DNA of 64,000 nt from the NCBI GenBank assembly GCA_024648695.1, contig JACAVV010000017.1:1-64000 (forward strand), given 5' to 3'. The notes beneath the pieces were generated by a model. That model searched no databases. It had not been told where the DNA came from and saw nothing but the letters and a program-made list of their open reading frames with translations. This DNA comes from Nitrospina sp. (GTDB taxonomy: Bacteria; Nitrospinota; Nitrospinia; Nitrospinales; JACRGP01). This document shows positions 1 to 64,000 of the stretch, in pieces (position 1 is the stretch's first letter; every line of letters starts with the position of its first letter). Made by a program: the position numbers and the translations under genes.

Positions 1-2
1 GT

Positions 3-92
3 GAAAAGTACCTCAAAAGTTCCCTAAATTTCTTGGTCGAAATTCGGGCGCGTTTTAAAATCGGGTTTCGCCGCTTCATAACTACATTTTAG
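3..92 (+). CDS. possible 3' end of an upstream gene (partial)
   Basis: From the left edge, frame 3 is open for 29 codons and ends in TAG at 90-92. The predicted tail is basic and aromatic (ending RRFITTF). The other two forward frames stop within the first 30 bases. This could be the C-terminus of a gene that begins outside the window, but so short a stretch cannot be told from chance. Confidence 0.3.
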   Translation, partial: EKYLKSSLNFLVEIRARFKIGFRRFITTF

Positions 93-141
93 CCCTCTTT
101 GGAGGACGTTAACTAGTCATGAACCTTATTTTCTAAACACA

Positions 142-774
142 ATGCGGATTGAAACCAAATTAATCCTGATCATGGGATTGATACTCATTTCTGCATTAGG
201 GAATGGTGGAATTCTGTGGGCCCTGCTGTTGTTCGGTATCTTGTTCATTCGCGCGGCTGGACTTGGAATTCCTCAATTATTGAAAAATTTAAAATCTTAT
301 CGATGGTTTGTTCTTTTCATCGTGGTCGTTCCTATTTTGTCTACACCTGGAGAGCCTTTGCTGTCAGTCACCTGGTTTCCATTCGAAATCAGTAGAGAAG
401 GTTGGAATCAAGGTTGGATGTCGGGTGGCCGGGTTCTGCTGATGTTTATGTGGTCCTGGATTTTGCTTCAGACCACAACTCCGGAGGCTTTGGTGGAAAC
501 GGTGGAGTACTGGACCTCCCGGTTTGTCAAAACAGATTCTTCTTTAAAGGAATTTTTGGTGGTGGGAGTTTTGGCTTTTCAAATGATTCCACTCATTTGG
601 CAACAGATAGAAGAGGAACTCAGTAAGCGGTTGGTTTTTAAAAGGTTTGAAAACCAAACAATTCTAAAAAAACTAAGAGGACTGACTTTGCAGAGCGTCT
701 CCTTGCTGGTAAAGGTGTTTCTGGATCATAAAAAAGTGGTCGAAAACATTAAAGCAGGGCATAACGGAGTTTGA
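142..774 (+). CDS. EcfT/CbiQ-like membrane protein of an ECF-type transporter
   Basis: This is a 210-residue hydrophobic protein. Membrane segments lie near residues 5-35 and 55-70, and there is another around 95-112. The stretch GGRVLLMFMWSWILLQTTTPEALVE (residues about 95-119) has the pattern seen in the T component of energy-coupling-factor importers, where a helix ends in TTxPEXLXXA. The C-terminal third is charged, as expected of the cytoplasmic coupling helices. I do not see the usual Ala-Arg-Gly coupling motif, which makes the assignment tentative. No ATPase or substrate-binding S component is in the window; they could lie to the left of the edge. The ATG at 142 has no close ribosome site: a GGAGG at 101-105 is too far upstream, and a five-codon ATG frame at 119 lies between. 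The HD hydrolase gene starts 40 nt downstream on the same strand. Confidence 0.6.
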   Translation: MRIETKLILIMGLILISALGNGGILWALLLFGILFIRAAGLGIPQLLKNLKSYRWFVLFIVVVPILSTPGEPLLSVTWFPFEISREGWNQGWMSGGRVLLMFMWSWILLQTTTPEALVETVEYWTSRFVKTDSSLKEFLVVGVLAFQMIPLIWQQIEEELSKRLVFKRFENQTILKKLRGLTLQSVSLLVKVFLDHKKVVENIKAGHNGV

Positions 775-814
775 GAGATGTTTCGAATAATAATCACTTC
801 AGGAAAATAGGGTT

Positions 815-1399
815 ATGGAATTATCCAACAAGTTTAACGATGCTTTGAATTACGCGTTCCTCCTGCACAGGAATCAAAAACGTAAGGGGAGTGATATACC
901 TTATATGTCGCATTTACTAATCGTTTCCGGTACGGTTTTGGAATGGGGACAAACGGAGGATGAGGTGATTGCCGCGCTTTTACATGATTCCGTAGAGGAT
1001 CACCCACGCGAAGGGAAAACCAGGGTAGAGATCCGTGAAAAATTTGGTGCAAATGTCCTTCAATGGATCGAAGAATGTTCCGATTCCCAGGAAATCCCCA
1101 AGCCGCCCTGGAAAGAGAGAAAAGTCAAGCATTTGAAGCATATGGACACCATGTCATCCACAGGCCTGTTGATTTCTCTCAGTGATAAACTGCATAACCT
1201 GGGATGCATATTGAAGGATTATGAGTTGATTCAGGATAAGATTTGGGACCGGTTTAAAGGTGGTAGAGATGGAACTTTGTGGTATTACCAGTCGGTGGCT
1301 AACATTTTTATTAAAAAGGACACGTTGCCCGGTATTCTCGTAAAAGAGTTTATTAAAGGCGTGAATCGATTAGAAGAGGTTGCCGGAAAAAAAACCTGA
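815..1399 (+). CDS. HD-domain hydrolase of the RelA/SpoT (ppGpp hydrolase-like) type
   Basis: This 194-residue soluble protein resembles stand-alone HD hydrolases related to the hydrolase half of SpoT and to MESH1. Visible metal and catalytic positions are H33 (SHL), the H57-D58 pair in LLHDSVED, and D124 in SLSDKLHNLG, which corresponds to the ADRLHN motif of SpoT enzymes. There is no synthetase, TGS or ACT domain, so a small alarmone hydrolase or a related nucleotide phosphohydrolase is the likely role. An AGGAAAATAGGG stretch just before the ATG supports this start. It follows the EcfT-like gene by 40 nt and may be cotranscribed with it. Substrate is inferred, not shown. Confidence 0.75.
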   Translation: MELSNKFNDALNYAFLLHRNQKRKGSDIPYMSHLLIVSGTVLEWGQTEDEVIAALLHDSVEDHPREGKTRVEIREKFGANVLQWIEECSDSQEIPKPPWKERKVKHLKHMDTMSSTGLLISLSDKLHNLGCILKDYELIQDKIWDRFKGGRDGTLWYYQSVANIFIKKDTLPGILVKEFIKGVNRLEEVAGKKT

Positions 1400-1503
1400 A
1401 CCCTCCTAAGAACCTGAGTATGAATTTGCGCCTCTTCTTCCCACCACTGATGATAGGCGAAGGTTCTGGAATTGAAGGACTTGATTGCCCGTCGATTTCT
1501 TGA

Positions 1504-1914
1504 TCACTGTGTCCAAATAAATTTATGGTGGCTTGCCCGAGCCAGGTCTTCTGCTAGTTGCTTGGAGATTCGAACAATCAAGCCTGGTGCATTTTCAAAC
1601 TCCAGTAGAATCTCGGGTCTAATCCGGCCTTTCGCTAGATGAGCACTGATTTCACACCAGGGAACAAAAACTGATGGATGGCCCAACCGCATTAACATCA
1701 TTACCGAGATGAACAGGCCCTGGTCGTTTGCACCAAAATTCAAACAACCGTTATAGTGGCCCCAAAACCCCATCTTGGCTGACTTCAGGTGAAATCGTGA
1801 ACCTGAAAATTCTCCTTTGACAGGATATGCCTTCGCCAGATTTTCCCAACCACTGGTTTTGCCAAGAATCAAACAGGTCCCAATCCAAACAATTGCCAAA
1901 ATGAAAAATTCCAT
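1504..1914 (-). CDS. hypothetical membrane-anchored protein
   Basis: I do not recognise this 136-residue protein. An N-terminal hydrophobic segment (residues 2-18) looks like a membrane anchor or uncleaved signal. The rest is a soluble domain with a central MLMRLGHPSVFVPW segment and a charged C-terminal half. It lies 21 nt downstream of cysH on the same strand and is probably cotranscribed, but nothing in its sequence points to sulfur metabolism. Coding is supported by the strong start context after cysH and by the absence of a better frame. Confidence 0.6.
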   Translation of the reverse strand: MEFFILAIVWIGTCLILGKTSGWENLAKAYPVKGEFSGSRFHLKSAKMGFWGHYNGCLNFGANDQGLFISVMMLMRLGHPSVFVPWCEISAHLAKGRIRPEILLEFENAPGLIVRISKQLAEDLARASHHKFIWTQ

Positions 1915-1935
1915 AACCTATTGAAATTTAAAGCC

Positions 1936-2628
1936 TTACCTGGGTCTATGCAGGCCACATTCTTTATGGTCCGGGTTTTCCCACCACCAGCGGCCGGCGC
2001 GTATATCTTCACCGGGCAGGATGGGTCGCGTGCAAGGGGCACACCCGATACTGGGGTAATCTTTTTTATGCAAGGGATTGGTGGGAACCTTGTGGGTGGA
2101 GATGTATTCCTCAACCTGGGCCAGGGTCCAGTCGGCCAAAGGACTGATTTTAGTAAGGTTAGGGTTTCCGGGATCAATTTCCACCTTGGGGGTGTCGGTG
2201 CGTGTGAGGCTTTGTTCGCGCCGCATGCCAGTCACCCAGGCGTCTCTGCCGGACAACGCCCTTTGCAGAGGCTCTACTTTACGGATTTGGCAACACTCTT
2301 TTCGGTTTTCCAGGCTTTCGCGAAAGGAGTAAAACCCTTTTTCGTTTTCAAGAGACTGGACATCCTCAAATTTGGGGAAATAACTTTCAATGCTCATTCC
2401 ATAATGGCTTCGGACCCGGTCCATGATCTGGTACGTTTCCTCATGCAAACGCCCTGTGTCCAGAGTGAACACTGTAATAGAAGCATTCAGTTTGGATACC
2501 ATGTCAATCAGTACCATATCTTCCAGGCCAAAACTTGAAGCCAAAGCGATATTTGAAAAAGAGGTGGAGGCCCATTCCAGAATTTTCTGAGCCGACTTTG
2601 TTTCCAGATCCTTTAAGTTAGCTGACAC
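1936..2628 (-). CDS. cysH: adenylyl-sulfate (APS) reductase, assimilatory CysH type
   Basis: The enzyme reduces activated sulfate (APS) to sulfite with thioredoxin in cytoplasmic sulfate assimilation. The 230 residues match the usual length. An iron-sulfur cysteine pair lies in ECCQIRKVEPL (C112-C113) and a second in GCAPCTRP (C196, C199). These four cysteines distinguish the [4Fe-4S] APS reductases from the PAPS reductases that lack the cluster. The catalytic cysteine is in the C-terminal ECGLH motif (C224). An SSFGLED stretch near residue 31 fits the pyrophosphate-binding loop of the adenylyl-binding fold. The start is GTG at 2628, preceded by a clear AAGGAG five to six bases upstream. No other sulfate-assimilation genes (cysD, cysN, cysI) are nearby. 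Confidence 0.92.
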   Translation of the reverse strand: MSANLKDLETKSAQKILEWASTSFSNIALASSFGLEDMVLIDMVSKLNASITVFTLDTGRLHEETYQIMDRVRSHYGMSIESYFPKFEDVQSLENEKGFYSFRESLENRKECCQIRKVEPLQRALSGRDAWVTGMRREQSLTRTDTPKVEIDPGNPNLTKISPLADWTLAQVEEYISTHKVPTNPLHKKDYPSIGCAPCTRPILPGEDIRAGRWWWENPDHKECGLHRPR

Positions 2629-3312
2629 AATATCTCCTTCAAAAAGTATTTATCACAAGTTTTTAAAAAAAATCCAACAGGTCGAAAGGCAAAAATAAAT
2701 CGAGACCCTCCTAACATTCGCTGAAGACCCATTCTTTAACATCCATTCGCAGAGAAAACAAGGGTAAAGGCCACTTTTATCTTGACTTTGAAAATAGTTT
2801 TATGGTTAGATTTACGGCCCATTAAAACAAAATCGATGAAGGGTTACAGTGTTTTTCCTAGGGCTCTTAATCTGATTTATTAATAGTATCAAGACACGAC
2901 CGTAGTTCCTGAGGCCCTTATTATTATAGAGTTACACAATCCTGAGCGGCACCCATTTTTATCTTCGCGGTGTTTTTCATGTTTACATTTTTTGTTTGTT
3001 CAATCACTGGATCTTTATAAAAAAGGATGTTTATAAATCTATTTAGATTCAAAAAAACAAATGCTTATGGTTAGCGCTGGGTGAATTTTAATGAATAGGC
3101 ATTGGGTTCCTGATTGAAAACTTTGCAAAAGGGTTGAAAAGGATTCTTGGGGTCGATTCCAAGAATGTGTATACTTACGATTAAATATTTTTAAGGAAGC
3201 CTCTAATAGTTTGATATTTAATTGCAATGGACTTTCAGTGTTGGAACCTTCCAGAGCCCGGAAAAATAATTTTTCAGGGTTAAGAGGCGGACCGGGATTA
3301 AAAAACATAAGG
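2629..3312. other. non-coding region between cysH and the HtrA gene
   Basis: This AT-rich interval of about 680 bases separates two divergent genes, so it should hold promoters for both. A TTGACT hexamer at about 2782 followed 18 bases later by TTAGAT is a weak sigma-70-like candidate, but it lies more than 500 bases from the HtrA start. Small open frames on either strand look like chance. No RNA gene or convincing hairpin is seen. Confidence 0.5.
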
Positions 3313-4686
3313 ATGGTTGCCCCCATGAGGAGTTTTGGGGTTAAGGTCATTGTAACGGTTTTGGCCTTGTTGCTGTATTCAGGAAACTATCAAATCGGGC
3401 TGGCAAAAAGTCAGGGCGGTTTGGGGATTTTGGAGCAGTTTGAATCGGCCCTGGTGGACTTGGCTGGAAATGCCTTGCCGAAAGTGGTTAGTCTGTCTCC
3501 CTATGTTCCTCCATCTCCATCGATATTGCGCAGGGACGACAAGCGTGGTCGGCCCACAAACTCTGCGGCGGGGGTGATTGTTGATGGGAAAAATGGTTTC
3601 ATTGTAACAAACAGTCACGTTGTTAGAGGGAATGATTTAATTCAGGTGACATTTTTTGATGGTGAAAAAGTAGTGGCTCATGTGGTTGGTGAAGATGAAG
3701 ATACGGATCTGGCGGTGGTAAAGGTGGATCTGGACCGTGAGCTTCCTTCCGCTGTTTTTGGAGATTCCAGCAAGGTAAAAGTCGGTCAAATGGTGATGGC
3801 GATCGGCAATCCCTATGGCCTGGAGGAAACCGTCACCTTTGGGTTGGTCAGTGGTCTCAACCGCGAAAATATCAACCTTTCCCGTTATGAAGATTTTATT
3901 CAAACCGATGCCTCCATCAATCCCGGCAATAGTGGCGGAGCCTTGATGAATATTTATGGGGAAGTTGTTGGAATCAATACCGCCATTATCAATTACGCGC
4001 AAAATATCGGTTTCGCCATCCCTTCCAATACAGTTCAATCCATATATAAAGATCTGGTGGCCCACGGTGAAGTTCGCAGAGGTTGGTTGGGAGTGGGCAT
4101 TGAGTCGGTAACCGATGAAATTGCTAAAAACAAGCAGGGCAAAAAGGGGGAAGGGGTTTATGTGAACTCCGCTTTCGAAAAGGATCCTGCATACAAATCA
4201 GGAATTCGCAAAGGCGATATTATACTGAAAATTGGCGGGGCTTTGGTGAGCACACCTAACCAGTTGATTCGTATGGTAGGTGCCGTCCATCCGGGTCAAA
4301 AAGTGGATCTGGAGATTTTGCGAAACGGAAAAAAGAAACGATTGTCCGTAAAACTGGGTCGCAAGGAAGAGGGAACCCTGTTTTCGGCTATTCCTGACAA
4401 ACCCGAGTCGTTCTGGGGATTTGATGTTTATGATCCCAATGAATCCTCGGAAAACGATTCTCTGGTTCCTGTTCAGCAAGGCGTGGTCGTCTCTCAAATC
4501 ATACCCAAAAGCAGTGCTTTCAAAGGAGGTTTGAGGGTGGGAGATTTGATCAAGTCCTTGAATGGAGAGCCGGTTTCATCCAAGGACGAATTGTTCAGAT
4601 CGATGAAACACATTTTAGAGGGAAGCGGTGTTTCCCTTTTGGTGATAAGAGATAATGAGTCTCTGAATTTGGAGCTCAATAGGTAA
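3313..4686 (+). CDS. HtrA/DegP-family periplasmic serine protease
   Basis: This periplasmic protease and chaperone for misfolded envelope proteins has a trypsin-like domain and two PDZ domains. Counting from the ATG at 3313 (457 residues), a signal peptide occupies about residues 6-32. The catalytic triad is H102 (NSHVV), D132 (DTDLAVV) and S207 (NPGNSGGAL). PDZ1 is near 235-335 and PDZ2 near 370-457. The frame is open upstream to a TTG at 3211, but that form would bury the signal sequence, so I prefer 3313; an ATG at 3325 is also possible. The multicopper oxidase gene starts 46 nt after the stop with no terminator between, which suggests cotranscription and a role in quality control of that very large exported protein. 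Confidence 0.9.
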   Translation: MVAPMRSFGVKVIVTVLALLLYSGNYQIGLAKSQGGLGILEQFESALVDLAGNALPKVVSLSPYVPPSPSILRRDDKRGRPTNSAAGVIVDGKNGFIVTNSHVVRGNDLIQVTFFDGEKVVAHVVGEDEDTDLAVVKVDLDRELPSAVFGDSSKVKVGQMVMAIGNPYGLEETVTFGLVSGLNRENINLSRYEDFIQTDASINPGNSGGALMNIYGEVVGINTAIINYAQNIGFAIPSNTVQSIYKDLVAHGEVRRGWLGVGIESVTDEIAKNKQGKKGEGVYVNSAFEKDPAYKSGIRKGDIILKIGGALVSTPNQLIRMVGAVHPGQKVDLEILRNGKKKRLSVKLGRKEEGTLFSAIPDKPESFWGFDVYDPNESSENDSLVPVQQGVVVSQIIPKSSAFKGGLRVGDLIKSLNGEPVSSKDELFRSMKHILEGSGVSLLVIRDNESLNLELNR

Positions 4687-4732
4687 GTAGTTTAGTTTGT
4701 AGGTATTTTATCAATGTGCATGGAGGTTACAA

Positions 4733-7700
4733 ATGGTCGTTCGTTCATGTAAATGGAAAAGGTTCTGGCAAGCCCTGGTTATCGGGGGATTGTCACTTGG
4801 ACTGTGTCTGCCTGCGGTAGGTGCGGTGCCGGATGCCGGCAAGGATGCAGAAACATCCTCCCAGAATCGGCCTGCCTGGCTTGAAAAGCTGGAAAGGCAA
4901 ATTGATTTTGAAGAAGCTATGGAAGGTAAAGAGGGTCTTCAGGATCGGTTAGATAACACAATGAAAAAGTTGATGGACAACTTGAAAGGCAAAGTGATGG
5001 AACATGCCACCCCCGCTTCCGAGGGTGGAGCGTTTCATGAGTCCTGGGCCGCCCATCAGTTGGGTCAGGGTTACCTGCTTGGGCCTACGGAAGTTGCCGA
5101 CAAGGTGTTCAAGGGCGCGCATTGTCCCAGTTCTGCTCCGGTGAAATCCTATGAGATTTCAGCAATCAACGTGGAAGTTACGTTGAACCAATGGGGCGAT
5201 TATTATCCTGGGTATATGTATGTATTGACTAAAAACGTCGAGCAGGTTCGCAAGGATGAAGAACGTAACGCGGCCGCCCGCGAGGATGAAAATGATCCGG
5301 GTGCGGTTTCAAACGGCCTTCAGGGTGACGTGATCCAACCGATTGTTTTGCGTGGTAATCAAGGTGATTGTGTTCGCTTTAAAGTTCATAACGAAGTAGA
5401 AGATGAAGATATCGCTTTTCAGGTTAACGGATCAGGTATTATCATCAGTGAGTCCGGTTTGCCGGCCAGTGCGGCGTCGCCTGGAGCCGTTATCCATTCT
5501 GGCGAAGAGCAGGACTTTGAATGGTACATTCCAATTGACGAACAGGAAGGCGCGCACATGATTCAGAGTCATGCGGGTCGAGATCCTTCTTCTCTTGGTT
5601 TGATTGGCGCTTTTATTGTTGAGCCTGCGGGTTCCCGCTATCTGGATCCGTTGAATAATAATGCACCTTTGGAATCTGGTTGGGAAGCTACAATTGCTAA
5701 CGACGATTCGAAGGATTTTCGTGAATTTGTATTGTTTTATCATGAAGTGGGTGACGAATCTTTCCGTCCCCTGAACCGTCATGGTGAAATGATTCCTCAG
5801 CGTGACCCTCAAACCGATGCCTATCGACCTTCTGCCCGTGCGATGAACTACCGCAGTGAGCCTTTCGGTATCAATAACCTTGCGGTTCAGGAAAAGCATT
5901 TTCATTTTGAAGATGAATCCCTGGCTTATAGTTCTTATACATTTGGTGACGCACCCACCACGATTCCAAGATCGTATTTGGGTGACCCCGCGAAATTCCG
6001 CCTGATTCATGGTGGTGGTGAAGTTTTCCACTCCCATCATCCTCATGGGGGAACCATTCGTTGGACCCGTTCTCCGAAACGTGAAGTTCAACTGACAAAC
6101 TTGACCACGGCGGCCTGGAACGGTCCTGTTAAATATCCTGTGGTTCGTACCACCACTGACCGTGTGGACGTAGAAGTTATCGGTCCTTCCGAAGCTCTCG
6201 ACCTGGAAACCGAGTGTGGTTCCGGATTGTGTCAGCGGTTGGCAGGTGACTTTTTGTTCCATTGTCACGTAGCACATCACTATGTTGCGGGAATGTGGGG
6301 TTATTGGCGTGTGTACAACACTTTGCAAGATGGAAACTATCCTTCGGGTAGTACAGATGTGATGCCTCCTTTGGCTGAACTTCCTGACCGCAAAGGAAGA
6401 ATTCCCAAGCCCATCACTTCTGATCAAATCGTTGGTAAAACAATGGATTGGTTTGGTAAGAAGTTTAAAGTGGTTGGAGAAGGAGCCAGTGACTGGAGTA
6501 AAGAGATTCCGGTTGTTAATATTAAGGATTGGGTAAAATACATGTTGCCGCCTCAGGGCAAACCCGGTCATACGGATGATCCTAAGGGACAGATTCTAGC
6601 TTATGATGGATCTGTTTGGGATTACGACTGGAAAGGAAATCAGGCTCTTTCCGAGCGTGAATCCATTGTTAAATGGCCTAAATACAAATCTCCGCATCCT
6701 GGTGAGCGTCATCCGTTGTTGTTTGCTCCGGGAACCGGAAAGCTGGCGTGGCCTCATATGAACCCACATTTTGGTAAGCGGGTGCCTTTTGCGCGTCATC
6801 ATGGTGGAGCTCCCTGGTTGGAACCTTTCCATATCGCGAAGGATAATGGCCAGTTAGTTACGGAGTCAGGTAGTAATAAGACAGCCGCTAATACGGAAAC
6901 CTCTTCTCCGGCAAAACCGGGTGAGCAGGGCCGTTGGAGTTTATGTCCTCCTGGTGCAGGACGAAAGCAGTATAATCTTCATTTCATCAATACGCCGATT
7001 GAGCTTTCTGGAGCAGTGGGTGAAACCAAACCGATCGTTGATAAATATGGTTTGATTTATGTCATTGATGAAGAGATGGCTGAAGTCAAAGCTGATCCCA
7101 AAAAGGCTTGGCCTTTGGTTATTCGTGCCAATGTTTACGATTGCGTAGACGTTCTTCTGTCCAGTGAATGGGATGATGATGATTTCACCAACTTCCAGAT
7201 GTCCAAAGTGAATATTCATCCCCATTTCTTCCAGTTCGATAATCAGGCCTCGGATGGTGTTATCTCTGGATTCTCTTATGATCAGTCTATGCGTTCCTAC
7301 ACTCAGTTCACTAAGAAAGAAAAAAATGGACATCATGTAGGTATGCCCGTTCCGATGAATGCGAAACTGACCGCGGATGTGAAATCTGGGTCGGATTCTG
7401 TTGAAATCGAAATGGCTCATGGCGCGACTCCGTACCATGTAGGTGCTGATATTATCGTTGGTATAGCGCAACCCAATAAAAAGGATGCGCGTTGGATCAA
7501 ATCCATCGATCCGGAACCTTTGAAAGCTAAAGATGGTAAGTACAAAATCACTTTCACCGAGCCATTGACTCATAGCCACAAAAAGGGCGAAATCGTAACG
7601 ACAGAATATGTTCGGTATCGCTGGTGGGTGGATGCAGATGTTGGCTTGGTGTTCTGGCATGACCACGCATTTGGTGCAACTACGTGGCCGCATGGTGGTA

Positions 7701-9637
7701 TTGGTTCAACCATCGTAGAGCCCTGGGGTTCAACTTATCATGATCCTGTAACGGGTAAAGAAGTTCGCAGTGGACCTGTTGTTGATATTCATGGTACCGA
7801 GCCGGTTGCTTATGGTCGTAATGGAAGTTTCCGTGAAATCGTGGTTCAATTGCACGACACCGTTCCTCATACGGCTCAATTGATCACCGAAGGGAATCCT
7901 CCGGGAATGAGCCGGGAGAATGCAATCGCGGCAGGTCAGTCAGTATCTTTCCAGATGCCTAATGACATGATGGATGTGGCTTTCCCCATGCTGAATGGTG
8001 GAACGCACACCACAGGTGGCGGATTCAACTTCCGTGCGGCTTCTTTGGCTTCACGTTTGAAGAACAATCCTGATCCGTCCAAATTGTTTAGTAACAGTGT
8101 GCACCCGATTCCGGATACACCTACCATTCGTGCTTATAATGGTGATACGGTGGTATTCCGTGTTCTGCATGGTATGATGAATGAAACGCATACCTTGGTG
8201 TTGTCCGGTCATGGTTTCAGACCTGAACGTTATGATCCTGATTCCAGGGTTACTAATACCATCCATGTTGGTATTGCAGAACGTTATGATCTGGCAACCA
8301 CCGCTGGTGGTTATCAGCAAATGGCTGGTGATTATATATACTATGATGGAAGAACCTCTCATTTGTCAGAGGGTAGTTGGGGGCTCTTCCGGGTTTATGA
8401 TAAATTGCAAAAAGACCTGAAACCGCTTCCGGGAACGACGATTCTTCCTTCCAGGGAGAATGTTTGTCCTAAAGGCGCTCCGGTCAAAAACTTCAGTGTC
8501 GTTGCTATCGAAAAAGCTCTGAAGTTCAACCCCAACACGGAAGACGTGATTGAAGTGGATTTCGAAAGAAAACTCATTCTGTCGAATCCTAACGGCCGCA
8601 TTTTCGCGTTGGAAAATGAAGTCGCCAAAGCCGCAGACGATGGGCATATGCCTCATCCATTGACCCTGCGGGCTAACATTGGCGATTGTGTTCAGATCAA
8701 GTTGACCAACCGCTTGAAGGATGGAAATACTTCTATCCATCTGAACAACATCGCATTTGATCCCAAGAAGTCTCAGGGAATCAATGTGGGTGACAATCCT
8801 GGAGACCAGACTGTAGCTCCCGGAAAATCCAAGTTGTACAAGTTCTACGCGCACCCGGATTACAATTTGAACGGTGCCCTGATTTGGGACTTCGGTAACT
8901 TGACCAACAACGTTCGTAACGGAATGTTTGGTGCGGTTATTATCGGGCCTCGCGGATCGGTTTATCGCGACCCTGATACCGGTAAAGACATTTCACTGGG
9001 TAACTCCTGGAAAGCGGACGTTATTATCGACAAATCGCATCCTGAAAATGCCCATCTCAGTAATTACCGGGATTTCGCATTGTATTTCCAGGATGAAGAT
9101 AATATCATCGGTACTTCGTTCATGCCTTACCTGCAAAACGTGGCTGGTTTGACGGGTGTTAATTACCGCCTTGAGCCATGGACTTACCGGGAAGACGAAG
9201 GTTGTGAATTGGGTAACATCTTCACGCCTTGTGTGGCGGCAGATTCTGATCCTGCCACTCCGGTATTGAAAGCACATGCAGGTGACCGTGTGATGATCAA
9301 CGTGTTCGGTGCACACAATGAGCAGAACCAGATGTTCAATCTGGACGGCCATCAGTGGCGGCGACACATCAACCAGGAAAACTCGGATATGATCGACGTT
9401 GAAGAGTTTGGTGGTGGTGAGTTCATTCAGGCCTTCTTTAATGCAGGCGGAACGTACAAAACTCCTGGCACCTACCTCTGGTTGAATGCACGGACTCCGT
9501 ATCAGCAAGCGGGTCAGTGGGGATACTTCAAAGTATTGCCTTCTGGTGATAGAAGCATTCTGCCGCTGTCCGGCGTGACCAAAGGCGGGTCCACCGCTTC
9601 AGTACCTAATGATGATAAGCTTTCTTACAACAAGTAA
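4733..9637 (+). CDS. giant exported multicopper oxidase, copy 1
   Basis: This 1634-residue secreted protein is probably a metal or inorganic-substrate oxidase. The signal peptide is about residues 9-30. Copper motifs visible are HSHHPHGG (433-440), HCHVAHH followed by GM (510-521, the classic trinuclear plus type-1 signature), HPHFF (829-833), WHDHAF (975-980) and HGMMNETHT (1146-1154). Six cupredoxin-like units can be traced by their closing strands, near 275-298, 508-527, 972-997, 1200-1221, 1383-1406 and 1581-1601. The last three have lost the histidines. The length and motif layout recall the Mn-oxidising MofA/MnxG group (MofA is about 1660 residues, from memory), so Mn(II) or Fe(II) oxidation is a reasonable guess, not a demonstrated role. 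A GGAGG six bases before the ATG fixes the start. A strong terminator follows. Copy 2 at 12426-17333 is highly similar throughout. Confidence 0.85.
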   Translation: MVVRSCKWKRFWQALVIGGLSLGLCLPAVGAVPDAGKDAETSSQNRPAWLEKLERQIDFEEAMEGKEGLQDRLDNTMKKLMDNLKGKVMEHATPASEGGAFHESWAAHQLGQGYLLGPTEVADKVFKGAHCPSSAPVKSYEISAINVEVTLNQWGDYYPGYMYVLTKNVEQVRKDEERNAAAREDENDPGAVSNGLQGDVIQPIVLRGNQGDCVRFKVHNEVEDEDIAFQVNGSGIIISESGLPASAASPGAVIHSGEEQDFEWYIPIDEQEGAHMIQSHAGRDPSSLGLIGAFIVEPAGSRYLDPLNNNAPLESGWEATIANDDSKDFREFVLFYHEVGDESFRPLNRHGEMIPQRDPQTDAYRPSARAMNYRSEPFGINNLAVQEKHFHFEDESLAYSSYTFGDAPTTIPRSYLGDPAKFRLIHGGGEVFHSHHPHGGTIRWTRSPKREVQLTNLTTAAWNGPVKYPVVRTTTDRVDVEVIGPSEALDLETECGSGLCQRLAGDFLFHCHVAHHYVAGMWGYWRVYNTLQDGNYPSGSTDVMPPLAELPDRKGRIPKPITSDQIVGKTMDWFGKKFKVVGEGASDWSKEIPVVNIKDWVKYMLPPQGKPGHTDDPKGQILAYDGSVWDYDWKGNQALSERESIVKWPKYKSPHPGERHPLLFAPGTGKLAWPHMNPHFGKRVPFARHHGGAPWLEPFHIAKDNGQLVTESGSNKTAANTETSSPAKPGEQGRWSLCPPGAGRKQYNLHFINTPIELSGAVGETKPIVDKYGLIYVIDEEMAEVKADPKKAWPLVIRANVYDCVDVLLSSEWDDDDFTNFQMSKVNIHPHFFQFDNQASDGVISGFSYDQSMRSYTQFTKKEKNGHHVGMPVPMNAKLTADVKSGSDSVEIEMAHGATPYHVGADIIVGIAQPNKKDARWIKSIDPEPLKAKDGKYKITFTEPLTHSHKKGEIVTTEYVRYRWWVDADVGLVFWHDHAFGATTWPHGGIGSTIVEPWGSTYHDPVTGKEVRSGPVVDIHGTEPVAYGRNGSFREIVVQLHDTVPHTAQLITEGNPPGMSRENAIAAGQSVSFQMPNDMMDVAFPMLNGGTHTTGGGFNFRAASLASRLKNNPDPSKLFSNSVHPIPDTPTIRAYNGDTVVFRVLHGMMNETHTLVLSGHGFRPERYDPDSRVTNTIHVGIAERYDLATTAGGYQQMAGDYIYYDGRTSHLSEGSWGLFRVYDKLQKDLKPLPGTTILPSRENVCPKGAPVKNFSVVAIEKALKFNPNTEDVIEVDFERKLILSNPNGRIFALENEVAKAADDGHMPHPLTLRANIGDCVQIKLTNRLKDGNTSIHLNNIAFDPKKSQGINVGDNPGDQTVAPGKSKLYKFYAHPDYNLNGALIWDFGNLTNNVRNGMFGAVIIGPRGSVYRDPDTGKDISLGNSWKADVIIDKSHPENAHLSNYRDFALYFQDEDNIIGTSFMPYLQNVAGLTGVNYRLEPWTYREDEGCELGNIFTPCVAADSDPATPVLKAHAGDRVMINVFGAHNEQNQMFNLDGHQWRRHINQENSDMIDVEEFGGGEFIQAFFNAGGTYKTPGTYLWLNARTPYQQAGQWGYFKVLPSGDRSILPLSGVTKGGSTASVPNDDKLSYNK

Positions 9638-9661
9638 CTTGTTGTAAGTCGGTCATCGAAG

Positions 9662-9698
9662 TTAAGGGGCTCCTTCGGGAGCCCCTTAAATTAACTTC
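9662..9698 (+). terminator. rho-independent terminator after oxidase copy 1
   Basis: A perfect 12-bp stem (TTAAGGGGCTCC with its complement) encloses a TTCG tetraloop at 9662-9689, followed by an AT-rich tail. It closes the HtrA-oxidase transcription unit and separates it from the copper-site protein gene. Confidence 0.85.
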
Positions 9699-9815
9699 CT
9701 CAAATTCGTGTTTAGAGGATAATAGGGAAAGTTTGTCCTGTTATTGTCCTTTAATTACGGATTTGAGGGTTTTGTTTTTTTGTTTGGTTTTATTATTAAC
9801 TGGAGGGTTTAAGGG

Positions 9816-10619
9816 ATGATTAACAGAAAATTAGTATTAGTTTCATTAGTAAGCTTGGCACTGGTGTTTGGCGCTTCTTCTGCCTTTGCTAAAAAAGCAA
9901 AGTATAAAGAAGGTGCTGTCAAAGACGGTGGTTCAATCAGTGGAGTGGTTTCCTTTGCTGGTAAAGTGCCTGAAGCCAAAATGCAGGATTTGACCAAGGA
10001 AAAAAATCCGGAATTCTGCTCCAAGCATCCGGAAGCAAAAGATGGAGTTCGCCCGATTCAAAAAGTGGTTGTGTCTGATGGAAAATTGAAAGACGCGGTG
10101 GTTTTCATTGAAAACATCACCGAAGGTAAGAAATGGGACACCAAGCCGATCGTTTTCCATTTTGAAAACTGCGATATCCAACCCCGTGTTTCCATCGTAA
10201 GAAAGACCCCTAAAGGTCAAAAGGAAAATCTGGTTCAGGTTATCAACGAAGACACCGACATTCTCCACAACCCGCATGGATACAGTGTTAAAGGTGCTGT
10301 TCGAGCGACCTTGTTCAACAAGCCGTTGCCGACCAAAGGGTCTGTTGCAGACGTGACCAAGAACATGAAGCGTTTCAAGCAGAAAAAAGACAAACATTTC
10401 TTCCTGCAGTGCGATCAGCATAACTTCATGGAAGCTGATGGACGAATCGTATGGAATCCTTACTTTTCGATTTCCGGAGCGGATGGTTCTTTCAAAATTG
10501 ATCAGGTTCCTGCCGGTAAATACAAAGTTACCGCATGGCATCCTTATGCCGGTTCTGTGACCCAGGAAGTAACGGTTGCAGGTGGTGCTGATGCCGCTAC
10601 CAATTTTGAAATCAAATAA
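9816..10619 (+). CDS. periplasmic cupredoxin-like protein with a carboxypeptidase-regulatory-like domain
   Basis: This 267-residue exported protein has a signal peptide at 1-25 ending AFA. It carries what looks like a type-1 copper site: a histidine in HNPHGY (H151 or H154) and the cluster CDQHNFM (C199, H202, M205). The spacing C-x2-H-x2-M is that of small blue copper proteins. The C-terminal part (about 213-267) has the DGSFKIDQVPAGKYKVTAWH pattern of carboxypeptidase-regulatory/transthyretin-like beta domains, and the N-terminal ISGVVSFAG is similar. An AACTGGAGGG precedes the ATG by about 10 nt. It sits between the two giant multicopper oxidases, so it may be the electron acceptor of, or a copper donor to, those enzymes. 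That pairing is inferred from position and the predicted copper site. It has its own terminator. Confidence 0.75.
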   Translation: MINRKLVLVSLVSLALVFGASSAFAKKAKYKEGAVKDGGSISGVVSFAGKVPEAKMQDLTKEKNPEFCSKHPEAKDGVRPIQKVVVSDGKLKDAVVFIENITEGKKWDTKPIVFHFENCDIQPRVSIVRKTPKGQKENLVQVINEDTDILHNPHGYSVKGAVRATLFNKPLPTKGSVADVTKNMKRFKQKKDKHFFLQCDQHNFMEADGRIVWNPYFSISGADGSFKIDQVPAGKYKVTAWHPYAGSVTQEVTVAGGADAATNFEIK

Positions 10620-10631
10620 GTAGTTTTTTTA

Positions 10632-10670
10632 ACAGTACCGGAGCCAGGAGTTCCGGTACTGTTTTTTTTT
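10632..10670 (+). terminator. rho-independent terminator after the cupredoxin-like gene
   Basis: An ACAGTACCGG stem pairs with CCGGTACTGT across a loop of about 10 bases, and a run of nine or more T follows. The gene 70 bases further on is on the opposite strand. Confidence 0.9.
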
Positions 10671-10740
10671 GGCTATAAACCTAGAATTAGGTCAGTTGAG
10701 TGAAATCTTGGAGTGGAAGTAGATAATTGTAAGGGGAGTA

Positions 10741-11241
10741 TTAATCGCAGGATTCGGTGAATTGCTTTTGCAGGTGTTTAATGAAAACCAGATGTTCGCG
10801 TTCGGCCTTTTCTAGCTTTGTTAAAAAGGTTTTAACTTCTATTTGAGTGCAGAATTCACCCAATAGCGAATAAAACTCAATGGAAATTTTTTCGGCTTCA
10901 ATGGCAAAGTTGAAAGCTTTTTGAATGCCATCAAATTCTGGAACATTGGCCATCACTTCGTCCAACTTTGGAAAAATATCCGTTTGAAACTCGGTTTTGA
11001 TAACCTCCCGAACCGATTCCTGGGTTTCCCAACCCATGGGCGCTCCGGGTTTATCAATCAATAACTTTTTAAACTGCTTTTCATGCTGACTTTCTTCGTG
11101 GGCCAATGTATTGACCAGTTCTTTAATCTTTGGGTCAGGGATATGCTTAGCAAGCTCTGAATAATATGCCGCGCCTTCCCTTTCTATTTTTTGGGAAACC
11201 TCCAGTATTTCATTGATTGTAATATCAGTTTCGGTAGTCAT
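10741..11241 (-). CDS. rubrerythrin/ferritin-like diiron protein
   Basis: The 166-residue all-helical protein carries two sets of diiron ligands: E22 and the EESQH set (E50, H53) in the first half, and E117 (EAEKISIEFY) and E147-x-x-H150 (EREH) in the second. These are the hallmarks of the rubrerythrin-type ferritin-like fold. The rubredoxin domain of true rubrerythrins is missing. Likely roles are peroxide reduction or iron handling in the cytoplasm; there is no signal peptide. It is transcribed opposite to its neighbours between the two oxidase genes, which places iron or oxidative-stress handling next to the copper oxidases. The ATG at 11241 has a GGGGAAA stretch just upstream. Confidence 0.82.
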   Translation of the reverse strand: MTTETDITINEILEVSQKIEREGAAYYSELAKHIPDPKIKELVNTLAHEESQHEKQFKKLLIDKPGAPMGWETQESVREVIKTEFQTDIFPKLDEVMANVPEFDGIQKAFNFAIEAEKISIEFYSLLGEFCTQIEVKTFLTKLEKAEREHLVFIKHLQKQFTESCD

Positions 11242-11495
11242 CGTTTCCCCAAGATTAATATTAACGGGTCTTTAAAGTAGTTAACCGTTTAAGATGTTTC
11301 TAAGAATTAAACGATTTATTATTTTTTATGTTTTTTCAGGGTTTTTAATATTTCTTAATTCCATGCTTTGTTGTACTTTATATTCATGATCTTTATTATG
11401 TTTTTAAATTCCCTAAAATGATCTTGTATTTTAAGGTTTAGTTTAAATATCCCGTTTTATTAATTATTATTCAGGAGACATCCGGTTCTGCGAGA

Positions 11496-12086
11496 ATGAC
11501 CCTACCCGATCCAATTGAGACGTTTAGACAAAAGCTGGAAAATGATTCCGATAAGGATATTTATCAGGAATACATCCTCCCTCATTTTCAAATTATGTTC
11601 AATTCCGCCTGGAGATTGAGTGGTAACCGTGAAGATGCAGAAGATCTGGTCCAGGAGACCTTTTTTTACGCAATCAAAAATTTTTCCCAATTGCGCGACC
11701 GTAACAAGTGCAAGTACTGGTTGTTTGCCATTTTAAAAAACCTTTTTCTCAAGGAAATTGAAAAAGGAAAAAAGCGGCTGGAAATGGAGTTCGACCTGTT
11801 TAGCAATCATTTACACGACATAAATAATATTGAAAATGAACTGATTAAGGACGAGACTAAAAAAAATATTCGTGCGTTGATCGATAAAATGGATGATCGG
11901 CTGAAACGTCCTATTCTGATGTTTTATTATGAAAGACTTTCTTATAAAGAGGTCGCTGAATCGTTAAATATTCCCATTGGAACGGTAATGTCCCGCATTG
12001 CCCGTGGAAAAGTCTTTTTGAAAAAAGAGTTGATCCGCTCAAGAGAGTTTCAGATTGAAGTCGAAAAGCTGATGAAAAAGCTGTGA
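11496..12086 (+). CDS. ECF-type RNA polymerase sigma factor
   Basis: This 196-residue sigma-70-family protein has only regions 2 and 4. Region 2 is marked by EDAEDLVQETFFYAIKNF (residues about 46-63) and WLFAILKNLF (75-84). Region 4 shows YYERLSYKEVAESLNIPIGT followed by a VMSRIARGKVFLKKEL helix (about 143-178). No anti-sigma gene follows; the next gene is the second giant oxidase, about 340 bases away on the same strand. It may therefore control that oxidase, or the block as a whole, in answer to metal or redox state. The ATG at 11496 is preceded by AGGAGA about 17 bases upstream, which is further than usual, so a slightly different start cannot be excluded. Confidence 0.85.
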   Translation: MTLPDPIETFRQKLENDSDKDIYQEYILPHFQIMFNSAWRLSGNREDAEDLVQETFFYAIKNFSQLRDRNKCKYWLFAILKNLFLKEIEKGKKRLEMEFDLFSNHLHDINNIENELIKDETKKNIRALIDKMDDRLKRPILMFYYERLSYKEVAESLNIPIGTVMSRIARGKVFLKKELIRSREFQIEVEKLMKKL

Positions 12087-12425
12087 TTCTTCATGGTTCC
12101 ACCCAAAATTCTTATTAAATTATAAGAAAATTCCTTCAAAACAAATTTTTCCCCCGCCTTTTTGATTTTTTTGCCTCCAAACCCCTTAAAAAGCCATAAA
12201 TAAAGGAATAAAACCTCCTCTCCAGGATCTATAGATCATACGGAGGAAATCTCTGTATATGGATTTTCCAACCTGTCTATTTTTCTATTTATCCTGACTT
12301 CTCAATTGAAAGGGGATCCCTATTGTTTTTTCGGGATTTTGGGAAGTTTACCGGACCCATACACTGCCGGAAGGCAGATTGGAACAATTTATGGTCGTTT
12401 TATTAACAAAATAAGGAGGAGGTAT
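12087..12425 (+). promoter_or_regulatory. leader region of oxidase copy 2, with a possible 12-codon leader peptide
   Basis: This 339-base interval holds a perfect 12-base palindrome, GATCTATAGATC (12226-12237), then GGAGGA at 12242-12247 and an ATG at 12259 that opens a 12-codon frame ending in TGA at 12295-12297 (MDFPTCLFFYLS). The oxidase itself has a separate, strong AAGGAGGAGG at 12413-12422. The palindrome could be an operator and the short frame a leader peptide. Both are suggestions from sequence only. Confidence 0.35.
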
Positions 12426-15400
12426 ATGGAAAAGGAAAAGGTCAGGAAACTGTCTCGAGTTTCCATTCCGGTTCTGTCTATCCTGTTTCTATTGTGGACA
12501 CTGGCGGGCTTGAGTATAGCCGCAGTCCCGGAAGCAGATGGCCAGAAAGTTTTATCCCATGAACGGCCTGCCTGGCTCGAAAAGCTTGAAAGGCAGATCG
12601 ATTTTGAGGAAATGATGGAAGGTAAGGAGGGTCTCCAGGATCAGTTGGATGGCACCATGAAAAAACTCATGGACAGCCTGAAAACCAAGGTGATGGAGCA
12701 TGCCACCCCTGCTTCCGAAGGCGGACAATTTCATGAGTCCTGGGCCGCGCATCAGTTGGGCCAGGGTTATTTGTTAGGGCCAACAGAAGCGGCTGATAAG
12801 GTATTCAAAGGCGCTCATTGTCCCAGTTCCGCACCTGTGAAATCTTACGACGTATCTGCGATCAATGTGGAAGTCACGTTGAACCAATGGGGCGATTATT
12901 ACCCGGGTTACATGTACGTGCTTACCAAGGACATCGATCAGGTTCGTAAGGATGAAGAAACGAACGCTAAAGCCCGTGAAGATGAGTTGGATCCGGGAGC
13001 CTTGATTACAGGACTCCAGGGAGACATCATCCAGCCGCTCGTTATTCGAGGGAATCAGGGTGATTGTGTTCGCGTTAAGGTTAGAAATGCTGTTGAAGAT
13101 GAAGACATTGCATTTCAGGTAAACGGTTCTTCGATGATCATTAGTGAATCCGGCTTGCCCGCAAGTGCCGCTTCTCCGGGTGCTGTTGTTGCTACCGGCA
13201 AATCACAGGATTTCGAATGGTATATCCCGATCGACGAGCAGGAAGGCTCTCATATGATTCAGAGTCATGTTGGCCGCGATCCTTCTGCTTTGGGCCTGAT
13301 CGGTGCTTTTATCGTTGAACCTTTTGGTTCAACCTATCATGATCCATTGAATGATAACAAGCCATTGGAATCCGGTTGGCAAGCCACCATCGCCAATGCG
13401 GACTCTAAGGATTTTCGTGAGTTCGTTTTATTTTATCACGAAGTGGGCGACGAGTCTTTTCGTCCATTGAACCGTCACGGCGAAATGATTCCTCAGCGTG
13501 ATCCTCAGACTGACGCCTACCGTCCTTCTGCACGCGCAATGAATTATCGCAGTGAACCTTTTGGTATTAACAATCTGGCGACTCAGGAAAAAATGTTTCA
13601 TTTTGAAGATGAATCTTTGTCGTACAGTTCATACACCTTTGCAGACGCACCGACCACGATCCCTCGATCGTATCTTGGGGACCCTGCAAAGTTTCGCTTG
13701 ATTCATGGCGGTGGTGAAGTGTTCCATTCCCATCATCCACATGGAGGAAGTATCCGCTGGACCCGTTCTCCGAAACGGGAACCACATTTGGAAAACTTAA
13801 CGACCGCCGCGTGGAATGGTCCGGTTAAGTATCCAGTAGTTCGTACCACCACTGACCGTGTAGATGTTGAAGTTATCGGTCCTTCCGAAGCTTTGGATCT
13901 GGAAACGGAATGTGGCTCTGGATTGTGTCAGCGTTTGGCAGGTGACTTTCTGTTCCATTGTCACGTAGCCCATCACTATGTAGCTGGTATGTGGGGTTAC
14001 TGGCGTGTTTACAACACTTTGCAGGACGGAAACTATCCGCATGGAAGCACAGATGTAATGCCTCCTCTGGCGGAACTCCCGGATCGTAAAGGTAGAATTC
14101 CGAAACCGATCACATCCGATCAAATTGCTGGAAAAACGATGGATTGGTTTGGGAAGAAGTTTAAAGTGGTTGCTAAAGGCGACAGTGATTGGAGCAAGGA
14201 AATTCCAGTTGTTAACATTAAAGACTGGGTAAAATACATGTTGCCGCCTAAAGGTCAACCTGGACATACCGATGATGAAAAAGGTCAGATTTTGGCTTAC
14301 GACGGTTCTGTTTGGGATTATGACTGGGATGGTATTAAAGCCATGTCTGAAAAAGAGACCACTTATAAAGTGGCTAAATACATTTCACCTGAACCTGGGA
14401 AGCGACACCCGATTTTATTTGCCCCGGGAACCGGTAAATTGGCTTGGCCGCACATGACGCCGCATTTTGGAAAACGTGTTCCTTTTGCACGGCATCATGG
14501 GGGTGCTCCCTGGCTTGAACCTTTTCACATTGCCAAGGATAACGGGCAGTTAGTGACCGAATCCGGAAGTAATAAAACCCCAGCCAACCTGGAAACCTCT
14601 TCGCCTGCAAAACCGGGTGAACAGGGTCGCTGGAGTTTGTGTCCCGCAGGTGCAGGCCGAAAACAGTACAATCTCCACTTTATCAATACGCCGATCGAGT
14701 TGTCGGGAGCCGTAGGCGATACGCCTCCGATTATCGATAAGTACGGTTTGATTTATGTTATTGATGAAGATATGGCAGAGGTGAAAGCGGATCCGAAAAA
14801 AGCCATCCCATTGGTTATCCGGGCCAACGTTTATGATTGTGTTGACCTGCTTTTGACCAGTGAATGGAACGATGACGATTTCACCAATTTCCAAATGTCC
14901 AAGCTGAATATTCATCCTCATTTCTTTCAGTTTGATAATCAGGCTTCGGACGGTGTTATCTCCGGGTTCTCATATGATCAGTCCATGCGTCCATATACTC
15001 AATTCACTAAAAAAGAGAAAGATGGACACCATTTAGGAATGCCGGTTCCGATGAACGCTAAACTGACGGCAGACGTCAAAGCGGGATCGAAAACGGTTGA
15101 ACTTCAAATGGCAGAGCATGCGACGCCTTTCCATATTGGAACCGATATCATCGTTGGTATTGAGCAACCCAATAAGAAGGACGCTCGTTGGATTGAAGCT
15201 ATGGATCCGCCAGCGACTAAAGCCAAAGACGGTAAATATAAAATCACCTTTACCGAGCCTTTGACCCATAGTCATAAAGCGGGCGAAATCGTTAGTACAG
15301 AATTCGTTCGATACCGCTGGTGGGTGGATGTGGACTTAGGTCTTGTGTTCTGGCATGACCATGCATTTGGTGCAACCACCTGGCCGCATGGTGGTATTGG

Positions 15401-17333
15401 TTCTACCATCGTTGAGCCTTGGGGATCTACTTACCACGATCCGGTAACGGGTAAAGAAGTACGCAGTGGACCTGTAGTTGACGTTCATGGAACCGAGCCG
15501 ATCGCTTACGGTCGAAACGGAAGCTTCCGTGAAATCGTGGTTCAATTGCATGACACCGTTCCGCATACGGCACAATTAATTACCGAAGGGAATCCTCCGG
15601 GAATGAGCCGTGAGAACGCCATCGCCGCTGGGCAGTCTATTTCTTTTCAGATGCCTAGCGATATGCTGGGTGTTGCTTTCCCAATGTTGAATGGTGGAAC
15701 GCACACCACAGGTGGCGGGTTTAACTTCCGTGCGGCCTCATTATCTGCACGGTTGGCAAGCAATCCGGATCCGTCCAAGCTGTTCAGTAGTAAAGCGCAT
15801 CGGGATCCTGATACACCTATGATCCGTGCTTATAACGGTGATACGGTTGTTTTCCGCGTATTGCATGGAATGATGAACGAAACCCATACCTTCGTACTTT
15901 CTGGACATGGGTTCCGACCTGAGCGCTACGATCCTGATTCGCGTGTGACCAATGCCCTGCATGTAGGTATCGCAGAGCGTTACGACTTGGCCACAACGGC
16001 AGGTGGATACCAACAAATGGCAGGTGACTATCTGATCTACGATGGTCGAACCTCGCATTTGTCTGAAGGTAGCTGGAGTATCTTCCGAGTATACGACAAG
16101 CTACAAAAAGACCTGAAACCTTTGCCGGGTACGACGATTCTTCCTTCGAAGGAAAACGTTTGTCCGAAAGGGGCTCCGGTTAAAAACTTCAGTGTGGTTG
16201 CTATCGATAAAGCTCTGAAGTTCAACCCCAATACCGAAGATGAGATTGAAGTGGATTTCGAAAGAAAACTCGTTCTTGGAAATCCGAACGGTCGAATCTT
16301 CGCATTGGAAGATGAAGTTGCCAAAGCCGCAGACGATGGTCATATGCCGCATCCTTTGACCTTGCGTGCGAATGTTGGCGATTGTGTTCAGATCAAGCTG
16401 ACCAACCGCTTGAAAGATGGCAATACTTCTATCCATCTGAACAACATTGCATTTGATCCCAAGAAGTCTCAGGGAATCAATGTAGGTAACAACCCTGGCG
16501 ACCAGACGGTTGCTCCAGGAAAGTCCAAGTTGTACAAGTTCTACGCGCACCCGGATTACAATTTGAACGGTGCATTGATTTGGGACTTTGGTAACTTGAC
16601 CAACAACGTTCGTAACGGAATGTTCGGCGCTGTTATTATCGGCCCTCGTGGATCGGTTTACCGAGATCCTGAGACCGGTAAAGACATTTCGCTGGGTAAC
16701 TCCTGGAAAGCGGACGTTATTATCGACAAATCGCATCCTGAAAACGTGGGCATCGATAACTATCGTGACTTCGCGTTGTACTTCCAGGATGAAGATAATA
16801 TCATCGGTACCTCTTTCATGCCTTACCTGCAGAACGTAGCGGGTCTGACTGGTGTCAACTACCGCCTTGAGCCGTGGACCTACCGGGAAGACGAAGGTTG
16901 TGAATTGGGTAACATGTTCACCCCATGTGTGGCGGCGGATTCCGATCCTGCGACTCCGACCATTAAAGCGCATGCCGGTGACCGTGTGATGATCAACGTG
17001 TTCGGCGCACACAATGAGCAGAACCAGATGTTTAATCTGGACGGCCATCAGTGGCGGCGTCACATCAACCAGGTAAACTCTGATATGATCGACGTAGAGG
17101 AGTTTGGTGGAGGCGAGTACATTCAGGCCTACTTCAACGCAGGCGGAACGTACAAAACTCCGGGAACCTATCTCTGGTTGAATGCACGAACTCCGTATCA
17201 GCAGGCGGGTCAATGGGGATACTTTAAAGTATTGCCAGCAGGCGACCGAAGCATCTTGCCTCTGTCTGGAGCGACTAAAGGAGGCTCTACCGCTTCCATG
17301 CCAAGTGATGACAAGTTGTCTATGAACGATTAA
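12426..17333 (+). CDS. giant exported multicopper oxidase, copy 2
   Basis: This 1635-residue paralogue of the protein at 4733-9637 is nearly collinear with it and keeps every copper motif of copy 1: HSHHPHGG, HCHVAHH with the following GM, HPHFF, WHDHAF and HGMMNETHT. The last three cupredoxin units lack copper histidines in the same way. A different signal peptide (about residues 10-35) replaces that of copy 1, so the genes have separate 5' ends joined to a common body. The frame is open from 12306, but the ideal AAGGAGGAGG with six-base core spacing fixes the ATG at 12426. Many substitutions are conservative, and long stretches of the 3' third are almost identical at DNA level. Substrate unknown; Mn(II), Fe(II) or another small inorganic reductant are candidates by analogy with MofA/MnxG proteins. 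Confidence 0.85.
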   Translation: MEKEKVRKLSRVSIPVLSILFLLWTLAGLSIAAVPEADGQKVLSHERPAWLEKLERQIDFEEMMEGKEGLQDQLDGTMKKLMDSLKTKVMEHATPASEGGQFHESWAAHQLGQGYLLGPTEAADKVFKGAHCPSSAPVKSYDVSAINVEVTLNQWGDYYPGYMYVLTKDIDQVRKDEETNAKAREDELDPGALITGLQGDIIQPLVIRGNQGDCVRVKVRNAVEDEDIAFQVNGSSMIISESGLPASAASPGAVVATGKSQDFEWYIPIDEQEGSHMIQSHVGRDPSALGLIGAFIVEPFGSTYHDPLNDNKPLESGWQATIANADSKDFREFVLFYHEVGDESFRPLNRHGEMIPQRDPQTDAYRPSARAMNYRSEPFGINNLATQEKMFHFEDESLSYSSYTFADAPTTIPRSYLGDPAKFRLIHGGGEVFHSHHPHGGSIRWTRSPKREPHLENLTTAAWNGPVKYPVVRTTTDRVDVEVIGPSEALDLETECGSGLCQRLAGDFLFHCHVAHHYVAGMWGYWRVYNTLQDGNYPHGSTDVMPPLAELPDRKGRIPKPITSDQIAGKTMDWFGKKFKVVAKGDSDWSKEIPVVNIKDWVKYMLPPKGQPGHTDDEKGQILAYDGSVWDYDWDGIKAMSEKETTYKVAKYISPEPGKRHPILFAPGTGKLAWPHMTPHFGKRVPFARHHGGAPWLEPFHIAKDNGQLVTESGSNKTPANLETSSPAKPGEQGRWSLCPAGAGRKQYNLHFINTPIELSGAVGDTPPIIDKYGLIYVIDEDMAEVKADPKKAIPLVIRANVYDCVDLLLTSEWNDDDFTNFQMSKLNIHPHFFQFDNQASDGVISGFSYDQSMRPYTQFTKKEKDGHHLGMPVPMNAKLTADVKAGSKTVELQMAEHATPFHIGTDIIVGIEQPNKKDARWIEAMDPPATKAKDGKYKITFTEPLTHSHKAGEIVSTEFVRYRWWVDVDLGLVFWHDHAFGATTWPHGGIGSTIVEPWGSTYHDPVTGKEVRSGPVVDVHGTEPIAYGRNGSFREIVVQLHDTVPHTAQLITEGNPPGMSRENAIAAGQSISFQMPSDMLGVAFPMLNGGTHTTGGGFNFRAASLSARLASNPDPSKLFSSKAHRDPDTPMIRAYNGDTVVFRVLHGMMNETHTFVLSGHGFRPERYDPDSRVTNALHVGIAERYDLATTAGGYQQMAGDYLIYDGRTSHLSEGSWSIFRVYDKLQKDLKPLPGTTILPSKENVCPKGAPVKNFSVVAIDKALKFNPNTEDEIEVDFERKLVLGNPNGRIFALEDEVAKAADDGHMPHPLTLRANVGDCVQIKLTNRLKDGNTSIHLNNIAFDPKKSQGINVGNNPGDQTVAPGKSKLYKFYAHPDYNLNGALIWDFGNLTNNVRNGMFGAVIIGPRGSVYRDPETGKDISLGNSWKADVIIDKSHPENVGIDNYRDFALYFQDEDNIIGTSFMPYLQNVAGLTGVNYRLEPWTYREDEGCELGNMFTPCVAADSDPATPTIKAHAGDRVMINVFGAHNEQNQMFNLDGHQWRRHINQVNSDMIDVEEFGGGEYIQAYFNAGGTYKTPGTYLWLNARTPYQQAGQWGYFKVLPAGDRSILPLSGATKGGSTASMPSDDKLSMND

Positions 17334-17355
17334 TCCCATAGAGAACCATCATATG

Positions 17356-17387
17356 AAGGGGGACCCTTTGGGGGTCCCCCTTTTTTC
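17356..17387 (+). terminator. rho-independent terminator after oxidase copy 2
   Basis: A nine-base stem GGGGGACCC pairs with GGGTCCCCC across a short T-rich loop and is followed by TTTTTTC. This is a strong intrinsic terminator. Confidence 0.92.
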
Positions 17388-18200
17388 TTGCGTGCGCGGG
17401 GAATACCTATTAGAGATTAAAAGGAGTGTGCGACTGAGATAATTAGCCAGAATATTTCATGAGATAAAAGAACGAATGGGCAAACCAGTTGAAATGAAAA
17501 GTGAAGCTGAACAATGTTCTGCATTCCCACTTGAAAGTTAAAAGGCGGGTCACGGTGGAGGATCTCTGGTAGAACATTGACCTGATATTGAATCATGGTT
17601 ATCCCCATAAAATTATCTTTCCCGGTAAAGTGAGCTCGAATTCGATTTAGAGGTATACTGCCTGGAAAAATCATTAAGCCTTCGCTTCAAACATGGAGCC
17701 CTTGTCTTTCACTAAGAATGAAGTCCCTGGGGGACTTGCTGGTTTTCTCAGCTTGTTTTGGTGTATTTCTTTCCCTTAATCCATTTCAGGAGTTATTGGA
17801 AAAAATAACCTGGGTTATGGAAAATAAGTCACCCTCTCTACTGGAGGGAGAGGACTACGGTGAGGGGGATAAATGAAGCCGAAGGCCCATAATTTAGAGT
17901 CCGCAATAAATTCTTTGACCCATTTTAACGACTTTATTAATTTTCCCCTTCTTATCCATAACTCGGGTAAAATATTTTCAAAATAGATACGGTCCCAGCA
18001 AAAAGGGCCTGTGACTTAAGGTAAACGGTAAAGCCGTTTGACCTCAGCGCAATTGAATTAATATTTTTCTCAAACTGGCCTTAATGTTGGCCTGCAGAGA
18101 GAAAACTTTCTAAAAACCGAAATGGGAAATAAGACTTAAAATTTCCATTCGTTTTTTTCTTTCCTGATAAGATCACTTTCATGCTTGAGACAAGGCTCGA
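17388..18200. other. non-coding interval upstream of trkH
   Basis: About 810 bases have no convincing gene. An 85-codon frame on the minus strand (17417-17674) has no family resemblance or start signal that I trust. A GC-rich patch at 17831-17866 (CCTCTC/GAGAGG hairpin followed by GGTGAGGG) resembles dispersed intergenic repeats common in bacterial genomes. A second hairpin at 18019-18044 pairs AGGTAAACGG with CCGTTTGACCT (one bulge). It lies 157 bases before the trkH start and could be regulatory. Confidence 0.4.
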
Positions 18201-19673
18201 ATGAGTTTTAAAGACCGTTCAGGAATCTTTTTCGCAATTCGTCCACTGGTCCTTCTGGGATACTTATGTCTTATGTTGGGAATGTTTGGGTTGTTGACTG
18301 TCATTCCTTTGGGAGTTTCTCTGGCATGGGGCACGCCTGAAAGTTCTCTGTACTATTTGGCCATCATCACAATTTCGTTGCTACTCGGGTGGTATGGGGT
18401 GTCTCTCACCAAAAATAGTAAGGTATATATCCAGCGTAACGAATCGCTTGCTCTGGTGGCCTTGGTATTTATTGTTTCATCGTTGATTCAATCGATCCCC
18501 ATCATGAGTGGTGGAATCCCATTTCTAGATGCCTGGTTTGAAGCTGTTTCAGGGGTTACCACCACGGGCCTTTCCACTCTGGAAAATTTGAATCAAAAGT
18601 CTCCAGCCTTTCTTTTCAGCCGTGGCTGGATGCAATGGGTTGGCGGACTGGGAATTATCGTCCTGGCTTTGGCTTTGGTATTTCAACCGGGGATCGTTAC
18701 CCGTCAATTGGGATTTGATTCGAATGAGGTTGAGGACGTGGTGGGTGGCACGCGGTCCCATGCAAGACGAATACTCTTAACCTATGCCTTGCTCACATTA
18801 GCGATCATGTTAGCCCTGATTTTGGCTGGAAGTGGAATTTGCGACTCTCTGGTTCATGCTATGGCGGCTCTGTCCACAGGAGGGTTTGCCAATCACGATG
18901 ACAGCCTTGCAAGCGTATCCTTTTGGGAACGCGTCATTATTCTGGGAGGTTGCCTGGCCGGAGCCATTTCGTTTAATCTTTATTACCGAAGACAATTCCG
19001 GGATTGGAACCAGATTTTCGGGGACAAACAGTTTTTGTTTCTGGTTGGAATGATCCTGTTTATGACGGCAATGCTTTTTTTAAGTATGACCCATTCAGAC
19101 ATCCTGGGTCTGGAAGAAAGGATCGAGCATTCTCTATGGATGGCGGTTTCGGCCCAAACCACTGCAGGTTTCGCAACAATTCCGCCCCAGGATATGGGGT
19201 TGCCTGCTTTGGGCCTTATGAGTGCAGCGATGTTTGTGGGAGGCGGGCTGGGTTCGACTGCAGGGGGTATTAAATTGCTTCGATTGATGCTTTTGTTGCG
19301 AGTTTTTCAACTTTATTTGCAACGTTTATCCTCATCACAACACGCGGATATTCCGGAACGGTTTATGGGGTCGCCCATCACGTCTATAGATATCCAAGGA
19401 GCGGTCGCGGTTGTTTTGACTTATCTGGGCACTCTTTTGATTTCCTGGATTATTTTTCTTCAATATGGCTATGACCCCCTACTATCCTTGTTCGAGGTGA
19501 GTTCCGCTCTGGGCACATCGGGACTTTCTGCAGGTCTCACAGGTCCCGACCTTGATCCTGTTCTCAAAGTAGTGCTTATCATCGATATGCTGATGGGGCG
19601 TACCGAGGGCATCGCTATTGTCATTTTATTGGTTCCGGGAAACTGGTTTGGAAAAAGGAGAAATCTGAAATGA
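18201..19673 (+). CDS. trkH: TrkH/KtrB-family potassium uptake membrane subunit
   Basis: This 490-residue polytopic protein is the ion-conducting subunit of a Trk-type K+ uptake system. The four pore loops that build the selectivity filter are visible as SGVTTTGLS, AALSTGGFA, SAQTTAGFA and SALGTSGLS. Hydrophobic helices fill the rest. The gene overlaps trkA by four bases (ATGA), so the two are translated together and TrkA is the cytoplasmic gating partner. An AAGG stretch precedes the ATG. With the Mrp operon and mscS next door, this part of the window deals with ion and osmotic balance. Confidence 0.93.
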   Translation: MSFKDRSGIFFAIRPLVLLGYLCLMLGMFGLLTVIPLGVSLAWGTPESSLYYLAIITISLLLGWYGVSLTKNSKVYIQRNESLALVALVFIVSSLIQSIPIMSGGIPFLDAWFEAVSGVTTTGLSTLENLNQKSPAFLFSRGWMQWVGGLGIIVLALALVFQPGIVTRQLGFDSNEVEDVVGGTRSHARRILLTYALLTLAIMLALILAGSGICDSLVHAMAALSTGGFANHDDSLASVSFWERVIILGGCLAGAISFNLYYRRQFRDWNQIFGDKQFLFLVGMILFMTAMLFLSMTHSDILGLEERIEHSLWMAVSAQTTAGFATIPPQDMGLPALGLMSAAMFVGGGLGSTAGGIKLLRLMLLLRVFQLYLQRLSSSQHADIPERFMGSPITSIDIQGAVAVVLTYLGTLLISWIIFLQYGYDPLLSLFEVSSALGTSGLSAGLTGPDLDPVLKVVLIIDMLMGRTEGIAIVILLVPGNWFGKRRNLK

Positions 19674-20347
19674 GAGCGGTATTTATTGGCGCCAGCACCC
19701 TCACCGTGACCACGGCTCGCCTGGCAATCGAAAAAGGACATGAGGTGGTGATCGTTGAGGTCAATCAGGAAAGAATCGATGAATTGAGTGAAGAACTGGA
19801 TTGCGGTTTCATTCATGGGGATGGGTCATTTCCTTCCATACTGGAAGAGGTCAGCCCGGAAAATACGGATTTCCTGTTTTGTCTTACCGACAATGATCAG
19901 GATAATATTATCGCTTCTCTGGTGGGACAAGAAATGGAATTTGATCGTGTAATTACACGTATTGAAAATTGTGATTTCGACAAGATTTGCAAACAGTTGA
20001 AGCTGGAGGAGGTGTTCCATCCCGATCAGCAAGTGGCTCATTCTCTGGTCGATATTATTGAAGGGAATAAGCGGGCGAGGAAATTGACTGAACTTCAGGG
20101 GGATTTATTGTTTTTCAAATTTCAGGTAATGGAAGACACACCCAAGAATGTGAAGGGCCTAGACCTCCCTGAAGATACACGGATGGTATGTATTTCAAGA
20201 GGAAAAGATGCCTATCTGCCGACGGAACAGGAGACGTTGCAGGAGGGGGATATTGTGACTTTGATCACCCGGGATCAACAGATAGATACGCTTTCTTCAA
20301 AATTCAAATTGCCCCATCCATCCGAATCCAAAAAAGAAGGAGAGTAA
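19670..20347 (+). CDS. trkA: TrkA/KtrA-like NAD-binding regulator of potassium uptake
   Basis: The 225 residues hold one RCK_N (Rossmann) domain and one RCK_C domain. That is the KtrA layout, half the size of E. coli TrkA. The Rossmann start MRAVFIGASTLTVTTARLA departs from the usual GxGxxG loop (GASTLT), so nucleotide affinity may differ. The acidic end of strand 2 is present (VVIVEVNQERID). The C-terminal domain (about 135-215) shows the EGDIVTLITRDQQI pattern. It is coupled to trkH by an ATGA overlap, with AAGGAG placed inside the end of trkH. Its own tail carries the AAGGAG for the next gene, mscS. Confidence 0.9.
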   Translation: MRAVFIGASTLTVTTARLAIEKGHEVVIVEVNQERIDELSEELDCGFIHGDGSFPSILEEVSPENTDFLFCLTDNDQDNIIASLVGQEMEFDRVITRIENCDFDKICKQLKLEEVFHPDQQVAHSLVDIIEGNKRARKLTELQGDLLFFKFQVMEDTPKNVKGLDLPEDTRMVCISRGKDAYLPTEQETLQEGDIVTLITRDQQIDTLSSKFKLPHPSESKKEGE

Positions 20348-20348
20348 C

Positions 20349-21296
20349 GTGGCTTTACAAGATTCCGATCCTGAAAAAAACGGAAGTGGGCAACTTGGAG
20401 GTTCACACGGAAACAACATCATTGAAGGCCCCGATTCCATTTCAGATGTAGCCGAGACGCTTCAAATTACTTTGCTCAATATATGGAAAAATTTTATTCA
20501 ACACACGCCTTACCTCATTGCTGGAATCCTGGTGCTTATCTTGACATGGATACTGGCATCCATTATATCCAAACTGGGGCATCGCTTGTTCCGATCACGA
20601 AATATACGAAGATCATTAGAAGATTTAATTGTTCGATTGATAACCATCGGTATCTGGTTTGGTGGATTGCTTTTGGCCGCTATGTTCTGGTTTCCTGGTC
20701 TTACTCCGGCAACGGCTTTGGGCGGACTCGGCATTGCTTCCATTGCTATTGGATTTGCTTTTCAGGATATTTTTGAAAACTTTTTTGCTGGAATCCTTTT
20801 GCTTTGGCGGTTTCCTTTTGAAAGTGGAGACTTTATTGAATGTAAGGACATAATGGGTCAAGTCGAATCGGTCGATGTTCGCATGACCCAGATCCGTTTG
20901 TTGACTGGAGAACTGGTTCTGGTTCCAAATTCCACCCTCTTCAAGAACCCCGTAAACGTTCTTACAAACAGGCCCTATAGGCGGGTCACCATAATAACTG
21001 GTGTGGCTTATGGGGAGGATGTGGAAAAATCGGTTGATGTCCTTCAAAAGGCTGTGGAAGGCTGTGATACTGTGGAATCGTCAAAACCCGTTGATGTTTA
21101 CCCAAAGGCTTTTGGTTCCAGTAGTGTTGATATTGAAGTGACATGGTGGCCTGGAAACAAGCCAGTCGATATTCGTAGATCCCGTGGAGAGGTTATAACG
21201 GCGGTTAAAAAGGCCCTGGAAGAAGCTGGTATCGAAATTCCGTTTCCCTATCGAACTCTTACATTCAAACAACCTCTTGTCATCAAAAAAAACTAG
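20349..21296 (+). CDS. MscS-family small-conductance mechanosensitive channel
   Basis: This 315-residue protein has an N-terminal soluble extension, three membrane helices and a cytoplasmic beta/alpha vestibule. The pore helix signature is clear (ALGGLGIASIAIGFAFQD, then IFENFFAGI at about 127-155), followed by the beta domain FIECKDIMGQVESVDVRMT. The start is GTG at 20349, one base after the trkA stop, with AAGGAGAG five bases upstream. It therefore belongs to the trkH-trkA unit. Such channels release osmolytes on hypo-osmotic shock; pairing with K+ uptake makes an osmotic-balance operon. It converges on the nuoM-like gene, with only 43 bases between the stops. Confidence 0.92.
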   Translation: MALQDSDPEKNGSGQLGGSHGNNIIEGPDSISDVAETLQITLLNIWKNFIQHTPYLIAGILVLILTWILASIISKLGHRLFRSRNIRRSLEDLIVRLITIGIWFGGLLLAAMFWFPGLTPATALGGLGIASIAIGFAFQDIFENFFAGILLLWRFPFESGDFIECKDIMGQVESVDVRMTQIRLLTGELVLVPNSTLFKNPVNVLTNRPYRRVTIITGVAYGEDVEKSVDVLQKAVEGCDTVESSKPVDVYPKAFGSSSVDIEVTWWPGNKPVDIRRSRGEVITAVKKALEEAGIEIPFPYRTLTFKQPLVIKKN

Positions 21297-21339
21297 GGTA
21301 GCCAAACCCGGGATGAAGTGACAGTGGGACAAATCTAAT

Positions 21340-22848
21340 TCAAGGCCCAAACTGAAGTTGAGACAATTCAGTAACTTCCGGCCCTATGGTTTGCTGGATA
21401 AGGTGGATCACACTGGCGTCCATTGTTTCCATCAAAGGTCCTGGATACAATCCGATACTCAATACGAGGACCCCCAATGGAATCAGCGTAGCCAATTCGC
21501 GTTTTGATAAATCAGGGAGCATTTTGGCGACTTCTGTCGCAGGCTCGCCTAACACCACTCTTTGGAGCATCCAAAGCATATACGCGGCGGCTAAAAGTAT
21601 TCCACCTATTGAAATAAGCACCATGGCAAGGCTGACATATGAGGTGCCTACCAGAACTAAAAATTCGCCAATGAAATTACAGGTGCCAGGCAACCCAAAG
21701 GCGGCGATTGAAAATAAAAAGAAAAACGCGACAAATTTTGGCATGGGTTTATGCAAGCCGCCGTAATCAGAAATTTCTCGACTGTGAGTACGGTCATACA
21801 ATATTCCAACAGAAATAAATAAAGCGGCTGTGGTGATTCCGTGATTAAACATTTGCAATACCGCTCCCTGAATTCCCTGGCTATTGAACACAAAAATCCC
21901 GAGCGTTACAAATCCCATATGGGACACTGAAGAATAGGCCACCAGCTTTTTTAGGTCTGACTGAGCCAGGGCTATGTATCCGCCATAGATAATGGCTATG
22001 ACCGATAACCACAAAATAGATGGTGCAAAATCTGCCGAAGCTTCGGGAAACATGGGCAAACAAAAACGCAAAAAACCATATCCGCCCATTTTCAATAGCA
22101 CCCCGGCCAGAAGCACACTGCCTGCCGTCGGGGCTTCGGAGTGCGCATCTGGGAGCCATGTATGAAAGGGGACCATCGGCATTTTTATGGCAAAAGCCAG
22201 AAAGAACGCCAGGAACAACCAGAACTGTTGGTTGGAAGTATATGTCTGTTCGGTTAACACCAGTAAATCGTATGTATGTCCTCCATTGAGATAAAGACCC
22301 AATATTCCCACCAGGAGAAGCAGGCTTCCTGTAAGGCTGTACAAAACGAATTTAAGGCCAGCGGCAATTCGATTCGGTCCGCCCCAGAGAATTATCATGA
22401 AATACATGGGAATCATGGTTACTTCCCACAACATGAAGAACAAGAAAAGATCCAGGGCGGTAAACACCACAACCATGGCACCTTCGACTAATAAAATCAG
22501 TGATAGATAGACTCGTACTCGTGTCTTAATTCCTGTCCACGAGCAAAGGACACAGAGTGGACAGAGAAGGGCTGTGAGTGCCACCAGGAGAATGCTGATG
22601 CCATCCACCCCAACCGCATATTGAATATTAAACGTGGACATCCATACCACGCGTTCCACGAATTGCATGTCTTGCTGGGCAAAATCAAAATTCCCCCAAA
22701 GGATCAGAGAAAGGAGAAGCTCCACAATTGTTACGCCAAAAGCAATCCATCGGATTTTTTCTTCTTCACGGACAAATGCCAGAATGATGATTCCCAAAAA
22801 AGGAATAGCTATCATCCAGCTAATCAGATGATCCATAAATAGAGCCAT
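21340..22848 (-). CDS. NuoM-like proton/cation-translocating membrane subunit
   Basis: This 502-residue protein has about 14 membrane helices and is the last gene of the dabA-mrp operon. The conserved charges of antiporter-like subunits are present: E142 in LWEVTMIPMYF and K222 in IKMPMVPFHTWLPDAH, matching the channel residues of complex I NuoM. AAGGAGAT lies eight bases before the ATG. No quinone-binding or peripheral complex I subunits are nearby, so this copy probably serves the Mrp/DabA complex, not respiratory complex I. NuoM-like and NuoL-like proteins in one Mrp operon, besides MrpD, would give the complex an extra ion channel. Confidence 0.88.
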   Translation of the reverse strand: MALFMDHLISWMIAIPFLGIIILAFVREEEKIRWIAFGVTIVELLLSLILWGNFDFAQQDMQFVERVVWMSTFNIQYAVGVDGISILLVALTALLCPLCVLCSWTGIKTRVRVYLSLILLVEGAMVVVFTALDLFLFFMLWEVTMIPMYFMIILWGGPNRIAAGLKFVLYSLTGSLLLLVGILGLYLNGGHTYDLLVLTEQTYTSNQQFWLFLAFFLAFAIKMPMVPFHTWLPDAHSEAPTAGSVLLAGVLLKMGGYGFLRFCLPMFPEASADFAPSILWLSVIAIIYGGYIALAQSDLKKLVAYSSVSHMGFVTLGIFVFNSQGIQGAVLQMFNHGITTAALFISVGILYDRTHSREISDYGGLHKPMPKFVAFFFLFSIAAFGLPGTCNFIGEFLVLVGTSYVSLAMVLISIGGILLAAAYMLWMLQRVVLGEPATEVAKMLPDLSKRELATLIPLGVLVLSIGLYPGPLMETMDASVIHLIQQTIGPEVTELSQLQFGP

Positions 22849-22973
22849 TTAAGAAATCTCCTTTCTGACGAAAGAAACGAACTCCTGGCTTTTCAAGTAT
22901 GCATTCGCAAAAAAAAGTAAGGTCATTCGGTATCCAAAGCCTTTTATTTCATAGAGGGTCTATCAGGAACCCA

Positions 22974-25001
22974 TTAAACCAGGACATACAAAAGTCCAGT
23001 CATAGCGACTAACCAAAATATCATTACCAATAATTGATGCTGGATAGTACGGGATTCTATCTCTTGCAGAAACTGCCCAGTAACATTTACCTGTCCCGCC
23101 AATTGTCCGACCTTCTGTTCCAACCAGCGGATATCAACAATTCGCCATAACCACCTGGCAAATTTTACAGAAAAAGTCCCGATAAGATGAATGAAATGAT
23201 CGATTATTTTTACATCTACAACTTGCCATAACCAGTGTGCAACTTTGATGGTTGGGGAAACCAGATAAGCATCATACATTTCATCAAAATACCCTTTGTT
23301 CCAAAACAAGATGTACAGGCGATGGTTTCTGGCATTTACTTTGGTTTCCTGATGTTGAGGTTGGTTGTGAGCCGAGTAGGCATAGAACCATCCCGCAACC
23401 GCTACGCCAAGAGAAACCACTAGCCAAAAAGGAAACCCGGGCTCGACGGCTCCGGCTCCTGATATTACCCCCGGAATGTTCAATGCCGGCGCAAGAAAGT
23501 CGGCGAACCATCGCCAAAACAGAGTCAATGCCCCTCCTAAAAATACAGTTGCCAGAAGCAGACTTGTTATAATGGAGCCATTTAAAAGTTGTGGCCGAAT
23601 GGTTTGCGTTTGCAGGCTGTGTTGTCCGGAAGCGGGCCAATAGGTTTTTGGACCCTGAACAAAAATCGAGGTGACGCCTTTAAAAAGGTATTGAGAAGCC
23701 ACAAATACGGTAATTAAACCAATGATTTTGAATCCGATAGCGGCAGAAGCAACGCCCGTGATCCCCCATAAATATTCATACGATCCGGAAAACAGAACGA
23801 ACGGTGGAATTAATGCCAACAGCAATGCACCGCCATATAAGGTCCCCATGCCTTCAGAGACTGGGTGTTGATGTTCTCCTCCATGTCCTCCTGGCCTCCC
23901 GGGTTCAACGGATCGCAATGCGTTACCGGTGGACAGAAAAAAGTACGCCTTGTAGCAACCGTGGGCCAGAAGATGAAAAATTGCCACCACAAACGCGCCC
24001 AGTCCACACGCCATAACCATGAACCCGATTTGACTGATTGTTGAATAAGCGAGTATCTTTTTGATGTCCGATTGCGTCAGGGATACTATTCCGGCAAATA
24101 TCGCGGTGACTGCTCCGATGAAAAAGATGAACGTCATTGCGAATGGAGAAAGAATAAGCAGGGGACTCAATCGCACTAATAAAAATGGACCCGCATTCAC
24201 CATAGTGGCCGCATGAATAAGCGCAGAGACCGGAGTGGGTGCTTCCATCGCAAAAGGCAACCACACGTGAAATGGCACTTGCGCTGACTTTCCCATAGCC
24301 CCCATAAAAAAGAAAAAAGGAATGAGCGTCACAGGATGAATTTGGAGTTCCAGTCCCATCCACCCCAGGATATTGATGGTATGGTCCTGCATGTTTTCAG
24401 CCTGTGCCAGAATTGTCTGGATGTCGAGTGTGCCAAAAGTATAAAAGGTCAAAATGATGCCAAAACTGAACCCGACATCTGCGAAAGCGTTCACGAGAAA
24501 AGCCTTGGTAGCGGCTCTGCAAGCTGAGGGCCGTTCTGCGGCATGGGAAATCAACAGATAGGAACAGATCCCCATCACTTCCCAACTGACCAGCAACATT
24601 AAGAGGTTGCCGCTCATGACCAGTAAAATCATGGAAAAAGTAAACAGGGAAATGACGGCAAAAAAACGGTTATATCGTGGCTCACCGATCATGTAACGGG
24701 AGGAATATACGTGCACCACACCACTGACGCCCGTGACCAGGAGTAAAAGCAGAACCGTCAGTTGATCAACGAACAAGTTTAAATCTATGGTCAGTGTGCC
24801 GGATTGAAAAAGCCGGTACAGAGAAAGGGTAAAAGGTCCATGCCTCAACACTTCAATGAAAGCGGCAACCGATAGCGCAAACGAAAGACCGATAGCAGGA
24901 ATCCCGATTCGGTGACCATTCTCACCCCAACGACGTCCTCCAAGAATTAGAACGATTGAAGCCAGAAGGGGGAGCAAAGGAATGAGAACAAAAAAAGCCA
25001 T
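22974..25001 (-). CDS. NuoL/MrpA-N-like antiporter subunit
   Basis: From the ATG at 25001 this is 675 residues. E141 lies in SWEVMGICSYLLI and K238 in GAMGKSAQVPFHVWLP, the two channel charges of NuoL and MrpA. The family usually has Asp after LP, but here it is Phe (LPFAMEAPTP). A long C-terminal section after the 14-helix core holds several amphipathic W-rich segments and a final membrane helix, as in the lateral arm of NuoL; short DabB proteins lack it. A histidine-rich loop, GGHGGEHQHP, is near residues 375-384. A TTG at 25013 would overlap mrpD by four bases, but GGGA placed five bases before 25001 favours the ATG. It may act as the N-terminal half of a split MrpA and as the DabB partner of DabA. 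Confidence 0.86.
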   Translation of the reverse strand: MAFFVLIPLLPLLASIVLILGGRRWGENGHRIGIPAIGLSFALSVAAFIEVLRHGPFTLSLYRLFQSGTLTIDLNLFVDQLTVLLLLLVTGVSGVVHVYSSRYMIGEPRYNRFFAVISLFTFSMILLVMSGNLLMLLVSWEVMGICSYLLISHAAERPSACRAATKAFLVNAFADVGFSFGIILTFYTFGTLDIQTILAQAENMQDHTINILGWMGLELQIHPVTLIPFFFFMGAMGKSAQVPFHVWLPFAMEAPTPVSALIHAATMVNAGPFLLVRLSPLLILSPFAMTFIFFIGAVTAIFAGIVSLTQSDIKKILAYSTISQIGFMVMACGLGAFVVAIFHLLAHGCYKAYFFLSTGNALRSVEPGRPGGHGGEHQHPVSEGMGTLYGGALLLALIPPFVLFSGSYEYLWGITGVASAAIGFKIIGLITVFVASQYLFKGVTSIFVQGPKTYWPASGQHSLQTQTIRPQLLNGSIITSLLLATVFLGGALTLFWRWFADFLAPALNIPGVISGAGAVEPGFPFWLVVSLGVAVAGWFYAYSAHNQPQHQETKVNARNHRLYILFWNKGYFDEMYDAYLVSPTIKVAHWLWQVVDVKIIDHFIHLIGTFSVKFARWLWRIVDIRWLEQKVGQLAGQVNVTGQFLQEIESRTIQHQLLVMIFWLVAMTGLLYVLV

Positions 25002-25009
25002 AAGTTCCC

Positions 25010-26479
25010 TCAAAGACGTGGTGGCATAGCCTGATCCAGCAATAGTTGAATAATGGGAGCACTGAATAATCCCAGAATTATTATAGCCGCAGAGGTGATT
25101 CCCAGAGTCAGTTTACTTGAGACGGGAATTTCAACAACCTGGACTTCCATCGGCGTTGTTCCTCTCCGGAAAATGGCTTCAAACAGTCTAACAAAATAGG
25201 CCAGCGTCAAGAGGGTGGAAACCACCACCGCCGCGACCGAAACATAATTGCCCGCTTCCAACGCCCCGAGAATAATGTACCATTTCCCAAAAAATCCCCC
25301 AGTCGGAGGCAGGCCAATCATGCCCAGGGCCACGACTACCAAAAACCCGATAAGCCAGGGCGCTTGTTTGCCGATGCGCCCCAAATCGTCAACTGTTCTG
25401 ACTCCAAATTGGCAATACGCCACCCCAGCTAAAAAAAACAAGGCGGCTTGCATAACGGCATCGTTCAGTAGATAAAAAACGCCTCCGGCAAAACCGGTTT
25501 GATTGCCTTGACTGATACCAATCAGAATGATGCCGATGTGCGAAATCCCTCCATAAGCAAACATCATTTTTATTTCCCGCTGGGCCAGGGCCAGAGTGGC
25601 GCCTATAACCGCCGCTAAAGCACCAAGAACGGCTACCATTACCAAGATCGGAATTTCATTTATAATAATTGTCGCATTCAAGACCCAATACATTATTCTG
25701 ATCCAGGCCAGTAGGGCTACTTTGGTGACGAGAGAGGCCAGAATAGGTGAAACGGAATCGGGAGCATAGGTGTAGGCCTCGGGCATCCAGGCATGAAATG
25801 GGACCAGAGCCATCTTGATCCCCAGACCAATAAACATGAAAAGCAATCCGCCAACTAATGCTTTAGAGTGTAGTAACAGCGGAAGTCTTTCGGCAAGATC
25901 ACTCATATTCAGTGTGCCACTCACTGCATAGAGATAACTCACCCCTAACAGGTAGAGGGAGGCTCCCAGGGTTCCCAAAACCAGATAGCGAAAGGCCGCA
26001 AACAACGCTCTTCCACCAGCAACACCAATAAGTGCGTAACTTGAGATAGCCGCAACTTCCAAAAACACGAACAGATTGAACAAATCCCTGGCGAAAGCAA
26101 TGCCGGTCAAGGCAGATATCAATAGCAAAACCAGAGTATAATAATGAACAATCCGACCTCCAAGAGCCTTTGGGGAAGTGGTTCTGGAAAACACCACACC
26201 CAGCAAAGCCAGGGCACTCAGTAATACCAGGATCACACTTGCTAATCCATCAGCCACCCACTCAATGCCCAGGGGCACAGACCACCCACTAAACACATAC
26301 CGTATTTCTCCATGATGAATGACGTTATAAAGATTGATGATAGAGACCAAAACCATGACCACAAGAGTGCCTACAGAAATTGGGTGGCTCCAATGCCGGT
26401 TTTTTAGACAAACCACAGGCATAGAAATAGCGGCAAACAAAGGGAGAAGGAAGATGATCGCGGGAAGTTGGTGACTCAT
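25010..26479 (-). CDS. mrpD: MrpD/MnhD-type Na+/H+ antiporter subunit
   Basis: This 489-residue polytopic protein belongs to the NuoN/MrpD antiporter-like family. The key charges are E141 (FLEVAAISSYALIG) and K222 (IKMALVPFHAWMPEAY). It overlaps mrpC by four bases (ATGA) at the start and ends just before the nuoL-like gene, so translation is coupled through the operon. It should form one of the ion half-channels of the membrane complex. Confidence 0.9.
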   Translation of the reverse strand: MSHQLPAIIFLLPLFAAISMPVVCLKNRHWSHPISVGTLVVMVLVSIINLYNVIHHGEIRYVFSGWSVPLGIEWVADGLASVILVLLSALALLGVVFSRTTSPKALGGRIVHYYTLVLLLISALTGIAFARDLFNLFVFLEVAAISSYALIGVAGGRALFAAFRYLVLGTLGASLYLLGVSYLYAVSGTLNMSDLAERLPLLLHSKALVGGLLFMFIGLGIKMALVPFHAWMPEAYTYAPDSVSPILASLVTKVALLAWIRIMYWVLNATIIINEIPILVMVAVLGALAAVIGATLALAQREIKMMFAYGGISHIGIILIGISQGNQTGFAGGVFYLLNDAVMQAALFFLAGVAYCQFGVRTVDDLGRIGKQAPWLIGFLVVVALGMIGLPPTGGFFGKWYIILGALEAGNYVSVAAVVVSTLLTLAYFVRLFEAIFRRGTTPMEVQVVEIPVSSKLTLGITSAAIIILGLFSAPIIQLLLDQAMPPRL

Positions 26480-26853
26480 TTTAGTTTTTCTAGAATATCT
26501 TGTTCGTCAAGGCTTCCATATTTTCGGTAGATCGCCGCGCACAGGGCCAATCCAACGCCCAGGGTTGCCACGCCAACCACAATGGCAGTCAGTGTCAAAA
26601 CATGCGGTAAGGGGTTGGCGTAATTTACCGCTTTTACCGGTTCCGTGGTGGACAAGAGCACAGGAATGGTTGCGCCCTTTTTGGCACTAATGGACACCAG
26701 GAAAAAAATCACGCTGGTTTGCATCAAATACATTCCAATGAGTTTCTTTACGAGATTGAATCGCGTCACCATAATATAAAATCCCCAAAGAAAAATGATG
26801 ACAAAGGTCAAAAAATTGGGTCGTTGAAAAACTGCGACAAATGCCTCAACCAT
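26476..26853 (-). CDS. mrpC: MrpC/MnhC (NuoK-like) subunit
   Basis: This 125-residue three-helix protein is homologous to NuoK. Its C-terminal half shows NPLPHVLTLTAIVVGVATLGVGLAL, the typical MrpC segment that ends its third helix. It overlaps mrpB by eight bases upstream and mrpD by four bases downstream. It is expected to sit between MrpA and MrpD and line the ion path. Confidence 0.9.
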   Translation of the reverse strand: MVEAFVAVFQRPNFLTFVIIFLWGFYIMVTRFNLVKKLIGMYLMQTSVIFFLVSISAKKGATIPVLLSTTEPVKAVNYANPLPHVLTLTAIVVGVATLGVGLALCAAIYRKYGSLDEQDILEKLK

Positions 26854-27298
26854 TTATTGAATCCTCGATAATCTCTTCAGCAGACAAGCTGAATACGATA
26901 GAAACGGCTGTTACCGCAACATCCACAGCCACACCAATTTGAGTGAGCACGATCCCCAATGATCTTCGAGACGCAGTTTCCAAACCTGGAATTTCCAAAT
27001 TCGCATAATTGAGAAACTCTCCGCCTCCAATCATACACAGGCCGCCCACTCCTGCGTAGATCAGCATACCGACTCCGTCACCATGCAGAATTTTTTTGGC
27101 AATTTGACTCCGGGAAGCGTCATGTCCGAAAATCAAAACCGACAGGATCATTCCCGTGCCCAGAATCACTCCACCCACAAACCCCCCTCCAGGTCCATAT
27201 TGACCAAAAAACAAAACATATAAACCGAATATTTGCACCACCGGAATGAGAAAGCGACCCAGGGTCTGTACGATAATGCTGTCATGAGGACGAATCAT
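26846..27298 (-). CDS. mrpB: MrpB/MnhB subunit
   Basis: The 150-residue membrane protein has the MnhB pattern: VQTLGRFLIPVVQIFGLYV, then a short GQYGPGGGFVGG loop, then more helices. The frame is open to a GTG-like start at 27328, but the ATG at 27298 has AGGAGG eight bases upstream and overlaps the preceding stop as ATGA, so it is preferred. It corresponds to the small structural subunit next to the MrpA C-terminal helices. Confidence 0.88.
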   Translation of the reverse strand: MIRPHDSIIVQTLGRFLIPVVQIFGLYVLFFGQYGPGGGFVGGVILGTGMILSVLIFGHDASRSQIAKKILHGDGVGMLIYAGVGGLCMIGGGEFLNYANLEIPGLETASRRSLGIVLTQIGVAVDVAVTAVSIVFSLSAEEIIEDSING

Positions 27299-27825
27299 TT
27301 TGAATGCCTCCTGAGTAGTAAAGCACAAGCTATACCCGCAGAAAAAATCACCACGGTTTCCACCATGGTATCAAGCGATCGATAGTCCATCAGTACCGAA
27401 GTCACAACATTGGGAGTGTGGGTCTCCTGGTAGCTCTGCTCCAGATAGATCGGTGAAATATGAACGCTCGCCGGAGAATTGGGATCCCCAAATTCAGGAA
27501 GATCTTTAGCGGCATAGAGTAAAAGAAGTCCCAATAAAGGGAAAACAATTAACACTGCCAGCGAAGGAGGAGGTCGCCTAAATCGAGTGTCCTTGGGTGC
27601 TGTACCGAAAAGTGTTAATAAAAACAGAACAGTAGCCAATCCCGCCCCTACGACGGCTTCCACGAAGGCGACATCCACAGCCCCGAGCCAGCCCCATACC
27701 ACCGACAGAAAAAAACTGTAGGTGCCCAGGAGCAAGACCGCACTCATTAAATCCTTTACCATAATGGCACCGGCGGCGGTAACAAGCAAAAGAAGGAGCA
27801 AAGGAATTTGCAATGAAAAGATCAT
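27295..27825 (-). CDS. MbhD/MbhE-like subunit, the detached C-terminal part of MrpA
   Basis: The 176 residues correspond to two domains that in classical MrpA form its C-terminal end: an MbhD/DUF4040 part (about 1-75; VVWGWLGAVDVAFVEAVVGAG) and an MbhE part (about 85-176). In seven-gene Mrp operons these are fused to the NuoL-like N-terminal part; here they are a separate gene placed between mrpG and mrpB. This split form resembles membrane-bound hydrogenase and some archaeal Mrp operons. It overlaps both neighbours by four bases. Confidence 0.82.
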   Translation of the reverse strand: MIFSLQIPLLLLLLVTAAGAIMVKDLMSAVLLLGTYSFFLSVVWGWLGAVDVAFVEAVVGAGLATVLFLLTLFGTAPKDTRFRRPPPSLAVLIVFPLLGLLLLYAAKDLPEFGDPNSPASVHISPIYLEQSYQETHTPNVVTSVLMDYRSLDTMVETVVIFSAGIACALLLRRHSK

Positions 27826-28121
27826 GAGTTTTCCTTTTTCCAGGGTTTTAAACCGGAGCGGAGAGCCGCGCGAATGGTGGCATGTGCAATGACTGGGTTA
27901 AGAATATACAGTAAGGCCAACACCACCATAATTTTGAGCATATTTTTACCAAAACCCTCATGCAAAGCGATTCCAACCAACATCAAAAAGGCTCCTAAGG
28001 AATCTGTTAATGACACCGCATGAGAACGGCTGAACACATCGGGCAATCGAATCACGCCAATGGCCGCTACAATGAGAAAAAATAATCCCGTTACAATAAA
28101 TATTATGGATAGAATTTCCAT
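27822..28121 (-). CDS. mrpG: MrpG/MnhG subunit
   Basis: This 99-residue, three-helix protein shows the MnhG signature: AAIGVIRLPDVFSRSHAVSLTDSLGAFLMLVG (residues about 21-52). It overlaps the next gene by four bases and follows mrpF after one base. MrpG with MrpE and MrpF forms the peripheral end of the Mrp complex. Confidence 0.9.
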   Translation of the reverse strand: MEILSIIFIVTGLFFLIVAAIGVIRLPDVFSRSHAVSLTDSLGAFLMLVGIALHEGFGKNMLKIMVVLALLYILNPVIAHATIRAALRSGLKPWKKENS

Positions 28122-28122
28122 T

Positions 28123-28389
28123 TTACGGCAGTCCCTTTTGTTCCAGATATTTGGCTACGGCAAGCGCTCCGACTAAATTCAGCAGGGCATATCCAGTTGA
28201 AATATCAATAAACATATCGACCCGTTCAAAATAGACTCCGATGACTACAAGTAAAATAATCGCTTTGGTGGAAATGCCGTTAAGACCCAGGACACGATCA
28301 AAAATTGTAGGGCCCTGAAGGACACGGTACAGGTACGCACCGATAAGAACAGTCAGCAGGACTAAAATGAAGAAAAAAAAGGTTGTCAT
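28123..28389 (-). CDS. mrpF: MrpF/MnhF subunit
   Basis: This 88-residue membrane protein has three predicted helices and the MrpF pattern GPTIFDRVLGLNGISTKAI (residues about 27-45). The start overlaps the mrpE stop by four bases. Order E-F-G is the usual one in Mrp operons. Confidence 0.9.
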   Translation of the reverse strand: MTTFFFFILVLLTVLIGAYLYRVLQGPTIFDRVLGLNGISTKAIILLVVIGVYFERVDMFIDISTGYALLNLVGALAVAKYLEQKGLP

Positions 28390-28892
28390 AAATCCGGCTT
28401 TTCGTCCTTGAAAATTTCTGCGATTCTGGATTCCATCTGTTTGCTTTCAATATCTTTGCTTAAATCCTTATCCATTGCGTGGACAATGAGCGTATTGCGA
28501 TAAACCTCTGCGGTAATAGTTCCAGGAGTTAAGGTAATGGAATTTCCGAAAAGAACCACTGCCGCATGGTGCCGCAGTTTTGACTCCACAGTTATCAACT
28601 GGGGATTAATGGGAAGGGCAGGATCCAAAATAAGCCTGGACATATGGATGCTACTTTCAATGATTTTATAAAAAAGCCAGGGAATGTAAAGAATGATTCT
28701 GAGCCACAAACGAAATTTCGGAACAAAAGGGGAATGACCCGAGTTGAGCCAGGCGACGACGAAGGAAAAAACAAGACCCAGCAAGAGATGAATCCATTCA
28801 AAGCTGGCGGATAACAATATCCAAAACAAAAACAGCGCCATGGCTTTTAAAAACATGAATTCTGATGAAATTGGTCTGGATCGAGTTGCCAT
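28386..28892 (-). CDS. mrpE: MrpE/MnhE subunit
   Basis: The 168-residue protein has an N-terminal helical hairpin and a C-terminal soluble domain containing FGNSITLTPGTITAEVYRN (residues about 115-133), the conserved MnhE segment. It is the first mrp gene after dabA (gap of 121 bases). That gap is the only non-overlapping junction of note before the nuoL-nuoM gap, so a second promoter there is possible. Confidence 0.9.
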   Translation of the reverse strand: MATRSRPISSEFMFLKAMALFLFWILLSASFEWIHLLLGLVFSFVVAWLNSGHSPFVPKFRLWLRIILYIPWLFYKIIESSIHMSRLILDPALPINPQLITVESKLRHHAAVVLFGNSITLTPGTITAEVYRNTLIVHAMDKDLSKDIESKQMESRIAEIFKDEKPDL

Positions 28893-29013
28893 AAAACTTT
28901 CAGGTGTGGGTTAAACTTTAGGGTATCAGTGTTGTTCGCTATTTCCTATTAAAAACCAGAGAGACCAGAGATGCAATATCTGTAAACCGGGTATCGTCCT
29001 GCCGGCACTCATT

Positions 29014-32000
29014 TTATGCCTTGGTAACATGAACCGGTTCCCATGTTGCGTCTGGATTGTATCGATGAAATTCAAACTTGTAGGGATCCAGTGCAATAAG
29101 ATTAAGCCATTGATTATGAAACAACTGTTGAAGGATTGAATGCTTTTGAATGATTGATGAGATGACATCCGGGGTCTGCTCGATAATAGCCAGAAGCCGC
29201 ATCGGTTCATGATAATGAATGTTCCCGTTATTGACGGTTTGTAAAGGAAACCCCATTTGCAAATCACTTTGGCTTCCCAGCATCATCCCGACTCCTCCAA
29301 CGACGTTGTGTAACACTTTACTGCCACTTCCATAATTCCATGGATCCACTGAAGAAAAATAATAACCCGTACTGATCCACTCGCCTACAATTAAGGGAGC
29401 GGTCATGATTTTTTCGAGAATAGCACCTTCAGGGTCAGCCACCGGATCATAAGAATGCAAGAAGACCCGACCTCCTAAATCCAATCCCTTGGTCAGTTTT
29501 CTCCGTCCAATGAGAAACGCACCATTGCCCGCCAGTCCCCATTCCGGGCGGGTGTTCGCCCAGTCGCAACTGCGCCCGTCTACATGGGCAAAAGCATGCT
29601 CCGGAGAAATCTCAGTCGGGGCACCCGGAATGCGATGGCACCGCTCAAGAGCCTGACTCGCACCTGCTTTTCCCAGATCCTTGTTCAAGGCTTCCAAATC
29701 TTCTTTATGCGAATCGGGAAGTTCTTCCAAATCGTAAAACTTGACCCGATCCGTTGTCGTGTTATGTTTCCCCGGCAGGAACCAGGTGTCCTTGGGAATG
29801 GTCAAACCCTTTTCTTTGAGGATGCTACGAACTTCAGGGTCGTTCGCCATCGCCGCAAAAACCCGCGCATTGGCATCCCCCGGCGCTCCACCGCAGGCCC
29901 CGCAATCCAGCGCCCCATAATAAGGATTGTTGTCCGTCTCACTCCCATGACCACAGAGACACACCAGGCGCGCGAAGTTTGTCGTAAGCCCCATGGCCCG
30001 CAAACCATTTTCTATAAATGTAGCCCGTTCCGAAAGGGAAAATCCACGGGAAAGATGGTCAGGAATTCCTTCTGCAACGACTTCCCCAACCTTGAGGTTT
30101 TGAGGATCTGGTGACGCGGAAATGGAGATCCGGGTCGGAACCCTATAAGTCAAGAACCTTTGGATCATGAAAGTCGTGGCCCTGAATGCTTTCTGGAGCA
30201 GGGTCTTGCCCACAAGGCCCAGACTAAAGAAAAAGCCCAATACGTCAATCACCATCATGGACCCCACAGGATGATGTTTCATATCGTGAAAAAGGTGGCT
30301 TCCCAGCAGGGACCAGCGAGTATTAGAGGAATATTTTTTCAATGCCGCCGTTTCGCCTGGCCGGGGTATTTCCGTCACCGCATGACCGGGAGTCAATAGC
30401 ACGGGACACAAATCGGCACGATGATCGCTATCGAAAGCCTGGTGGTTAATGGGAATACCAAAAAAGCCAGCGAACCCAAAGGTTTCATAATGGCCCTGGG
30501 CTTCGACATGGCGACGAAATGATTCGGAACGGACATCGATACAAAAAACCAGTTGGGCATGGGGACGCGTTTCCAAATCCGGTGCCTTATCGCGATGCGC
30601 TGAAATATTATTCAGGATTTCTTCTCGAAAGGAATCTTCGTAGGCTTCAATCCAAACCTTTCCATGCTGATCAGCAGGAAAAGAGTCCAGCCATTGCAAC
30701 ATCTTTCGGGCATCGGTGGGCATTAGATCGTGAACTTCTCCAGCAGATAATTCAAGAAATTGCGCCAAATGAAACAATCGCCAGGCTTGTCGACACTTCA
30801 ACTGTTTGGCCAGATCACCAGCTTGCTCATCATGTCCCATTTTGCGGCGATATTCCTCGGGGCTATCCTTCCAATAGGTCGTTAGGGAAGAAAGCGTCCC
30901 GTCAATTCCCCATTCTTTCTGACACCTGATTTGGGTCAATTCCACTTCATAAAATAAACGCACCGCCAGATACTGTGTGGTGTCAATGGGGTGTTTTTTT
31001 TGAGCATGATAGGTAGAGTGTTCTCCAAGCCACCGTATGTATCGCGTCCAGCCCGGCAATAATGATAATTGCCTTGAAAGATAACCTTTCCATTGCTCCT
31101 GGGGAATTTGCAGTTTCTGCAGGTTCAACTGGATCGCATCCTCTGGAGCTTCCGGAAGGTTATGGACTTTTTGGGCAAAATTTGAAATTCCAAGTAACTT
31201 ACACGAAAAATCATTCGATATCAGGTTCCGCCAGGCACGGTAGAAGCCTTTTTCCCGTTCAGGCATTTCCCAACCGGCCAAACCTTCATCCAGAAACGCC
31301 GAAACCCATTTGATGAGCTGATCATTGATTTGCTGGACCAAGCCACCATCAGTCAAACTATCGACCCAATCGCTAAGGGTTCGTTGAAGCGGCAAAGAAA
31401 CAGGTTCGAACGTTTGCTCATCCTGTCTTTCAGGTTTTTGAAATGAAGGCTGAAAATCCGTTAACCCGAAGGTGGCTAACACATACATCCATAATTTGGT
31501 CAGATATACTTCATCCGGATTCTCTTGATGCGATCCATATTCTTTAAAGGTTTTTTCAATAAGTTTTTTTCGTAGTTCCTCGGGTAAATCCTGACGAAAT
31601 TGTTTTGTCGCGCAACCACCGCTAAACTCCCAATCCAGGAGGGATAATGGCAATTCCTCGAAGCCAAAAAGCATGTGTAACTTCCAAACCTCTTCTGGAG
31701 TAATCCTTCGGCCTCCCACTTCAATGGAAGCTTGCCCATCAGGGCGCGGCCCAACCCTGGAAAAAGCATGCTCAAAACTTTCCTTGGTGATTCGTTCATT
31801 ACGATAGAATTGACGATACTCCTCATTGGCAAGATACCCGTTTCCACCAAGAAGGTCCTTGCCTTTTCGAACTGCCTGATCAAAGGGTAGATATTCCAGG
31901 CCATGAATCGGGTTTTGCGCGACCATGGTCCTCATGGGCCAAAACGGCGCAATGGGCTCACTGGCATCCAACACAATTTGCCGAATCAGATCACGATCTT

Positions 32001-32034
32001 CTGTGGAAAAGGGTTTTACTGAGGTAGTATTCAT
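29014..32034 (-). CDS. dabA: DabA-type (DUF2309) inorganic carbon uptake subunit
   Basis: This 1006-residue cytoplasmic protein has a beta-carbonic-anhydrase-like zinc site. C498 and D500 in FCIDVRSE and H696 (CGHG) and C711 (LDCGACGG) keep the spacing of the four zinc-site residues known in Halothiobacillus DabA (C351, D353, H524, C539 from memory). In that system DabA works with the NuoL-like DabB to hydrate CO2 to bicarbonate, driven by an ion gradient. DabA here is about 150-200 residues longer than typical DabA2. It is the promoter-proximal gene of an operon with a complete Mrp-type set and two further NuoL/M-like proteins, any of which could serve as DabB. The start ATG at 32034 has only a weak AGGA about 14 bases upstream. 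Confidence 0.92.
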   Translation of the reverse strand: MNTTSVKPFSTEDRDLIRQIVLDASEPIAPFWPMRTMVAQNPIHGLEYLPFDQAVRKGKDLLGGNGYLANEEYRQFYRNERITKESFEHAFSRVGPRPDGQASIEVGGRRITPEEVWKLHMLFGFEELPLSLLDWEFSGGCATKQFRQDLPEELRKKLIEKTFKEYGSHQENPDEVYLTKLWMYVLATFGLTDFQPSFQKPERQDEQTFEPVSLPLQRTLSDWVDSLTDGGLVQQINDQLIKWVSAFLDEGLAGWEMPEREKGFYRAWRNLISNDFSCKLLGISNFAQKVHNLPEAPEDAIQLNLQKLQIPQEQWKGYLSRQLSLLPGWTRYIRWLGEHSTYHAQKKHPIDTTQYLAVRLFYEVELTQIRCQKEWGIDGTLSSLTTYWKDSPEEYRRKMGHDEQAGDLAKQLKCRQAWRLFHLAQFLELSAGEVHDLMPTDARKMLQWLDSFPADQHGKVWIEAYEDSFREEILNNISAHRDKAPDLETRPHAQLVFCIDVRSESFRRHVEAQGHYETFGFAGFFGIPINHQAFDSDHRADLCPVLLTPGHAVTEIPRPGETAALKKYSSNTRWSLLGSHLFHDMKHHPVGSMMVIDVLGFFFSLGLVGKTLLQKAFRATTFMIQRFLTYRVPTRISISASPDPQNLKVGEVVAEGIPDHLSRGFSLSERATFIENGLRAMGLTTNFARLVCLCGHGSETDNNPYYGALDCGACGGAPGDANARVFAAMANDPEVRSILKEKGLTIPKDTWFLPGKHNTTTDRVKFYDLEELPDSHKEDLEALNKDLGKAGASQALERCHRIPGAPTEISPEHAFAHVDGRSCDWANTRPEWGLAGNGAFLIGRRKLTKGLDLGGRVFLHSYDPVADPEGAILEKIMTAPLIVGEWISTGYYFSSVDPWNYGSGSKVLHNVVGGVGMMLGSQSDLQMGFPLQTVNNGNIHYHEPMRLLAIIEQTPDVISSIIQKHSILQQLFHNQWLNLIALDPYKFEFHRYNPDATWEPVHVTKA

Positions 32035-32241
32035 AGGGGGTGACTTATTCCTGTCTTAGACACAAAAAAGCCAAAGGCTTCCACTTAAATTTGGAACAAA
32101 AAGTCTAGTCTCGACCCGAGAAAAGTAATTAACTTATAGCATTTATATCAAGAATTTGCGGCAGGTCAAGTACCATTTCCACAGTCAGTGGATGCTTGCC
32201 AAGGCTCCCCACTTATATTTAGAAAATTATTAGGAAGGAAT

Positions 32242-32448
32242 TCAAAAATCATTGGGTCGGATACCATTCTGGCACAGTGTGCATAAAATTTCCGAACCTA
32301 GGCGTGCCTCTCGTTTTTCAGGATTCAACACCCATTCTCTAACCTGCCAGGGAGGATTATGCCTGAAATGTCGTGAATGCCCACAAGCCAAATCAGCCAC
32401 CCAATTGGATTCTTCGTCTTGATGAAAACCTATAATTTTAGTCATCAT
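32242..32448 (-). CDS. small DUF3565-type zinc-ribbon-like protein
   Basis: The 68 residues show the pattern of the DUF3565 family: IIGFHQDEESNWVADLACGH near the N-terminus, RHNPPW in the middle, and a C-terminal ILCTLCQNG. Conserved C and H residues (CGHSRHFRH and CTLC) suggest a small metal-binding fold. Function unknown. It lies between dabA and the tRNA fragment and is on the same strand as dabA, about 200 bases upstream of it. Confidence 0.7.
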   Translation of the reverse strand: MMTKIIGFHQDEESNWVADLACGHSRHFRHNPPWQVREWVLNPEKREARLGSEILCTLCQNGIRPNDF

Positions 32449-32480
32449 AAGTTGAATCTATCAATTAGATGAAAAAGAAA

Positions 32481-32512
32481 AAAGGACCTAACAAAAGTTC
32501 GTTAAGTCCTTT
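32481..32512 (-). terminator. hairpin terminator next to the tRNA-Pro fragment
   Basis: AAAGGACCTAAC pairs with GTTAAGTCCTTT (one mismatch) across an eight-base loop. Read on the minus strand, the stem is followed by a T-rich run. A similar hairpin lies at the same distance downstream of the intact tRNA-Pro at 58624-58701, so this is probably the tRNA gene's original terminator. Confidence 0.65.
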
Positions 32513-32519
32513 ACAGAAT

Positions 32520-32565
32520 ATTGGTCGGGGCGAGAGAATTTGAACTTCCGACCACCTGAACCCCA
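32520..32565. repeat. left copy of the 46-base tRNA-Pro direct repeat
   Basis: It matches 58622-58667 in 44 of 46 bases. It covers the CCA end to the anticodon loop of the tRNA, and similarity stops at the anticodon. Confidence 0.85.
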
Positions 32566-32566
32566 C
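32522..32566 (-). pseudogene. 3' half of a tRNA-Pro gene (displaced fragment)
   Basis: Read on the minus strand this is the 3' part of a tRNA: the end of the anticodon loop, the variable region, T arm and acceptor strand to CCA. It matches the intact tRNA-Pro at 58624-58701 in 44 of 46 bases over 32520-32565. Both substitutions fall in the T stem and spoil one pair, and the 5' half is absent. The two copies have the same orientation. The 3' half lying downstream of the complete gene is what is left when a mobile element integrates into the 3' end of a tRNA gene. Confidence 0.85.
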
Positions 32567-32742
32567 TCCGAATGGGAATAGTAACTTATCTAAAAATTTA
32601 GGCATTTGCTGACGCCCATTACGCTTTTGACCCTATAAGACCGTATAGGACTTTAATGGATCCCTTCAAATCCCCGCGGGAATCATTTTTAGTGAACTGT
32701 AAAGAGTATGGATGATAGCTAATACTAAAAAATTTCAAAAAC

Positions 32743-34104
32743 TTAAAACACATGGCTCACCATGATGAATCCCCAATCGGCGTCAGTGTTGTTTGGAGCG
32801 CCGGTTCTTCCTCCGACATGGTGCATCAAAGGATCGGCGGCGAATATGGAATAGCCGCCCACTATGGTTAAACTTGGATCAAAGTGATAAATCAGGGTCA
32901 GATCCAACTCCTCTCCCAGGTGACGCTCGCCGATGAGTTTTGCAGGAACCACTCCAGCATGGGCATTCACAGCGGTCCAAAAGAAATGGAGGTCGGCTCG
33001 AACGGTGACTTTTTCATGTGGCTTCATGGAAAACTTTAATGCAAGATCCTGAAGCCCCATCGAATCCGTATCCGTCACAGAACTGCTGTTTCCATCAGGT
33101 CGACTCTGACCCAGCAATACAAAACGGTCCATGAACCCATAATACTTATGACCATTCCCAAAATCCGGATTGAAGGCTTTGAATACCTTATCATCCTCAT
33201 CGTCACCGGAAACATAATCGTACCAGACGGCGACGGAGGGTTTAAACCGCGCCTTAAATTTCTTTCCTATACGCACACCGAAAAGAAAGGCGCTTCGCTC
33301 GGTCCCCTTTTGACCGCCAAACAAATCGGCATCGCCAAACTGGTAATACCCTTCAACTCTATAATCGAACCAGGAATTTCTTCCCGCCTGCCGAAGCCCT
33401 AAAGTGTAACTGTCGTTATCGGGAAGGATCTCATTTTCAAAAGTGTCACTATCCCGATAAACAAAATAGGCGGAAAAATCCCCTCCCAATATGCCTTTAT
33501 AATTACCCCAGAAAGTATGGACCACATCGTCGGTACTATCCTGGATGGTCTCGCTTCCATTTTCATTAAACTGGGAAAAGAAATACATTAAGGTGTGTTT
33601 TTCACCTTTGTGCCAAATAGAGACACCGTCATGACTTAACGCTTCCTGGAACCAACCATTATTCCCAAAAATTCTCTGGCCATCGAGAATCATCTCCTGC
33701 CGTCCGATTTTGAATTCCAAAGGAAGGTTCAGTAAACCCTTTGCAACAACATAGCCTTGATGAATCCCAACCGATTCATCCAAATCCAGAAAACTGGAAT
33801 TGGTTTCCACAGTGCTCCCAAAGCTATCAGTTCTATCGGACCCAAAAACGTTAACACTTTGAAACTGGATAAAGTTGCTTACCTTATCATTAACCCGAGT
33901 ATTGATATTGACTCGGAAGCGACTACTTAAGAAATGAAAGGTATCGGTTTCGGAATTAAAATCCCGGTCCCGAGCTTCCCAGCGAGGACGGACCTGACCC
34001 CCCAGGCGAATGTCTATGGCTTCGACAATTTGAGGGAAAACCAATAGACCTATCCAAGCCCATACCCAAAAAAATAGTTTAAATTTATAAAAATCGATCT
34101 TCAT
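32743..34104 (-). CDS. alginate-export-like outer-membrane beta-barrel protein
   Basis: This 453-residue protein has a signal peptide at about 8-28 (ending VEA) and alternating beta strands throughout. The opening IRLGGQVRPRWEARDRDFN and the segments HFLSSRFRVNINTRV and EFKIGRQEMILDGQRIFGN fit the alginate-export/AlgE-like porin family, and it ends WGFIMVSHVF with a C-terminal Phe as outer-membrane barrels do. No alginate or other polysaccharide synthesis genes are nearby, so the cargo is unknown; it may export an extracellular polymer or import anions. It is divergent from the 5368-residue surface protein gene, sharing a 347-base intergenic region, and lies inside the putative island. Confidence 0.72.
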   Translation of the reverse strand: MKIDFYKFKLFFWVWAWIGLLVFPQIVEAIDIRLGGQVRPRWEARDRDFNSETDTFHFLSSRFRVNINTRVNDKVSNFIQFQSVNVFGSDRTDSFGSTVETNSSFLDLDESVGIHQGYVVAKGLLNLPLEFKIGRQEMILDGQRIFGNNGWFQEALSHDGVSIWHKGEKHTLMYFFSQFNENGSETIQDSTDDVVHTFWGNYKGILGGDFSAYFVYRDSDTFENEILPDNDSYTLGLRQAGRNSWFDYRVEGYYQFGDADLFGGQKGTERSAFLFGVRIGKKFKARFKPSVAVWYDYVSGDDEDDKVFKAFNPDFGNGHKYYGFMDRFVLLGQSRPDGNSSSVTDTDSMGLQDLALKFSMKPHEKVTVRADLHFFWTAVNAHAGVVPAKLIGERHLGEELDLTLIYHFDPSLTIVGGYSIFAADPLMHHVGGRTGAPNNTDADWGFIMVSHVF

Positions 34105-34451
34105 ACCAAATGGCCCTGGTGGAGAATATAAAATAATATCATCCCAATAATTCCTAATTCCAAAACCTGTTCGTGGTCATCTTGTCCATAACTCCGATAA
34201 TTTCAATCTCAAACCAAATAAAAAGTTTAGTAAAGTGATTGTAACTAAAGGCTTTAATAGAGTACCAAAAAAATAACCTAAAAGGGGTATAGATTGAATT
34301 TAACTTTGTTTGTAAAATAATTCGGGATAAAAATTTAACGACAACTCAAAAAGCAAGTTATTGAAAACCCTTATTGAGTATCCCTACGATATTAAAACCA
34401 ATAGATATGATGAATAGTTAGATTAACCGAATTATATACCATTAAGGTCCC
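34105..34451. promoter_or_regulatory. divergent promoter region of the porin and the giant surface protein gene
   Basis: This AT-rich 347-base interval separates two divergent start codons. I see no strong ribosome site before the ATG at 34452 and no clear operator or hairpin. Promoters for both genes should be here. Confidence 0.5.
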
Positions 34452-37400
34452 ATGTCCAGTCAAGGTGACAAGTTCTTACGAGGATGCAACCGCATTTTCT
34501 ATTTAATATTTCTTGTTTTACTTGTCTGGATGGTACTAATCCTTCCAGCTCAAGCCAATTCCATGGGTCCTGAATTCCGTTCCGGAGAAGGTTCCCTTCA
34601 GCGAATATCTGATACGCTTTGGATCTTAAAGCAAGACTCGAATGATTTAGTTCTGGAGTTTTCTTCATTTGAACTGGAAGCAGAACATACTCTTCAAATC
34701 GAGCCCGCCTCTTCGTCTGCGACCACACATATCAAATTTTCCGACAATGACCCTATCGAGATAAATGGGACCATCACTACCACAGGAAACCTGAAACTCT
34801 CCGCAACAAAAATTAGACATAAAGGCAAGTTGATCGCGTCCGGTGGAAGCATCGAATTGAGTGCAGATTCGGTAGTCCTTGATGGCGGGGGAGTGGATGT
34901 TTCTCACGAAAGCCAACCCGGAGGCACGATAAAAATCGACGCCAAGCGATGGGTGAGCTTAGGCGGGAGGGTCAATGCTTCCGGGTCCATAGGTGGACGC
35001 GTCGAAGTGGGGACTGGAGGACTCAACATCGCGGGCTCAGTTTTGGCCATGGGAAGTGATGGTCCCGGTGGAAGCATCGATTTAAAAGTCCGTCTCAAAT
35101 CCTGGGAAAACACCTCGGCTTATTTAGATGTGTCCGGGACTACAGGTGGAAGCATCCGCCATATCACCGATCAGCAGATTACTACCTCAGGAAAATATCT
35201 GGCATTGGGTGAAGATGGTATCGGTGGTCATATCGATATCACCGCACCGGCATTGAAATTCCTTTCGACCCAAATCAACGCCTCAGGCCAAACTGGTGGG
35301 GGGCAAATTCGTCTGGGTGGGGAATTGCAGGGCGGAAAAAATCTCGATATCGACGAACTTCCAAACGCCGAACTATTGGCGATGACTGACGGCACCCGAA
35401 TTACTGCGGACACCTTGGGTTTGGAAGGTTCCGGTGGAACCATCATCGTCTGGTCCGAGCGCAAGACCACAGTTCTCGGAACATTATCTGCCCGTCCCGG
35501 TAAGGACTCTGGCAAAGGCGGTTTCGTCGAAACTTCCTCAACGGATCGTTTGCGTTTTGCCGGTAAAACATTCACAGGACGTGGAGACCGTTCCGGCGAA
35601 TTCCTCATGGACCCCAAAAATGGCACCATAGACGATTCAAGCGTTATTAACCAACAAGCCATCATCATCGGCGACGGTTACGATTCCCTAAATATTGGGT
35701 CACAGACCCTTACAGATATCGATCAATTTGGCTACTCGCTTTCACTGGATGGGTTGCGTCTTGCCGTCGGAGCTAATTTTGATGGTGGTTCTGGTGGCAC
35801 CTGCACCACTAAATGTGGTGCGGTCTATCTCTACACTTTTACTGACAACTCTTTTGGTAGGGGAAGTCTTCAGGCGATTATTGGTGATGGTTATACTGGC
35901 GATAAAAATATTAACTTGACCCTAGAGAATAATGATGAATTTGGCAGGTCAGTTTCTCTTGATGGGACGCGCCTTGCTGTGGGAGCTATTGGAGAAGATG
36001 GTTCCAGCGGCACTTGCAAGAGTGAATGTGGGGCTGTTTACTTGTATACGTTTACGGATACTGAGTTCAGCAATAATGGCAGTGCCACTGATGGTACAGG
36101 TGCCCTTCAAGCCATCATCGGTGACGGATATACAGGCGGCAAAAATGTTAATTTAACCCTGGTTAATGGCGACAGGTTTGGCCAATCGGTTTCTCTGGAT
36201 GGACCACGTCTTGCCGTTGGAGCTCATGGAGATGATGGTTCCAGCGGCACCTGCACGGGTAGTTGTGGGGCGGTATATTTATACACATTCACGGACCTGG
36301 CATTCAGTAATAATGGTGACGCCACCGATGGTACAGGCGCCCTTCAAGCTATCATCGGAGACGGTTATACGGGCGGGAAGAACGTCAGTGTTACATTAGA
36401 AAATGCCGATCAAATTGGCATCTCTGTTTCTTTGGATGGGACACGCCTTGCTATTGGCGCCCCTGGAGATGATGGCTCCAATGGTACCTGTACAAGCGAC
36501 TGCGGAGCGGTGTACCTGTACACCTTCACTGATTCAGCCTTCACTGGTGGAGATCTCAAGGCAGTCATTGGCGATGGATATAACATCCGGTCAAAGGACA
36601 TCAATATTACGCTGGGTAATAATGATGCTTTTGGCACCTCAGTATCCCTGGACAACACCCGTTTGGCTATTGGGGCTAGATGGGATGATGGTTCCAGCGG
36701 CACCTGCACGAGTGACTGTGGTGGGGTGTATCTCTATACTTTTACAGATCTGGAATTCAGTAATGATGGAAATGCAACTGATGGTTCGGGTGCTCTTCAA
36801 GCCATCATCGGCGATGGTTATACAGGTGGTAAAAATGTCGGGATTACCCTGGATAATAGCGATTTTTTTGGCAATTCAGTCTCTCTGGACGGAATGCGTC
36901 TGGCTATTGGGGCTAGAGGGGATGATGGTTCCAACGGTACTTGTACCATTAGTTGCGGGGCAGTGTATTTGTACACTTTCACGGATAAGGTTTTCAGTGG
37001 AGGTGGTTTAGAATTCATTATTGGCGACGGATATACAGGCGGCAAAAATGTTAGTGTTACCCTGGATAATTCTGATCTATTCGGAACCTCGGTTTCCCTT
37101 GATGGGACGCGCTTGGCTGTTGGGGTTAGGGGAGATGATGGTTCCAGCGGCACCTGCACGGGTAGTTGCGGGGCAGTTTACTTGTACACCTTCACAAATG
37201 CCTCTTTTGGTAGCGGCACTCTGGAGGCGATCATCGGTGATGGATATACAGGCGGCAAGAACGTCAGTGTGACCCTGGGTACTTCCGATTTTTTTGGCAA
37301 TTCGGTCTCTCTGGACGGGACGCGTCTTGCAGTCGGGGCTTTTACAGATGATGGTTCCAGTGGCACCTGCACCGATGATTGTGGTGCAGTGTATTTGTAT

Positions 37401-40400
37401 ACATTCACAGATATGGAGTTCAGTAATAATGGAAGCGCCACTGATGGTACAGGTGCCCTTCAGGCCATCATCGGTGACGGATATACAGGTGGCAAAAATA
37501 TTAATTTGAGCCTTAATAATGACGATTTCTTTGGCCAATCTTTATCTCTGGACGGGACGCGTCTAGCAGTCGGGGCTTTAAGAGATGATGGTTCCAGCGG
37601 CACCTGCACTGGAGATTGTGGTGCGGTGTATTTGTACACGTTTACAGATACGGCTTTCAGTAATAATGGAAATGCCACTGATGGCACAGGTGCCCTTCAG
37701 GCCATTATTGGCGACGGTTATTCAGGTGGCAAGAATATTAGTTTGACCCTGGATAATTCTGATCAATTCGGTACCTCAGTTTCCCTCGATGGGACGCGTC
37801 TTGCAGTCGGGGCTATTAGAGATGGTGGTTCCAGCGGCACTTGTACGAGCAATTGTGGTGCGGTGTATTTGTATACATTCACGGATACGGCATTTAGTAA
37901 TAATGGAAACGCCACTGATGGTACAGGTGCCCTTCAGGCCATCATTGGCGACGGTTACACAGGTGGCAAAAATGTTAGTTTAACCCTGGATAATTCTGAT
38001 CAATTCGGTATCTCAGTTTCCCTCGATGGGACGCGTCTTGCTGTAGGAGCTGATTTGGATGATGGTTCCAGTGGTACCTGCACTTTACAATGTGGTGCGG
38101 TGTATTTGTACACGTTCACAGATACGGCTTTCAGTAATAATGGAAACGCCACTGATGGTACAGGTGCCCTTCAGGCCATCATTGGCGACGGTTACACAGG
38201 TGGCAAGAATGTGAACTTGACACTTGAAGATAGTGATCAATTTGGTTCCTCAGTTTCTCTTGATGGATTGATTCTTTCTGTCGGAGCGCGCTTAGAAGAT
38301 GGTTCGAACGGAAATTGCACCAGTGCCTGTGGCACTGCGTTCCTGTACCAATTTGGTGACACAAACTTTTCGCCTCCAGATAACTCTGTAGATGAGTTTA
38401 TATTTGCCGAACGCGCAGGTCTAAACTTGACCCTTTCAAGTAGGACTCTTGAAGATCTTCTTTCCATTCCTAATAACGTTACCCTGCAAGTCAATAATGA
38501 TTTAACCGTATCCAGCGCGGTTACTGTAGATAACTCCAGTGGATCAGGCGGTGACTTGACCTTACAGGCGGGTAGAAGCATTCTCCTCAACGCCAACATC
38601 ACCACTGACAATGGTGACCTTTCTCTGATCGCAAATGAGTTACTGGTCAATGGCGTGCAGGATGCCCACCGCGATCCTGGAGACGCTGTGTTCACGATGC
38701 AATCGGGTACCACTATCGATACGGGTTCGGGTAGCCTCGACATCGAATTGCGCGATGGCACGGGTAAAACGAATACCGGTTGTGGCGACATAACCTTGGA
38801 AACCATCCAGGCTGGAGCCGTGACCGTAGACCTCGCCTGCAACGCATCAAGCCTGAATGTGAATAAACCCATCTCAGGTACCACTATTGACCTTTATTCA
38901 GATGATGACATCGTCTTTGCCGCTGATGGAGATATCACGGCTTCCGGAGCTGTCACAGTAACTGCCGATTCAGATGCCAATTCCGATGCTGGTTCCGGAG
39001 GCGCTCTCACTATGGCCAATGGCACGGAGATCAATGCGGGATCCTCCACTGTAACCTTGAGCGCTGACGAAAATGTTATTTTAGATTCCGTTTTGACCAA
39101 CACTAGTGATTTCCCGGCGGTCAATATAAACTCAACCAGTGGAAGTATCCTGGATGTGGGAACTATCGGAACAAATGTGACCGCAACCAACAGCGGATTT
39201 GCTGCCTCTACAGGTATCGATTTGGGAGCCTCGGGAAATTTCATTGAAGGTAATGTATTCGTTCTCGATTTCAGCGGCGTCACGGGCTCGGATTTCTTCA
39301 ACAACACCGGAACTGATGTCGAATTCGACGCCGCCACCTCCAATGGAAGCGAATCGACGACTGCTGTAAACCTTGGTGTATCACTAGACCAGGTAAATGG
39401 CACCACTACTGTAGATTATGCCGTCACCGGCGGCACGGCCACGGGAAGCGGAACGGATTATACTCTGGCTGATGGCACTTTGACCTTCACTCCCGGAGAC
39501 ACATCGGAAAACATCGCCGTTACCATAAATAACGATACCCTGGATGAAGTCAATCAGACAATTGAGGTGACACTTTCAAATCCCTCCAACGCGGATCTGG
39601 GAACGAACACGGTACATACCTACACGATAAACGATAATGATGGAGAGCCCACAGTTGCATTCGATGCAAACTCTTCGAATGCCAGCGAGTCCACCACCGC
39701 TGTCAATTTGCCGGTATCCCTTTCCACCGCATCCGGTAAAACGATCACTGTGGATTATGATGTTACCGGCGGCTCGGCGACGGGAAGCGGAACGGATTAC
39801 ACCTTTGCCAGCGGCACCTTGACCTTCAATCCATTGGATACCAGCGAGAATATCGCCATTACTGTTGTCAACGATATCCTTGATGAAGTCAATGAGACTA
39901 TTCAGGTTACCTTGTCAAGTCCCTCTAACGCTACATTGGGAACAAACACAGTACACACTTACACCATCAACGATAATGATTCCGCGCCTTCAGTGGCCTT
40001 CAATGCTATCAGTTCGAATGCCAGCGAGTCTACCACGATTGTCAACCTGCCAGTATCTCTCTCCGCTGTCTCCGGCAAAACGGTCACTGTTCAATATAAC
40101 GTCACCGGTGGGAACGCGACGGGAAGCGGGACAGATTTCACTTTAACTTCTGGCTCTTTGACCTTCGTTGCCGGTGATACCTCAGAGAATGTCACCATCA
40201 CCGTTAATAACGATGCCCTGGATGAAAGCAATGAAACTATTGAGGTGACCCTGTCCAGTCCTTCAAACGCCACGCTGGGAAGTAATACCATCCATACATA
40301 CACCCTCAACGATGATGATTCCCAACCAACGGTTGCTTTCGATGCGATCAGTTCCAACGCTAGCGAATCCATTACCGGAGTCAATCTACCAGTTTCTCTT

Positions 40401-43400
40401 TCGGCCGCTTCTGGCAAAACCGTGACCGTGCAATACTCAGTCACTGGCGGCTCGGCGACGGGGAGCGGTACTGATTTTACTTTGGCGAGTGGTACACTGA
40501 CATTCAATCCACTGGATACAACTGTAAACATCGCCATTACTGCAAATAACGATGCCCTGGATGAAAGCAATGAAACTATTGAGGTGACCCTTTCCAGTCC
40601 CTCAAACGCCACACTGGGAACAAACACAGTTCACACTTACACCATCAACGATGATGATGGAGCGCCCACCGTGGCTTTCGATGCGACTACCTCCAATGCC
40701 AGTGAGTCCACGACCGGAGTCAATCTGCCTGTTTCACTTTCGGTCGCTTCCGGTAAAACGGTCACAGTGCAATATACGGTCACTGGAGGCAACGCTTCAG
40801 GAAGCGGAACCGATTTCATTCTGGTAAACGGCACCCTTACGTTCAACCCGTTGGACTCTTCCGAAAATATTGTATTTACTGTGATTAATGATGCTTTGGA
40901 TGAAATCGATGAGACCATTCAGGTAACTCTGTCCAGTCCCTCCAACGCCACCTTGGGAACAAACACGATACACACCTACACCATCAACGATGATGATGGT
41001 GCGCCCACGGTTGATTTCGATGCGACCAGTTCAAATGGTAGCGAGGTCCTCACTTCTGTAAATCTGGCGGTTTCTCTTTCTACCGCGTCTGGAAACACGG
41101 TGACCGTACAATACGCTGTCAGTGGAGGCACCGCAACGGCGAATGGAACCGATTATTCTTTATCCAGTGGCACCTTGACCTTTACTCCCGGAGACACCTC
41201 CGAGAATGTTGCCATCACTGTAAGTAACGATGCGTTGGATGAGAACAACGAGACCATTGAAGTTACCCTTTCAAGTCCCTCCAACGCTACATTGGGATCG
41301 AATACGATACATACTTACACAATCAATGATGACGATTCCGCGCCCACCGTGGCCTTTAATGCTAGCAGTTCAAATGCTAGTGAGTCTGTTACCAGCGCAA
41401 ACCTTTCCGCTTCTCTTTCTACAGCTTCCAGTAAAACTGTAACGGTGGAATATTCTGTAACTTCCGGGAGCGCCACCGGAGGCGGGACGGATTATACTCT
41501 TCTGGGCAGTGGCACCTTGACATTTTCTGCAGGGGATACCCTGGAGAATGTGGGACTGACAATTATTAATGATTCGCTGGATGAAAATAATGAAACGGTT
41601 AGCGTCACCTTGTCGAACCCCGTCAACGCTACCTTATCTGTGCCGTCTCAACACATTTATACGATCAATGATGATGATTCGCCGCCCACCGTAGCTTTTG
41701 ATGCGATCGCTTCAAACCAGGGGGAATCTGTAAGTAGCGTCAACCTTCCCGTATCACTTTCCACCCAGTCCAGTAAAACGGTAACGGTGGGGTATTCAGT
41801 CACGGGTGGGACTGCCACGGGAAGCGGTACGGATTACACCTTGTCCAGTGGCACCCTGACATTTAGTTCAGGAGATACATCTGAGAATATTAATATTACC
41901 GTTATTAACGATTCTCTGGATGAAGTCAACGAAACTGTGGTGGTAACTCTATCCAGTCCTTCCAACGCATCACTTGGAACCAACACCGTTCACACCTACA
42001 CCATCAACGATGATGATGGTGCGCCTACAGTAGCATTTACTGCTATCAGTTCCAATGCCAGTGAATCTGTTACCAGTGTGAATATTCCCGTTTCCCTTTC
42101 AAACCAATCGAGTCAAACGATAACCGTGGATTATTCGGTAACCGGTGGTAACGCGACAGGAAGCGGTACCGATTACACTTTGACCAACGGTACCTTGACC
42201 TTTGTTCCCAATGATACTTCTGAGAATATAGCGTTTACCGTGGTTAACGATATTTTGGATGAAGTGAATGAAACGGTTGAGGTGACCTTGTCCAACCCTT
42301 CCAATGTCACTCTGGGAACAAATACGGTTCACACCTACACCATCAACGATGAGGATTCTCCACCCACAGTGGCATTTGATTCGGGCAGTTCCAATGCCAG
42401 TGAGTCAACCACCAGCGTTAATCTTGCGGTTTCTCTTTCAACTCAATCCAGCAAAACGGTGACGGTGGACTATGCGGTTACTGCAGGTAATGCCACGGGA
42501 AGCGGTACCGATTACACTTTACTAGGGTCTGGAACATTGACGTTCAGCTCAGGCGATACCTCTGAGAATGTAGGTTTGACGATTAATAATGACACTTTGG
42601 ATGAAGTCAATGAAACGGTGACCATTACTTTGTCAAACCCTGCCAATGCCTCCTTAACTGTGCCGGAAGCTCACACCTACACCATCAATGATGACGATTC
42701 CGCACCCTCAGTAGCTTTCGATGCAACGGCTTCGAATGGGAATGAATCCGTTACCAGCATAAACCTCGCAGTTTCTTTATCCGCTTCATCTGCCAAAACG
42801 GCAACCGTTCAATATGCGGTTACCGGTGGCACTGCAACCGGAAGCGGTACAGATTATACCTTGGCCAGTGGCACTCTGACCTTCGTTCCCGGAGACACTT
42901 CAGAAAATATAACTGTTTCTGTAATTAACGATGCTCTTGATGAATCTAATGAAACGGTAGTTTTGACACTGTCGAATCCCTCAAACGCCTCGTTAGGGAC
43001 GAACACAACGCATACTTATACCATCAACGATGATGACGGTTCGCCCACAGTGTCTTTTGAACTATCGGAATCCAATGCGGGTGAAGAATTTTCCCCTGCC
43101 GAGCTTACGGTGAATCTTTCTAATGTGTCGAGTCAGGAGATTACCGTGGATTATGTGGCAACGGTCAATGGCACTGCCGAAGACGGCGTTGACTTTTCAT
43201 TTCAAGAGCAGATTCAAACTATGATATTTAGCGCAGGGGATACCTCAAAGGATATCCTGATCGATATTACCGACGATGATATTGGTGAACCCAACGAGAC
43301 GATTGAGGTAACTCTTCAGAATCCAAACAATGCTGATCTAGGTACAATCACTACCCATACTTATACCATTGTAGATAATGATTCTGTCCCGGAAGTATCA

Positions 43401-46400
43401 TTTGATTCTGCAAATTCGAGCGGAGATGAGTCCAGCACAACGGTGAACATTCCCGTTTCCTTGAGGAACAATTTGGAGGACCTCACTACCTCCGGCAACA
43501 CGATTGAAGTGACTTATTTCATCGGAGGTACAGCAACAAGCGATGGTGATTTTACGGATAGTAACAGTGGTACGTTGACGTTTGATCCTGGCGATTCCAC
43601 GAAAAACATCGAGCTAACGGTAATTGATGATGGCACAGTGGAAGATGACGAGACAATCGTCGTGACTTTGCTCGCGCCTCCTGCCAACCTGGCCCAACTT
43701 GGAGATTCAATCGTCCACACGTATACGATCGAGAACAACGATGTTCCGACGGTGGCCTTCGATGCAACCAGTTCCAGCGGGGTGGAGTCTGTGGGCGCGG
43801 TGCAGATTCCGGTGTCTTTGTCCGAGTCCTTTCAGGGTCAGGCGCAGGTGAACTACACTGTTGTGGGTGGGACGGCCACGGGAAGTGGAACCGATTTTAC
43901 TTTAGCTAATGGCACTTTAACTTTTTCTCCCGGGACGACGACTCAGAATATCATTTTGACGGTAGTTGACGATTCTACTGAGGAGTTGGATGAAACCATA
44001 ATCATCGCGTTATCGGGTCCTGTGAAAGCGACTTTGGGCACGAATACGGTGCACACATTCACGATAGAGGATGATGATTTTCAGACGGTGGGATTTGATG
44101 TGGCGTCTTCTTCGGGCAAGGAATCGGTTTCGCCTGCAACGTTTACGGTGGAGTTGGCGTCGGCTTCCATCCGCACTGTGGAGGTGGACTATACGGTAAC
44201 GGCGGGCACAGCAACGGCTGTAGATGATTACACTCTGGCGAACGGTACTTTGACTTTTGATCCGGGTGAGACGTCGATGAGTTTTGATGCGTCTATAGTG
44301 GATGATGCTCTGGACGAAGGGGACGAGGCGTTTGTCATTACGCTGTCGAATCCTGTGGACGGGATTCCTGGTATATCACAGCACACGCACACCATCATTG
44401 ATGACGACGGTCTGACTTTGAACGTGGATCCGCTTGCGCGATTAAGTTTCTCGGGTCCTGTGGGAACGGGTCCTTACGTACCGACGCCGCAGTCGTATAC
44501 CTTGAAGAACCGGGGCAAGTCTACGATTAGTTATTCGGTGTCATCGGCTCAGACCTGGTCGCAGTTGTCGGACACCTCCGGGTCTCTGGAACCTGGCACG
44601 GATGCGTTGGTAGATATTACGATCAATGCGGGCCAGGCCAATGGTTTTCCTGTGGGGCTGTCTTCGAGCGAGATCACGTTCACGAACACGACCAATAGCG
44701 AAGGCAACACGGAACGATTCATGGATCTGCTGGTGGCAAACCAGGACGGTAGTATTGCGGTGTTTCCTGAGTCGGACTCGTTTTCCTTGGGTCCTTTGAG
44801 CGGTCCGTTCAGTCCGGAGTCTTTTATCTATACGATTATCAATACCGGCGGCTCGGAGTTTGATTACACGATCACCAATTCTGAGGAGTGGGTGGAAATC
44901 GAAGTGGACGGCGAGGTGCTGAAGAATCTGGACACGGCGGCGGATATAGCGGATCCTCATCCACCCTTACTGCCGGGCGAAAGCCGAACATTTACTATCA
45001 GGTTGACGGACGATGCGGATGTCCTGGGCCTTGGCCTGCATACGAATACAGTGACGTTCCAGAACACGACGAACGGAAACGGTTCGACGTCACGCGACGT
45101 GAACCTGCTGGTGGATCCTTTGGTGATCACACCGCAAAGCGAGTTGAGTGCTTCCGGCGAAGAGGGCGGTCCGTTCTTTCCTGCAGGCTTGTCGTATACC
45201 CTGACGAACGAAGGGGTGACGCCTGTCAGTTACGAGGTAACGAACACGGAAGACTGGGTGACGATTGAGGAAGCCACTGGCACCCTGGATCCTGGTGAAA
45301 ACGCGATGGTGCATGTGTCGATAGACGCCCAGGCGAATACTTTGATTCCGGGTGCGTTTTCGGACACGGTGGTGTTCACTAACACGACGACCAGCGGTGT
45401 GTTCAACAAGTCAGTGTTTATTACGGTACTTTCGGAAACGAGCGACGTGAGTTTTCAGGACAGCGGTCAGCGCCTGGGCGACGCCTTCAGCCTGGGTCTG
45501 GACCTGGGCGATTCGGATAACGACGGACAAGTGGACTTTGCTTTTGTGGCCAACGGCAGTAGCCAGCCAAACGCGGTGTGGTTGAACGACGGCTTCGGCA
45601 ACCTGAGCGATTCGGGCCAAACCCTGGGCAGTGCAACCAGCCGCGACGTCGCTTTGGGGGATGTCGATGGAGATGGCGACCTGGATGCATTTGTGGTGAA
45701 CGACGGAGCGAACAAGGTCTGGTTAAATGACGGCAGTGAGACCTTTTCATCAGGTTCCAGTCTGGGTGACAGCAACAGCCACGCAGTGCAGTTGGCGGAC
45801 CTGAATGGGGACACACATCTGGATGCTTTCGTCGCCAACACGGGCCAGAACAAGGTATGGCTGAATAACGGGAATAATACAGGCACGTTTACTTTGGGTC
45901 AAAGTCTGGGAAGCTCGACCAGCCGGGGTGTGTCGTTGCTGGATGTGGATGGCGACGGCGACGTGGATGCCTTCGTGGCTAACGGCAACAACGAACCGAA
46001 CAAGGTGTGGCTGAATGACGGCACGGGCTCGTTTGTGGACAGTCAGCAGAGTCTGGGCAGTTTCAACAGCCAGGATGTCGCGATGTCAGACTTGAATGGT
46101 GACGGTCATAGTGACGCTTTCGTTGTGAATGGATTCGCCAACGGCCTGGATCAGCCGGACAAGGTGTGGTTGAACGACGGTCTGGGTAACTTTTCGGGAA
46201 GCGGTCTGAACCTTGGGACTTCTGACAGTAAAGCGGTTGCTTTGGGAGAGCTGGATGATAACAGCAGTACCGATGCCTTTGTGGGAAATCTGGATGAACC
46301 GGATCTTGTGTGGTTGAACGATGCATCGGGTTTAGGCTTGTTCAGCCAAAGCGGCCAGGGACTGGGCAATACCTTCAGTAATGACGTGAAGCTGGGGGAC

Positions 46401-49400
46401 GCCGATGGCGATGGCGATCTGGATGCCTTTGTGGTGAACGGTTCGCCCAACCGATTGTACATGAACCTGAAACAAGGCACCGATCCACATGTGATTTTGG
46501 TAACGAACGGTCCGAGCGGCAGTCCGAATCCGGTTTCATCTGGCGGGACAGTGAACTTGACGGTGTCAGCAGAGGATTCTCTGGAACACGATTTAAGTTA
46601 TGCCTGGACTTCGGATTGTAGCGCCTTGGGTAATGACAACGGCAGTTTCGATGATACGTCCAATCAATTCTCGAACTGGACGGCTCCCGCCAACGAAACA
46701 GACATCACACAAAGCTGTATGGTCTCGGTGACGGTGACTGATGGTCAGGGTCCCACGAAGACAGTGCACTTCGATCAGAAAGTGAGTCCCGCTTCATTAG
46801 GCTTGATCTTTATCGACAGCGGCCAGAACCTGGGCTTGTCGATCAGCAACGCCACAGCGTTGGGAGATATAGACGGTGACGGCGATCTGGATGCTTTTGT
46901 TGCCAACACGCTGATCAGTAACGTAGGTGCCAACACGGTGTGGTTGAACGATGGCGACGGCGATTTTAGTGATAGCGGTCAGGCTTTGGGCAATCTGGAC
47001 AGCCGTGACGTGGCTTTAGGCGATTCGGACAATGACAGTACGGTGGATTTCGCCTTCGTTGCAAATGCGTCTCCCAATAAAGTGTATGGCAATGACGGAT
47101 CGGGGACCTTCAGTGAAACGCAAAGTCTGGGGGATGAGGCGAGTAACGCAATCTCCTTAGGCGATGTGGACGGGGATACGGACCTTGATGTTTTCGTCGC
47201 CAATAGTGGAGCCAACACGGTTTGGCTTAATAATGGAAGCGACAGTTTCAGTGACAGCAATCAAGAGTTAGGAGAAGGCATCAGCCTGGATGTGGCCCTG
47301 GGCGATGTGGATGATGATGGCGATTTGGATGCCTTCATCGCCAATGCAGGAGCGAACATAGTCTGGCTGAATAATGGCAGTGGAACTTTTACGGATAGTG
47401 GTCAGGAGTTGGGGACCTCATCCAGTAAAAGCGTGGTGCTGGAAGATTTCGACGGTGACGGCGATCTGGATGTGTTTGTAGGCAACTCCGGTCCGGATAA
47501 GGTATGGCTGAACGACGGTGCAGGTAACTTTACAGACAGCCTGCAACTGCTGGGGACCACGTCAACGGGAGAAGTCGTGGCAGGCAAGATCAACGCCGAC
47601 GACATCGTGGACGTGTTTGCTACCAGCGATCAGTTCCGGGAATTCAGCACGGTGTGGCTGGGTAACGGAGACGGAACGTTCATAGCGAGCGAACGCGGCG
47701 TGGGCGACCAGGCCAGTAACGGCGTGGCCCTGGGCGATGTGGATGATGATGGCGATCTGGATGCCTTCATTGCCAACGGCATTTTCTCGCGTGCGAACAA
47801 GTTATGGTTTAACATCAGCGGGGATGTGGACCCGGAATTCGTTGTGATCACCGGCGGTCCGAGCGGCTCCCCGAATCCCATAGCTTCTGAAGGTATCGTT
47901 GCGATGACGGTTCAGGCGCTGGATGAAGATGGCAACGATGACAATCTGACTTACAGTTGGAGCGGTTTCTGTGCAACGATACCCGGTGACGGCAGTTTCA
48001 ACAATGCATTGATTCAAAGTCCGACCTGGACGTCGCCGGAGAACAATTCGGCGAGCCAGGCCGAATGCCGGATAGAGGTGACTGTACAGAACGACACGGG
48101 ACAGGTGGCGACGGGATTCTTCACCCAGTTGGTGTTGCCAGCTGTTGAGATCTCTCCTGTGATCGGCCCTATCTCTGACGAGTTGACACAACCGAACCTT
48201 GTGTACGTGGGTCCTCTGCCGAAAGTAACAGGTACGGCACCGATCACATTCAGCTTTGATGACAGCTTCGCTCCGCCCAATGGAATGACGATTAATACCA
48301 CCACGGGACAAGTGACCTGGGACGCTCCGGATCCGGATGGTACCCAGATTCAGATCGTGATCCGCGCGACCAACAATGAAGGTTTCGATACCGAATCGTG
48401 GATCCTGACGGTGACCTCGGATGTGATCGCCCCGGTTATCATCACGCCATTACTTCTGGGTTTGAATCCATCTCCAGACAGTCTCGATACAACGGCAGAC
48501 ATTGAGGGTTTGCCGGTAACGACGGTGAAAACCCTTCCCGACGTTCCCTATGAAGGACCGATCCTGGAGTTCACCGGTGTGAAACCCGTGACCTGGAAGC
48601 TTATTAGTGGCCCGTTTGGCATGACCATTGATGAAACCACAGGCGTGGTTTCCTGGCCGCAACCTGTACTGACCGGATCCGGTGGGGGCGTTCAGGGAGT
48701 GGACGGCACGGTGACCGTGGAAGCGAGCAATAGTGAAGGGTCCGACCGGGTCACCTGGACGATTGAGGTGACGTCCAATATCGATACCTTGGTCATGTCC
48801 ACGATTCCCGATGGAACGATCGAATCGGGAGAAGACTATTCAGCCAGTTCCAATATACTGGAAGGCGCGCAACCTTTCGATTGTTTCATGAGTCAGGCTC
48901 CCTCCGGCATGACGGCGGATTTTATAAAGAGCCTTGGTTTTAACGGAGGTTGTTTTGTAACCTGGATCAACCCCACGCTGGGAGCCGAAGCCAATCCCAA
49001 TCAATTGAACGCCAGCGACGCGGCGAGTAATCAGGGAGACACCTCATGGAGCCTTACGGTAAGCGGAGCCACAGCACCATCCTTAAATACCGTCTCCGAC
49101 CAGAACATCGATGAAGGCATTCCCTACACGGAAGCCTTGTCCCTGAGTGCGGGAACCCTGCCTGTGAACTGGGTACTGGAACAAAATCCTGCCGGTGTGT
49201 TGATCGACAACGAACAGGGGATCGTTACCTGGGCCACCCCTGTAGAAGGGACTCACACCGTCCGCGTGCGTGCAGAAAACAAAAGCGACAACAGCTTGTC
49301 CGATTCTGAAGAATGGAAGCTGACAGTGGGGGATCTTCCCAAAACCACCACCCCGGTTGAGCATGTTTTGATCGTGACTCAGCCGCCACGCGGCTTTCCT

Positions 49401-50558
49401 AACCCGGCGCCTTCCGGAGGAACGGTAGGGGTCAAAGTGGTAGCTAAAGACAGTTTCAATCATGCCATCGCATATAGCTGGAGCGCCAGTTGTCCCACAT
49501 TGACTGAATCAGGAAGCTTTGCCAAAGCGAATGCTAAAGAGACCACATGGACCGCACCCGTAATCACCACCGGACCCGTATCCTGCACCCTGACCGCGAC
49601 CGTAGACGACGGGCAAGGCAATCCCCCCATATCCGCACAGTATAAACAAGGCATCACCGCACCAGGTGCGGAACCGGTGTTAAGCCTCAATCAACCGGAG
49701 TTCAAGCCTGCGTGTTTCACGAAGTTTTGTAACCAGTCCAAAACGCAGTTTTCCATCACCAACAACACCGCCATCGTTATGGAGATTGTGGTGAGATCGA
49801 GCCAGAGTTGGTTGAACATCGATCAGAACGTAATCAAAACCGATCATGTGCCCGAGCTGGATATACCCGTGAGCCATGACGTGGCCTTGCCTCAGGTAAG
49901 TGAAGTGCCCGTGACTCTGGATCCCGGCCAGACCGCCACCTTCACCGCACAGGTGAACACGGACATCGCCGCATTAGACGAAGGTGCGGAAGAAGCAGTC
50001 ATTACCTTTGAAGACAGTGAGGGCAATCCTTTAGCCACGTTTGACATCTTACTGACTGTTCTAGCCGATCCGTTCGCCATCCCAAGATCGCAGAGAGTGA
50101 TCTCGCCCTATTGGCAAGCCGATGGAGCAACATATACTTTTATCGCCGTGAGCCACCCGGGACTGCAAGAGATCGCCGCAAATGTGGGGGTGGTAATCAA
50201 CGCGGTGCAATCCGATCTGGCCCCGTTTGGAGCACCGGTCGAGTTCACTGTATCAGCGAACAGCACGAAGAGGGTATTCATCGTAGCGACCAACAATCCG
50301 GTGATAAACGAAAGCACCATTCCCGATGGGGCATTTATCGTTGGAACCACGTCAGGCAAACACGGCCAGCTTGTCATCGGACCCAAAGCCACCGACCCTA
50401 CGACTGATACAGGAAGCGGCTATCCCGACATCACCATGCTGAACTTCTGGGGAGCGGTCGTCGTCCAGGCTACCAGCACCGGCTTTGCCATGGAGTTCAT
50501 TGGCGATACGCATGATTCCGGCGCAGTGAATTTACCGGTAGCGAGTGGAGTGAATTGA
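34452..50558 (+). CDS. giant mosaic surface protein (5368 residues)
   Basis: A signal peptide (about 15-36, ending AQA) is followed by a repetitive right-handed beta-helix-like region (about 40-410) like haemagglutinin or two-partner-secretion exoproteins. Then come 12 FG-GAP-like units with a GTC-x3-C motif (414-1300), a second beta-helix-like region (1313-1620), 15 Calx-beta units each ending near HTYTINDDD (1622-3320), three GGPF/BACON-like units (3323-3660), and VCBS/FG-GAP calcium-loop repeats DVDGDGDLDAF (3663-4007, 4117-4457). Cysteine-paired Ig-like units (about 4010, 4460 and 4966) and putative-Ig units (4567-4963) follow, with a C-terminal module of about 295 residues shared with the next gene. 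Acidic D/N loops imply extensive Ca2+ binding. Likely an adhesin or cell-surface fibre. Export route unknown: no TpsB or type I secretion genes are nearby. Confidence 0.85.
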   Translation: MSSQGDKFLRGCNRIFYLIFLVLLVWMVLILPAQANSMGPEFRSGEGSLQRISDTLWILKQDSNDLVLEFSSFELEAEHTLQIEPASSSATTHIKFSDNDPIEINGTITTTGNLKLSATKIRHKGKLIASGGSIELSADSVVLDGGGVDVSHESQPGGTIKIDAKRWVSLGGRVNASGSIGGRVEVGTGGLNIAGSVLAMGSDGPGGSIDLKVRLKSWENTSAYLDVSGTTGGSIRHITDQQITTSGKYLALGEDGIGGHIDITAPALKFLSTQINASGQTGGGQIRLGGELQGGKNLDIDELPNAELLAMTDGTRITADTLGLEGSGGTIIVWSERKTTVLGTLSARPGKDSGKGGFVETSSTDRLRFAGKTFTGRGDRSGEFLMDPKNGTIDDSSVINQQAIIIGDGYDSLNIGSQTLTDIDQFGYSLSLDGLRLAVGANFDGGSGGTCTTKCGAVYLYTFTDNSFGRGSLQAIIGDGYTGDKNINLTLENNDEFGRSVSLDGTRLAVGAIGEDGSSGTCKSECGAVYLYTFTDTEFSNNGSATDGTGALQAIIGDGYTGGKNVNLTLVNGDRFGQSVSLDGPRLAVGAHGDDGSSGTCTGSCGAVYLYTFTDLAFSNNGDATDGTGALQAIIGDGYTGGKNVSVTLENADQIGISVSLDGTRLAIGAPGDDGSNGTCTSDCGAVYLYTFTDSAFTGGDLKAVIGDGYNIRSKDINITLGNNDAFGTSVSLDNTRLAIGARWDDGSSGTCTSDCGGVYLYTFTDLEFSNDGNATDGSGALQAIIGDGYTGGKNVGITLDNSDFFGNSVSLDGMRLAIGARGDDGSNGTCTISCGAVYLYTFTDKVFSGGGLEFIIGDGYTGGKNVSVTLDNSDLFGTSVSLDGTRLAVGVRGDDGSSGTCTGSCGAVYLYTFTNASFGSGTLEAIIGDGYTGGKNVSVTLGTSDFFGNSVSLDGTRLAVGAFTDDGSSGTCTDDCGAVYLYTFTDMEFSNNGSATDGTGALQAIIGDGYTGGKNINLSLNNDDFFGQSLSLDGTRLAVGALRDDGSSGTCTGDCGAVYLYTFTDTAFSNNGNATDGTGALQAIIGDGYSGGKNISLTLDNSDQFGTSVSLDGTRLAVGAIRDGGSSGTCTSNCGAVYLYTFTDTAFSNNGNATDGTGALQAIIGDGYTGGKNVSLTLDNSDQFGISVSLDGTRLAVGADLDDGSSGTCTLQCGAVYLYTFTDTAFSNNGNATDGTGALQAIIGDGYTGGKNVNLTLEDSDQFGSSVSLDGLILSVGARLEDGSNGNCTSACGTAFLYQFGDTNFSPPDNSVDEFIFAERAGLNLTLSSRTLEDLLSIPNNVTLQVNNDLTVSSAVTVDNSSGSGGDLTLQAGRSILLNANITTDNGDLSLIANELLVNGVQDAHRDPGDAVFTMQSGTTIDTGSGSLDIELRDGTGKTNTGCGDITLETIQAGAVTVDLACNASSLNVNKPISGTTIDLYSDDDIVFAADGDITASGAVTVTADSDANSDAGSGGALTMANGTEINAGSSTVTLSADENVILDSVLTNTSDFPAVNINSTSGSILDVGTIGTNVTATNSGFAASTGIDLGASGNFIEGNVFVLDFSGVTGSDFFNNTGTDVEFDAATSNGSESTTAVNLGVSLDQVNGTTTVDYAVTGGTATGSGTDYTLADGTLTFTPGDTSENIAVTINNDTLDEVNQTIEVTLSNPSNADLGTNTVHTYTINDNDGEPTVAFDANSSNASESTTAVNLPVSLSTASGKTITVDYDVTGGSATGSGTDYTFASGTLTFNPLDTSENIAITVVNDILDEVNETIQVTLSSPSNATLGTNTVHTYTINDNDSAPSVAFNAISSNASESTTIVNLPVSLSAVSGKTVTVQYNVTGGNATGSGTDFTLTSGSLTFVAGDTSENVTITVNNDALDESNETIEVTLSSPSNATLGSNTIHTYTLNDDDSQPTVAFDAISSNASESITGVNLPVSLSAASGKTVTVQYSVTGGSATGSGTDFTLASGTLTFNPLDTTVNIAITANNDALDESNETIEVTLSSPSNATLGTNTVHTYTINDDDGAPTVAFDATTSNASESTTGVNLPVSLSVASGKTVTVQYTVTGGNASGSGTDFILVNGTLTFNPLDSSENIVFTVINDALDEIDETIQVTLSSPSNATLGTNTIHTYTINDDDGAPTVDFDATSSNGSEVLTSVNLAVSLSTASGNTVTVQYAVSGGTATANGTDYSLSSGTLTFTPGDTSENVAITVSNDALDENNETIEVTLSSPSNATLGSNTIHTYTINDDDSAPTVAFNASSSNASESVTSANLSASLSTASSKTVTVEYSVTSGSATGGGTDYTLLGSGTLTFSAGDTLENVGLTIINDSLDENNETVSVTLSNPVNATLSVPSQHIYTINDDDSPPTVAFDAIASNQGESVSSVNLPVSLSTQSSKTVTVGYSVTGGTATGSGTDYTLSSGTLTFSSGDTSENINITVINDSLDEVNETVVVTLSSPSNASLGTNTVHTYTINDDDGAPTVAFTAISSNASESVTSVNIPVSLSNQSSQTITVDYSVTGGNATGSGTDYTLTNGTLTFVPNDTSENIAFTVVNDILDEVNETVEVTLSNPSNVTLGTNTVHTYTINDEDSPPTVAFDSGSSNASESTTSVNLAVSLSTQSSKTVTVDYAVTAGNATGSGTDYTLLGSGTLTFSSGDTSENVGLTINNDTLDEVNETVTITLSNPANASLTVPEAHTYTINDDDSAPSVAFDATASNGNESVTSINLAVSLSASSAKTATVQYAVTGGTATGSGTDYTLASGTLTFVPGDTSENITVSVINDALDESNETVVLTLSNPSNASLGTNTTHTYTINDDDGSPTVSFELSESNAGEEFSPAELTVNLSNVSSQEITVDYVATVNGTAEDGVDFSFQEQIQTMIFSAGDTSKDILIDITDDDIGEPNETIEVTLQNPNNADLGTITTHTYTIVDNDSVPEVSFDSANSSGDESSTTVNIPVSLRNNLEDLTTSGNTIEVTYFIGGTATSDGDFTDSNSGTLTFDPGDSTKNIELTVIDDGTVEDDETIVVTLLAPPANLAQLGDSIVHTYTIENNDVPTVAFDATSSSGVESVGAVQIPVSLSESFQGQAQVNYTVVGGTATGSGTDFTLANGTLTFSPGTTTQNIILTVVDDSTEELDETIIIALSGPVKATLGTNTVHTFTIEDDDFQTVGFDVASSSGKESVSPATFTVELASASIRTVEVDYTVTAGTATAVDDYTLANGTLTFDPGETSMSFDASIVDDALDEGDEAFVITLSNPVDGIPGISQHTHTIIDDDGLTLNVDPLARLSFSGPVGTGPYVPTPQSYTLKNRGKSTISYSVSSAQTWSQLSDTSGSLEPGTDALVDITINAGQANGFPVGLSSSEITFTNTTNSEGNTERFMDLLVANQDGSIAVFPESDSFSLGPLSGPFSPESFIYTIINTGGSEFDYTITNSEEWVEIEVDGEVLKNLDTAADIADPHPPLLPGESRTFTIRLTDDADVLGLGLHTNTVTFQNTTNGNGSTSRDVNLLVDPLVITPQSELSASGEEGGPFFPAGLSYTLTNEGVTPVSYEVTNTEDWVTIEEATGTLDPGENAMVHVSIDAQANTLIPGAFSDTVVFTNTTTSGVFNKSVFITVLSETSDVSFQDSGQRLGDAFSLGLDLGDSDNDGQVDFAFVANGSSQPNAVWLNDGFGNLSDSGQTLGSATSRDVALGDVDGDGDLDAFVVNDGANKVWLNDGSETFSSGSSLGDSNSHAVQLADLNGDTHLDAFVANTGQNKVWLNNGNNTGTFTLGQSLGSSTSRGVSLLDVDGDGDVDAFVANGNNEPNKVWLNDGTGSFVDSQQSLGSFNSQDVAMSDLNGDGHSDAFVVNGFANGLDQPDKVWLNDGLGNFSGSGLNLGTSDSKAVALGELDDNSSTDAFVGNLDEPDLVWLNDASGLGLFSQSGQGLGNTFSNDVKLGDADGDGDLDAFVVNGSPNRLYMNLKQGTDPHVILVTNGPSGSPNPVSSGGTVNLTVSAEDSLEHDLSYAWTSDCSALGNDNGSFDDTSNQFSNWTAPANETDITQSCMVSVTVTDGQGPTKTVHFDQKVSPASLGLIFIDSGQNLGLSISNATALGDIDGDGDLDAFVANTLISNVGANTVWLNDGDGDFSDSGQALGNLDSRDVALGDSDNDSTVDFAFVANASPNKVYGNDGSGTFSETQSLGDEASNAISLGDVDGDTDLDVFVANSGANTVWLNNGSDSFSDSNQELGEGISLDVALGDVDDDGDLDAFIANAGANIVWLNNGSGTFTDSGQELGTSSSKSVVLEDFDGDGDLDVFVGNSGPDKVWLNDGAGNFTDSLQLLGTTSTGEVVAGKINADDIVDVFATSDQFREFSTVWLGNGDGTFIASERGVGDQASNGVALGDVDDDGDLDAFIANGIFSRANKLWFNISGDVDPEFVVITGGPSGSPNPIASEGIVAMTVQALDEDGNDDNLTYSWSGFCATIPGDGSFNNALIQSPTWTSPENNSASQAECRIEVTVQNDTGQVATGFFTQLVLPAVEISPVIGPISDELTQPNLVYVGPLPKVTGTAPITFSFDDSFAPPNGMTINTTTGQVTWDAPDPDGTQIQIVIRATNNEGFDTESWILTVTSDVIAPVIITPLLLGLNPSPDSLDTTADIEGLPVTTVKTLPDVPYEGPILEFTGVKPVTWKLISGPFGMTIDETTGVVSWPQPVLTGSGGGVQGVDGTVTVEASNSEGSDRVTWTIEVTSNIDTLVMSTIPDGTIESGEDYSASSNILEGAQPFDCFMSQAPSGMTADFIKSLGFNGGCFVTWINPTLGAEANPNQLNASDAASNQGDTSWSLTVSGATAPSLNTVSDQNIDEGIPYTEALSLSAGTLPVNWVLEQNPAGVLIDNEQGIVTWATPVEGTHTVRVRAENKSDNSLSDSEEWKLTVGDLPKTTTPVEHVLIVTQPPRGFPNPAPSGGTVGVKVVAKDSFNHAIAYSWSASCPTLTESGSFAKANAKETTWTAPVITTGPVSCTLTATVDDGQGNPPISAQYKQGITAPGAEPVLSLNQPEFKPACFTKFCNQSKTQFSITNNTAIVMEIVVRSSQSWLNIDQNVIKTDHVPELDIPVSHDVALPQVSEVPVTLDPGQTATFTAQVNTDIAALDEGAEEAVITFEDSEGNPLATFDILLTVLADPFAIPRSQRVISPYWQADGATYTFIAVSHPGLQEIAANVGVVINAVQSDLAPFGAPVEFTVSANSTKRVFIVATNNPVINESTIPDGAFIVGTTSGKHGQLVIGPKATDPTTDTGSGYPDITMLNFWGAVVVQATSTGFAMEFIGDTHDSGAVNLPVASGVN
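35690..38350 (+). repeat. 12 tandem FG-GAP-like repeats in the giant protein gene
   Basis: Units of about 200-240 bases each carry FGxSVSLDGTRLAVGA, a GTC-x3-CGAVYLYTFTD segment and an AIIGDGYTGGKN linker. DNA identity between neighbouring units is very high in the linker, e.g. around 37911-37980 and 38161-38210. Integrin-type FG-GAP units fold into blades of a beta propeller, and 12 units would suit one or two propellers. The CxxxC pair should make an extra disulfide in each unit. Confidence 0.88.
39316..44412 (+). repeat. 15 tandem Calx-beta repeats in the giant protein gene
   Basis: Units of about 330 bases each encode roughly 110 residues: VAFDAxSSNxSESxTxVNLxVSL, a GTLTFxPGDTSENI segment, then LDExNETxxVTLSxPSNAxLGTNTVHTYTINDDD. 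Calx-beta domains are Ca2+-binding immunoglobulin-like folds. The first 11 are very alike; units 12-15 are more divergent and their codons look GC-richer. Confidence 0.88.
45430..47820 (+). repeat. two blocks of VCBS/FG-GAP calcium-loop repeats
   Basis: Repeats of about 50-60 residues with GDVDGDGDLDAFVVNxGxNKVWLNDG occur at about 45440-46470 and 46800-47820, separated by one cysteine-paired Ig-like unit. The DxDxDxDxD loop is a standard Ca2+-binding element of VCBS-type propeller blades. Confidence 0.8.
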
Positions 50559-50949
50559 TTCTGGAAACTCATACTTCATAATCCCGATATTTCAAGCAGA
50601 AAAGCAAAAAATTTAGCCCAAAATGTCATTGTATTTAAAGGGCTTTCCAACTCTTTGAAAAATTAGTACTCAGGTACTATAGACGATCTCCATAAAAAGG
50701 AGTAATGTTTCATATGGTTAAACCAAATTTTAACGTTTGCTTTTACCAAAAAATTCTGAAATAAAAATTGAAATGATTATTTGCAAAAAATTTATTTAAA
50801 GGCCATTCCTGATTCATTGAAAAATACTCCCGGACCTGTTTTATTGAGTTATGCAAACAGTTTGGTTTGGTAAGTTCAAGTTTTTTTAAAAAACTTTAAT
50901 GCTGGCAAACCATGGTTGAACTCTGAAGTTCGATCAACTTTGGGAAATA
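50559..50949. other. intergenic region between the two giant genes
   Basis: About 390 AT-rich bases without an open gene. Two short segments, 50635-50680 and 50798-50840, look like degenerate copies of one another (AAAGG..., then TTGAAAAAT with ACTC and GG). No terminator hairpin after the first gene is evident, so cotranscription of the two giant genes is possible. Confidence 0.4.
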
Positions 50950-53900
50950 GTGAAAATGAAAATTGGTGTTTTAAAGTTAGGCTTTAATTCCCACCCTTTC
51001 TTGGGTTGCGTTATAAAAGGGCTTTTGCGGTTTAATGTGCTTGGGTTTTTCATTTTACTTTTTCTTCCCACCGTCTCCGAGGCGGCATTAGAGGTATACC
51101 ACAGTACTCAATATTATGGCACCATCACCAGTTCAAGGGGAGGTCCTTTTACTCCCGTCCCGTATCAATTGGAAAATACAGGTGGCTCTTCTCTGGACTG
51201 GTTGGTTTCTTCATCTCAAACCTGGGTGGACATTGAGGATGAATCGGGAAACACATCAGGCACATTAGCCGCCGGAGATGTGTTGGAAATGGTTGCCTTA
51301 TTTAATACTGAAGCTGAATCCCTGGGGCTTGGCACTCATACCTCAACCCTTACTTTTTCGGATACTACCAATGGTACCGATGAAGAAATCACCTTGAATC
51401 TAGAACTTATTGAAATCGGGAGTCTCAAGGTATATCGCAACCTGAGTACTGCTACGGAGCGTGAAGGCGGCCCCTATTCCCCGGACTCCATATTTTTAGA
51501 AAATACTACCTCCGTTTCAGTCGATTGGGAAGTAACCATTTTTGATAACTGGATTGATGTGGAAGGTAGCGGGGGAAACTCATCTGGAACCCTCCCGTCA
51601 GGAGCCGTTAAGGAACTGACTCTAAGTGTTAATTCCAATGCGGATGCTTTTGGTTCGGGGTCGGTAAACGAGGCCACCTTTTTTATTACGGACAATTCCC
51701 ATACAGCTATTACGGAGCTCACCAAAACCTTAACCATTGGGGATGGTTTTTTACAAACAAGTGGATCCCTGGACACGGTTACCGGTTCCGCAGGAGGGCC
51801 TTTCCGGTTTCCTAAAACTCTTTATATTGAAAACACCGGCAATGGATCGCTTGACTGGGAAATTTCGTCCACTGACACCTGGTTTGGCGCAGAGGGTTCT
51901 GACGGTAATTCTTCCGGTACTTTGGGAATTGGTGAAGCCAAGGTAATCACCGCTTTTTTTAATGAAGATGCTAATGGCTTCAGTGCTGGAACCTATACAG
52001 GTACATTAACCATCACAGATTCCACTAATAATGTTGATATTTTCAAAACAGTAACCTTGACTATCAATCCCGGAGTATTGGAAGTAGAGTCTTCAGACAC
52101 CACCATCACGTCAGTTGGAAATGAAGGAGGCCCTTTCAGCGTTCGAGAGCAAAGTTATACTTTAAAAAATGCTGGGGAAGATTCTTTTGACTGGCAGGTA
52201 GACGTCGACCAAACCTGGGTTACCGTGGAGACTCCGGCAAGCGCGGTCAGTGGAACTTTGGCTCCGGGTGAATTGCAAGAGATTGTCATTTCCCTAAATA
52301 GTGTAGCTGATTCCTTAAGTCCTGGCACCCATACCGCGACCATCGATATTGAAGATACCACCAATAGCAATACCATTAGTCGAACCTTTTCTTTAACCGT
52401 GGATTCCGGCGCATTCTCGGGAATCGGGAATGGTGTCCTTCAAGTGGATCAATTTGGTAATTTTAATACTACCCTTACCGCAACTGGAAATTATGGGGGA
52501 CCATTTTCGCCTATTTCCAGAATGTATACCCTGACCAATATTGGAGGGCAGTCACTTGACTGGACCGCCACCATTCCTGAAAGTTGGGTTTTCCTGGATC
52601 AAACCAGCGGCACCTTGGAACCCGGAGAACAAACTGTTGTAAAGGCAACCTTTAATAATAACGCCAATATTCTACAAGCTGGATTTCATAACAGTGAAAT
52701 CGAGTTTAAGGATGCAACCAACAATTTAAGTGCTGGCGTATACACGCAAAGCATTAACATTAGTAGCGGGTTATTAAATTTTAATAATAATAATCTTTAT
52801 TCTACCGCGAGTCAGGGAAAACCTTTTATAGATGGAACTCTATTTCGTAAATTAACCAATACTGGGGGAAGTCCACTCGACTGGACGGGGTCCAGCTCAG
52901 TAAATTGGATCACGGTAACACCTAATAGTGGAACCCTGCAACCGGGTGAATCCTTATACGTTAAAGAAACTCTGAACAGCAATGCCGAAAGTCTTGCGCC
53001 TTCAATTAATTCTTATACGGGAGACCTGACCTATACCAACACAACCAATGACTATGGGTCATGGACAATAATTAACGCAGTTAGGCTTGTGGTGAGGGAG
53101 GGAACATTATTAGTTGATAATCTGCACTTGAAAAGTTGGGTTGAGGGAAATCAGGGGGGACCCTTTAAACCTTTTAATAGTACACTTTTGACTTTATTTC
53201 GCAAACTAACCAATACCGGGGGCTATCCACTCGACTGGGCAATATCCAGTTCGGTCAACTGGATAACGGTAACACCTGGTAATGGAACCTTGCAATCGGG
53301 AGAAACCATTTATGTAAAAGAAACCGTTAACAGTAATGCGGAGAGTTTAGGTCCTTCAACTGGTTATAAAGGAAACCTTAGGTATACCAACACAACCAAT
53401 GATAAGTACCCAACAGAAACTAATAACGCGTTTAACCTTAATGTGAACCCAGGAAAATTGTCAGTAGTTAACCCCAATCCAAATGCTTATGCCACTGGCC
53501 CCCCGGGGGGACCCTTTAAACCGTGGGGAGGCCTTATGACGAACTATCGTGAATTGACCAATACCGGGGGCAGTATCATCGACTGGGCCGCCTCCAGCCC
53601 AGTAGATTGGGTTATGGTTACACCTAAAAGTGGGACTTTGCAACCGGGAGAAACCATATTTGTTAAGGAAGCCCTGAACAAAAACAATGCTGATGGTTTA
53701 GGACCCCATTATTGGCATACAGGCAATTTGAAATATTTCAATACAACCAATGATTCCGGGTCGAGATTAATTGGAAACGGATCTAACTTTTGGGCGTATA
53801 ACCTTTTTGTGACAGGGACGGAAGCATCCGGTGAATTAACCTCAATTTCAACAAATGTGATAGATGTATCCGGTCCGGGAGGTGGGCCTTTTGATATTAA

Positions 53901-56900
53901 TGAACAACTGTTTATCACCAACACAAGTGGTTTTGACATTGACTGGAGCGCAGATACAGACCAGGATTGGCTCACGGTGACCCCCAACAGCGGGACCCTG
54001 GCTGATAATGATTCACAGTTTATTGAGATTTCGGTAAATGAAAACGCGGACAATTTAGCCTATCCCGGTATATATACCGCATTGATCGGATTCAACAATT
54101 TGACCAATGGAGAGGGTGACCAGATTGTAACCTTTACACTGACCGTGGGAGGCGATGGTGAGCTCTTCGTTAGTCCGACTACAGCCATCGAATCCAGCGG
54201 AGGTGATGGCGGGCCCTTTATTCCCACTACTCGTTCCTTCACTATGGAAAATGCTGGCGAAGAGCCCATTCAATGGAATCTTTTTACAGATAAGGCCTGG
54301 CTGGATTTTAAAGAAGATGGAACTGGGAACCAAACCGGAACCCTGGGAGTGGGTGAAAGCACAACAGTAAATGCTACCTTGAATGAGGATGCAGAAGATG
54401 TTTCTCCAGGATTTCACGACGCATATCTAGGCTTCCAAAATTTAACAAATGGAATGGGAGAGGAAGCTGTCATTTTCAGTCTGGATGTGGCTCCGGTAAA
54501 ACCGGTGATCCGGCCGATTGCGGATCAGTTTACCGAGCCCAACAAACTATTTACAAGTCCACCCCCTGTGACATCAGGCTCCAAACCCATCACCTATTCC
54601 CTGGCAAAGGGTCCGGAGGGCATGACCATTGATCCGGATACAGGGGTTGTGACCTGGGATAACCCGGATCCGGATGGCGCCGTGGAATTGGTCACAATCC
54701 GTGCTACCAATGCGGGAGGGTCGGACGAGGAGTCCTGGAATTTAAATGTCACCTCGGATCTCATTGCCCCGGTTATTCTTATTTCATTGGCACCGGCGGC
54801 AGAAGGGGGTAGCTCATTGCTGATACCCAACGCGGTCATCGAAGAATCCCCTCTTACCAATATAAAAATTCTACCGGATGTCCCCTATACCGGTCCGACA
54901 TTTGACGTGACGGGCACCGGGCCTTTCACCTGGGAGTTGCTTGAAGGTCCTTTTGGAATGGATATCGATCCGGTCACCGGTGTGGTGTCCTGGGAAACCC
55001 CGGTATTGACAGGGGCCTCTCCAGGCCATGCAGGTGGACCTGTAGACGTCAAAATCCGTGCTTGCAACGGGGATGGCTGTGACGATGTGTTCTGGACCAT
55101 TGAAGTGACTTCTGTCATAGACACTTTGAATCTTACCAGGATTGATGATGAAGATATTGAAGCGGATAAAGACTACACCGCCATCTCCAGTGTATTGGAA
55201 GCGGCCCAACCCGTAAAATGCTCCATGAGTGATGATGCTCCGGATAGAATGATAGCAGAGTATAAAAGTTCCTTAGGGTTTCAAGGTGGCTGTTTCGTAA
55301 CCTGGCGAAGCCCAGAAGACGGCGATGAAAACAATCCCAATGTGTTGAACGCCAGCGACAGTCGAAGCAATACGGGTCAACAGCAGTGGCAACTGGATGT
55401 TAAGGGAGGAACCGCTCCAACCATTGAGACCGTTCCCGACCAAAAAATTCTAACGGATAAACCTTATACGCAGTTTTTAAAGCAAGCGTCAGGAACGATA
55501 CCTGTTACCTGGAGCCTGGTAGAAGCACCTTCTGGAGTGTTGATCAACAACGTAAGGGGGGCAGTAACCTGGGCAAAACCGGAATTTAATGGGGAATCAA
55601 AAACGATAACCGTGAAGGTGGAGAATGGTTCAGGAAATGATACGGAATCCTGGGTACTCACCGAGGATTTTAAAGTGGTTACCATAACCAGCGGACCCTC
55701 CGGCACGCCCGACCCGATTGTCTCCGGCGGAGATGTCGTCTTAACGATTGAATCGACGCATTCTCAAAACTTACCAATCAATTATTCCTGGACTGCATTT
55801 TGTCAGGATATGTCGTCCCATGGCACCTTTAATGATTCTACGATAAAAGAACCCACTTGGACCGCGCCAATCAACAATACGGGCGATTTTTCAAATTGCA
55901 CCATCTTCGTCGATTTGATTGACGACGGTGGTTTCACCGATTCGGGAGATTATTCGCAATCCGTAGAACCCGAAGGATATGTCGAGCATGCCCTGACTAT
56001 TAGTAGTGACCCTGCTGGCACCCCGAACCCTGTATCATCAGGAGGAACGGTTTCTTTGAGTGTTACGGGATATGATACGGATGGGCATGCGATTGATTAT
56101 TCCTGGTCGGCTTCCTGCCCGGATTTAGATTCGAATGGTTTTTTTAATAATTCCCTTGCACAAAATCCGATTTGGTCTGCGCCGATAAATGACTCAGGCA
56201 GTTCCAGGAATTGCACACTTTCCGTAGAATTAGACGACAACAACAACGGTTTACCGGCTTCCGGCAACTTTATTCAAACAGTGAATAATTTTGATGATCC
56301 CGTGGGAGTGACCGATCATAAATTTTTTATAAGCAGTGGGCCGGATAGTTCACCAAATCCTGTTTCCTCGGGAGAGAAGGTATTACTAAGTGTTTCGGCC
56401 ACTGACGAAGAAAACCACACTATCAATTATTTCTGGTCCGCATTTTGTTCGGGTTTAAGCTCCAGCGGAACCTTTGATAACCCACAGGCACAGAACCCAA
56501 CCTGGACCGCTCCAATTAACAACACGGATGGTTCCAAGGAATGTACGCTGTTTGCCAATTTAGATGACGGGCATGGGTTGACGGCCTCCGACAGCCTGAT
56601 TCAAACGGTCAATCATGTTGTTGATTCAGGCGGTGGGATGGTGCATTCATTGACTATTAGCAGTGGCCCCGACAGTTCCCCGAATCCCGTTCCATCCGGA
56701 GGTTCGGTATCTTTAAGTGTTGCAGGTTCCGACACTGAAAATCACATGATTCAATATTCCTGGACCGCTTCTTGTCCGGTGCTAGGATCCAATGGTAGTT
56801 TTGATAATGCTTCCGCACAGAACCCAACCTGGGCCGCTCCCGTCAATGACACTGACAGTTCCTCGAATTGCACCATTTCCGTGGAATTGAACGATGGTCA

Positions 56901-58479
56901 TGGTTTAACAACATCAGTCGACTTGACGCAAACCGTCGAACTGGAGAATGTGACAAATCATAACTTGTCCATAACCCAGGGTCCGGACAGTTCGTCCAAC
57001 TTGGTATCCGCGGGTGGGGAGATTTCTTTAAGTGTCACAGGTTTGGACACCGAAGATCATCCGATCGATTACTTCTGGTCTGCCTTTTGCCCGGATCTAG
57101 GCTCCAATGGAATCTTTGATAAACCCTTCTCTCAAAACCCAACCTGGATCGCTCCGACAAAGAATGTTGGAGTTTCCAAAGAGTGTTCAATATTCGTCAA
57201 TTTGAGCGACGGTCATGGATTGATCGAAACCGGTACCCTGACTCAAATCGTCACCCCACCTTCAGGGGACCTTTCTGTGATGCCGTTGGATGAAAAAGTA
57301 GCGGGGGGCATGGTCGGTGGTCCTTTTGTTCCTTCACATTTTAATTATGCCTTGTCCGCATCCAATGGCGGGGTGGAATACGCGGTATCCAATACGACGG
57401 ATTACCTGGATCTTTCCAATACCAGGGGCAGTATCCATAACCGTAGTCAAGCCAGGGTTCACGTGACTGTAAACAGCAATGCCGAATTCCTTTTACCTGG
57501 AAAACATCAGGATACTTTGACTTTCACCAACACAACGCTTGGTACTTCCGAAGATAGAGTAATGAGGCTCTTTGTTGGTGATCCAAATGCAAACCAGAGG
57601 ATTCGTCTTCCGGAACAAAATGGGTTTCATCCGGTATGTATCAAAACCCTTTGTACCTATGTGGCCCACTCCTATACCCTGACAAACCTGGAGGATACGG
57701 ATATTAACTTTATGGGTATAACAAGTGCGGCCTGGCTTGATTTATACTCCAATACGGTGGACCTGTCTTTCAATGCGGATGGATCCATTTCCATGAGAGA
57801 CCTTCCCCCGAGGAAGGCTGACAATGTGTTCACAGGAACCATACCGGTCGGCCAGTCGGTGACCGTAAACGCTAACATTAACAGCGGGGTTGCCGAGGGT
57901 TCATCCGGTGATGCCGCAATCATATTTTATGACTCTGATAGTAACGAATTGCTGGCCATGGATACGGTCCCTTTAATGCTATTGGACGATCCCTTTGAAA
58001 CACCCAAGTCGCTAAGGGTCATCTCCCCTTACTGGCAGGCTGATAACTCGGTATATACCTTTATTGCCGTGAGCCACCCTGGATTGAGCATGATCAATTC
58101 CCAGGTAGGTGTTGAAATCGATGCCATACAATCGGACATGGTTCCATTTGGTCCCACCGCAGAATTTACAATCTCAGCAAACAACACAAAGCGTGTGTTC
58201 ATTGTCGCAACCAATAACGAGAATATTAATGAAACCACGATTCCTGATGGAGCTTTTATAGTCGGGACTTCAACGGGCAAACACGGCCAGTTGGTCATTA
58301 CACCTGAAGCCACCGATCCCAATTCTATTCTGGCCAACGGCTATCCTGACGTCACCATGCTTAACTTCTGGGGCGCCGTCGTCGTTCAAGACACTAGCAC
58401 AGGCTTTGCGATGGAGTTTGTGGGGGATACACACGATTCCCAAGCGGTTGGAAATGGTAATGTGAGTGGAGTGAATTAA
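50950..58479 (+). CDS. second giant repeat surface protein (2509 residues)
   Basis: A signal region is near residues 28-47 (ending SEA). It is followed by ten GGPF/BACON-like units of about 110 residues (47-1177), putative-Ig units (1184-1574; TIDPDTGVVTWDNP), five cysteine-paired Ig-like units (1576-2102; SSGPDSSPNPVSSGG then FWSAFC), one more GGPF unit (2107-2210) and a C-terminal module (about 2214-2509) homologous to the end of the 5368-residue protein. The putative-Ig, Ig-like and C-terminal parts occur in the same order in both proteins, so the genes are paralogues that gained or lost repeat blocks. The start is GTG at 50950 or ATG at 50956, with no strong ribosome site. Probably extracellular and adhesive; function not established. 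Confidence 0.85.
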   Translation: MKMKIGVLKLGFNSHPFLGCVIKGLLRFNVLGFFILLFLPTVSEAALEVYHSTQYYGTITSSRGGPFTPVPYQLENTGGSSLDWLVSSSQTWVDIEDESGNTSGTLAAGDVLEMVALFNTEAESLGLGTHTSTLTFSDTTNGTDEEITLNLELIEIGSLKVYRNLSTATEREGGPYSPDSIFLENTTSVSVDWEVTIFDNWIDVEGSGGNSSGTLPSGAVKELTLSVNSNADAFGSGSVNEATFFITDNSHTAITELTKTLTIGDGFLQTSGSLDTVTGSAGGPFRFPKTLYIENTGNGSLDWEISSTDTWFGAEGSDGNSSGTLGIGEAKVITAFFNEDANGFSAGTYTGTLTITDSTNNVDIFKTVTLTINPGVLEVESSDTTITSVGNEGGPFSVREQSYTLKNAGEDSFDWQVDVDQTWVTVETPASAVSGTLAPGELQEIVISLNSVADSLSPGTHTATIDIEDTTNSNTISRTFSLTVDSGAFSGIGNGVLQVDQFGNFNTTLTATGNYGGPFSPISRMYTLTNIGGQSLDWTATIPESWVFLDQTSGTLEPGEQTVVKATFNNNANILQAGFHNSEIEFKDATNNLSAGVYTQSINISSGLLNFNNNNLYSTASQGKPFIDGTLFRKLTNTGGSPLDWTGSSSVNWITVTPNSGTLQPGESLYVKETLNSNAESLAPSINSYTGDLTYTNTTNDYGSWTIINAVRLVVREGTLLVDNLHLKSWVEGNQGGPFKPFNSTLLTLFRKLTNTGGYPLDWAISSSVNWITVTPGNGTLQSGETIYVKETVNSNAESLGPSTGYKGNLRYTNTTNDKYPTETNNAFNLNVNPGKLSVVNPNPNAYATGPPGGPFKPWGGLMTNYRELTNTGGSIIDWAASSPVDWVMVTPKSGTLQPGETIFVKEALNKNNADGLGPHYWHTGNLKYFNTTNDSGSRLIGNGSNFWAYNLFVTGTEASGELTSISTNVIDVSGPGGGPFDINEQLFITNTSGFDIDWSADTDQDWLTVTPNSGTLADNDSQFIEISVNENADNLAYPGIYTALIGFNNLTNGEGDQIVTFTLTVGGDGELFVSPTTAIESSGGDGGPFIPTTRSFTMENAGEEPIQWNLFTDKAWLDFKEDGTGNQTGTLGVGESTTVNATLNEDAEDVSPGFHDAYLGFQNLTNGMGEEAVIFSLDVAPVKPVIRPIADQFTEPNKLFTSPPPVTSGSKPITYSLAKGPEGMTIDPDTGVVTWDNPDPDGAVELVTIRATNAGGSDEESWNLNVTSDLIAPVILISLAPAAEGGSSLLIPNAVIEESPLTNIKILPDVPYTGPTFDVTGTGPFTWELLEGPFGMDIDPVTGVVSWETPVLTGASPGHAGGPVDVKIRACNGDGCDDVFWTIEVTSVIDTLNLTRIDDEDIEADKDYTAISSVLEAAQPVKCSMSDDAPDRMIAEYKSSLGFQGGCFVTWRSPEDGDENNPNVLNASDSRSNTGQQQWQLDVKGGTAPTIETVPDQKILTDKPYTQFLKQASGTIPVTWSLVEAPSGVLINNVRGAVTWAKPEFNGESKTITVKVENGSGNDTESWVLTEDFKVVTITSGPSGTPDPIVSGGDVVLTIESTHSQNLPINYSWTAFCQDMSSHGTFNDSTIKEPTWTAPINNTGDFSNCTIFVDLIDDGGFTDSGDYSQSVEPEGYVEHALTISSDPAGTPNPVSSGGTVSLSVTGYDTDGHAIDYSWSASCPDLDSNGFFNNSLAQNPIWSAPINDSGSSRNCTLSVELDDNNNGLPASGNFIQTVNNFDDPVGVTDHKFFISSGPDSSPNPVSSGEKVLLSVSATDEENHTINYFWSAFCSGLSSSGTFDNPQAQNPTWTAPINNTDGSKECTLFANLDDGHGLTASDSLIQTVNHVVDSGGGMVHSLTISSGPDSSPNPVPSGGSVSLSVAGSDTENHMIQYSWTASCPVLGSNGSFDNASAQNPTWAAPVNDTDSSSNCTISVELNDGHGLTTSVDLTQTVELENVTNHNLSITQGPDSSSNLVSAGGEISLSVTGLDTEDHPIDYFWSAFCPDLGSNGIFDKPFSQNPTWIAPTKNVGVSKECSIFVNLSDGHGLIETGTLTQIVTPPSGDLSVMPLDEKVAGGMVGGPFVPSHFNYALSASNGGVEYAVSNTTDYLDLSNTRGSIHNRSQARVHVTVNSNAEFLLPGKHQDTLTFTNTTLGTSEDRVMRLFVGDPNANQRIRLPEQNGFHPVCIKTLCTYVAHSYTLTNLEDTDINFMGITSAAWLDLYSNTVDLSFNADGSISMRDLPPRKADNVFTGTIPVGQSVTVNANINSGVAEGSSGDAAIIFYDSDSNELLAMDTVPLMLLDDPFETPKSLRVISPYWQADNSVYTFIAVSHPGLSMINSQVGVEIDAIQSDMVPFGPTAEFTISANNTKRVFIVATNNENINETTIPDGAFIVGTSTGKHGQLVITPEATDPNSILANGYPDVTMLNFWGAVVVQDTSTGFAMEFVGDTHDSQAVGNGNVSGVN
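51090..54480 (+). repeat. ten tandem GGPF/BACON-like repeats
   Basis: Each unit has GGPFxP, LTNTGGxxLDWxxSSSxxWVTV, SGTLxPGE and TGxLTYTNTTND. Units 6-8 (about 52780-53810) are closer to each other than to the rest, which points to recent internal duplication. The same unit occurs three times in the larger neighbour (44420-45430). Confidence 0.82.
55675..57255 (+). repeat. five tandem cysteine-paired Ig-like repeats
   Basis: Each unit of about 105 residues has SGPDSSPNPVSSGG, DxEDHxIxYxWSASCP and SFDNxxAQNPTWxAPxN before a second cysteine (NCT or ECT) and DGHGL. A disulfide between the two cysteines is likely. Three homologous units are scattered through the 5368-residue protein. Confidence 0.8.
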
Positions 58480-58583
58480 ACCGGATGATTACTTTATTAA
58501 AATTAATAAGGGTATGTAGGACTTCTTGAATTTTAGTCATGGGGTCGGGACAATTCAAGAACCATAAATTTAATTGGAAAAGA

Positions 58584-58618
58584 AAAAGGGCCTAAAATAT
58601 AATACTTTAGGCCCTTTT
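58584..58618 (-). terminator. rho-independent terminator of the tRNA-Pro gene
   Basis: AAAAGGGCCTAAA pairs perfectly with TTTAGGCCCTTTT across a nine-base loop. On the minus strand it lies five bases past the CCA end and is followed by a T-run. Confidence 0.88.
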
Positions 58619-58621
58619 AAA

Positions 58622-58701
<80 letters not shown>

Positions 58702-58995
58702 TTATTCTTTAGGCTTTGTTTGTCCGGAAATATATGCTCGGCTTGTTGGGGTTTATGCGGTGAATGTCCTGATTTCTTTTATTTATGCCATTCCGCTAAA
58801 ATAATTGATTTCTCTGAAACTGTCAATACGATAAAGCCTGCCGGGCTTTAGATTTTTATATTTTTTGTCCTGCCAGGGCCTGTTGTGATAATATCTTAAT
58901 TTATCAGGCTAAAACCACTTTCCTTTTAGGTAATTTTCCTTCACAGGATTGGGTTTCATTTCACTTTAACGTTGTATTTCGAACCAGACGACATA

Positions 58996-59313
58996 ATGGA
59001 TATTAAAAAGATTGCAGATATGATTAGCTACAAGGCTGAAAAGTTGAATAAAGTCAGCCTTTTTGATACCGACAACTTTTTTTGCGATGTATACTGCTTT
59101 GAACCGGGACAATTTCAAAAAGTCCATTCACACGACGAATCCGACAAAACCTACTATGTCCTGGAGGGTAAAGGAAAAGTTACTGTCGGGTCTGAAGAAA
59201 AAGAATTGTGTGCCGGTGAAATCACCATCGCTCCGGCTGGCGAAGATCATGGTGTGGTCAACCACACCGATCAGCGACTGGTGATGCTCGTTTTTATGGC
59301 TCCAAAACCTTGA
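58996..59313 (+). CDS. small single-domain cupin protein
   Basis: From the ATG at 58996 this is 105 residues. It has cupin motif 1 (HSHDESDKTYYVLEGKG, with metal-ligand histidines and a glutamate) and motif 2 (ITIAPAGEDHGVVN, with a final histidine). A bound metal is likely and the specific activity unknown. The frame extends upstream to a TTG at 58972, but the ATG fits the domain start better. It is 37 bases upstream of the radical SAM gene on the same strand, so the two are probably cotranscribed. Confidence 0.82.
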   Translation: MDIKKIADMISYKAEKLNKVSLFDTDNFFCDVYCFEPGQFQKVHSHDESDKTYYVLEGKGKVTVGSEEKELCAGEITIAPAGEDHGVVNHTDQRLVMLVFMAPKP

Positions 59314-59350
59314 CGTCCCGTTCCTGGGGAAATAAATAAAGGATTGTTTC

Positions 59351-61129
59351 ATGATTTACCTGGTATTTCCATCGTCCTGGCATCCTTCTCAGCCCTATTT
59401 GAGTTTGCCTTCTTTGAAAGGTTTTTTACACAAACACGGGATTGAAGATGTGGTTCAAAGGGATCTCGCTATCGAATTGTTGGACCATTTATGCACCTGG
59501 GAAAAAACCGAACCGCTCTATGACCGTATTTTGAGTGAACTGAGGGATTTGGGATCGCGTTCCTTTCTCACGGATTTGGAACAGGAAAAGTTCGCCAAGT
59601 TGCGCGAGGCGGAAGAGGTCATTCCTGCCTTGCACGACCAGATTGACGAGGCCAAGAAATCGCTGAGGTGTCAGGATTTTTATGATATTGAGCGTTATAT
59701 GGAAAGCCTGAAAATCATTGATGTCTGGCTCGATAATATTCTGGCTCCGTATTATCCGTCGCAATTGACCGTGATCGGAAGCCAGATGCGCTACTCGCCT
59801 TATTCTACCAGGGAAATTCTGGAGTCTTTTAATAATCCCAACGAAAACTTTTTTTACGATCTGTATAAAGAGCATTATATCGATTCGATTGTTTCGAAGG
59901 ATATCGATTTGCTGGGGGTTTCCATCACCTCGGTCGAACAGATCATTCCCGGCCTGACCCTTGCGCATTTGGTTAAGGAACGTCGTCCGGATATTCATAT
60001 CACGGTTGGTGGCAGTGTGTTCACCAAGCTGGTGGATGTGCTGGAAAAGGGATCGCCGCTTTTTAATTTTGTCGACAGTTTTGTGGTACACGAAGGGGAG
60101 ACGCCTCTTCTTCGTCTGGTTCAGGAACTGCGCGGAAACCGCGAACTGGATAAGGTTCCGAATCTGGTTTGGGAAGATCAGGGCAGAGTCCGGGTGAACC
60201 GTCCTTTCGCCAAGGAAGAATTGAATGAACTGCCGACACCGGATTTTGATGGCATGCCTTTGGATCTGTACCTTTCACCGGAGCGCGTATTGCCGATCAT
60301 GGGATCACGCGGATGTTACTGGGAAAAATGTGCGTTTTGTTCGATTCCATTTGACCACATGGATTTCCATGTGCGCTATGCGGAGACGGTGGTGCAGGAT
60401 GTGGTCAATTTGAAAGAGAAATACAACTGCAATTATTTTTTCTTTACGGACGAGGCGCTTCCGATCAATTTCATGCGCACCTTTGCCGGAAAACTGGTGG
60501 AAGAGAAGGTCGATATTCAATGGACCGGTGAACTCAAATTTGAAAAGAGTTTGCTTCGCGATGACCGCATGGAAATTTTGTACCGTTCCGGGTGCCGAAA
60601 GTTGATCTTTGGATTGGAGTCCTACAACCAGCGGGTGTTGAACTCAATGAAAAAAGGTGTCGACCAGGAAGTCATAGATAAAACGGTGGAGGAATGCCTG
60701 CGCATTGGAATCGCCATGCATTTTTACATCCTCGTTGGATTCCCCACGGAAACGAAGGAAGAGGTGATGGACTCCATCAACTTTGTAATGGACAATCGTG
60801 AAATGCTCGACTCGCCCGGTTTCTCCTGCATCACCTCGCAATTCGACTTCGAACGCGGTACTCCCATCGAGAAAAATCCTGGTGAGTGGGGAATCACCAA
60901 ACTGTATACGCCTCCTGACCATGACTTGAGTTTGGGTTATTCCTATGACATCAATGTGGGCCTTACAGCAGAAGAGGCAACGGAGGTGTATCAGGAAGTG
61001 GTCGAGATTTTAAGCCGGGAGGTTATGACCTTTCCGCATAATTACTCTTTGGCGGACGGTTTGTTGTACCTGGGCCATCATGAAAAGCATAATATCCAGG
61101 ACCGTTTGCTGGCTTTGGCGCCTGCCTAA
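59351..61129 (+). CDS. B12-binding-type radical SAM protein
   Basis: This 592-residue protein has an N-terminal helical part, a cobalamin-binding-like domain (about 185-290; VGGSVFTKLVD and SFVVHEGETPL) and a radical SAM core. The iron-sulfur cluster cysteines are C322, C327 and C330 in SRGCYWEKCAFC. The C-x4-C-x2-C spacing is the variant seen in several B12-dependent radical SAM families. FGLESYNQRVLNSMKKG (about 420-436) and LVGFPTETKEE are typical later segments. Substrate cannot be told from sequence; methylation, ring rearrangement and RiPP or lipid modification are all possible. AAAGGA lies about eight bases before the ATG. It overlaps the ABC permease gene tail to tail by four bases. 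Confidence 0.85.
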   Translation: MIYLVFPSSWHPSQPYLSLPSLKGFLHKHGIEDVVQRDLAIELLDHLCTWEKTEPLYDRILSELRDLGSRSFLTDLEQEKFAKLREAEEVIPALHDQIDEAKKSLRCQDFYDIERYMESLKIIDVWLDNILAPYYPSQLTVIGSQMRYSPYSTREILESFNNPNENFFYDLYKEHYIDSIVSKDIDLLGVSITSVEQIIPGLTLAHLVKERRPDIHITVGGSVFTKLVDVLEKGSPLFNFVDSFVVHEGETPLLRLVQELRGNRELDKVPNLVWEDQGRVRVNRPFAKEELNELPTPDFDGMPLDLYLSPERVLPIMGSRGCYWEKCAFCSIPFDHMDFHVRYAETVVQDVVNLKEKYNCNYFFFTDEALPINFMRTFAGKLVEEKVDIQWTGELKFEKSLLRDDRMEILYRSGCRKLIFGLESYNQRVLNSMKKGVDQEVIDKTVEECLRIGIAMHFYILVGFPTETKEEVMDSINFVMDNREMLDSPGFSCITSQFDFERGTPIEKNPGEWGITKLYTPPDHDLSLGYSYDINVGLTAEEATEVYQEVVEILSREVMTFPHNYSLADGLLYLGHHEKHNIQDRLLALAPA

Positions 61130-61962
61130 GCTGAGTTGGGGGCTTCTTTTTTCTTCTTGATCAAGTAGGTGATCAGGCAGATTATAAACACCATTCCGAA
61201 CGATCCCACAATAGCAGAACCTGTCGGTAAATCGAAACCATAAGATAAGAACATCCCACTCACGCAAGTGACGATTCCAAGCCCCCCACCAAAAAGAAAT
61301 TGTCCTTTAAAAGTGTCCAGAAAAAAGAAACTGCAAACCGCAGGAACGATTAGAAGTGTGAATATGAGATAGATGCCTGCAGTTTTCACAAAAAACACGA
61401 TAACCGTTCCCAAAATCAGATAGAACAGAAAATCCCATCCCTGCTGGTTTTTTCCGGTAACAGAGGTTTCTTTGTAGCTTTGCGAGAGTTGCAAAAACTT
61501 GCTGTGATACCTTCGAAAAAATACTAGCGTCAACAGCGCAATTCCGGTAGAGACAAATAATTCGTTCCAACTCATCCAAAGAATCGAACCGTTCAGCAAT
61601 GTCTTGATATGCTCTGCCCCATGATAGTGATGGCTGACAAATAAAATAGCAACAGCAGACCCCACAATGTAAACAATACCAATGATTGCTTCCTGAGGTA
61701 CCCGCGATTGCAATTTGCGGGCAAAGGAGAAAAATCCTGCTCCTGAAAGGATGCATACGAATGAAATAAGTTGTGCCCGAAAGCTTTCTTCAGGAAGGTC
61801 CCAAACGAAGGCAACGGTGCTACCCAAAGCGGCAAGTTGAGCCAGGGCCAAATCCACAAATATGATTTCCCGCTTTAGAACGTGGATTCCGAAATAGGTG
61901 AAGATCAACGGCAGAAGGAGGCAGGCCCCCAAAGGGGCCGCCATAAAGGTAAAGTCAATCAT
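61126..61962 (-). CDS. zinc/manganese-type ABC transporter permease
   Basis: This 278-residue integral membrane protein has about eight helices and belongs to the ABC-3 (ZnuB/TroC/MntB) family: HVLKREIIFVDLALAQLAALG (about 28-48) and a later EAIIGIVYIVGSA (about 115-127). It couples to an ATPase not seen in the window. Its ATG overlaps the stop of the upstream binding-protein gene (ATGA), so the two are translationally coupled. Confidence 0.88.
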   Translation of the reverse strand: MIDFTFMAAPLGACLLLPLIFTYFGIHVLKREIIFVDLALAQLAALGSTVAFVWDLPEESFRAQLISFVCILSGAGFFSFARKLQSRVPQEAIIGIVYIVGSAVAILFVSHHYHGAEHIKTLLNGSILWMSWNELFVSTGIALLTLVFFRRYHSKFLQLSQSYKETSVTGKNQQGWDFLFYLILGTVIVFFVKTAGIYLIFTLLIVPAVCSFFFLDTFKGQFLFGGGLGIVTCVSGMFLSYGFDLPTGSAIVGSFGMVFIICLITYLIKKKKEAPNSA

Positions 61963-62900
61963 GGTGATTTCGATAATTCCTGTTCATAACGGTTCACCAG
62001 ATATTCTATAAATGAGATATAGTCCCTGGCTTCCGGAATCCCATTCACCATTGCAGGTAGCACAACCACACGGGCATTGGTTTTTTGCGCCAGTAAATCC
62101 GACCACTTGGTAGGAAAGTAATTGGTGTTGATAATCAAGTTGGAATGTTGACGTTTCATTTCCACAGCCAAATCAGCTAAATGCCGAGGTGACGGCAAGA
62201 TGCCAGGCCGAATTTCAACATTCCCCAGGTATTGTAGTCCGAATCGGGCGAAAAAGTAACTCCAGTTGCGGTGGTAAGTCACGATCTTTTTATCACTAAA
62301 CTTTCTCAACCGATTTTCCCATTGTTTTAATTTTGTGTTTACTTTTGTTTCGAAAGCTCCCGCGTTGGATTTGTAGAGGGACTCGTTTTCCGGATCCAGG
62401 ATTGACATTCTTTCGGCTATGGAATGAGCTATACGGATTCCATTCAGAGGGTCCATGGTATAGTGAGGATTTCCAAATGGATGCACGTCTCCCATGGAGC
62501 GGTCTACCACGCCAAAAGGAATTTCCAATATTTGATCCACAGACTGTGAAAGATCCAAATGCCCAATTTGCCCAAAACGGATTTGGCGGTTTCTGCTTCC
62601 CTCAATCAGTTGTGGGAGCCAGGCAGATTCCAGGTCGAGCCCATGATAAAGTAGTAAATCTGCCCGGTTTACCATCACCATATAGCTCGGTTTTGGGTCG
62701 ACATGATGAGGGTCTTGATAACCTCTTGCAATACTTTTGACCACTGCGAGGTTTTGTCCCACTTCTTTTGCTAATGCGGCGAGGTTTTCGGTTGTGCCGA
62801 CTACATTTAATTTTGCCCAAGTGGGAGGGACAAAATATAAAGAAAGGATTCCCAGCAGGAAAACCGTTTTAAAAAAACTAAAATTTTTATATGAAATCAT
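61959..62900 (-). CDS. zinc/manganese-type ABC transporter substrate-binding protein
   Basis: From the ATG at 62900 (AGGAAGGAA upstream) this is 313 residues. A signal peptide (about 8-29, ending TWA) precedes the ZnuA/TroA fold. Metal-ligand positions are visible: H65 or H66 in QDPHHVDPKPS, H140 and H146 in DVHPFGNPHYTMDP, and a histidine in TYHRNWSYF. The long open frame continues upstream to 63140, inside the next gene, but that is not credible as the start. No long histidine-rich loop like that of ZnuA is seen. The neighbouring outer-membrane protein with a histidine-rich segment makes zinc the likely substrate. Confidence 0.88.
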   Translation of the reverse strand: MISYKNFSFFKTVFLLGILSLYFVPPTWAKLNVVGTTENLAALAKEVGQNLAVVKSIARGYQDPHHVDPKPSYMVMVNRADLLLYHGLDLESAWLPQLIEGSRNRQIRFGQIGHLDLSQSVDQILEIPFGVVDRSMGDVHPFGNPHYTMDPLNGIRIAHSIAERMSILDPENESLYKSNAGAFETKVNTKLKQWENRLRKFSDKKIVTYHRNWSYFFARFGLQYLGNVEIRPGILPSPRHLADLAVEMKRQHSNLIINTNYFPTKWSDLLAQKTNARVVVLPAMVNGIPEARDYISFIEYLVNRYEQELSKSP

Positions 62901-62940
62901 GATTGTTGTTCCTTCCTGATCTGATTTGCTTGCTAATGGA

Positions 62941-64000
62941 TTAATAGAGATGTGCCGGGTGCGCTCCCATTGTAAAGTTAAGTTGAAGAAGAAGCTGATG
63001 TTCGTGATCAAACCCGCGGTCTCCAAACCCGTCGTAATCCAGATAATTATATTGCAAACGAAGAGATTGAAATTCGCTATTGGCAAAAGCCAAAAGGGCG
63101 CTCCATTGATGTGTGTCTTCTCCTGCCTCACCGGGCACATCGTCGTTGTGAAGGCCTAGAAAATCGTATCGACCTTGTATCCACCAGCGCTGAAGGAATT
63201 GGTATTGTAAAAATGTATAGACCCCTCCAATATTTTCATCCGGGTTGTGGTCCCCGGTTTCCTTTTCAATTCCTGTTTCTTTAAAAGCTCCCAAATATTC
63301 TGCTTGCCAGATGAGTGAACGAAACCGGGTCCTGTTTAATGGCCTGTAAATGATGGTCATATTGGCACCCACAACATCTGTGTGATTGTTTGCCCCTGAT
63401 GATCCGTTTTCACCGAAGGCGTAAGAACCACCTAACTCAAGGGTTGTGTTTTCATTGAGATCCCACAAATTTTTGGAATGAATGAGATATGCAAAATCGT
63501 CATCATGCTGGGAGTCAAAAAGAGTTTCGTTATCTCCATTTAGAATATTAAAGCTTATTTCAGAAAACCATGGGAGAGGAATAATCGGATTGATTCCGAT
63601 CCCCACTTCATTAAATTCGGCTCCTACCACCCCCCCTACAGCTTGAGGTGCATCAATAAATGGAAATTGATGGGTATGGAGTTGGGCGTGTTTTCCAAAT
63701 GGTACGAAATATTTTCCGGCCCTAATGTTTAAATTTAGAAATGGAACAAAGTCTACAAAGGCCTCTTCCATTTCAATATCCTCAACATCATGCATCGCAA
63801 GGGTTATGGAACCTCTCAAGTAATTATCTATGTAAGCCTGAGCATTTAATTCCAGTTCTTGAATCCTGAAACCGGTTTCATGTTCACCGAAACCGTGAAC
63901 ATGCTGGTCTTCGTGTTCGTCATCATGTTCTCCTCCTTCCGGACCATTTCCTTTGGATCGATATGTGGCCAGTCCCAGAGTGTTAAAACTAATCGCTGGG
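62941..64000 (-). CDS. outer-membrane protein with a histidine-rich segment, partial at the window edge
   Basis: This frame is open without a stop from 64000 down to 62941, so the 5' end is outside the window. About 353 residues are visible. Near the edge a stretch reads GEHDDEHEDQHVHG, then GEHETG; such His/Asp/Glu-rich runs bind zinc. The rest is a beta-rich, aromatic porin-like sequence (FVPFLNLNIRAGKYFVPFG, QYQFLQRWWIQGRYDFLG, QSLRLQYNYLDYDGFGD). It is 40 bases upstream of the ABC binding-protein gene and likely cotranscribed with it, so it may pass zinc or a related metal across the outer membrane. A short TTG-started frame at 63819 is only part of it. Confidence 0.78.
   Translation of the reverse strand, partial: PAISFNTLGLATYRSKGNGPEGGEHDDEHEDQHVHGFGEHETGFRIQELELNAQAYIDNYLRGSITLAMHDVEDIEMEEAFVDFVPFLNLNIRAGKYFVPFGKHAQLHTHQFPFIDAPQAVGGVVGAEFNEVGIGINPIIPLPWFSEISFNILNGDNETLFDSQHDDDFAYLIHSKNLWDLNENTTLELGGSYAFGENGSSGANNHTDVVGANMTIIYRPLNRTRFRSLIWQAEYLGAFKETGIEKETGDHNPDENIGGVYTFLQYQFLQRWWIQGRYDFLGLHNDDVPGEAGEDTHQWSALLAFANSEFQSLRLQYNYLDYDGFGDRGFDHEHQLLLQLNFTMGAHPAHLY

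Follow-up and report, generated by a model that had tools for sequence, protein, structure and literature searches.

The closest described relatives of the locus analyzed here are DAB systems, Mrp-type complexes and predicted DUF2309-NuoL operons. DAB2 of Halothiobacillus neapolitanus (DabA2-DabB2, PDB ID: 9rd0) is the only DAB with a solved structure and is reported to be H+-coupled with no need for Na+ (PMC13144422). Within DAB2, the position of NuoL K399/D400 is taken by DabA2 E444, an essential residue, as both E444A and E444Q abolish activity (PMC13144422). DabB2 has lost the equivalent of NuoL E144, and putting this residue back halves growth yield (PMC13144422). COG3002-COG1009 (DUF2309-NuoL) operons were predicted by the COGNAT authors to encode an energy-converting complex, with clade C additionally containing NuoM and a SulP permease; the available portion of that paper describes no Mrp E/F/G/B/C/D set in these operons, which sets them apart from the present locus (PMC5700660). 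Candidatus Nitrospira alkalitolerans encodes a group-3 Mrp with NuoL/NuoM-like genes, bicA, nhaB and motB, which was read as a Na+/H+ antiporter in a report whose main text does not mention DabA/DUF2309 (PMC7784846). No published link of DabA to an Mrp operon was found in a literature search that covered few subscription papers and preprints.

We analyzed a window of 64,000 nucleotides (positions 1-64,000 of contig JACAVV010000017.1, Nitrospina sp., GCA_024648695.1) from a Nitrospinota genome of 4.2 Mb and 97% completeness. It contains a ten-gene operon that encodes a DabA of the same fold family as DabA2, with the same zinc site and an acid in the finger, and a NuoL-like protein (here called opL) that lacks NuoL K399/D400 just as DabB2 does. 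Unlike in DAB2, the finger acid is Asp and not Glu, opL keeps E144 and has a long lateral helix, and eight further Mrp/NuoM genes are part of the operon. The combination of DabA with a NuoL-like partner is shared with MpsAB(C) of Staphylococcus and with PII-linked DAB cassettes of Nitrospinota/Nitrospirota (L003 type), and PII (L051) or MpsC (L053, L058) is found near some relatives of the operon; those systems, however, consist of two to four genes with DabB first, and the window genome has one of them separately. Mrp antiporters (PDB ID: 7qru, 6z16, 7d3u) and the Mrp modules of MBH and MBS (PDB ID: 6cfw, 6u8y) resemble the locus in subunits E, F, G, MbhD/E, B, C and D, in the cation-path carboxylates and in the MbhD-type Glu position, but here a DabB-like subunit takes the place of MrpA-N, NuoM is extra and DabA is part of the operon.

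Gene content and organization of the operon

The ten genes run along the minus strand from 32034 down to 21340 in the order dabA-mrpE-F-G-mbhDE-B-C-D, followed by opL and a NuoM-like gene (Table 1). An earlier note on this DNA had described this operon, and its genes, strand and positions were confirmed, with 10/10 products falling into the expected Pfam families. Three products are Proton_antipo_M proteins according to Pfam (MrpD, opL and the NuoM-like subunit), the last of which clusters with complex I NuoM in a phylogenetic tree. MrpA is represented by two pieces, the NuoL-like gene corresponding to its N-terminal half and mbhDE to its C-terminal half, so that NuoM alone is surplus to an Mrp set. 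Thus, of the two extra NuoL/M-like subunits that the note had counted, NuoM stands and the NuoL-like one is better described as a DabB-like protein in the MrpA-N position. Similarly, the note's complete split Mrp holds for subunits B, C, D, E, F and G and the MrpA C-terminal domain, but not for an MrpA N-terminal domain with its TM12 Lys, which is found in 5/5 MrpAs and is missing from opL. Neither peripheral redox subunits nor NuoH are found beside the L/M genes in the operon. Separate antiporter-subunit clusters are present on contigs 10 and 17, so there is no need to assign the L/M genes of the operon to complex I, and replacement of complex I was rejected as a role.

Table 1 Annotated features of the ten-gene operon. 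Coordinates refer to the window.
Feature	Coordinates	Strand	Basis
DabA, 1006 aa, predicted beta-CA-like vectorial CO2 hydratase subunit	29014..32034	-	PF10070, 878.9 bits
DabA finger helices	30151..30282	-	Profile alignment to 9rd0_A
MrpE	28386..28892	-	PF01899, 118.6 bits
MrpF	28123..28389	-	PF04066, 53.4 bits
MrpG	27822..28121	-	PF03334; TIGR01300 above its cut-off
MbhD+MbhE fusion, equivalent of MrpA C-terminal domain	27295..27825	-	PF13244, PF20501, NF009159 above cut-off
MrpB	26846..27328	-	PF04039, 79 bits
MrpC (NuoK-like)	26476..26853	-	PF00420, 80 bits; best NCBIfam models are MrpC
MrpD, E141 and K222 kept	25010..26479	-	PF00361, 192 bits; best NCBIfam models are MrpD
opL, DabB-like/NuoL-like subunit, 679 aa	22974..25013	-	Rooted tree, residue counts, PF00361
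opL C-terminal lateral helix and final TM anchor	22977..23291	-	Alignment, repeat positions
NuoM-like subunit, 502 aa	21340..22848	-	TIGR01972, 614.8 bits (cut-off 263.8)

The gene junctions measure +121 nt (dabA-E), -4 (E-F), +1 (F-G), -4 (G-DE), -34 (DE-B), -8 (B-C), -4 (C-D), -4 (D-L) and +125 (L-M). Overlap of nearly all genes, another claim of the note, is therefore found at six of the nine junctions but not at the two ends. mrpB probably starts at the ATG at about 27298 and not at the TTG, in which case its overlap with mbhDE shrinks to about -4 nt. No terminator-like site was detected in the dabA-mrpE (121 nt) or nuoL-nuoM (125 nt) gap, a search for riboswitches and known RNAs near the operon returned none, and a promoter scan gave no more matches than expected by chance. 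Elsewhere in the window, TrkH-TrkA-MscS genes converge on the operon end (18201-21296), two giant ORFs lie past its upstream end (34452-50558, 5368 aa; 50950-58479, 2509 aa) and a ZnuA/ABC-3 zinc-type uptake pair is found further off (61126-63140).

DabA active site and finger

DabA belongs to PF10070 and contains a Cys-His-Cys zinc site (C498, H696 and C711) together with an Asp-Arg dyad (D500-R502), which align with C351, H524, C539, D353 and R355 of DabA2. These five positions are invariant in 29/29 aligned DabAs, ranging from the Mrp-linked clade through plasmid-borne DabAs of Staphylococcus, haloarchaea, Pantoea and roseobacters, and the numbering of C498, D500, H696 and C711 given in the note is exact. 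The sole solved relative found by profile was DabA2 (9rd0_A, E 1e-220), and in this profile alignment D597 (codon 30244-30246) occupies the position of DAB2 E444. At this position, the 18 DabAs from the Mrp-linked clade all have Asp, the unaccompanied DabA of genome G165 described below among them, and the other 11 all have Glu. Judged by these alignments, the finger acid required of a DAB is retained as Asp597, and the Glu-to-Asp change is specific to the Mrp-linked clade. This clade is monophyletic and a neighbor of the long canonical DabAs in the DabA tree. The predicted structure of DabA was of poor quality (pLDDT 51).

opL shares features with both DabB and NuoL

An antiporter-subunit tree rooted on outgroup NuoM, NuoN and MrpD groups opL with DabB (99/94), apart from complex I NuoL and MrpA. 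The placement varies with the region aligned, and with the N-terminal core alone opL falls between NuoL/MrpA and DabB, with an opL+NuoL clade not rejected (p-AU 0.20). An origin of opL as a recent duplicate of the local DabB was discarded, given that the data reject (p-AU 0.007) its placement inside the long-DabB clade. The PF00361 match of opL ends at profile position 224 of 294, much like that of DabB.

At the residue level, opL lacks NuoL K399/D400 and keeps E145, D179 and K242. The TM12 Lys (K399) is present in 3/3 NuoL, 5/5 MrpA and 1/25 DabB sequences and in 0/18 opL; the K399/D400 pair is likewise absent from all 18 opL but found in 3/3 NuoL and 5/5 MrpA, and none of the 25 DabBs has an Asp or Glu at the D400 position. 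The interface Glu (NuoL E144), through which antiporter subunits are coupled to each other, is found in 18/18 opL, 5/5 MrpA and 2/3 NuoL versus 0/25 DabB. For the K399 and E144 positions, a subset was viewed first and the full set was counted after consulting PMC13144422. Without K399 and with E144, opL would offer a vacancy fit for the DabA finger and at the same time the interface Glu of a subunit that has antiporter neighbors. The locus hence resembles a DAB in having a partner without the TM12 Lys/Asp, but has neither the two-gene dabB-dabA layout nor the loss of E144 in the partner. Since the finger Asp and the opL signatures trace to one clade, each represents a single evolutionary event and not many.

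Based on the alignment, opL has a NuoL-like lateral helix and a terminal TM anchor, both of which are absent from ordinary DabB. The helix of the window opL carries two WLW repeats 27 residues apart, and its 27-residue tandem repeats, of ARWLWRVVDVRGID type, occur in none to four copies depending on the species. A helix of 27 residues is about 40 angstrom long, which may come close to the width of a single antiporter subunit. The predicted opL structure (pLDDT 69) matched complex I NuoL, with DabB2 absent among the 50 matches listed. By phylogeny and residue content, the NuoL-like gene is best assigned as a DabB-like subunit in the MrpA-N position and not as an extra complex I subunit, meaning that the ten-gene set includes its own DabB equivalent.

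Conservation of the operon in Nitrospinota and Nitrospirota

The neighborhood check suggested in the earlier note, a search for DUF2309 beside mrpE in other genomes, was carried out in Nitrospinota and Nitrospirota and, outside these two phyla, in plasmids, and DabA-MrpE adjacency was found to recur in both phyla. MrpE is encoded directly downstream of DabA on the same strand at 22/31 loci in Nitrospinota (77 genomes) and at 11/53 loci in Nitrospirota (296 genomes), which excludes chance association. The order DabA-E-F-G-DE-B-C-D-L-M is intact in all 19 public loci with enough sequence, from records titled Nitrospinota and also Nitrospirales, and the same order is seen in more distant Nitrospirota loci (L050-L052, L054-L056) with DabA 39-56% identical. 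The distance between the dabA and mrpE HMM matches is larger in several Nitrospirota (353-1655 nt). All six plasmid DabA loci inspected have a DabB-type partner only. The flanking genes of the window (TrkHA, MscS, porin) are absent beside the operon in relatives, and a conserved linkage to K+ transport via TrkHA was accordingly dropped.

Several loci show rearrangements. A complete canonical DAB-PII cassette is inserted, in inverted orientation, between dabA and mrpE in L057 and L059 (= L026), and both DAB systems are located side by side in L006/L036. DabA of L011 and L016 (= L041, L048) is 77-79% identical to that of the window and mrpE-D (window 25010-28892) only 43-60%, with MrpD branching outside all other DabA-linked MrpDs; the mrpE-D block was apparently exchanged for a divergent one, with DabA and L/M left unchanged. 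dabA or nuoM appears frame-split or partial in L028, L022 and L078, as a result of either assembly errors or decay.

Mrp operons without DabA and a genome with a split operon

DabA-less Mrp operons from the same phyla (L043-L046, L079-L102) are of other types, with subunits mostly 22-61% identical, and contain either extra MrpD/NuoM-like subunits at roughly 23-33% identity or a true MrpA. Conversely, every examined Mrp operon of the L/M type is found in a genome with a DabA of the Mrp-linked clade or adjoins a DabA fragment, the latter in L078 of genome G311, a locus that looks degraded (partial dabA, mrpE, F, G and nuoM). An L/M-type operon without adjoining DabA was seen once, in G165, where a solitary dabA (L060) is located about 260 kb from a solitary mrpE-to-nuoM operon (L077). 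The G165 DabA belongs to the same clade (66% identical) and lacks an adjacent partner gene. Scanning G165 for antiporter subunits gave only two complex I-like sets and the Mrp/L/M operon, indicating that no free DabB is available to this DabA; G261 and G080 likewise showed none. The note had named DabA working with a DabB encoded elsewhere as a refutation of its reading; no candidate for such a partner was seen in these three genomes, but in the window genome the canonical DAB on another contig might provide one.

Residues of the Mrp cation path were taken from PMC9568556 and PMC7419157. MbhD E56, MbhE D152/E156, MrpD E141/K222, MrpF D31 and MrpB F50 are kept in 23/23 operons. MrpF D38 is replaced by Asn (Ala in two) and the MrpC His is absent, as is the case in most DabA-less split Mrps. 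The Na+ path was discarded as a discriminator, given that these residues fail to separate DabA-linked from DabA-less split Mrps. Drive by Na+, which the note had raised as a possibility, would be compatible with the kept carboxylates, while DAB2 is reported to be coupled to H+.

Proposed complex and alternative explanations

With moderate confidence, we propose on the basis of sequence comparisons that the operon encodes a DAB variant in which DabA docks on the DabB-like subunit ending an Mrp/complex I-like arm, driving one-way CO2 hydration. The coupling of DabA to such an arm, as put forward in the earlier note, is well supported by the conserved synteny, the split-operon genome and the residue signatures, but the NuoL-like protein in it is not an extra subunit. 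Building on the gene content, its conserved order, the zinc site, the residue complementarity of DabA and opL and the affinity of opL to DabB, we infer how such a complex may assemble and its possible stoichiometry, direction, coupling ion and activity. The ten genes would form one membrane complex, an energy-coupled CO2 hydratase of the DAB type, with DabA on the cytoplasmic side and its two-helix finger inserted into opL. Asp597 would stand in for the missing TM12 Lys/Asp of opL and thereby complete a periplasmic half-channel. Laterally, the retained Glu145/Asp179/Lys242 network of opL and its extended helix would connect it to NuoM, MrpD and the module of small Mrp subunits. Ions moving down the membrane gradient through this array would then switch DabA to its hydrating state, resulting in the one-way conversion of CO2 to cytoplasmic HCO3-. 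A larger number of antiporter-like subunits for each DabA may mean more ions per CO2, or a cation/proton exchange that balances the proton made, and hence a steeper HCO3- accumulation than in a two-subunit DAB, supplying an autotroph without RuBisCO.

It is unlikely that DabA and opL instead constitute an ordinary two-subunit DAB, with the Mrp set and NuoM forming a separate antiporter that is merely co-transcribed. DAB2 does work with DabA and DabB alone (PMC13144422) and the 121- and 125-nt gaps flank parts of the operon; however, the Mrp set would then be without an MrpA-N subunit, and opL keeps the inter-subunit Glu lost from DabB, has a long lateral helix and TM anchor not found there and is encoded inside the array between mrpD and nuoM, away from dabA. 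We consider it quite unlikely that the operon represents an Mrp Na+/H+ antiporter similar to group 3 that exports Na+ in support of a Na+/HCO3- symporter (BicA), with DabA as an accessory or an unrelated passenger. This would follow the published reading of the Ca. Nitrospira alkalitolerans locus (PMC7784846), which is very likely of the same operon type as L055/L056, two loci with similar flanks, and would fit the kept cation-path carboxylates. However, DabA is part of the conserved unit and the flanks vary by genome, opL lacks the TM12 Lys found in all NuoL and MrpA examined, and DabA-less Mrp operons from the same phyla use other D/M-type or true MrpA subunits. A reversed complex, in which the energy of CO2 hydration (or HCO3- dehydration) pumps ions via the arm, is very improbable, as CO2 hydration gives little free energy unless CO2 is high. 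The COGNAT authors did propose that exergonic chemistry leads to ion export, with more membrane subunits exporting more ions (PMC5700660), but for DAB2 the reported driving force is the protonmotive force, acting toward hydration (PMC13144422).

If the ten-subunit hydratase proposed here is correct, it would be a larger version of a CO2-uptake machine formerly known only with two subunits, and it would mean that an Mrp/complex I membrane arm can couple to a hydration reaction instead of electron transfer. It would further provide a natural test of long-range coupling, in the form of one docking site with and without an antiporter array, and allow a direct test of whether DAB systems use H+ or Na+. 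It is possible, if doubtful, that opL-DabA is an intermediate between NuoL-type subunits and stand-alone DabAB and that such a complex was pared down to give the two-subunit DAB. A non-redox enzyme, the CO2 hydratase, would then fill the energy-coupling site of a machine of the complex I/Mrp superfamily, and the multi-subunit form would survive in nitrite-oxidizer lineages.

Carbon context of the operon

The operon is a candidate for inorganic carbon uptake in Nitrospinota and Nitrospirota, two phyla with major nitrite oxidizers among their members. A role in carbon metabolism is supported by the predicted DabA active site and by SulP (L053, L055, L058), MpsC (L053, L058) and PII (after NuoM in L051) genes beside related operons. 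A search of the window genome for a RuBisCO large subunit did not find one, and a weak match to the citrate domain of ATP-citrate lyase (60 bits) is compatible with, though no proof of, a reductive TCA cycle. The genome further encodes three SulP-family proteins and, on contig 8, a second DabA in a canonical cassette (a 564-aa DabB-like protein, a membrane protein of 409 aa that matches no Pfam family, a DabA of 1085 aa and PII), which means that carbon uptake may not depend chiefly on the operon. A 409-aa Pfam-less membrane protein is encoded between dabB and dabA in canonical DAB cassettes (L003, 9218-10447; L061-L063, L066) and, in some Nitrospirota, appears to be fused to DabB (870-880 aa).
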